A stretch of 20,723 bases of DNA from a virus. The DNA is taken from positions 1 through 20,723 of the IMG/VR virus record IMGVR_UViG_3300025769_001067; one strand, written 5' to 3'. This document shows positions 1 to 20,723 of this stretch, in pieces. The notes under the pieces are model-generated. The model had not been told where the DNA came from. It saw nothing but the letters and a program-made list of their open reading frames with translations, and made no database searches. The translations under genes and the position numbers were made by a program. How positions within the stretch are numbered: the first letter of the stretch is position 1; each line of letters opens with the position of its first letter.

Positions 1-2
1 CG

Positions 3-152
3 TCCTTGAAACGCATCATAAATAATTTAGATTACAAAAAATCCGTGAGCGGCGGAGACAACAACGCTTCACGGATGTACCTTCTGAATCTACAGAAGTT
101 GTTTTCAACAGATGTAATTAAGGCGTATAAAGATGAGCAACAAACATCCTAA
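3..152 (+). CDS. Partial CDS, C-terminal 49 residues of an unidentified plus-strand protein
   Basis: An open plus-strand frame runs from the window edge to a TAA at 150-152 and encodes 49 residues ending in KAYKDEQQTS. The visible part is polar with a short helical stretch (RMYLLNLQKLF, about residues 24-34). Its start lies outside the window. The last 20 bases overlap the start of the next plus-strand gene (ATG at 133), the usual packing of co-transcribed phage genes, which supports it being real. I do not recognise the family. It belongs to a transcription unit running towards the late operon on the other strand, so an early or middle phage gene is plausible, but that is inference from orientation only. 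Confidence 0.6.
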   Translation, partial: SLKRIINNLDYKKSVSGGDNNASRMYLLNLQKLFSTDVIKAYKDEQQTS

Positions 153-357
153 AGCAGAACTCTTCAAGCTTACGGCCCATCTAAATGACAAGGGCAATGT
201 AGAAATGGATTTGGAGTGTGTAGACCCCGACCAGTTTGCTCGCCTAATGGAAAAAGACCTGCCACAATATGAAGGAACCTTCAAGGTAGCAAGTCTTTTG
301 CGTTATTTAAAGTCTGTAGGAGACGAGATGATGGAGAAGTCTAGTCGATATATCTAG
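133..357 (+). CDS. Small hypothetical phage protein, 74 residues
   Basis: The 74-residue product begins MSNKHPKAELFKLTAHLNDKG and ends EKSSRYI. It is acidic in the middle (EMDLECVDPDQF) and has no signal peptide, membrane segment or catalytic motif that I can see. The ATG at 133 has AAGG at 120-123 as a likely ribosome binding site (spacing 9) and lies inside the end of the preceding plus-strand frame. It is the last plus-strand gene before the convergent late operon. Its TAG stop (355-357) overlaps the TAG stop of the opposite-strand gene at 354-356 through a shared CTAG. The pattern of a short polypeptide with one N-terminal beta stretch and a helical C-terminus fits many small phage proteins of unknown function. 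I do not assign a role. Confidence 0.75.
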   Translation: MSNKHPKAELFKLTAHLNDKGNVEMDLECVDPDQFARLMEKDLPQYEGTFKVASLLRYLKSVGDEMMEKSSRYI

Positions 358-509
358 TGCTTTTCTTGAACCCTAAACCTAGCCCGTAAACTAGACCCCT
401 TGTGACGCTTATAGCCGTCCTTGGGGTTTTTCATTAGCTGGTAGCTACTGCCCTTTTTCATCCAGTGATAGCCGGGCGGAGCCGGAACCGTTTTGGTTTT
501 AGTAGCCAT
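354..509 (-). CDS. Small basic protein, 51 residues, last gene of the late operon
   Basis: The frame starts at ATG (507-509) and ends at TAG (354-356). The product begins MATKTKTVPAPPGYHWMKKG and ends RFRVQEKH. It is strongly basic with about 15 Lys, Arg or His residues, and has a PAPPGYHWMKKGSSYQLMK core. I associate that pattern (Pro-rich lead, GYHWMK, YxLM, then a basic tail) with small conserved proteins of marine phages whose function is unknown. It overlaps the end of the upstream gene by 11 bases, as in a translationally coupled operon, and the upstream gene is in another frame. Role unknown; the charge would suit nucleic-acid or scaffold binding, but this is speculation. It is easy to miss because of its length and double overlap, yet the coding signal (in-frame overlap, no internal stop, recognisable motif) is good. 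Confidence 0.7.
   Translation of the reverse strand: MATKTKTVPAPPGYHWMKKGSSYQLMKNPKDGYKRHKGSSLRARFRVQEKH
395..431 (+). terminator. Candidate intrinsic terminator for the plus-strand unit
   Basis: The outer arms ACCCC (395-399) and GGGGT (423-427) enclose an inner stem GACG (404-407) / CGTC (416-419) with an 8-base loop, and the structure runs directly into TTTTT (427-431) on the plus strand. It starts 38 bases after the plus-strand stop codon. The stem is interrupted by an internal loop, so strength is uncertain. It lies entirely inside the convergent minus-strand gene 354-509, so the same bases would encode protein on one strand and stop transcription on the other. Read on the minus strand there is no T-run after the stem. 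Confidence 0.4.
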
Positions 510-750
510 TCTTCTTCTTGGCCTTTCCACCGTACATCATACCGGGCATACCCATAGCAGGCTGGATACCTTTTTGTTCGCGGGGTGCCATTGGGTTCGC
601 TGAAGTCATCATGTTATTTTCGGATGCCATTGGGCTGCGAACCATAGAGCCATAGGCATAGCCCTTGGTCTTACCGCCACGAGCCATAAAGCCCATCTTG
701 TTGCGAACAGGCTTGGCAAGTCCCTTATTGCCCTTCGGTATTTGTTTCAT
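499..750 (-). CDS. Gly/Met-rich small phage protein, 83 residues
   Basis: The product begins MKQIPKGNKGLAKPVRNKMG and ends MMYGGKAKKKNGY. It has two parts: a basic N-terminal half (NKGLAKPVRNKMGFM) and a Met/Gly/Pro-rich C-terminal half (residues about 40-83). Proteins with the start KxxPKGNKGL and a Gly/Met-rich tail are common at the end of structural operons in aquatic phages; their role is not established. I chose ATG at 750-748 over the in-frame ATG at 756-754 because AGGAG (757-761) abuts the first ATG with no spacing but sits 6 bases before the second. The gene starts inside the last codons of the 1485-residue gene, in another frame, and its TAA (499-501) lies within the next small gene. 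This triple overlap suggests coupled translation. Confidence 0.75.
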   Translation of the reverse strand: MKQIPKGNKGLAKPVRNKMGFMARGGKTKGYAYGSMVRSPMASENNMMTSANPMAPREQKGIQPAMGMPGMMYGGKAKKKNGY

Positions 751-3700
751 CCTCATCTCCTATTAAGGTAGGTAATTTACGCTGACCCATACGGGCTAGT
801 TCTGTTGTTGCGAACTCTACAAGAAGTCCGTTTAAGTTATCTACGTCTGTTCGTGTAACCAGTTCGGGATACTTGAACATGTTGTTGATGATGCGGGCTG
901 CTTCCTTGTTACCGGCTGCAAGCTGCAATATCTCAATGCCGGATTGTGCAGCCATACGCACTGCGAACTCCGAAGTGACGTATAGCGGGCTAACCATGCC
1001 ACGGCTAATGTTATACAAGCGGCTCAAACCTTCATTTACAGAATACCCTTTAACAACACCTTCTACGCTACGTGCTTGTGAAGTAGCAGCACGGTCTAGG
1101 AAGTCTGCAATGTCTGTTAGATAATTTACGTGGTCTGCACCTAATATCATCTCCAACATTTCACGATGTTCCTGAACATCTGACAGCATAACTTCTGGTG
1201 TTGTGAATTGACGAACCTTCATTTTACCGCCATCCAAAGCAGTCATACGCATACCTTGTGATGGGGCCAATCCGCCACGGTTCATAAACGCCTTCGATAC
1301 AAGACCACTGACAGCCCTGTCAAACATAGCTTCTGCTTCATCTGCAGATTTACCCGTCTTGACAACTGCAGGTATGAATGTATCGCGAAGAGTGTCAAAC
1401 TTTGTCTCGCTGCCATTCAAGACAAACTGTTCGTAGAACTGGTCAGGTGTAATATCTCCCGTGAACCGCTGCAAGGCGTTCAAGGAATCTGCATCCATCT
1501 TGATATTGTTGTCTGCGTTGCGACGAACTTGGCTCTCAACGTTTGCAAAATCATCTGCGAACTCTTTGTACCGTTTGCGAACCGCTTTGTTCTCTCGAAT
1601 GATGCGGCTGATATCACGGGCTTCAGAATACATATCACCTAAGTTTACTAAAGGTACGTCGATGTTCTCACCGTTTTGGCGAATCGTTACAGTTGTCAGG
1701 TCGTTCATCAGACCTTCATCCGCAAGGTTCTTAAAGCTATATCCGCCTTCTAACACACTTGCAGGACCGTCTGTCTTTTCGAACACGGCAATAGCCCGCT
1801 CTGTCCAGTCAGCGTAGATTTGTTCGTTGACTAGGTTTTGAATAGCCGCGAACTTTGCCTTGCCTTCTTCTGTATCCAGATTGAAGACAGTTTGTCCATC
1901 AACACGGTCACCCCAATCTGTTGCAAGGTTATCAATCATGCTGCGAATATCAGCTTGGTCTGCAGGCTTGTTGTTCAAAGCACCTGTAATTTTGTTGGTC
2001 AAGGGGCGTATGTAGCCGAACGGGTTGCTCTGTTCGTTTATGTAGCGATACCGTGTCATGCTGTTGGCATCAACTTCTATTTTTTCTGGGCCTTGACGGG
2101 CATCGTCTAGTTTGCGAACCGTGCTGCCCCTGCGGAGTCTATCGCCAATTTCACTGCGATATGTTTCGCGGGCTTTTGTCAATAGAGAGAAGGTTTCACC
2201 GTCTTGAGTACGGATTAAGTTATCCATGTTAGCCGCGAACATTTCGACTTCACGCCCTAGTTCTGACTTAGATTCGCGCACACCATAGGCATAATCCCTA
2301 AAAGCACGTCGCATCTCGTCGACCTCATAGGCATTTGCCTGTGCAAAGGGACGGAAGCTAGGCGAGATTCGCTGCATTTCGAGGGCAATTTCTAGGTCTG
2401 ACATGTTTTCGACCAGTTCTTGACTGAACCCGTTAGCTACCAGTGTTTGTCTAATCTCACCCATGGTTTCTGCAGGAATGGTTCGTTTAACCATATCATC
2501 AAACGTCCGGTAAGCTATGCGACCCATGCGGCCCGCAAAGAACTGACCGCTGGGGCTAAAGAAGCGAGCCATGTCTGTTTCACCTGCTTTGCTCATCAGG
2601 TCGATAACAGCATCGTGCATGTCAATAGGTGGTGCAGTCTTAGCGGCTTCGCGAACCGCATTATATGCTGCCTTGCCTTTTGCATACATGCTTTCTAGAT
2701 GAGCATCTAGGGCATCTTCCATAGCGCGAGACAACCCTGCAACGTATCCCCGTCCCTTACCGCGACGAGACTTCAAGCTGTTGACTCTATCTGTTATACC
2801 AGCATAGATATCTGTAACAACCTCGCCTATTGTTTTACGTTCGTCAACAATCTTGCCAAGACGCTTCTTCAAGGCAACGTCTGCTTCCACTAGGTTGTCA
2901 AGGAACCCTTCAGGAACATCAATTGTTGGGTCTGATAAAACCTGCTTGCGGATATCCCCCAAGATTTCTAGGGTACTTTCCGAACGGCGGTTCAAATCAT
3001 CCTTAAACTTGGCGGTTGCATTGCGAGTGTTATCCAGCATTGCTTGGATTGATTCGCGGTCTGCAATACCATCAGTTACCCGGACAAACTCTTGGAAGTT
3101 GTCCAAGGCTAGTTCTGTTGCGCGAACCTGTGCATCGGCCTGCTTCATCAATTCAACCATATAGGTTGCATCCATGTTCTTTAGCTTCTTTGCGTCAATC
3201 TTATTTATAGACATTGCATGAAGGGCTGCAAGAGGTCCTAAGTTCGAAGACTGTGCGAACGACATAGTAAACAGTTCTTTAGCCTTATCCTGTGACTCTT
3301 CAGGGAACTGGCTTACGATACGGTCTTGTAACTCGACGTAATCATCGACAGCCTTCAAGATTTTTTCACGGGCTGCAGGGCTAGAGGTGTTGTTCACCAA
3401 GTAAATAGAATAGTTGATTGCCTTGCGCTGTTCAGCAGTTAGCTTAATACCAGTCGCTGCTTCGTAATCTTTCAGGGTGTTGTCTGTAATATTGAAACCC
3501 TTGTATTTTCCAAAGGTCATAAAATCGGCTACGGCAGCAACGTTCGACCCAACACCGCCCCGTGGTGCTGAAAGGAATTTAGAGGCTTGCCCCCCGATAA
3601 AACGGGTAGTTGGTGCGCCTATAGTCATCATACCAATCAAGCCGATTGCCTCTGCAGCCATAGGGTCCATACCATATGCAGAAGATAAATATTCACGTCC

Positions 3701-5182
3701 AGCAAGTTGCCCTGCAGACAAGATTAAGGCATCCTCTACATTTTGCTTTAGGTACGGATATGCCTTGAGGGTGTACATAGATTGCATTTTACGGTTGATT
3801 AGGTTTTGCCGCTTGCCTTCTAGCACCTTATATTCGGCACTGTTCTTGGCGACACCTTTGCGAACCAGTGCGTCCATTTCAAGGTCTATGTTCCGCAAAT
3901 CATCATTCAAACGACCCATAGCTTGTGTGGTTCGCTGTTGGCTAACCCCAATGCTAAGAGCCTTCAAGTTAATTTTGTTGCGTCCCTCTGCCTGATTGAT
4001 AATCTGTGCAGCCTCGAACGGGTCGTCCACATCGTCAAGGATGCGGCCCATAGCTGTACCCTTGTAAGAGTCCTTCAGTTTCTGGAACTTGCGTAAGGTT
4101 CGCTCACCTCTTAGCACACCCGGTCCTGCCATACCGACTACATTCTCAAGGAACATAACCCCAAACTGTTCGGAACGAGGCAGTTCGTTGAATGCAAGGT
4201 CGATGAGGTTCGCGGCGGCTTCTTCTGTGATGAACTCTTTTGGCTGCAGTTCGCCATCGACTTCTATCATTGCGCGAGCGTTGTATTGGTCTAGTGTAAT
4301 TTCACCCGCGTCTAGCTGGCGTTTAAATTCATCGTGAATGCCATCATTAAACGCCATCTTCATTGTTGGATTTGGAATTACAGAATTGATTGCTTTGTAG
4401 GTGGAGTCTAGGGCAGTTTGAATGTCTGTGCTTCTTGCACCCCACTCAGATGAAAAATCAGTTCCCTTTTCTTTTGCATCAAAGTATGCACCTAATGCGT
4501 TATACCCCATGATACCCGCCATAGGGATGCCGGTTACCAAGAACTGCCCAGCTTCTGCAAGCCGTGTCTCTAAAGAGCTATAGAAGTCTCCAGTTTCAAA
4601 CCGGTCAACGAAGATTTGACGAACCGTTGGGTCAGGCACATACTGGGATACAAGGTTATCAAGATTGACACGGTTCTGGGCGTAGCGTTCCGCAGCCGGA
4701 ATCATCAAGGGGTCTTGCACCACTTGGGCTGCAACTACTTCACCTTCGCGAACAAATGGGATGATAACATCTTCGCCGGGAACCTGTGGCTGAGATGACT
4801 TTGCCCACGCAGAACGCAGAGCAAGCATAGCTTTCGGATTGCTGTTCGCAAACTCCAAGACACGGTTGTTAATCTTGATGTCGCCTACCTGCTCTACTTT
4901 ACCGGCAAGGACATCTTCCCAAGCCACACCTGCTGTCTGCGCCTCAATATCTTGGGCAGCAGCAGGGGCTAGAGTTTTAGTTTCGGTAACAGGAACGTCC
5001 AGAACAGGGTCGCTTACAGTGGTTGTTCGCGAAACAGGGTCGTCAAGCATCACCTTGTTTTCTACAGGTGCAATGGAAATACGAGGGGGCTTGGTATCTG
5101 TAGCCGGAGCATCTCCAGATTTATCGAACCCTACAATATCCCGTTCAGCAACAGGTTTTGAAACTTCTCGTGGCTCTGCCAT
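725..5182 (-). CDS. Very large internal virion / ejection-type protein, 1485 residues
   Basis: The 1485-residue product is the largest in the window. Residues 1-75 are Pro/Thr/Val-rich and probably disordered. The rest is mainly helical and polar, with two hydrophobic stretches at about 212-234 (GQFLVTGIPMAGIMGYNALG) and 510-532 (AAEAIGLIGMMTIGAPTTRF) that could insert in a membrane. Long heptad-like tracts follow (about 600-800). I see no lysozyme or transglycosylase motif. Size, helical make-up, hydrophobic patches and position at the end of the tail operon match the large ejection proteins of podoviruses (T7 gp16 is the type example), which leave the capsid with the DNA. This is an inference; sequence identity to gp16 is not apparent. 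The ATG overlaps the upstream stop (TAATG) and GGGAG lies 9 bases before it. Val/Arg codons give many GTTCGC hexamers here. Confidence 0.7.
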   Translation of the reverse strand: MAEPREVSKPVAERDIVGFDKSGDAPATDTKPPRISIAPVENKVMLDDPVSRTTTVSDPVLDVPVTETKTLAPAAAQDIEAQTAGVAWEDVLAGKVEQVGDIKINNRVLEFANSNPKAMLALRSAWAKSSQPQVPGEDVIIPFVREGEVVAAQVVQDPLMIPAAERYAQNRVNLDNLVSQYVPDPTVRQIFVDRFETGDFYSSLETRLAEAGQFLVTGIPMAGIMGYNALGAYFDAKEKGTDFSSEWGARSTDIQTALDSTYKAINSVIPNPTMKMAFNDGIHDEFKRQLDAGEITLDQYNARAMIEVDGELQPKEFITEEAAANLIDLAFNELPRSEQFGVMFLENVVGMAGPGVLRGERTLRKFQKLKDSYKGTAMGRILDDVDDPFEAAQIINQAEGRNKINLKALSIGVSQQRTTQAMGRLNDDLRNIDLEMDALVRKGVAKNSAEYKVLEGKRQNLINRKMQSMYTLKAYPYLKQNVEDALILSAGQLAGREYLSSAYGMDPMAAEAIGLIGMMTIGAPTTRFIGGQASKFLSAPRGGVGSNVAAVADFMTFGKYKGFNITDNTLKDYEAATGIKLTAEQRKAINYSIYLVNNTSSPAAREKILKAVDDYVELQDRIVSQFPEESQDKAKELFTMSFAQSSNLGPLAALHAMSINKIDAKKLKNMDATYMVELMKQADAQVRATELALDNFQEFVRVTDGIADRESIQAMLDNTRNATAKFKDDLNRRSESTLEILGDIRKQVLSDPTIDVPEGFLDNLVEADVALKKRLGKIVDERKTIGEVVTDIYAGITDRVNSLKSRRGKGRGYVAGLSRAMEDALDAHLESMYAKGKAAYNAVREAAKTAPPIDMHDAVIDLMSKAGETDMARFFSPSGQFFAGRMGRIAYRTFDDMVKRTIPAETMGEIRQTLVANGFSQELVENMSDLEIALEMQRISPSFRPFAQANAYEVDEMRRAFRDYAYGVRESKSELGREVEMFAANMDNLIRTQDGETFSLLTKARETYRSEIGDRLRRGSTVRKLDDARQGPEKIEVDANSMTRYRYINEQSNPFGYIRPLTNKITGALNNKPADQADIRSMIDNLATDWGDRVDGQTVFNLDTEEGKAKFAAIQNLVNEQIYADWTERAIAVFEKTDGPASVLEGGYSFKNLADEGLMNDLTTVTIRQNGENIDVPLVNLGDMYSEARDISRIIRENKAVRKRYKEFADDFANVESQVRRNADNNIKMDADSLNALQRFTGDITPDQFYEQFVLNGSETKFDTLRDTFIPAVVKTGKSADEAEAMFDRAVSGLVSKAFMNRGGLAPSQGMRMTALDGGKMKVRQFTTPEVMLSDVQEHREMLEMILGADHVNYLTDIADFLDRAATSQARSVEGVVKGYSVNEGLSRLYNISRGMVSPLYVTSEFAVRMAAQSGIEILQLAAGNKEAARIINNMFKYPELVTRTDVDNLNGLLVEFATTELARMGQRKLPTLIGDEDETNTEGQ

Positions 5183-7044
5183 TAGGATTTTTCTCCCGCG
5201 CCCATTGCTTTTAGAACATCATTCATATTTGCTGGTTGTGTACCTGCTTCATCTCTGAACCAGTTATTGTTACCATCTGTGTAAAAACCAGAAGGGTCTA
5301 ATGTGAGACCGGTCTGAGGTTGCTCTCCAGCGGCGGGTACAGGCGCAGTTGCAGCAGGCGCAGTTGCAGACATACGGTAAGCCGCATTTAAAGCTTGTCT
5401 AGCAATCCTGTCTGCTTTTAGAAGACGGGCTTCACGAAGTCCAAAGCTATCCGCAGTTGCGACCTCGTTTAAAAGTACGAGACGACGTTGCGTTCTTTGA
5501 AAATCTGATATAACGGCATCTAAGCTGGCTCCAGCCTGTACCTTAGATGTAAACAGTCCTGATTGTCCAAGACGCTGTAGCTGAATCTCAAAGTCTTGGT
5601 TTGACAAGCGACCAGATGGGTCAACGGCACGAGCCATTTCTGCTGCAAGAGATAGCTTGAGTGCATCCACTGTTGAAAGATTTCGGGCAGATTCGGCAGA
5701 AAGGAACCCCTTATCAACAGCCCCTTGAACCAAGTTTTGGGGAGTGGTTCCTGTTTCCGTATCTAGATTAAAGTTACCAAAAATCTGTTCTGCCTGACCT
5801 CCTTCTCCAAAGATACCAAATCCTACCTTTACAAAAGCAGCCTTTAAACCTGTGGGGGTCATGTCATCAGCTATGAGTCCCTTTAATTGATTTAACTTAG
5901 CAAGGGCTTGGTTCGATGCCTCATACTGTTCCATCACTTTTTCACGACTCAACTTGTTTCGTGCAAAGTAATCTTCAGGGGCCTTTAGCTGAACAGTGTA
6001 ACCCTTGCGCTTGTTCGCGGCGGCGTATTTATCTTCTTGGATGGTTACCAAAGGTACAATAGACTGTGCCTGCATATACGGGTCGTCTCCGAACTCTTCT
6101 ATCAAATCGTTGCCAAGCTGCGCCCGCATTTCTGCAGAGCCACCGCCTGTCAAGTTCAATTGACCATAGCCCTTTGTTTCAAATTCTGCTGCTGTTATCA
6201 GAACTTGATAAGCTTCTCGTCCTGTATCCGCACGAACAACGTCCTTAAAATTGTTGATGTATTCTTGAGGATTATCATAGCCGTTCCGCTGGGCTATAGT
6301 TGTAATAGCGTTGAGTTCTGTGTCCGTGAAATCAAACGGTTCCTTTTTAGCTTCGTTTTGACCCGTTGTAAAAGTAAACACAAGGGCGTTGCTAGGGTTC
6401 TTAATTTCACCCTTTTGTGCCGCTGCTGATACTACTTTTTCATCTAAGCTAACGCCTACTTCACCAGACAAGTCTCCTAAATTGCTGTACAAAATATTAA
6501 ATGCAGACTCTGGTTGAATGTAGGTACGGTCACCTGACTGGGTTTCCATTTTCTTTAATATCTGACCATCTATGAAGAGATTACTATACCGTTGTAAATC
6601 TCCCACGAACTTCTTTTTTGCCATTGGGTTTTTATTAAGTTCGTCCATAAGACGGGCGCGGCTGTTTTCGTCCGCAAAAGTATTGTTAGCCCAAGTTAAC
6701 CATGTACCCCCGGCTCTCATTTGATTGTCTAGAAGAATGTTTTTATCGAAGTCTTTTGGCTTTACGAACTTAGCGTTTCCATAATTAATCGAAGAGTCGA
6801 TATCGCCCATAGTATTAGAGATGTTCGCTAAACCAGATAGACCTGCCTCACTTGCTAGATTTTTAAAACCTTCGCTGTTTGTGTCGACGTTCTTTGACTT
6901 TGCAAGTTCGACAACCCAGCCGCCTAGCATTTTTTTACGTTCGGCTTCTAGTTCTTGTTCTTTTAAAAGCTTCTCGTTTTTTTCCCGCGCAACGTCGTTC
7001 ATCCCTTTGAGGAATCCGCTTACAAATGCCACACCCATAGCCAT
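5182..7044 (-). CDS. Putative internal virion / ejection protein, 620 residues
   Basis: The 620-residue product starts MAMGVAFVSGFLKGMNDVA and continues into a charged coiled coil (about residues 14-42, rich in Lys and Glu). The centre (60-555) is mixed alpha/beta and polar. An Ala/Pro linker (about 558-579) precedes a short C-terminal unit (about 580-620) with Gly, Asn and Trp residues. No enzyme motif is evident. The N-terminal hydrophobic segment followed by a coiled coil resembles the start of internal core proteins of short-tailed phages, and its place directly before the 1485-residue gene (TAATG overlap) suggests the two act in one complex. GC and hexamer content are lower than in both neighbours, so it may have a different history. 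Alternative: a tail-tip or baseplate-like protein. Confidence 0.65.
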   Translation of the reverse strand: MAMGVAFVSGFLKGMNDVAREKNEKLLKEQELEAERKKMLGGWVVELAKSKNVDTNSEGFKNLASEAGLSGLANISNTMGDIDSSINYGNAKFVKPKDFDKNILLDNQMRAGGTWLTWANNTFADENSRARLMDELNKNPMAKKKFVGDLQRYSNLFIDGQILKKMETQSGDRTYIQPESAFNILYSNLGDLSGEVGVSLDEKVVSAAAQKGEIKNPSNALVFTFTTGQNEAKKEPFDFTDTELNAITTIAQRNGYDNPQEYINNFKDVVRADTGREAYQVLITAAEFETKGYGQLNLTGGGSAEMRAQLGNDLIEEFGDDPYMQAQSIVPLVTIQEDKYAAANKRKGYTVQLKAPEDYFARNKLSREKVMEQYEASNQALAKLNQLKGLIADDMTPTGLKAAFVKVGFGIFGEGGQAEQIFGNFNLDTETGTTPQNLVQGAVDKGFLSAESARNLSTVDALKLSLAAEMARAVDPSGRLSNQDFEIQLQRLGQSGLFTSKVQAGASLDAVISDFQRTQRRLVLLNEVATADSFGLREARLLKADRIARQALNAAYRMSATAPAATAPVPAAGEQPQTGLTLDPSGFYTDGNNNWFRDEAGTQPANMNDVLKAMGAGEKS

Positions 7045-7592
7045 TATTCAGCCCCTTCTTGTGTTGCTAAGAAACCCCGCTCTTCCGGCTCTTGAGGAGT
7101 TGTCCCTGCCCGAATAGCTGCGTTTATGTTTTCTTGAATAAATGAGAACATTTTAGGGTTGTTGTCTTTCATCATACGGAAGAAGGTTTCATCATCCATT
7201 TCACCTTCAGACTCTGGGTCGTCCTTTTCGAACAGACGATATGGAATACCTTCCTGTTCTGCCATATCCGCAATGATAATTCCCAGCGGGGGCTTCAAGA
7301 GCATACCTACGTCTAGGCTAAAGGTTCCCTGTTGGAAGCCTTGCACAATCAAACCTTCGATAATAACTTCGACAGAAATTCCAACCATCATCAATTTGAA
7401 CATTTCCTGCTTGTTGCGAGGCTTGCTCATTTGTTCGATAACTGCATCCAAGGCATCATCAGGGTCTGTATGTTTAGGCGGCTTACCCCATGACCACTTA
7501 GAGTTATCTTGTGTTAAGGAATGTCCCGGTGGCGGTGCTGAGAACGGGTCTATGTTATCTACAGTGCCTGTCATTGGATTGCGTTCTGCCAT
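7044..7592 (-). CDS. Conserved phage structural-type protein, 182 residues
   Basis: Residues 10-45 carry the pattern PFSAPPPGHSLTQDNSKWSW followed by GKPPKH. I associate this PGxSLTxxxxxWxWGxPP lead with virion-associated proteins of marine phages. A helical, partly hydrophobic centre follows (about 60-115: KLMMVGISVEVIIEGLIVQG, then a GIIIAD stretch). The C-terminus is acidic (DDPESEGEMDDETFF), then Glu/Pro-rich. The hydrophobic centre is not a clear membrane helix. It starts 4 bases after the upstream stop, with GAGG as a weak ribosome binding site, and its TAA overlaps the next ATG. Located among ejection-type genes, it probably belongs to the same particle substructure; its exact function is unknown. 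Confidence 0.6.
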   Translation of the reverse strand: MAERNPMTGTVDNIDPFSAPPPGHSLTQDNSKWSWGKPPKHTDPDDALDAVIEQMSKPRNKQEMFKLMMVGISVEVIIEGLIVQGFQQGTFSLDVGMLLKPPLGIIIADMAEQEGIPYRLFEKDDPESEGEMDDETFFRMMKDNNPKMFSFIQENINAAIRAGTTPQEPEERGFLATQEGAE

Positions 7593-7596
7593 TCGA

Positions 7597-8058
7597 TTAT
7601 ACCTCTGTCTCTGACTTTGCTGTAGATACAGACGCTGCGCTTGCTACCTTAACAGATGGCAGAGCAGGGGATGAAACCCCGATAGTTCTGCGTCCTTGAC
7701 CTGTAGTCATCTGCGTCTGGTACTGTTGCCAAAAGCGGCTTGTCTGGGTGTTCGCAGAGCCTTGCATGAGGCGACGTATTGCTGTTTCTACTGCAGGATT
7801 ACGCTGACCTACAAATGTCGAACCCTGTGCTTGTCCTGCACCCCGTGCAAACCCGCTGGTTCCCAGTTTTGGAACATCCATTGTAGGAGCGGCGGCTTCT
7901 TTAGAATCCTTAGAAGATTCCAAATAAGTCTGTGCAAGAAATCCTAAGACACCGCCTTCACGACCTGTAACATCCCCGCTTTCGTATTCCTTTTTACCAA
8001 AAAGAAAATCAACGGCAATGTTTGCGTAGTTCGATAGACCACTGAAAAAGTCGAACAT
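7597..8058 (-). CDS. Hypothetical virion protein, 153 residues
   Basis: The product starts MFDFFSGLSNYANIAVDFLFGKKEY, an aromatic amphipathic N-terminus that may bind membrane. A Gly/Glu segment follows (about 27-45), then a low-complexity Ser/Ala/Gln/Thr-rich region with RFWQQYQTQM near 107-117. The C-terminus (about 125-153) is Ser/Ala/Val-rich. I see no known domain. It lies between the 449-residue coiled-coil protein (TAATG overlap) and the 182-residue protein (4-base gap), so it is almost certainly co-translated with the ejection-type set. A small accessory of the internal core is a reasonable guess. Confidence 0.55.
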   Translation of the reverse strand: MFDFFSGLSNYANIAVDFLFGKKEYESGDVTGREGGVLGFLAQTYLESSKDSKEAAAPTMDVPKLGTSGFARGAGQAQGSTFVGQRNPAVETAIRRLMQGSANTQTSRFWQQYQTQMTTGQGRRTIGVSSPALPSVKVASAASVSTAKSETEV

Positions 8059-9407
8059 TATTTAATAATCCTTGCTAACCATGAGCCTAGTGAGGATGCC
8101 ATAGCGTCTTTTTGCTGCTGGTTGTACGCAGATTCAGCCGCCGCAATTTGCATAGCGTTCGTGGCTGTGTCGTGCTGTCGCTGCAAAGCATTTTCGCTCT
8201 TTTGATAGTTCCAAGAGGCGTTGTCGCGATACTGTTGCCAAAGACTGTTCAAGGCATTCTGACTGGCGTTATATAAGTTTTGGGTATTGATGCGGTTGGT
8301 TTCGTTTTGAATTGCCGTTGAAGCGGTGTTAATTTCCCGTCTCCAAACTACGTTGGACTGGTCAACTGCGAACCCCATGTTTGCATTGAACTTGTCACGG
8401 GAATCTTGCATCTGGGCATTGAACTGGTACATGGCGTTCATTTCGCCAGTGTTGAATTGCCGCATAGCCGCTGTACGGTTGGCATTGGCTGTTTCAACTT
8501 GCGAACCAAGTTCAGCAAAGAACTCTTCTACCTGTAGTTCATTCTTGGCGTTGAACTGCTGCCGCGCATTGTCTTCGGCGGCATCCTTGAACAGACCTTG
8601 TACAAGACTGCTATATGTTAATGTATCACTTTTTTGTTTATTGTCAAGATTTTTTAAGTCCACAGATAAAAGGGCTTGGGCTTCTGTAACCGCACCTTGC
8701 AACCGTGCATTGAGGTTCGCTTTATCCATTGCAGCGTATGTCGCAGCGTTAGAGAGAGCGGTTTGTTGCTGGTTGTTTAGGTTTTGTAGTTGGATAGCGG
8801 CGTACTTATCCGCATCCCGCGCAGCAATCTGAACCCCAGATTCCATGAGGGCTTGTGTGATTGCGGCACCCGCCATCGAACTGGAACCCAAACCACGAGC
8901 CTGCATAATGCCCGACACTTTGCGAACCGCTGGGGAAGCCCACGGGGGAAGTGGCGCACCGGACTGTACCGCTGTCATTAACTGACCAAGCTGGTATTGC
9001 ACGGTGGCTTGCGGGTCTAGTTGCTGAGTTGCGGCAGTTGCCTGCGAACCCGCAGATACGGTTCCTTGAACACCTGCCATCTGAACGTAGGGTTGTGCAG
9101 GGGTTAACTGAGCAGCTTGTGCAGCACCCAAGTTTTGCAAATCTGTTGTTACGTCGGTAACTTGGGCAATCTGCCCCGTTCCGGCAGCGGGAAGACCCGG
9201 TGGAGTGGGGGTGGTTCCGGTTGTTAGGGCTGTAGCGGTAGGGGCTAGGGGAGTAGCCGCAGCTAGTTGACCAGAGGTCTGGGCCATTATTTCCCCGGTT
9301 CCAACGGTAGGAACAACAGGTGCTACTTGCTGTACGTTAGGGGTTACGCCACCGGCAAGGTCTCCGACTTCAGCCTGTAGTTGTGCATCTGTGGTAATCT
9401 GTGCCAT
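8058..9407 (-). CDS. Coiled-coil internal virion-type protein, 449 residues
   Basis: Residues 1-135 are low complexity (Ala, Thr, Pro, Gln, Val) and probably unstructured. A conserved-looking element follows, PPWASPAV (154-161) and RGLGSSSMAGAA (171-182), and then a long helical region (about 185-430) with extreme Asn/Gln/Ala content typical of coiled coils. The last residues (SSLGSWLARIIK) form an amphipathic helix. I associate the PxWxxPAVxxV...RGLxxSSMA element and the Asn/Gln-rich helix with proteins found beside ejection proteins in marine podoviruses. This suggests a core or tail-tube-extending component akin in role to T7 gp14 or gp15; this is inference. It begins 3 bases after the upstream stop, with AAAAGGAC just before. 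An A-rich stretch near residue 255 carries a promoter-like sequence. Confidence 0.65.
   Translation of the reverse strand: MAQITTDAQLQAEVGDLAGGVTPNVQQVAPVVPTVGTGEIMAQTSGQLAAATPLAPTATALTTGTTPTPPGLPAAGTGQIAQVTDVTTDLQNLGAAQAAQLTPAQPYVQMAGVQGTVSAGSQATAATQQLDPQATVQYQLGQLMTAVQSGAPLPPWASPAVRKVSGIMQARGLGSSSMAGAAITQALMESGVQIAARDADKYAAIQLQNLNNQQQTALSNAATYAAMDKANLNARLQGAVTEAQALLSVDLKNLDNKQKSDTLTYSSLVQGLFKDAAEDNARQQFNAKNELQVEEFFAELGSQVETANANRTAAMRQFNTGEMNAMYQFNAQMQDSRDKFNANMGFAVDQSNVVWRREINTASTAIQNETNRINTQNLYNASQNALNSLWQQYRDNASWNYQKSENALQRQHDTATNAMQIAAAESAYNQQQKDAMASSLGSWLARIIK
8620..8647 (-). promoter_or_regulatory. Weak candidate internal sigma70-type promoter
   Basis: On the minus strand there is an exact TTGACA (8642-8647), a 16-base A-rich spacer, and TACATT (8620-8625) preceded by TG at the extended -10 position. 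It lies within the 449-residue coding region, where Lys and Asn codons make the DNA A-rich, so it may be chance. If used it would transcribe the four downstream ejection-type genes. Confidence 0.2.
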
Positions 9408-9410
9408 GCC

Positions 9411-9635
9411 TTAGTCCTTTTGCAATACTCTATCTAACTTGTCTTCGACCCTGTGCAACGCTTCCATTACTTGGCGAACATCGCTGCGAACATCTTCGCG
9501 GGTTGCATATTCCTCACGTGTCTTATTCAACAGTATCTCTAACCGCTTCTGTTCACGGCTCATGCCATTAGCCCACCACGCACCTGCAGCAGCAAGTATA
9601 CCCAACAGCATGTCTACAAGACTGGTCATCTCCAT
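9411..9635 (-). CDS. Small membrane-anchored coiled-coil protein, 74 residues (holin-like candidate)
   Basis: Residues about 5-22 (SLVDMLLGILAAAGAWWANG) form one membrane helix. The rest (about 25-74) is a charged coiled coil with heptads such as LEILLNKTREEYA and VMEALHRVEDKLDRVL. One N-terminal membrane helix plus a cytoplasmic coiled coil recalls XhlA-type and other accessory lysis proteins and many phage proteins of unknown function. There is no endolysin in the window to support a lysis cassette, so holin-like is only a candidate label. The alternative is a membrane anchor for the tail during ejection. The start overlaps the upstream stop (TGATG), and the stop is 3 bases before the next ATG. 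Confidence 0.6.
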   Translation of the reverse strand: MEMTSLVDMLLGILAAAGAWWANGMSREQKRLEILLNKTREEYATREDVRSDVRQVMEALHRVEDKLDRVLQKD

Positions 9636-9820
9636 CAGTCAGCATCCGCTATAGTCAACTCGCCAGCTTCTACCTGACGCAAGATTTCTGCGTAGTGGCG
9701 GTTGCCTACAGTCATAGGAACCCAGCGAACAGTGCCATCAATCGTTGCCTTAATATCAGTGTTTTCATTGTCTGGGTTATCCAGAGGAGCTTTTATGTAT
9801 TGTGCGTTTGCTATAATCAT
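9635..9820 (-). CDS. Small fibre-associated protein, 61 residues
   Basis: The sequence has an N-terminal beta part (MIIANAQYIKAPL, then IKATIDGTVRWVPM) and a helical C-terminus NRHYAEILRQVEAGELTIADA. The combination ATIDG...VPxxxxNRHYAEI...VEAGxLxIxxAD is one I know from short proteins and domains next to tail-fibre genes in many phages, often linked to tail-fibre assembly chaperones. The function is not established. The start overlaps the fibre gene stop as ATGA, and the gene directly follows the carbohydrate-binding-type fibre at 9817-10794, which supports a fibre-related role. It also recalls the assembly-type proteins at 12408 and 13353. Confidence 0.6.
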   Translation of the reverse strand: MIIANAQYIKAPLDNPDNENTDIKATIDGTVRWVPMTVGNRHYAEILRQVEAGELTIADAD

Positions 9821-10794
9821 AACTCTGCATCCCCCTGTAATCCTGAAACGGAACTGTAATTTTTTCCTGTGTGGTAAATGTAACCGCCGCTGGTATTAAT
9901 GGCATAAAGCTGTGCGCTAGCACCGTTACCAGAAGCGGTAAAAGTTGGGGTAGCACGTTTTTGTTCTGTCCATTGGAAATTGCCTAAAGTCTGAGTAGAG
10001 TAATCTACTGGGTACACATTTGTGTCTAAAACTTCGTAATACCGTTTGCATTGCCGCAACTCATCGCCAAAGCTGCGGTGTTCAAACGGCGTGGCCTGTT
10101 CGCCTAGTTCTAGCTGGACGCCGGTGATGTAAAAGGTTGCGCCAGAATTAGAAATCCATTGTGTGGCAGAAGCTGTTGACCAAGTGCCTGAAGCGTTCCA
10201 AGTGTTAGCTGTTCCTTGAAAATTAGAACCAGCACCAAGAGAAAAAATAACACCTACACCAATGCTATTTGATGCGCCTTCCCAAGTCCCTGTTGTATCA
10301 CCTGCGACAGTTATTGTTTTGTATTCCCAAGTGTTTGCTGATGATATGGTATATGTTGATGGATTAGTTCTGTTTCCAGCATTATTGCGAAAACCAACTG
10401 CGTAAGTTCCAGTAACACTTGAACGAACCCAAAATGAAAGTGTGACTGAATAAGCTGAAGATGTCCCCCAGTTTGCGTGTGAAAAGTTAAAGGCCTCAAC
10501 AAAATGGCGGTATGAGTATTCATCACTAGCCGCAATAGATGTGTCTGCTGTTGTCACAGTACACACAACACTGTGGTTGAAACCTGATGGGGCTGTAGAA
10601 CTTTGTTGCATAGAAAACGCACCAGCACCTACCTTGCTTGCTTTCCATCTGTCAACTGGAAACTGCCCATCTCCCGAAACCGATGCCCCAGCGTTGCGCT
10701 GGTCAATGACTTTTGCACCATTGATGATAAGGTTCCTGTTTGATAAAGCCGTCTGCGAACCAATCAGTGCGGCTAGTTCTGCTGCTTTACTCAT
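9817..10794 (-). CDS. Tail fibre / receptor-binding-type protein with jelly-roll-like domain, 325 residues
   Basis: The start begins MSKAAELAALIGSQTALSNRN followed by a NRNLIINGAKVIDQRNAG-type segment (about 19-36), which I recognise as the lead of a beta-sandwich, carbohydrate-binding-like module common at phage fibre ends. A beta-rich body follows (SYSVTLSFWVRSS region; a W-rich stretch about 165-215), then the hallmark VQLELGEQATPFEHRSFGDE (about 233-255) and QCKRYYE. The C-terminus is LQGDAEL. An upstream in-frame ATG (10821) exists, but I chose 10794 because its ATGA overlaps the stop of the preceding paralogue, as at other cassette junctions, and because the extra nine residues (MRRSSRRPR) are only the antisense of the preceding gene's end. 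It is probably the distal host-contacting fibre or part of it. Confidence 0.75.
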   Translation of the reverse strand: MSKAAELAALIGSQTALSNRNLIINGAKVIDQRNAGASVSGDGQFPVDRWKASKVGAGAFSMQQSSTAPSGFNHSVVCTVTTADTSIAASDEYSYRHFVEAFNFSHANWGTSSAYSVTLSFWVRSSVTGTYAVGFRNNAGNRTNPSTYTISSANTWEYKTITVAGDTTGTWEGASNSIGVGVIFSLGAGSNFQGTANTWNASGTWSTASATQWISNSGATFYITGVQLELGEQATPFEHRSFGDELRQCKRYYEVLDTNVYPVDYSTQTLGNFQWTEQKRATPTFTASGNGASAQLYAINTSGGYIYHTGKNYSSVSGLQGDAEL

Positions 10795-11162
10795 GCGAGG
10801 TCTCCGTGAACTGCGGCGCACTGCGGAACAGATGAACCACCGCCACTGCTTGTAAAAGTTTTCATTTTGAAGGAACTTGCGCTTCTAGCAAAAACTCCCA
10901 CAAATCTGTCTATTGCTGTTGGTTGAGGTTCATCAGCGGCAACGGTGATTGTATAATTTGTAATCATATTGTTCGTAAAAGTTGCGGTGTTATTATCCCC
11001 GTTGTCAGTGAAACTAGCAAAGTTAAAACTGTCACCGGCTGTAGCACCGCCGTCTAATTGTGCAACCCACGCCTTCGCACTACCGTTGGCAACATACGTC
11101 ATAGCCACTTCGTTTGACCCAGCGGCATCCTTCAGGGTGTTTACTCTAAGTTCGCTTGCCAT
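10791..11162 (-). CDS. Fibre-like paralogue C2 (second block), 123 residues
   Basis: The N-terminus reads MASELRVNTLKDAAGSNEVA then YVANGSAKAWV; the middle carries DSFNFASFTDNG and FTNNMITNYTITV; the C-terminus is VHGDLA. The segment YVxxGSAKAWV matches the C1 protein at 14211-14588, and 20 bases of DNA (11065-11084) are identical to 14494-14513. The middle pattern (S-F-N-x-S-x-x-D then FxNxMxxNY) is one I know as a beta-rich module in aquatic phage fibre-type proteins. It is the last unit of the second D-A-B-C block. Its TGA overlaps the next gene's ATG, with GAC CTC GCA just before the stop. Probably a short fibre or adhesin; the ligand is unknown. Confidence 0.7.
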   Translation of the reverse strand: MASELRVNTLKDAAGSNEVAMTYVANGSAKAWVAQLDGGATAGDSFNFASFTDNGDNNTATFTNNMITNYTITVAADEPQPTAIDRFVGVFARSASSFKMKTFTSSGGGSSVPQCAAVHGDLA

Positions 11163-11566
11163 TATGCGAGGTCTCCCGTGCTAAGAAAACTAAAATCGGC
11201 ATCGCCTGTAGAACCGTTATAGTCTTGAGTCGCAAAAGTAGCTGCGGTAGTGCTGGAATATATAGCACCGCTTTGTCCTGAAACATTGGGGTCTGATGCC
11301 GAACCTGTGCAACAACCAACGCAACTATATATATTTGCAAAAGCATTTGTAGCCGCTACAGTGTAGTTTCCTGTTGAATTGTCTGTAATGGAAGCATTAT
11401 TGAAAGAGTTTCTAACTGTGTTAGAGGTATTTGTATCAAACCATCCCCAATGCTTCGCCAAGCCCTGCTGAAGTGATTGCGTTGCTGCCCCACCTTCAGA
11501 TGTAACAGTAATGTCACCAGCCGCTGTGATACCTTGCAGTTCGTCTACTTTTAATATACTAGCCAT
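11162..11566 (-). CDS. Fibre-like paralogue B2 (second block), 134 residues
   Basis: The lead is MASILKVDELQGITAAGDIT then VTSEGGAATQSLQQGLAKHW, nearly the same as B1 at 14588-14995 (VTSEGGAATMQLQQGLAKVW). The middle has VRNSFNNASITDNSTGNYTV followed by a Cys-rich turn (YSCVGCC, about residues 74-80) that B1 lacks but C1 echoes (YSCPTAC). The C-terminal third is Ser/Thr/Gly-rich and variable, ending STGDLA. Beta-rich, with no signal peptide. TAATG overlaps join it to its neighbours on both sides. The strong N-terminal match to B1 plus a divergent C-terminus suggests the N-terminus docks and the C-terminus binds a ligand; that division is inference. Confidence 0.7.
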   Translation of the reverse strand: MASILKVDELQGITAAGDITVTSEGGAATQSLQQGLAKHWGWFDTNTSNTVRNSFNNASITDNSTGNYTVAATNAFANIYSCVGCCTGSASDPNVSGQSGAIYSSTTAATFATQDYNGSTGDADFSFLSTGDLA

Positions 11567-11943
11567 TATGCGAGGTCTCCCATTAATAAACCTGCTTGGT
11601 TTTCTACGTCTGCATCACTACCACCAGAAATTGTTGAATACATTAAAAATGTACTTGTAGATTTTATTCCTATTGTAGTCGTTCTATTAGAACGGTCAGT
11701 AGATGCATCTCCTCCTGCTACACCTGTGGCAAAGCTATCTGTTGAGGACAACGCAGAAGTCAGGGATGTTGTAGACTGCCCTGTTCCATTATCTGCTATA
11801 GAACTTACATTAAGACTTTTACGAATGTCTGGAACAGTCATGTCGTTATTACTATATGCTTTAGCCGCTTCCTGCTTAGTCAACCCAACAGGACCAGTGC
11901 CAGCCTTATCAGCAATAGTATCTACATTCAATACGCTGGTCAT
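11566..11943 (-). CDS. Fibre-like paralogue A2 (second block), 125 residues
   Basis: It starts MTSVLNVDTIADKAGTGPVG and carries the A-type signature PVGLTKQEAAKAY (A1 has PVTLTKQSAAKAW). The middle has IRKSLNVSSIADNGTG, the same beta module seen in all six paralogues. The C-terminus is GLLMGDLA. I moved the start from an upstream in-frame ATG at 11955 to 11943, because ATGA there overlaps the TGA stop of the D2 gene (11940-11942), exactly as A1 overlaps D1. The stop forms TAATG with B2. It is the most divergent middle domain of the six: the FxNxM and NY positions are not conserved. Confidence 0.7.
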   Translation of the reverse strand: MTSVLNVDTIADKAGTGPVGLTKQEAAKAYSNNDMTVPDIRKSLNVSSIADNGTGQSTTSLTSALSSTDSFATGVAGGDASTDRSNRTTTIGIKSTSTFLMYSTISGGSDADVENQAGLLMGDLA

Positions 11944-12398
11944 ACGATACTCCAATATCCATTAACAGTGACGACAGCGTTCTGTGTGATAGGCCCACCT
12001 GACACACCATTCTCATCGCTGTCAATAGTAATGTCTGCATTGATGGTCTGCCCATTCAAACGGATGATGCTGTTGTTACCTTTGAACGGATAACGTGTGT
12101 CACTTTCAACTTTAGTGTAGCTGTTCGCAACGCTGAACACATCATAGACTACAATCTCAACTACGTCATTTAAGCTAGCAGATGTGGTGAGTACAATGCT
12201 AGTACCACTTGTGCTGGTATAGTCAGTGACAGGCTTGAGTAGCACACCGTTCTGATACACGTCAACGTACAGGCCATCTGTGTAGGTCAGTGTCTTGCTA
12301 TCTGCATCACTGCCTGTGAAGGTAGTTTGACCAGCAGAGGCTTGGTAGAGGTAGCGGTTACGTACACCGTTTTGTGGGGATTTACCTATGTATGCCAT
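11940..12398 (-). CDS. Fibre-like protein D2 (second block), 152 residues
   Basis: It starts MAYIGKSPQNGVRNRYLYQA, then TTFTGSDADSKTLTYTDG, YVDVYQNGVLLKPVTDYT and VVEIVVYDVFSV. This series of beta strands is one I know from many aquatic-phage fibre N-termini (MAYIGKxPxxGVRxRY...YVDVYxNGVLL...DYT...DVVEIxxYDVF). The C-terminal part (about 95-152) has TRYPFKGNNSIIRLNG and ends VNGYWSIV. It resembles D1 at 15387-15902 in the opening MAYxG and in the VYxNxV...P...YT...D order. It opens the second D-A-B-C block. AAGGA precedes the ATG by about 7 bases. Probable role: attachment segment or short fibre. Confidence 0.7.
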   Translation of the reverse strand: MAYIGKSPQNGVRNRYLYQASAGQTTFTGSDADSKTLTYTDGLYVDVYQNGVLLKPVTDYTSTSGTSIVLTTSASLNDVVEIVVYDVFSVANSYTKVESDTRYPFKGNNSIIRLNGQTINADITIDSDENGVSGGPITQNAVVTVNGYWSIV

Positions 12399-12407
12399 CG
12401 TTATTCC

Positions 12408-12791
12408 TTATGGTTTAGTAGGCCACGTTACGTCATCAAGAGATGTGGCATTGTCTGTAATATCACGCAGGGCTTGACGGTAGGTTGTTTGTGCGGCGGT
12501 CATAGTAAGGTCACTAGATGCCCACCAATCTGTTTCTGCAATCAAACGATTACGTTCCTCACGAAGTAAACGCATAGGCTCCGCATTAACAAGTTCTGTT
12601 TTCTTAGCTGATACCTGTGACCAAGTTACACCAAAGTCGCTAGGTGTAGAGGATTCAACAGCACTACCATTATCATCAGCACCAGTAACCTTACGGAACA
12701 TTTGGTTAAACTCAGCCTCTGTGGTAGGCTCACCACGCAACACCCATTCGGTGATGCCCAGTTCGGTTAGAGACTTTGATATTGATGCCAT
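12408..12791 (-). CDS. Phage tail/fibre assembly chaperone-like protein, 127 residues
   Basis: The C-terminal half (about 73-127) reads MRLLREERNRLIAETDWWAS, then TYRQALRDITDNA and VTWPTKP. The series LRxERNxLIxxTDWW...YRQALRDIT...WP is the signature I know as the phage tail assembly chaperone family (Pfam Phage_tail_APC, PF16778, from memory). The N-terminal half (1-70) is less typical; ITEWVLRGEPTTEAEFNQMF may be a second small domain. Such proteins assist fibre folding or attachment. It lies between two fibre-like genes (12807-13313 and 11940-12398), which fits. SD AGGAG lies upstream of ATG 12791. It would be expected to act in the cytoplasm during assembly rather than in the particle. 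Confidence 0.8.
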   Translation of the reverse strand: MASISKSLTELGITEWVLRGEPTTEAEFNQMFRKVTGADDNGSAVESSTPSDFGVTWSQVSAKKTELVNAEPMRLLREERNRLIAETDWWASSDLTMTAAQTTYRQALRDITDNATSLDDVTWPTKP

Positions 12792-12806
12792 TTTGTTTAC
12801 TCCTGT

Positions 12807-13313
12807 TTATCCTGCGATTTCCATAAGAATCATTTCACATTTATTGTTTAATTCGGGGTTCATATCTACAGATGAAGTGTCATTTGCTAACTTACACATT
12901 TGGAATTTATAAGTTACAGCAGAAGTTGTACTAGGCGCATCAGTGTAAGAATAAGCAAGTGTTCCAAGTATATAGATGCCGCCAACCCCAAAATCATATG
13001 TTCTAATATTATGTCTTGAGATTTCTGTAGTATCACGCATTAATCTAGTGCTTCCGTGAATGTCTACTGTACCGCTTCTTTGTGCTGCTACAGACAGTGA
13101 AGCAAGAATTAATATCTTTGAATTTGTGCTGCTTGGCGTAATACTCAGCGTCATATTTGTCATATCTACATAACTTGTAGTTGTATTTGATAAATTGACA
13201 CCTGTGCTAATTTGCTTAACCTGAAGCAGACTCCCCGCACCAGTCACAGTGCCAGTGAACGCATAGTCATCTGTAAGGTCAATGCCTTCTGCTATAATCT
13301 TACTTAATGCCAT
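12807..13313 (-). CDS. Fibre/adhesin-like beta protein, 168 residues
   Basis: It starts MALSKIIAEGIDLTDDYAFT with a Gly-containing lead (FTGTVTGAG). A beta-rich domain follows with SYVDMTNMTLSITPSSTNSK, ILILASLSV, LMRDTTEI and SAVTYKFQM, ending CEMILMEIAG. The order SITPSSTxSKIL...RDxTxI...TYKxQ...ILMEIAG is one I know from beta-sandwich tail-fibre domains of marine phages and metagenomes. It has its own SD (GGAG before ATG 13313) and a stop 15 bases before the APC-like gene start. It sits in the spacer between the two D-A-B-C blocks, with assembly-type genes on both sides. It is AT-richer than the genes at 18056-19567. Role: probable accessory fibre. Confidence 0.65.
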   Translation of the reverse strand: MALSKIIAEGIDLTDDYAFTGTVTGAGSLLQVKQISTGVNLSNTTTSYVDMTNMTLSITPSSTNSKILILASLSVAAQRSGTVDIHGSTRLMRDTTEISRHNIRTYDFGVGGIYILGTLAYSYTDAPSTTSAVTYKFQMCKLANDTSSVDMNPELNNKCEMILMEIAG

Positions 13314-13342
13314 CTAGTTCTCCAACGGTCAAACAGGGATGA

Positions 13343-13365
13343 CCCCTACGCATTAAGCGTAAGGG
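13343..13365 (-). promoter_or_regulatory. Hairpin overlapping a stop codon
   Basis: Arms CCCCTACGC (13343-13351) and GCGTAAGGG (13357-13365) pair with one bulged A around the loop ATTAA (plus-strand view). On the minus transcript the stem includes the last codons and TAA stop of 13353-13727. It is not followed by a T-run, so a full terminator is unlikely. An mRNA-stabilising or partial-termination element is possible. Confidence 0.35.
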
Positions 13366-13727
13366 CTATCACCAAGTGTGTCTGCATCCCAAGCTGCCTT
13401 GAGTTCAACAATAGTTGTTGCTGCGTCAATTGCTGCAGCGGCAGGTGCATCACGAAGTGCAGCTTTCCTAGCTACAGATGCAGCCTTTGCAGTTGCATCG
13501 TCAGCCTCTAGTGCCTTCATGTATACTACGTCTTCTGCGTCTAGCAGTGGTTTGCGAACTTCACGAACCTTATCACGGAAGATGTCTTTGGCAGATGCCA
13601 TGTCTTCTGAAATGACATTGCCACTCAATGACCATGCACCACGAAAGGCACGGTCAGAAGGAACGGTAGCCGTAGAAGCATCAATCTGATTCCCGTCCTT
13701 GTCTACGATGTATGTTGTTACAGCCAT
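13353..13727 (-). CDS. Fibre-assembly-type protein with RxFRxAW motif, 124 residues
   Basis: The N-terminal beta part is MAVTTYIVDKDGNQIDASTA, then VPSDRAFRGAWSLSGNVISEDM (about 22-43), followed by helices DIFRDKVREVRKPLLDAEDV and VARKAALRDAPAAAAID with ELKAAWD near the end. I know the pattern PxDRxFRxAW...DM..A..I.RDK.R..RxPLL...D...LRD.P as a frequent protein of fibre loci in aquatic phages, often beside assembly chaperones; its function is not established. It shares the RxFRxAW element with the neighbour at 13738 (STREWRNAW). SD GGAG precedes ATG 13727. Its stop codon sits in a hairpin. Confidence 0.65.
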   Translation of the reverse strand: MAVTTYIVDKDGNQIDASTATVPSDRAFRGAWSLSGNVISEDMASAKDIFRDKVREVRKPLLDAEDVVYMKALEADDATAKAASVARKAALRDAPAAAAIDAATTIVELKAAWDADTLGDSPYA

Positions 13728-13737
13728 TGTTTTCTCC

Positions 13738-14211
13738 TTATGCTGCTAAATCAGTGACGCTTAGTTCTTCAGTTATCTTCCAAGCATTGCGCCACTCACG
13801 TGTGCTTGGCAACTGTTCTTTACGGCAGATAACCATCTTTGGTTTATTGCCTTGATTCCAGTTCTGCCACACGTGCTGTGGGCAGTCCTTCATAATTAAG
13901 TATTCGATAGCTTCTTCTTCAGTCATAGCCTCAACAGGTTCTGTGTTGTGCAGCAAGTAACCACGAGTGTGCTTCTTGAAGTCAGGTTGTGCTTCGTCCT
14001 TTGCCAACTCGTGATACACCCACACAGGTGGTAGGATACCGCCCTGCAATGCACACGCCATCCAGTTTGGGTCAGGCACAAGTATCTTGGCGCACTCATC
14101 AACGCTGTCCTCATAGACAACACGATAGTCTGACTGCACACCGTCTAGGTTTTCCTTTGCCCAGCATAGGCGGTCAAACAGGTGGGTGCCTTGAAATTCA
14201 GGTGTCTGCAT
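13738..14211 (-). CDS. Conserved fibre-locus protein, 157 residues, C-terminal RxWRxAW motif
   Basis: The body is mixed alpha/beta with aromatic residues (HLFDRLCWAKENLDG; DPNWMACALQGGILPPVWVY). The second half has EAMTEEEAIEYLIMKDCPQH, VWQNWNQGN and finally KMVICRKEQLPSTREWRNAWK (about 125-146). The last element is the same kind of motif as in the next gene (PSDRAFRGAW). I know similar C-terminal domains from hypothetical proteins in marine phage fibre regions; no function is proven. An assembly or attachment factor is plausible. Its ATG overlaps the TAA of the C1 paralogue (TAATG), so it is translated directly after the first D-A-B-C block. The N-terminal 110 residues are not recognised. 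Confidence 0.6.
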   Translation of the reverse strand: MQTPEFQGTHLFDRLCWAKENLDGVQSDYRVVYEDSVDECAKILVPDPNWMACALQGGILPPVWVYHELAKDEAQPDFKKHTRGYLLHNTEPVEAMTEEEAIEYLIMKDCPQHVWQNWNQGNKPKMVICRKEQLPSTREWRNAWKITEELSVTDLAA

Positions 14212-14588
14212 TATGCGAGGTCTCCTAAAAAACTAACCATATTAAAGTTTCTGTCTGCTAAAGAAGCATTTGCAAAAGAGTTAAACTTAGTAGACCCAGT
14301 CACAAAAGTGTGAGGGTCAAGGCTGCACGCTGTGCTACCTGCATCGCCATTGCTACACGCTGTTGGGCAAGAATAATTTGCATTTGCCATAGCATTGCTA
14401 AATGTTACGATTGTTTTTCCAGTTGAAACATCACTCAAACTTGACGTGTTCAGGCTATCTCTAATGCTGGTTGTTGTGTTTGAAGTATAGTTCACCCACG
14501 CCTTCGCACTACCCTCAACAACATAGTTCGTGGCGATTGACCCAGCGGTGCTGTGTTCAATCTGGTCTGCTATAATTTTTCCAGCCAT
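14211..14588 (-). CDS. Fibre-like paralogue C1 (first block), 125 residues
   Basis: Lead: MAGKIIADQIEHSTAGSIAT then YVVEGSAKAWVNY, the C-type signature shared with C2 at 10791-11162. Middle: IRDSLNTSSLSDVSTG and FSNAMANANYSCPTACSN, the module common to all six paralogues. Four Cys residues lie between about 76 and 92 (two in YSCPTAC), unusual for an extracellular fibre made in the cytoplasm. The C-terminus is VSFLGDLA. TAATG overlaps join it to B1 upstream and to the 157-residue gene downstream. Probable short fibre or adhesin. Confidence 0.7.
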   Translation of the reverse strand: MAGKIIADQIEHSTAGSIATNYVVEGSAKAWVNYTSNTTTSIRDSLNTSSLSDVSTGKTIVTFSNAMANANYSCPTACSNGDAGSTACSLDPHTFVTGSTKFNSFANASLADRNFNMVSFLGDLA

Positions 14589-14995
14589 TATGCGAGACTC
14601 CCGTGGATTGCAAAAGTTGCTATTGATGTATCATAAAATGACCCTGTTGTAGCACTTCGCAACTGAACGCTTGATGTACTGGTTGGTGATTGTACTAAAC
14701 CAAGTTGGTCACCCGCTGCTGTATGGTACGGTGTTGCACCGCCAATCGGAACACTGTAATTTATGTTGCTCATTGCGTTGGAGAAATTTGTGGTATAAGT
14801 CCCTGTCCCATCATCTACGATACTGGTCACGGCATACGAATCACGAATTGCAATAGTGCCTGTGCCATTGAAGTTAATCCAAACCTTCGCCAGCCCCTGC
14901 TGCAACTGCATAGTCGCCGCACCACCTTCACTTGTCACTGTAATGTCACCAGCGGTTGTCTTGCCGGTGAGGGTGTCTACTTTTATCTCACTCAT
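14588..14995 (-). CDS. Fibre-like paralogue B1 (first block), 135 residues
   Basis: Lead: MSEIKVDTLTGKTTAGDIT then VTSEGGAATMQLQQGLAKVW, nearly identical to B2. The middle has IRDSYAVTSIVDDGTGTYTT followed by FSNAMSNINYSVPIGG, the best example in the window of the beta module. The C-terminal third (about 85-135) is Ser/Thr/Gln-rich and unlike B2. It ends AIHGSLA, where the others end GDLA, so one residue of the conserved tail has changed. Its start overlaps the A1 stop (ATGA), and its stop overlaps the C1 start (TAATG). Confidence 0.7.
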   Translation of the reverse strand: MSEIKVDTLTGKTTAGDITVTSEGGAATMQLQQGLAKVWINFNGTGTIAIRDSYAVTSIVDDGTGTYTTNFSNAMSNINYSVPIGGATPYHTAAGDQLGLVQSPTSTSSVQLRSATTGSFYDTSIATFAIHGSLA

Positions 14996-15390
14996 GCTAG
15001 GTCTCCAAATACTGCCGTCATCTGATTGTCACTGTCTCCGCCGCCTGTTCCGCTGTTTAAAGCGTTGGCTGACTGAGTATTGTAGGTTGATGAGGTTGGT
15101 GGAACACCCCTTCTTAATCCTATTACAATCATAAACTCATTAGATGTACCGTCTTCGTAACCATTCATTCCAACTATAGTATAATTAGCATCACTCATAT
15201 TACTCCCAAAGGATATTTGAACGTGACCAGTCCCAACATCTGTTGCTGAACTGAAATTAAAAGATGACGTGGTGGTTAATGCGCTGCGTTGGTCTTGTCT
15301 TGTCCACGCCTTTGCCGCACTCTGCTTCGTCAGCGTGACAGGACTTGTGCCATCGCTTGCAGTAATTGTGTCTGTGCGTAATTCACTCAT
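14992..15390 (-). CDS. Fibre-like paralogue A1 (first block), 132 residues
   Basis: It starts MSELRTDTITASDGTSPVTL with the A-type signature PVTLTKQSAAKAW. The middle has SSFNFSSATDVGTGHVQISF and SNMSDANYTIVGMNGY, fitting the common module; its SFNFSSATD is closest to C2 (SFNFASFTD), not to A2. The C-terminus is Gly/Ser/Asn-rich and ends TAVFGDLA. It directly follows D1 through ATGA (15387-15390). Probably a short fibre subunit; the receptor is unknown. Confidence 0.7.
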   Translation of the reverse strand: MSELRTDTITASDGTSPVTLTKQSAAKAWTRQDQRSALTTTSSFNFSSATDVGTGHVQISFGSNMSDANYTIVGMNGYEDGTSNEFMIVIGLRRGVPPTSSTYNTQSANALNSGTGGGDSDNQMTAVFGDLA

Positions 15391-15902
15391 GCTATCACCA
15401 GATTACCGCCGGTTGTTACCGTCAGTGTTACCCCTGTTGCGATTGTCAATGGGCCAGCACAAAGCGCATTATCGGTTGCTGCGATGGTCACGTTAGTATC
15501 AAGCTGCTGTTCGTGAACACGGAAGATGTCACCCTTACCATTAGTCGTATCACCTGTCGCACCGTTCTCGCCTTGAAAGTAACCTGCGCCAAGAGATAGG
15601 CTAGGTGAAAGCATTGCCTGTGTAATTGTACCAGCACCCGGAGTTACAGTCTGCTGGGCTTTGCTTTGGAATACGACATAGAAATCATCACTAGCTACAA
15701 TGCTACCAGTCATTGTCAATGCAGTACCAGCTACAGTGTAAGCTACACCGGGTTCTTGGCGAACATTGTTTACATATACCTCAATGTCACCTACACTACC
15801 TGCAGGATAGTCAAGCGTAAAGGCTGTACCTGTACCGCCAGTTAAATCCTGATAGGATACTGTGCTGTAATTAGTCGCTGGTATATTACCAAGATATGCC
15901 AT
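15387..15902 (-). CDS. Fibre-like protein D1 (first block), 171 residues
   Basis: It starts MAYLGNIPATNYSTVSYQDL, then TAFTLDYPAG, DIEVYVNNVRQEPGVAYTVA and FYVVFQSKAQQ. This order of strands (MAYLGxxPA...FTL...IxVYxNxVxQEPxxxYxVxG...VVF) is one I know from the N-termini of many aquatic-phage tail fibres. The C-terminal part (about 95-171) has FQGENGATGDTTNGKGDIFR and a repetitive Thr-rich beta end (LTVTTGGNLVIA). It opens the first D-A-B-C block and corresponds to D2 at 11940-12398. Its SD is internal to AAGGATTAGGG before ATG 15902. Its stop overlaps A1 as ATGA. Confidence 0.7.
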   Translation of the reverse strand: MAYLGNIPATNYSTVSYQDLTGGTGTAFTLDYPAGSVGDIEVYVNNVRQEPGVAYTVAGTALTMTGSIVASDDFYVVFQSKAQQTVTPGAGTITQAMLSPSLSLGAGYFQGENGATGDTTNGKGDIFRVHEQQLDTNVTIAATDNALCAGPLTIATGVTLTVTTGGNLVIA

Positions 15903-15912
15903 GCCCTAATCC

Positions 15913-16257
15913 TTACGTAATGTCAAGATGGCTGAGAACAACGTCAGCGGATGAAGCAGTATCGGATGTTACTTTGATAGCATCACCCGGTTCTAGTACC
16001 ACTTTCTGGTCTCCACCTACCACAACTAAAGAACCACCAACTGGAATTGGTGCCTCTTTAACAAGGTAAACACTGTCTTCTGCACCGCTAGTACGACCTG
16101 AAGCATCAAGCTGTACGTCTACGGTAATCTGACTTGTTACAATGTTAGAGATACTCAACCCAATGATGGTGGTTTCGGTTGCAGCACCACAAGTAAGGAT
16201 AGTCGCTGGGGACGTTCCTACTGCAGTATCTGTCTCTGATAAAAATGCGTTTGCCAT
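15913..16257 (-). CDS. Small beta-rich virion-type protein, 114 residues
   Basis: It starts MANAFLSETDTAVGTSPATI. The chain is Val/Thr/Ser/Ala-rich, predicted all-beta, with ISNIVTSQITVDVQL and VVLEPGDAIKVTSDTASSAD as core strands. The order (L/I-x-I-S/T-N...T-V...G-D-x-I-x-V...A-D-V-V) also fits the 118-residue protein at 20233-20589. This resembles small proteins of marine phages that I suspect are decoration or tail-attached beta-sandwiches; no function is established. It is the first gene after the consensus promoter at 16278-16306 and so the first of the fibre cassette transcript. SD AGAGGG is at the very start of the predicted transcript. Confidence 0.6.
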   Translation of the reverse strand: MANAFLSETDTAVGTSPATILTCGAATETTIIGLSISNIVTSQITVDVQLDASGRTSGAEDSVYLVKEAPIPVGGSLVVVGGDQKVVLEPGDAIKVTSDTASSADVVLSHLDIT

Positions 16258-16277
16258 GTTTATCCCTCTTCGGATAT

Positions 16278-16306
16278 ATTATAAAGTAATTTTACTTGTT
16301 TGTCAA
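16278..16306 (-). promoter_or_regulatory. Consensus sigma70 promoter, exact -35 and -10
   Basis: On the minus strand TTGACA (16301-16306) is followed after exactly 17 bases by TATAAT (16278-16283), an exact match to both consensus hexamers with the ideal spacing. It lies in the 52-base gap between the 580-residue fibre stop and the ATG at 16257, pointing into the fibre cassette. Initiation is expected near 16271, giving a leader of only about 14 bases, so the ribosome binding site (16262-16270) is at the RNA 5' end. The gap is the longest stretch free of coding sequence on the minus strand apart from the window edges. Confidence 0.75.
16284..16297 (-). promoter_or_regulatory. Inverted repeat in the promoter spacer, candidate operator
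   Basis: AAGTAA (16284-16289) and TTACTT (16292-16297) form a 6-2-6 inverted repeat that exactly abuts the -10 hexamer and ends 3 bases from the -35 hexamer. A dimeric repressor bound there would block polymerase. The repeat is AT-rich and short, so chance is possible. Confidence 0.4.
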
Positions 16307-16309
16307 CAG

Positions 16310-18052
16310 TTATCCTAGTGCAATCGCAAAGGCTAATGCTGATGGGTCAGTTTCTGTAATTGTAGGCGTATCCCAAGACAAAGTACCTGAACCATCTGTC
16401 ACAAGTGCCTGTCCTGCAGTACCATCACCATCAGGGAAGGTGAATGTTGTATTTGTTGTTACTGTATTAGGTGCTTGGAAACGAAGATAGTTAAAGCTGC
16501 CAGAATTTATGTCATTGAATTGTAGATAACCACTAGCTTCTGTGCCGTTTACTGTAGTTTTTAGGCGTGTTACACCAAGACCATCGTTAATAGAAACACC
16601 ACCGCCAGTAGCGTATACAAATGTTTTAGTACCGTCTTCACTTTGAAGGCCAACATTATCAGACTTCATGTACAAGCCACCAGTAGCACTAGAAACAATA
16701 GTACTGTGGTTATTATTAGGGTCTTGATAGATTTCTAATTCTTGCCCAGCACCAAACTGTAAGCGGTCATCTGTTGCACTTGAACTGTCACCGAACTGAA
16801 CAAGCTGTCCATTAGTATCTAGTGTGCCACCAAGCTGTGGGGTCAAGTCCTCTACAACATTAGCTATCCCGGCCCCTGCAGTTACCTGTGCGTCAACATA
16901 TGCCTTGATAGACTGTTGAGTTGCTAACTGCGTATCACTGTCAGAAGCCATATTGTCTTCGTCTAGAATGGCGGTTCCACTAACCCCTGTATCTAAAACT
17001 GCACTGGTAAGAGTTTTGTTGGTTAGCGTTTGAGTATCTGTGAGGGTTGCAACAGTGCTGTCGATTGCAAGGGTAACTGTCTGGCCCGTTGCAGATGTGT
17101 CGATACCAGTTCCGCCTGTTACAGTAAGAGACTGACTATCCAAATCTACAGCAGCGGTTCCCGTATCCGCAGCAACGTCCAAATCTTGGGCCGTAACCTG
17201 TGCATCTACGTAGGCTTTGGTTGCCTTTGCAGATGGAATCGTATCATCACTTGCTGAAACCGATGTGAGGTCTGTGTCCAAAATACCTGATGCAAGCATG
17301 GTTGTGTCGATGTTGGAAATGGTGTTGCTTGCAGCATCGATAGTCTTGTTAGTTAAGGTTTGCGAACCGGTTAGGGTAGCAACTGTGCTATCAATAGCCA
17401 GCGTCACGGTTTGTCCGGTTGCTGAACTATCGATACCTGTACCGCCTGCAACGGTAAGAGACTGACTATCAAGGTCAACTGCCGCCGTGCCTGTGTCTGC
17501 AGCCACATCTAAGTCTTGTGCAGTTACCTGTGCATCCACGTAGGTCTTAATTGCTTTTGCAGAAGCGAGGGTGTCATCAGATGCCGATACAGATGTTAGG
17601 TCAGTGTCTACGTCGGTTACGGCTGTTGCGGTTCCAATCACAAGGGCATCTACATTGGCTGTGCCGTCTAGGTACAGGTCTTTCCACTCTGCAGATACGC
17701 TACCTAAATCATACGCATCGTCGGTGTCTGGAATGATATCTGAATTGTAGCTAGTGGATGAGATGTTGTTTGCAACCACATCCCCTGCAAAGTAACCGTC
17801 TTTAAATTTAAGGGTTACACTGCCTACGTCTAGGGTATTGTTTGTTTTTGGAAGAACCTGTGTTCCACTTACAACCACGTCCTGTGCCGGACCAACAACA
17901 GTAATCGGCGCACCGTTTCCAGATGTGCCGTCGTGTGTGTGTCCCGTTGAATTGTTAAACGCAGTTACTAGCTGGTCGAACTCATCGTTGGAGTGTGCGG
18001 CGGTGATAACGTCGCCATCTGTAAATGTCGATTGACGGGTATAACCTGCCAT
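16310..18052 (-). CDS. Tail fibre protein with two 110-residue repeats, 580 residues
   Basis: Residues 1-50 (MAGYTRQSTFTDGDVITAAH, DEFDQL, GHTHDGTSGNGAPI) are the N-terminal attachment type I know from aquatic podovirus fibres. A unit with strands and LKFKDGYFAGD / YDLGSVSAEWKDLYLDG follows (to about 140). Then come two repeats of 110 residues: 149-237 and 259-347, each with SVSASDD, YVDAQVTAQDLDVAADTGTA, GGTGIDxSATGQTVTL and TLTNKT. A partial third (KAYVDAQVTAGAGI, about 383-396) follows. The C-terminal part (about 400-580) is beta-rich with FxFPDGDGTAGQALVTDGSG (about 538-556) and ends LAFAIALG. No enzyme motif. It probably forms the shaft of the main fibre, with host contact elsewhere. SD GGAAGGAG lies inside the previous gene's last codons. 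Confidence 0.8.
   Translation of the reverse strand: MAGYTRQSTFTDGDVITAAHSNDEFDQLVTAFNNSTGHTHDGTSGNGAPITVVGPAQDVVVSGTQVLPKTNNTLDVGSVTLKFKDGYFAGDVVANNISSTSYNSDIIPDTDDAYDLGSVSAEWKDLYLDGTANVDALVIGTATAVTDVDTDLTSVSASDDTLASAKAIKTYVDAQVTAQDLDVAADTGTAAVDLDSQSLTVAGGTGIDSSATGQTVTLAIDSTVATLTGSQTLTNKTIDAASNTISNIDTTMLASGILDTDLTSVSASDDTIPSAKATKAYVDAQVTAQDLDVAADTGTAAVDLDSQSLTVTGGTGIDTSATGQTVTLAIDSTVATLTDTQTLTNKTLTSAVLDTGVSGTAILDEDNMASDSDTQLATQQSIKAYVDAQVTAGAGIANVVEDLTPQLGGTLDTNGQLVQFGDSSSATDDRLQFGAGQELEIYQDPNNNHSTIVSSATGGLYMKSDNVGLQSEDGTKTFVYATGGGVSINDGLGVTRLKTTVNGTEASGYLQFNDINSGSFNYLRFQAPNTVTTNTTFTFPDGDGTAGQALVTDGSGTLSWDTPTITETDPSALAFAIALG
17012..17608 (-). repeat. Two 110-residue (330-base period) repeats inside the fibre gene
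   Basis: Copy 1 is 17342-17608 and copy 2 is 17012-17278, in the same frame. The proteins are almost the same, yet codons differ widely. Over the 28 residues A174-V201 and A284-V311 (start AQVTAQDLDV, end DSQSLTV) I counted 19 codons that differ, all synonymously. A partial third copy is at about 16865-16936. Confidence 0.8.
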
Positions 18053-18055
18053 GTT

Positions 18056-19567
18056 TTATCTCCTTCCCCCCGGAGTAAATTCCAGTTGGTATCCTTTGAT
18101 TGAAATTGGGTCGGCACCATCTTTATCATCTAGGCGAACCGAAACCGTAAACCCGCTGCCTTCGATACTTTGACGAACCAATGGCGTTCCTGTCGAACCG
18201 TACACTGCCGTTGCGTATAGGGATGAGGGGTTGCCGTAGATGGCAATAGCAGCACCAGTTGTTAGTGGGTACTGGGCCGGTTGCGGAACCTGTGATGAAC
18301 TGAAATCATACCGAATACGGAAATCCGCGTCCACAGCACCTTCGTTATCATAGTTCCAGATGATACGCTGCATCATTTTACGGATACCGGCATCACCCAT
18401 CGTGAAGTCTGGGCCTTGATAAATTGCTTGGATGTTCGCTCCGTTGAAAGTATCACCAACCTCTTGCTGGTAAACGTACCCGTCATACCCCCCGTGAATA
18501 ACAGTTTCGACACCGTTAATAAAGCCAGTGGTGCAACAGGCTGGTTTGATACCACGTAGGTCCGAATATTCCCAGCCGATACCCCCTTCGGTTCCTGCTT
18601 TAATTACCCCGATGATACCGGGTGCAGATGTATTAAGCTGGGCATCTCCGGGAAAAAACAAGCGATATTGACTTTTCTTACGGATTACAAGGGATGAAAT
18701 CCTGTCGGTGGATACCCCTTCGAGGCGTGGCTGTATCTGTTTTGAAACGGTGCCAAGTTCGATGTCATCGTTTTTCTGTGTACCTGCAACGGTTCGCAAA
18801 CCATCTGGGGCTAGATAAATCAGGTCGCCGCCGATTTCCTGAACGCTAAACCCGTCGATGCAACCAATCTTACGGGTAACAGGTTGTATTTGAAAATCTG
18901 CAATTGATGAACCAGTCATCAAGTAAATTTCATCTTCACAGAAAATGAACAGGCGTTCACGGAAAGATTTTAGTCTGCGAACCGGACTTTCGAACCGAAG
19001 CGAACCTGCACCGTTAGCCGTACTAAAGTCGGTTTCATCAAACGGAGCCGTGAAGATAACTTCCTGTGGGTTCGTGGACATACCACCAAAGAACACGTGG
19101 TTTTTGAACACTGCCACAAACTGAGGGTCGGCGGGTGCGCCCGTCGCATTTAGGTCGGTTACGGTTGTGTTGTTGTAAACAGACGCATTGTTCGCGCCAT
19201 CACACCAGATTACTTTAGGGGTGTTGTCAAAATTAAAGTTTGCAAAGTCGTAACGGCCTGCACTGGTTCGCCCAGTATCTATGCTTGTCCAACCGCTACC
19301 CGTACCTTTGTAGACTGCTGTTCCTTTAGAGGCAATAACTTGATTTTCATAGATATGAACACCAAGAATAATACCTGTCGAACCATCTACCTGATTTGCA
19401 TCGAACTCATCGAACCCATTGATGCGACGGTAGCCGCCGTTAATGTCCGGTTCGAAATTCTGTAACTGAAGAGCAGCACCCGGTGGAATCGAGAAAGTAT
19501 CCTTATCCAGAACCAAGCCGCCGCCTAAACGAACAACATAGGGGCTGAGTAGCGAAGTATCTGGCAT
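18056..19567 (-). CDS. Tail nozzle / tail hub-type protein, beta-propeller-like, 503 residues
   Basis: It starts MPDTSLLSPYVVRLGGGLVL and continues DKDTFSIPPGAALQLQNFEP and GGYRRINGFDEFD. This N-terminal pattern (GGLxxxxDxxxIxPGxAxxLxNFE...GxxRRxxGF) is one I know from tail-hub proteins of short-tailed phages (P22 gp10 and nozzle-like proteins). About six blade-like repeats follow, with elements such as VIASKGTAVYKGTGSGW, VIWCDGANNASVYN, HVFFGGMSTNPQEVIF, LFIFCEDEIYLM, DLIYLAPDGLRTVAG and YRLFFPGDAQ. The C-terminal part (about 385-503) is beta-rich. It directly follows the adaptor (TAATG), as nozzle follows adaptor in such phages. Confidence in a tail role is good; the exact homologue is uncertain. 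Confidence 0.7.
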   Translation of the reverse strand: MPDTSLLSPYVVRLGGGLVLDKDTFSIPPGAALQLQNFEPDINGGYRRINGFDEFDANQVDGSTGIILGVHIYENQVIASKGTAVYKGTGSGWTSIDTGRTSAGRYDFANFNFDNTPKVIWCDGANNASVYNNTTVTDLNATGAPADPQFVAVFKNHVFFGGMSTNPQEVIFTAPFDETDFSTANGAGSLRFESPVRRLKSFRERLFIFCEDEIYLMTGSSIADFQIQPVTRKIGCIDGFSVQEIGGDLIYLAPDGLRTVAGTQKNDDIELGTVSKQIQPRLEGVSTDRISSLVIRKKSQYRLFFPGDAQLNTSAPGIIGVIKAGTEGGIGWEYSDLRGIKPACCTTGFINGVETVIHGGYDGYVYQQEVGDTFNGANIQAIYQGPDFTMGDAGIRKMMQRIIWNYDNEGAVDADFRIRYDFSSSQVPQPAQYPLTTGAAIAIYGNPSSLYATAVYGSTGTPLVRQSIEGSGFTVSVRLDDKDGADPISIKGYQLEFTPGGRR

Positions 19568-20229
19568 TAAACGGCCCTCATGTAATCCTTACGGTTGATA
19601 AGTTCGACCCGCATACGGTTCAAGCCCTGTTCATAATCTCTCAATGCAAGCTGGGAAAATTGCGTGTCAGAACGAAGCATGTGTGTGTAGTAGCGTCCAC
19701 GATTAACTATAACGTCGTGGAAGCGTTCGGGTATCACAGGGGTATCTGTTGCAAGCGTCATGTCCGTGTGTGTTGCATAGTAATAGTAACGAACTGTGTA
19801 AGTTGACAAGTCAGGAACGGGAGACAAGCCAATCTTTTCATCAGGTGTAAAGTATACGTACTGGGATAGTGCTTGACTACCACCTGCTGGGTTGGTATCT
19901 GCTTCGTTAAGCCGTTCCAGATACTCATTAAATGAAATATACTTTAAGACCTTTTCTGCTGTGCTTGCCGATTCTTGAACTGTAAAGCTGTCAAAGTCAA
20001 TGGTCTTGGCAGTTGCTGGTTTAGTGTATTCGGCTGTACCAGCAGTCGTGGTAATTGAACCCGCTGTAACGGTAAAGGGCCACTCAACTTCAGAGTTGAT
20101 GATATCCCGCTGTGATTTGTTGATGAAGTCGCTAACAGAAGATTGAATGCCACGAGCCGAAGCCAAAGTGGTTAATTCAACTTCGTTAACTTCGCGCAAT
20201 ACCGCGTTGATGAGGTCGAGGTAGTTCAT
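19567..20229 (-). CDS. Head-tail adaptor-type protein, 220 residues
   Basis: It starts MNYLDLINAVLREVNEVELT. Residues about 25-60 carry the helix-strand element VSDFINKSQRDIINSEVEWPFT, then TTTAGTAEYTKPATAKTIDF, KYISFNEYLERLNE, YVYFTPDEKIGLSPVPDLST, YTVRYYYYAT and a C-terminal helical part RYYTHMLRSD. The series INKSQRDI..E.EWPF...T..GTAEY..P......D........P..KI.LSPVPD..Y.VRYYYY fits the adaptor family between portal and nozzle in short-tailed phages (SU10-type adaptor, T7 gp11-like in role). The gene is joined to the nozzle gene by a TAATG overlap. Its start is 3 bases from the upstream stop. Confidence 0.75.
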   Translation of the reverse strand: MNYLDLINAVLREVNEVELTTLASARGIQSSVSDFINKSQRDIINSEVEWPFTVTAGSITTTAGTAEYTKPATAKTIDFDSFTVQESASTAEKVLKYISFNEYLERLNEADTNPAGGSQALSQYVYFTPDEKIGLSPVPDLSTYTVRYYYYATHTDMTLATDTPVIPERFHDVIVNRGRYYTHMLRSDTQFSQLALRDYEQGLNRMRVELINRKDYMRAV

Positions 20230-20232
20230 TGG

Positions 20233-20589
20233 TTACCTATTTGGGTCGTAAAATTCTTCTGTACTAATTGTTACTATTAAGGTATTAGCAGTGCTAGCAG
20301 CAACAATAACCTTGTCACCCGCATGTAGATACAGAGGTTTATCTACTGTAAATACAGAATCAAACGTACCTCCTGCCAAAGAATGTCCAGAAAGAATAGT
20401 GTGGGTTATTGCTTCGTCTGCGTGATACCATTTTAAGGTGTAATTTCGGTTAGACGAATCGTTGTTGGTGATTAAAAGATGCGCTACGTGTGATGAAAAG
20501 TTATTAGGTACAACATAGATATCTGTATCTGACGTAGTTGTAAGGTCTACAGATTCTGTAAAAAACTTACTATTTCCAAGTACGGGCAT
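20233..20589 (-). CDS. Small beta-rich virion-type protein, 118 residues
   Basis: It starts MPVLGNSKFFTESVDLTTTS, with YVVPNNFSSHVAHLLITNND, YTLKWYHADEAI and LHAGDKVIVAASTANTLIVT as successive strands. The predicted fold is an all-beta sandwich. The order of elements (HLLITNN, GD-x-V-x-V, T-V-x-I-S-x-E-E) matches the 114-residue protein at 15913-16257. I know similar small proteins from marine phage virion operons, possibly decoration or head-closure proteins; the function is not established. Placed just before the adaptor, it is likely a connector or capsid accessory. The gene starts directly at the stop of the partial basic protein (2-base spacing). Confidence 0.65.
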   Translation of the reverse strand: MPVLGNSKFFTESVDLTTTSDTDIYVVPNNFSSHVAHLLITNNDSSNRNYTLKWYHADEAITHTILSGHSLAGGTFDSVFTVDKPLYLHAGDKVIVAASTANTLIVTISTEEFYDPNR

Positions 20590-20590
20590 T

Positions 20591-20723
20591 TTACTTCACT
20601 TTTCTGTATCGCTTCGTTTTAGCTTGTATCTTTTTAGGCTGTTTGGCAACTTGCTTACCAGCACGAGTTGCTCTTCTTTTAGCAGCAGTGGTTGCCGCAT
20701 ATTCTTTCTTCGATAACGCCTTG
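20591..20723 (-). CDS. Partial CDS, C-terminal 43 residues of a Lys/Arg-rich protein
   Basis: A minus-strand frame is open from the window edge to TAA (20591-20593). The visible 43 residues begin KALSKKEYAATTAAKRRATR and end KTKRYRKVK, with about 18 Lys or Arg. No domain is recognisable from this part. The tail is very basic, alanine-rich and likely unstructured or helical, and could bind DNA or negatively charged capsid surface. It ends 1 base before the ATG of the next gene, the same tight packing as in the rest of the operon. It may be a portal- or capsid-associated protein, but this is open. Confidence 0.6.
   Translation of the reverse strand, partial: KALSKKEYAATTAAKRRATRAGKQVAKQPKKIQAKTKRYRKVK

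Follow-up and report, generated by a model that had tools for sequence, protein, structure and literature searches.

Gene content of the region

The window, i.e. the whole stretch of 20,723 nt analyzed here, is by its sequence part of an HMO-2011-type marine phage; its tail protein at 18056-19567 is 51% identical to the HMO-2011 counterpart over the full length. The two D-A-B-C blocks of short fibre-like genes claimed in the original prediction are present, with all eight open reading frames lying on the minus strand exactly where they had been placed and containing every signature quoted for the A, B, C and D pairs, and the blocks are indeed separated by four genes (E, F, G and H).

The first block starts with D1 (15387-15902), encoding an adaptor-like short fibre with a conserved C-terminal domain (PHROG 18673, tail fiber, 5e-10). 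By eye, the C-terminal sequence of D1 recurs in the gene 5' of the trio in the cyanophages L318 and L319. D1 is followed by A1 (14992-15390; PHROG 11355, 2.8e-15), B1 (14588-14995; 3e-20 to the same profile) and C1 (14211-14588; 1.5e-15). Directly 3' of this trio lies E (13738-14211), a highly conserved gene (mean column identity 85% over 53 rows) that possibly encodes an assembly factor. At thresholds of up to E 0.1 no PHROG profile matches it, and PDB holds nothing credible: the sequence search yielded only chance-level matches to myosin (and no match for B1), and the fold search against PDB nothing usable. The small gene F (13353-13727) matches PHROG 20196 of unknown function (3.8e-31), and its sequence similarity to tail-fibre-assembly proteins is weak (PHROG 4912, 0.033). 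G (12807-13313) is a separate short fibre-like gene outside the A/B/C family (PHROG 6942, tail fiber, 1.2e-10), and H (12408-12791) is tail-fibre-assembly-like (PHROG 4912, tail fiber assembly, 1.2e-15).

The second block consists of D2 (11940-12398), an adaptor-like short fibre gene that is very conserved according to its conservation profile, A2 (11566-11943; PHROG 11355, 4.7e-11), B2 (11162-11566; 9e-14) and C2 (10791-11162; weak match, 3e-4). A2 most likely starts at the ATG at 11943, the longer TTG start at 11955 being the alternative. The block is closed by the larger fibre gene T (9817-10794, also on the minus strand; PHROG 4492, tail fiber, 2e-53), whose start is conserved and whose remainder is mostly variable: in blastn, relatives align at 10715-10813, and some loci also over short later stretches, e.g. 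10033-10141. The Pfam scan of ten proteins gave no family above the cut-off.

Heads, bodies and the probable duplication of the block

The initial view of A, B and C as separate families is not borne out, as all six proteins match PHROG 11355 (tail fiber protein; 131-position profile), C2 weakly and A1, B1, C1, A2 and B2 at E from 5e-11 to 3e-20. The HMM match spans most of the profile, except for C1, where it covers only positions 13-89. In self-BLAST, identities within pairs are 44% for B1-B2 (E 4e-25), 35% for A1-A2 (E 4e-15), 23% for D1-D2 (E 6e-9) and 38% over only 63 aa for C1-C2 (E 2.5e-7), while the best full-length matches are A1 for C2 (2e-12) and B1 and B2 for C1. Two different stretches of PHROG 3484 (818 aa) align weakly to the A/B/C bodies.

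Each A, B or C protein consists of a slot-specific head of ~25-36 residues and a body of ~90 residues. The head of A1 comprises residues 1-25, with the exchangeable body starting from the A26-K27 codons (14992-15315); the head of B1 extends to A36-K37 (body 14588-14890), and that of C1 to A28-K29 (body 14211-14507). The bodies of A2, B2 and C2 occupy 11566-11865, 11162-11458 and 10791-11078, respectively. In each of the six slots, the head is conserved and is followed by ~50 hypervariable residues and a conserved end. Head HMMs tell the slots apart, while HMMs of the remainder hardly do, the remainder having little slot signal and no pair signal.

The heads pair clearly as A1/A2 and B1/B2 (both by HMM and by hhalign), and weakly as C1/C2. 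The C2 head is about equally close to several others, with hhalign values of 39.8 for C2-B2 and 38.1 for C2-C1, and HMM scores of 19.8 bits for B2, 19.6 for C1 and 17.7 for A2. In a quick-method tree of the short heads (13 loci with six heads each, 44 columns) neither the pairs nor four alternative pairs are shown or rejected, A1+A2 and B2+C2 both being compatible with it. Among relatives, heads score 70-85 bits with the HMM of their own slot and 17-60 bits with that of the paired slot, so that A1 groups with A1 of other phages and not with A2, the outcome named in the original prediction as one that would refute it. Since each slot can be followed as its own orthologous group through the relatives, the duplication predates the lineage and did not occur within this phage. 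Viruses with a single block, suggested earlier as something to look for, do exist: some distant ones have only one block, in which A- and C-type heads keep that order. Together with the pairing of heads and the homology of D1 and D2 over the full length (hhalign, E 1e-18, 29%), this makes it likely from the sequences that a single D-A-B-C block was duplicated long ago, giving the two blocks. Hence the claim of one block duplication is supported for the heads (strongly for A1/A2 and B1/B2, weakly for C1/C2) and for full-length D1/D2, and fails for the bodies, which lack pair signal. Similarly, of the proposal that the event was old or followed by fast change, its age is retained, and the main process is wholesale exchange of bodies between slots and viruses.

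Exchange of bodies between slots and viruses

The bodies are used interchangeably across the six slots and across viruses. Among 131 bodies with a best match of at least 90%, this match is in the same slot for 58, in the paired slot for 17 and in another slot for 56; thus, for 73 of the 131 a near-identical body is found under a different head in a different virus. Of 86 clusters of near-identical bodies, 37 include members from more than one slot. DNA alignments were checked, and some bodies are 100% identical in protein under different heads, while several exchanged ones bear scattered substitutions. In the window, the A2 body has 96% DNA identity to an A1-slot body of locus L066, and the A1 body 87% to an A2-slot body of locus L097. 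The C2 body is 99% common to C2 of L123. A single-slot swap is seen with L019, which has the B2 body in common with the window (99%) and differs in the A2 and C2 bodies. The A1 body of HMO-2011 matches the B2-slot body of contig L035, the second half being identical and the first half diverged. Finally, the isolates Nsp-JY18 and Mel-JY33 have 96-99% identity in the regions flanking the trio (85% in E), and all three bodies differ. The variation seen is replacement of whole bodies of ~300 nt and not point-wise mutagenesis.

Bodies are not fully free of their slots, since same-slot best matches (58 of 131, 44%) are over-represented compared to the 18% expected for random slots. Repeats of one body within a genome were looked for and none was found; at the observed sharing rate hardly any are expected, so this absence is uninformative. 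At 90% identity, the 863 genes, some of them from overlapping loci, fall into 676 clusters, and Chao1 puts the size of the pool at roughly 2,200. Almost all of the data are metagenome contigs. The set still includes 75 overlapping pairs, and some of its loci come from near-identical viruses.

Exchange edges and gene junctions

The edges of exchange lie mostly at the AKxW codons (5') and at GGAGACCTCGCAT / GGAGA..GCAT (3'). In the window, the 12-nt repeat GCGAAGGCGTGG (AKAW) marks the head/body boundary, i.e. the 5' edge of the body, at 11067-11078, 14496-14507 and 15304-15315 (minus strand). Six GGAGACCTCGCATAATG-like junction repeats (10789-10805, 11160-11176, 11564-11580, 14209-14225, 14586-14602 and 14990-15006, minus strand) form the 3' edge of each body, holding the GDLA codons, a probable Shine-Dalgarno site and the stop/start overlap. 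Genes overlap by 1 or 4 nt at 264 of 268 junctions. In 46 inter-slot pairs, the 5' edge is at a median of 0 nt from the A codon of AK, and the 3' edge at a median of -2 nt from the stop end. In a set of 63 inter-slot pairs, where breakpoints were counted from body seeds only, 11 left (17%) and 15 right (24%) edges fall inside the body, and both edges are at the boundary in only 31.

Judging from the sequence, GGAGACCTCGCAT encodes GDLA and at the same time the probable ribosome site of the next gene. The GGA codon is used in 701 of 711 GDLA ends, compared to a background of 27%, and in ends other than GDLA the GGAG is present in 38 of 61, compared to 3.9% of interior windows. As the 3' edge both codes for GDLA and keeps GGAG 5' of the next overlapping gene, where its Shine-Dalgarno would be expected, an inserted body should keep the operon translated.

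Predicted fold of the body

In the AF2 monomer model of B1 (residues 2-135, pLDDT 83), the head is a coil, and a beta-sandwich starts directly after K37. The best structural matches of this all-beta model by VIA-align include tailspikes, tail fibres, pyocin tips and a snail lectin (Z 5.3-8.6); for the body, Z is 6.1 with AP22 gp53, 6.0 with Helix pomatia agglutinin and 5.3-5.4 with R1/R2 pyocin. Such values, 8.6 at most, are close to those usually obtained for models that have no clear match. A Foldseek search gave nothing at E<=0.001, the best E being 0.35. The body, a predicted lectin-like beta-sandwich, is probably a receptor-binding tip, and a receptor-binding role of the duplicated short fibres, as proposed originally, is compatible with this predicted fold. 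We infer both receptor binding and a location in the virion for the A, B and C proteins.

Distribution in related phages

The order of D, A, C, E and T is common to the window and HMO-2011-type phages. Of the closed chains, 96 of 103 have exactly three genes separating D1 from E, and 38 of 47 have three separating D2 from T; three is also the commonest number in two distant lineages. That the trio always has three genes is weakened by the distant loci with enough upstream sequence, 10 of 26 of which have one, two, four, five or six lectin genes upstream of E. In some relatives slot B holds unrelated fibres (C1q-annotated, long, or a fibre with an assembly-like gene). E is also found 3' of lectin genes in Nsp-JY18, Mel-JY33 and SI2; the fibre of 491 aa that immediately precedes E in SI2 has one body fused to its end. 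Between two lineages that agree in only about half of the residues of E, bodies with the same edges were seen at 80 and 87% identity. Seven isolates were inspected in this region, namely HMO-2011, five further phages of the HMO-2011 type and the related phiM6, and only HMO-2011 has such bodies. A scan of genome contigs with B1 gave no relative, a scan of viruses with E of SI2 no match, and a literature search on two cyanophages returned nothing.

Interpretation and alternative explanations

We consider it probable that the region is a host-recognition array of six sockets with exchangeable receptor-binding tips. Each block would make the adaptor-like fibre D and three short fibre proteins; the head, socket-specific and kept by descent, would fix the position of the protein by docking on D or on the tail, while the lectin-like body of ~90 residues would likely serve as the tip. 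Same-slot swaps may arise by homologous recombination between co-infecting phages, in which the head regions of the gene itself and of its downstream neighbour, ~100 nt each, would provide the homology, and cross-slot swaps may use the edge motifs of 12-17 nt as micro-homology. Six different tips could widen or shift the host range.

A block duplication alone, after which the adhesin halves diverged rapidly by point mutation, agrees with the pairing of A1/A2 and B1/B2 heads, the homology of D1 and D2, the same order in both blocks and the existence of single-block relatives, and it stands for the heads. For the bodies, divergence without exchange is ruled out by identical bodies in non-paired slots and under different heads, and the lack of pair signal after the head and unrelated bodies between similar or near-identical flanks speak against it too, so that as an account of the whole array it is highly improbable. 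Hardly credible is that the cross-slot copies are artefacts of metagenome assembly: most loci are IMG/VR contigs, and near-identical heads between strains can mislead assemblers into same-slot joins, but cross-slot edges share only ~12-17 nt. This is shorter than the usual assembly k-mers. Moreover, the same pattern is seen in isolates, and scattered substitutions mark several exchanged bodies. A dedicated machine acting at the edges, be it a site-specific recombinase or a diversity-generating retroelement, is very unlikely; the edges are short, fixed and used repeatedly, and HMO-2011 has a tyrosine integrase (gp09), but whole bodies are replaced without point-wise mutagenesis, 17% of the left and 24% of the right edges fall within bodies, and int genes, according to a passage of PMC9038755, are linked to lysogeny and are found in none of the subgroups IV-X.

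Two other alternatives concern the particle. The trio could be one long fibre split into genes, with D, A, B and C end to end and each head docking on the preceding body, as the conserved order of overlapping genes, the body fused to a fibre in SI2 and the alignment of two PHROG 3484 stretches may indicate. Bodies occur before different heads, however, so the body-head contact would have to be generic; moreover, distal tip domains account for several of the nearest folds, and arrays of one, two and four genes exist, which leaves this arrangement unlikely. Still rather doubtful is a heterotrimer, a single fibre assembled from an A, a B and a C chain that ends in three different tips and is present twice per phage type. 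In its favour, the genes overlap, three is the commonest number in two distant lineages, and tips of similar structure, those of pyocin and AP22, form trimers (PMC6363177), but it is at odds with the arrays of one, two and four genes and with slot B holding C1q-annotated fibres, long fibres or a fibre and assembly-like pair.

Implications of the proposed six-socket array

That phages exchange receptor-binding tips is known in broad terms, mostly for one or a few large proteins in each. In the proposed array, an abundant group of ocean phages has a fixed six-socket rack, in which small tips are swapped singly. Such swapping could explain how these viruses keep changing the cells they recognize, and the GDLA codons doubling as the probable ribosome site of the next gene would explain how tips are inserted without damage to the operon. 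As the edges can be read directly in DNA, host-range turnover can be counted in metagenomes by tip, by socket and by frequency of exchange. The bodies also offer a supply of small self-contained predicted lectins with which glycans of uncultured marine bacteria could be probed.

More tentatively, aquatic phages might share a connector standard, by which lectin bodies bounded by AKxW and GGAGACCTCGCAT fit sockets of unrelated phages and form a community-wide pool, and a fibre may show three tips (heteromeric and combinatorial) twice per phage. If so, host range would evolve by drawing tips from that one pool.

Comparison with known systems

The tail cluster of HMO-2011 (gp28-gp41, NC_021864) has the same order: D1, A1, B slot, C1, E, F, G position, D2, A2, B slot, C2 and T. 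Its E and D2 are 91% and 79% identical to those of the window, the A1, C1, A2 and C2 heads are detected by HMM, and there are five lectin bodies. Unlike in the window, both B slots hold other genes (in block 2, a C1q-annotated protein and a small gene), and a lectin body occupies the G position, its head being partial and B2-like. In the HMO-2011 annotation, the array appears only as separate tail fiber proteins.

In the distal fibre of T-even phages, hypervariable adhesin segments are reportedly exchanged between conserved short motifs (work ascribed to Tetart et al., 1998), with the motifs said to be inside the adhesin and one adhesin per phage. Here, in contrast, whole bodies are exchanged in six parallel slots.

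In work on metaviromic islands of marine phages, genes for tail fibres and for C1q-like host recognition rank among the identifiable genes seen most often in the variable regions of the genomes (PMC3909814); the passages on this describe under-recruiting regions, and not slots, heads or body exchange. The foot of the R-pyocin tail fibre and AP22 gp53 are presented in the corresponding section of PMC6363177 as discoidin-like lectin tips, trimeric and situated at the end of a long fibre, whereas here the tip is in a separate small gene product, and the similarity is weak (Foldseek E >= 0.35).

The branched tailspike complex of Ackermannviridae, in the portion of PMC11414711 devoted to it, provides several receptor-binding proteins per phage (up to four tailspikes), with slot-specific conserved N-terminal modules, exchangeable C-terminal receptor domains and recombination at conserved 5' ends. 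The array resembles it in combining a conserved N-terminal anchor with a horizontally exchanged C-terminus, as seen here from sequence. Compared with the complex as outlined in that source, the proposed array differs in having six proteins of 123-135 aa arranged in two blocks, with short edges at both ends of the body and with bodies that occur in all sockets.

Two D-A-B-C blocks in the window

The original prediction was of a duplicated block of four fibre-like genes in the order D-A-B-C. D is an adaptor-like short fibre gene, and A, B and C are a trio of short fibre genes. All eight genes were found at the claimed coordinates on the minus strand, block 1 at 14211-15902 (1692 bp) and block 2 at 10791-12398 (1608 bp), with four genes in between (E, directly after C1, then F, G and H), and every sequence signature quoted for the gene pairs is present in the window proteins. 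The six A/B/C proteins all have PHROG 11355 ('tail fiber protein') as a match, a weak one for C2; other tail-fibre families are hit by D1 (15387-15902) and D2 (11940-12398), and tail-fibre-assembly families by H. For E, there was no PHROG match up to an E-value of 0.1 and no credible PDB match. The end of each A/B/C gene carries a 17-nt direct repeat whose copies are 76-100% identical (coding strand: GGAGACCTCGCATAATG). Within A1, C1 and C2 there is a further repeat of 12 nt, GCGAAGGCGTGG, which encodes AKAW.

Two other fibre genes of the window show local features of their own. T (9817-10794), the larger gene closing block 2, begins with a conserved stretch and varies over most of its further length, resembling a seventh, larger socket. 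A 580-aa fibre gene contains an internal direct repeat, and positions 17014-17278 and 17343-17608 cross-match in relatives.

Slot-specific heads and shared bodies

In all six slots (A/B/C positions) the protein opens with roughly 30 conserved, slot-specific residues, followed by a shared motif region, about 50 hypervariable residues and a conserved end. The slot-specific N-termini (heads) of the window proteins comprise 25-36 residues and end at the AK codons. At the DNA level (blastn of the window against its relatives) the heads form islands, mostly 75-95% identical, and the stretches between them are unalignable.

The proposed pairing of the genes stands in part when full-length proteins are compared by BLAST: B1-B2 and A1-A2 are best mutual pairs, but C2 is closest to A1, and C1 to B1 and B2. 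Head HMMs tell the slots apart and group A1 with A2 (34.9 and 41.6 bits versus at most 11.7 for other slots) and B1 with B2 (54.0 and 59.8 versus at most 12.4). The C1/C2 pairing is weak (17.0 and 19.6 bits; B2 gives 15.6 and 19.8, and A2 gives 17.7 on the C2 model). Profile alignment gives a consistent picture, the head scores being 86.7 for B1-B2, 52.5 for A1-A2, 40.8 for A1-B1, 39.8 for B2-C2 and 38.1 for C1-C2, and the D1 and D2 profiles align over 144 columns (E-value 1e-18). HMMs of the remainder of the proteins (bodies) score every slot at 42-66 bits; the own slot gains about 8 bits at most (B2, C2), and paired slots show no signal.

In the AF2 model of B1 (residues 2-135, mean pLDDT 83, from an alignment of 116 rows), the stretch up to the AK codons lacks secondary structure and the part after them folds as a beta-sandwich; confidence in parts of the head is low (59-68). 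Foldseek gave nothing significant with this model. Mixed with unrelated beta proteins, the top VIA-align rows contain the tailspikes of phiAB6 (Z 8.6) and Pam1 (7.6), AP22 gp53 (6.1), Helix pomatia agglutinin (6.0) and the R1/R2 pyocin fibres (5.3-5.4). As the pyocin foot is described in PMC6363177 as a trimeric discoidin-like lectin domain, the predicted fold and its neighbours suggest that the body is likely a lectin-like tip.

Conserved layout of the locus

In a megablast search of positions 9800-20723 against the phage collection, the only matches were the two entries of Puniceispirillum phage HMO-2011. The window tail protein (18056-19567) is 51% identical to its HMO-2011 counterpart over the full length. 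HMO-2011 has the same gene order, with five lectin bodies, and its A1, C1, A2 and C2 heads are recognised by the HMMs. The lectin body is absent from the examined tail regions of five more distant HMO-2011-type isolates and the related phage phiM6; most of these six phages have a few long fibre-sized genes in this region, and HTVC115P has many mid-sized ones.

To this were added loci from IMG/VR scans with B1, B2, E, D2 and D1 (among the matches listed, up to 80 loci for each); together with the window and the isolates they gave 313 loci, reduced to 267, in which 75 partly overlapping pairs remain, so that the counts are not fully independent. Considering only closed chains, the D1-E interval contains exactly three genes in 96 of 103 cases (108 loci have both D1 and E), and the D2-T interval in 38 of 47 (57 loci have both). 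The complete order A1-B1-C1-A2-B2-C2 is seen in 35 loci, many others being fragments, and slot mixing is rare (e.g. A1-B2-C2-A2-B1-C1). In three-gene chains, 264 of 268 A-B and B-C junctions overlap by 1 or 4 nt.

Some loci deviate in gene content. Slot B may carry unrelated proteins, namely long fibres of 278-410 aa, a fibre with an assembly-like gene, or a C1q-annotated protein (L232, L173 and L170 in block 1; L151, L262; L108 in block 2). Downstream of D2, L285 and L289 have long genes (1133 and 835 aa) in place of block 2. In block 1 of L204, heads of B2 and C2 type come after A1, as does a T-like head (MSKASEL..) borne by a protein with a GDLA end; this composition indicates that whole genes also move between blocks.

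Exchange of bodies between slots and viruses

Among 728 distinct bodies, 131 are at least 90% identical to their best match among the others, which lies in the same slot for 58, the paired slot for 17 and another slot for 56. Same-slot matches are over-represented (random-slot expectation 18% same, 15% paired), as descent or same-slot recombination would give. Of 86 clusters of near-identical DNA (at least 90% identity over at least 150 nt), 37 contain more than one slot. The window itself provides examples: its A2 body matches an A1-slot body of L066 at 96% identity, and its A1 body an A2-slot body of L097 at 87%. Its B2 body is 99% and 96% identical to B2 of L019 and L087, and its C2 body 99% identical to C2 of L123, while B1 and C1 have no comparable partner within the locus set. 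L019 has the B2 body in common with the window, but its A2 and C2 bodies differ; generally, 119 of 131 locus pairs with common bodies have just one in common.

In nine body pairs aligned in full, identity extends from at or near the AK codons to GGAGA..GCAT, with unrelated flanks; in two of them (L099/L095 and L063/L057) the downstream gene is common too. Both edge codons could be located in 46 of 49 inter-slot pairs. In these, the median position of the 5' edge relative to the A codon of AK is 0 nt (quartiles -1 to +2.75), and that of the 3' edge relative to the stop end is -2 nt. When edges were counted from seeds in 63 inter-slot pairs, 42 on the left and 44 on the right fell at the boundaries (both in 31); 10 left edges extend into the head and 4 right edges beyond the stop. 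The remaining 11 left and 15 right edges fall within bodies, indicating that internal exchange also occurs.

The edges show codon preferences. GDLA ends 711 of 772 distinct genes, with Gly encoded by GGA in 701 (27% elsewhere in the same genes) and Asp by GAC in 661 (35% elsewhere). Among the 61 other ends, 38 retain GGAG, also in other frames (HGSLA, MEIAQ), compared to 3.9% of interior 22-nt windows. This bias, kept across frames, fits a Shine-Dalgarno sequence serving the downstream gene rather than a role for the encoded peptide. The 5' edge motif was located in 612 of 772 genes, its Lys codon being AAG in 472 (25% elsewhere); common ancestry of the heads may contribute here.

Single-block lineage

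In the freshwater cyanophages Nsp-JY18 and Mel-JY33, with different recorded hosts (Nostoc and Microcystis), a gene with a D1-like C-terminal domain precedes a trio of genes (about 125 aa each), after which come E and F. The genes around the trio are 96-99% identical between the two phages, and E 85%; all three bodies differ, the heads being more alike (96, 78 and 80% in the first 50 nt). Dunaliella viridis virus SI2 has one such body as a fusion to a 491-aa fibre, encoded directly before E. Given their recurrence after lectin genes in these three viruses, E and F look like parts of the ancestral module.

A scan with the cyanophage E yielded 71 new loci, of which 36 were examined (L350-L352 being near-copies) and 26 had enough upstream sequence. 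Three lectin genes precede E in 16 of the latter, one in 3, two in 3, four in 2, five in 1 and six in 1. Where 4.5 kb or more of sequence follows E (20 loci), another lectin body is lacking in 15 and a single one is present in five; in L335, L336, L338, L343 and L344 it lies about 850 nt after the E start. First heads, extractable in just 12 loci, score as A (median 35.7 bits on A1, 23.3 on A2), third heads as C (23 heads, 22.5 and 20.3 bits), and the 22 second heads give no B-type score. In L333, L336 and L337, with more than three lectin genes, the first head is of the second type. Thus single-block relatives, which the original prediction had proposed to seek, do exist, with heads ordered A-x-C. 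Judging from these head assignments, a single ordered A-x-C block is likely ancestral, and block 1, adjoining E, is likely the older copy. This second lineage also has, in other slots and with the same edges, bodies that are 80 and 87% identical to bodies of the HMO lineage.

Possible mechanism and comparison with known systems

Same-slot swaps could arise by recombination of co-infecting phages, in which the heads of the exchanged gene and of its downstream neighbour would serve as homology arms; cross-slot swaps would have only the short edges as homology. Single-slot body changes would be expected to have their edges at AKxW and GGAGACCTCGCAT. Genes for a Cas4-type exonuclease, an endonuclease I and an integrase are present in HMO-2011, a set compatible with this proposal.

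A literature search, with the original HMO-2011 genome paper outside its coverage, found no description of such a socket array in the text available to it. The available parts of PMC6918029 and PMC8528129 treat tail fibres only in a general way, and the main text of PMC9038755 does not contain the word 'fiber'. In PMC3909814, genes for tail fibres and C1q-like proteins are placed in variable islands. The nearest analogue is exchange in branched tailspike complexes, described in PMC11414711.

Follow-up and report, generated by a model that had tools for sequence, protein, structure and literature searches.

Phages of the HMO-2011 type reportedly make up one of the most abundant marine phage groups known (PMC6918029). 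A literature search found no promoter map for these phages, and the word promoter is absent from the RCA-phage papers PMC8528129 and PMC6918029. Among known systems, a close counterpart of the locus described here is found in HMO-2011, which carries two perfect TTGACA-N17-TATAAT sites in 55 kb, one of them at the fibre/cassette junction. This site (31754-31726, in the gap between the tail fibre gene gp43 and gp42) occupies the junction equivalent to that in the window, the term used here for the whole stretch of 20,723 bases analysed; the HMO-2011 record annotates no promoter there. The spacer and the leader differ between the two phages, the palindrome present in the window spacer is absent from HMO-2011, and the homologue gp42 is about 45% identical.

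Internal sigma70-type promoters of phage operons resemble the window site in the consensus hexamers, the 17-nt spacer, the predicted purine start and the intergenic position before a Shine-Dalgarno sequence and an ATG. Unlike these promoters, the window site shows the full consensus and a very wide conservation at one module boundary. A further precedent is T4 gene e and I-TevI, for which a late promoter is combined with an inhibitory leader hairpin (PMC3014915). As in these two T4 cases, the window promoter stands beside the 5' arm of a small hairpin overlapping the ribosome-binding site, but it is of the sigma70 type instead of the T4 late type, and no hiding of the Shine-Dalgarno sequence is predicted.

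Gene organization of the window

The record covers 20.7 kb of a viral genome and lacks the replication region. The homology and common order of its morphogenesis genes identify the window as part of an HMO-2011-type podophage. The 503-aa nozzle-like protein shares 51% identity over its whole length with its counterpart in Puniceispirillum phage HMO-2011 and 49.5% with that in Pelagibacter phage HTVC033P, and the 220-aa protein matched Pfam SU10_adaptor. The order of adaptor, nozzle, main fibre, ~110-aa gene and small fibre gene array is the same as in HMO-2011.

The 114-aa protein, encoded at the head of the small-fibre cassette, is predicted with high confidence to be all-beta, with a jelly-roll-like fold (pLDDT 93). 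Among the best structural matches of the model were the KHP40 cement protein (Z 9.6, rmsd 3.0, 103 aligned) and the HFTV1 turret (Z 9.3, rmsd 3.5, 100 aligned), while unrelated nucleoplasmins matched at the same level. Based on this common fold, the product may be a capsid-surface or fibre-head protein, and a strong promoter would suit such a protein if many copies of it are needed. Both the 114-aa protein and a 118-aa protein encoded at 20233-20589 matched phrog_1276; the two align over their length with 19% identity and may be distant paralogues. Many relatives have a comparable series of small genes (about 150, 125, 140, 125, 157 and 124 aa) downstream of the 114-aa gene; the small-fibre cassette, though variable, has an order.

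A consensus promoter between the fibre gene and the cassette

On the minus strand, positions 16306-16278 read TTGACA-N17-TATAAT, an exact match, as stated in the initial annotation. The 580-aa fibre gene and the 114-aa gene are separated by 52 nt (16258-16309), and the site is located in this gap, with the -35 hexamer 4 nt from the fibre stop codon (Table 1). No terminator was found in this gap.

Table 1. Positions of the promoter elements, leader elements and neighbouring genes in the window.
Feature	Position	Strand	Remark
-35 hexamer TTGACA	16301..16306	-	exact match; near-invariant across 28 lineages
17-nt spacer AACAAGTAAAATTACTT	16284..16300	-	fixed length, free sequence; low information per column
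-10 hexamer TATAAT	16278..16283	-	exact match; near-invariant across 28 lineages
6-2-6 inverted repeat AAGTAA-AA-TTACTT	16284..16297	.	touches -10 box; judged incidental
Conserved 16-nt block ATATCCRAAGAGGGAT after -10 box	16262-16277	-	window's clade
Leader dyad TATCC-GAAGAG-GGATA	16261..16276	-	spans predicted start and Shine-Dalgarno
Predicted transcription start, G	16271	-	predicted from sequence
Shine-Dalgarno GAGG of 114-aa gene	16265..16268	-	from sequence
580-aa main tail-fibre gene	16310..18052	-	upstream of promoter
114-aa jelly-roll protein gene	15913..16257	-	first behind promoter
Remainder of small-fibre cassette	9817..15902	-	downstream of promoter

A consensus match may arise by chance and have no function, and loose promoter-like sites do occur in the window at a chance number (30 versus 27.6 expected). 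Just one of these 30, however, scores 12/12, and this is the sole perfect TTGACA-N15..19-TATAAT of the window, for which dinucleotide shuffles give an expectation of 0.02. Since very divergent phages also keep the site at one junction, with an unchanging spacing, as described below, a functionless coincidence has virtually no probability.

Conservation of the promoter among related phages

Relatives were gathered from viral contigs as homologues of the 114-aa gene, homologues of the nozzle gene and contigs with the leader motif, and were scanned for promoters with at least 10/12 hexamer matches, spacers of 15-19 nt being allowed with a mild preference for 17. Upstream of the 114-aa homologues, such a promoter was detected in 92 of 111 distinct 100-nt regions, with a score of 12/12 in 75, 11/12 in 10 and 10/12 in 7, and the spacer was 17 nt long in all 92. 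The promoter is retained down to ~40% protein identity. When spacers differing at 4 or more of the 17 positions were taken as separate lineages, 28 lineages were obtained, over which the information content is 1.4-2.0 bits per position in the hexamers and about 0.1-1.2 in the spacer. Perfect sites with a 17-nt spacer number 15 in 15 records (523 kb), against 0.2 expected, and nine of them are the fibre-cassette promoter.

Sampling from the nozzle side gave 50 contigs in which the fibre gene could be read to its end, and in 44 of them the promoter directly follows the fibre stop codon. Two of the six exceptions are L092 (G001), which does carry the promoter, its fibre frame having been read to an early end, and L137, in which the promoter is located further on, before the 114-aa gene. 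The stop codon TGA of the fibre gene lies inside TTGACA in some relatives. In L107, L128 and L129, the 114-aa gene is preceded by one of 149 aa; the promoter remains beside the fibre gene in all three, indicating that its tie is stronger to the module boundary than to any single gene. The check proposed at the outset, a comparison of this gap in related phages, thus found both hexamers kept and indicates that the promoter is real and selected.

Immediately upstream of the 114-aa gene, the promoter is missing from 19 of the 111 upstream regions, the gap being short in most of them; two of the 19, L107 and L128, have the promoter one gene upstream. No near-consensus promoter was detected at the fibre end of CRP-2, CRP-13, CRP-235, CRP-738, CRP-207, phiM6, HTVC115P and HTVC033P, the one 10/12 match in CRP-207 being inside coding sequence. 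The promoter is common in the group, yet some lineages can dispense with it, since these 19 relatives and several isolates are without it. A link between the promoter and a small-gene rather than a large-gene array downstream was weak, a large gene being near in 13 of 59 cases with the promoter versus 7 of 18 without it.

The inverted repeat within the spacer

The 6-2-6 repeat noted in the initial annotation is present in the spacer and touches the -10 box, but its description there as an ideal site for a repressor did not hold. Under such control, a phage or host dimer bound to AAGTAA-TT-TTACTT (plus-strand view) would silence the cassette. The repeat is perfect and abuts the -10 box, and a silent state could exist, because HMO-2011-type isolates are reported with an integrase (PMC8528129) and one of them integrates (PMC6918029); in the relatives, however, the repeat is not maintained. 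Its perfect form is limited to the window and two near-identical contigs. Arms of 6 are present in one of the 28 spacer-distinct lineages, that of the window, while the other 27 have arms of at most 4, and the palindrome is broken in relatives that share 96-99% identity in the 114-aa protein; the nearest relatives read AAGTAAAAATACTT (L006, L087) and AAGTAAAATTACTC (L018, L017). Over the 28 lineages, spacer dyads show no enrichment (Fisher p 0.9995), and HTH_3, the sole repressor family searched, had no match in eight records. Shuffling of the window spacer gave arms of at least 6 in 0.95% of cases, so that the palindrome is merely mildly unusual for an AT-rich spacer. It is best read from these comparisons as a chance coincidence of one lineage; it was rejected as an operator on the comparison of relatives, and silencing through the spacer is very improbable.

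The leader sequence and its dyads

The predicted start is the 7th base after TATAAT, which in the clade of the window is G in 18 of 24 sequences and A in 6 of 24, always after C; a purine is found at this position in 56 of 63 distinct sequences. The same base, located where the RNA would be expected to start, is the main variable base of the 16-nt leader block. This block, ATATCCRAAGAGGGAT, is 94-100% identical in members with 41-53% identity in the spacer and 43-47% in the first 60 coding nt, the lowest value in the set being 88% in L021. In all 43 contigs with the block (30 distinct forms, counted with the previously collected loci), it follows the -10 box and precedes a member of the 114-aa gene family.

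Such conservation exceeds the needs of a plain promoter with a Shine-Dalgarno sequence, and counts against the site being nothing else. A full-consensus promoter with no visible control also raises the question of timing, which is counted on the same side. Regulation through the sequence between the -10 box and the start might account for the conserved leader: a clade-specific regulator would recognize TATCC-N6-GGATA in the clade of the window and dyads centred on the -10 box in sister clades. The sister-clade dyads, CAGTATAMTATACTG and CTGTATAMTATACAG, have arms that differ jointly on both sides, CAG/CTG in one and CTG/CAG in the other, and dyads over -35 to +16 exceed those in shuffled sequences in 13 clade representatives (Fisher p 4e-6). 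This excess is a mere lead, because the representatives are related and the shuffles simple. Moreover, the whole 16-nt block is conserved instead of the arms alone, L021 breaks one arm, and each genome has one exact copy of the dyad. The copy number also led to the rejection of TATCC-N6-GGATA as a multi-copy phage operator, near-copies being at about the shuffle level. Taken together, this kind of regulation is doubtful; a leader operator at TATCC-N6-GGATA is possible but unsupported, given the single exact copy in each genome and the lack of an HTH_3 match in the eight records. It is unlikely that a whole family of fibre-boundary promoters is under clade-specific dyads at -10/+1 that diverge with a candidate phage regulator.

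The leader dyad may alternatively act in the RNA, as in T4 gene e: a hairpin in the read-through RNA would hide the Shine-Dalgarno sequence, while the transcript from the promoter itself, devoid of the 5' arm, would be translated. The hairpin UAUCC-GAAGAG-GGAUA has a predicted folding energy of about -5 kcal/mol, the 5' arm precedes the predicted start, and T4 gene e and I-TevI offer a precedent (PMC3014915). The Shine-Dalgarno sequence is, however, mostly in the hairpin loop, and its predicted accessibility in the window clade is equal in the read-through RNA and in the promoter's own transcript (means 0.68 vs 0.67). No such hairpin was found in other clades. Hiding of the Shine-Dalgarno sequence was rejected on the basis of the equal accessibility, and a switch of this kind is quite improbable.

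Other promoter-like sequences in the group

The capsid gene is preceded by a near-consensus site in HMO-2011, CRP-13 and CRP-2. In G001, G003, G007 and G011, such a site is found before a ~70-aa gene that lies upstream of the adaptor. No sigma-factor family scored above the cut-off in a profile search of eight records, and no RNA polymerase annotation was found in the portions of the HMO-2011 record examined; a PF00940 profile search for a phage RNA polymerase gave no information, since the control matched nowhere. The host polymerase is therefore the likely reader of the fibre-cassette promoter. The claim that a promoter of this type is rare inside a late operon is unfit for the HMO-2011-type group, given the other near-consensus sites and the lack of a detected phage sigma family or RNA polymerase.

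The promoter before the HMO-2011 capsid gene, TTGACA-N16-TATAAC-TA, contains a dyad of the TAGTTA..TAACTA type (L178 17590-17617, corresponding to HMO-2011 37590-37617, minus strand). The motif recurs with a changed loop in three relatives, L175 (10133-10160, minus strand), L187 (2843-2870) and L232 (CRP-1); its position relative to the capsid gene is established in HMO-2011 alone. The dyad is possibly an operator or an RNA hairpin. The second recurrent near-consensus promoter, before the ~70-aa gene (MKKLAIDALRHRYEAEKKSAEY..), is located at 3962-3990 in G003, 34257-34285 in G007, 36305-36333 in G001 and 10249-10277 in G011, upstream of the adaptor. Its spacer in G003 and G007 has the dyad GACTAAA..TTTAGTC, which takes in part of the -35 box. 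L189 (G012) has a second perfect promoter match at 5519-5547, overlapping both the 3' end of the 114-aa gene and the ATG that follows. This match looks like a by-product of coding sequence, since the corresponding gene end in the window has TTGACATT without a -10 box.

Proposed role in transcription of the structural operon

Based on the conserved hexamers, the constant spacer length and the constant position, the site is most probably an internal host promoter of sigma70 type, selected at the fibre/cassette boundary of HMO-2011-type phages and restarting or boosting transcription of the cassette. The main (sigma70-type) RNA polymerase of the host would bind TTGACA-N17-TATAAT and start at about 16271, making a 14-nt leader, GAAGAGGGATAAAC, that would bring the Shine-Dalgarno sequence to the first cassette gene. 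The activity of the promoter would restore or raise transcription, and hence the dosage of the cassette products, in the distal part of a long structural operon, adding to read-through from promoters further upstream. The simplest scheme would be a long structural operon restarted at module boundaries.

The initial annotation had given the cassette a transcription start of its own near 16271, independent of the upstream genes. The start stands in so far as the hexamers are kept and the promoter very probably works, but "independent" is too strong a word, because the gap has no terminator and read-through from upstream is not blocked. The promoter would thus add to read-through without isolating the cassette. 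Repressible or silent-state control of the cassette, proposed at the same time, is speculation.

Judged from the comparison of relatives, this is a genuine, conserved internal sigma70-type promoter with an incidental palindrome; its regulation is unproven. The comparison separates the selected parts, namely the hexamers, their spacing and the 16-nt leader, from the noise of the palindrome. If clade-specific dyad control proved true, it could hold the cassette off early or when the phage is integrated, and then switch it on. For the HMO-2011-type phages, the site provides a concrete promoter with a predicted start, common to many uncultured relatives.
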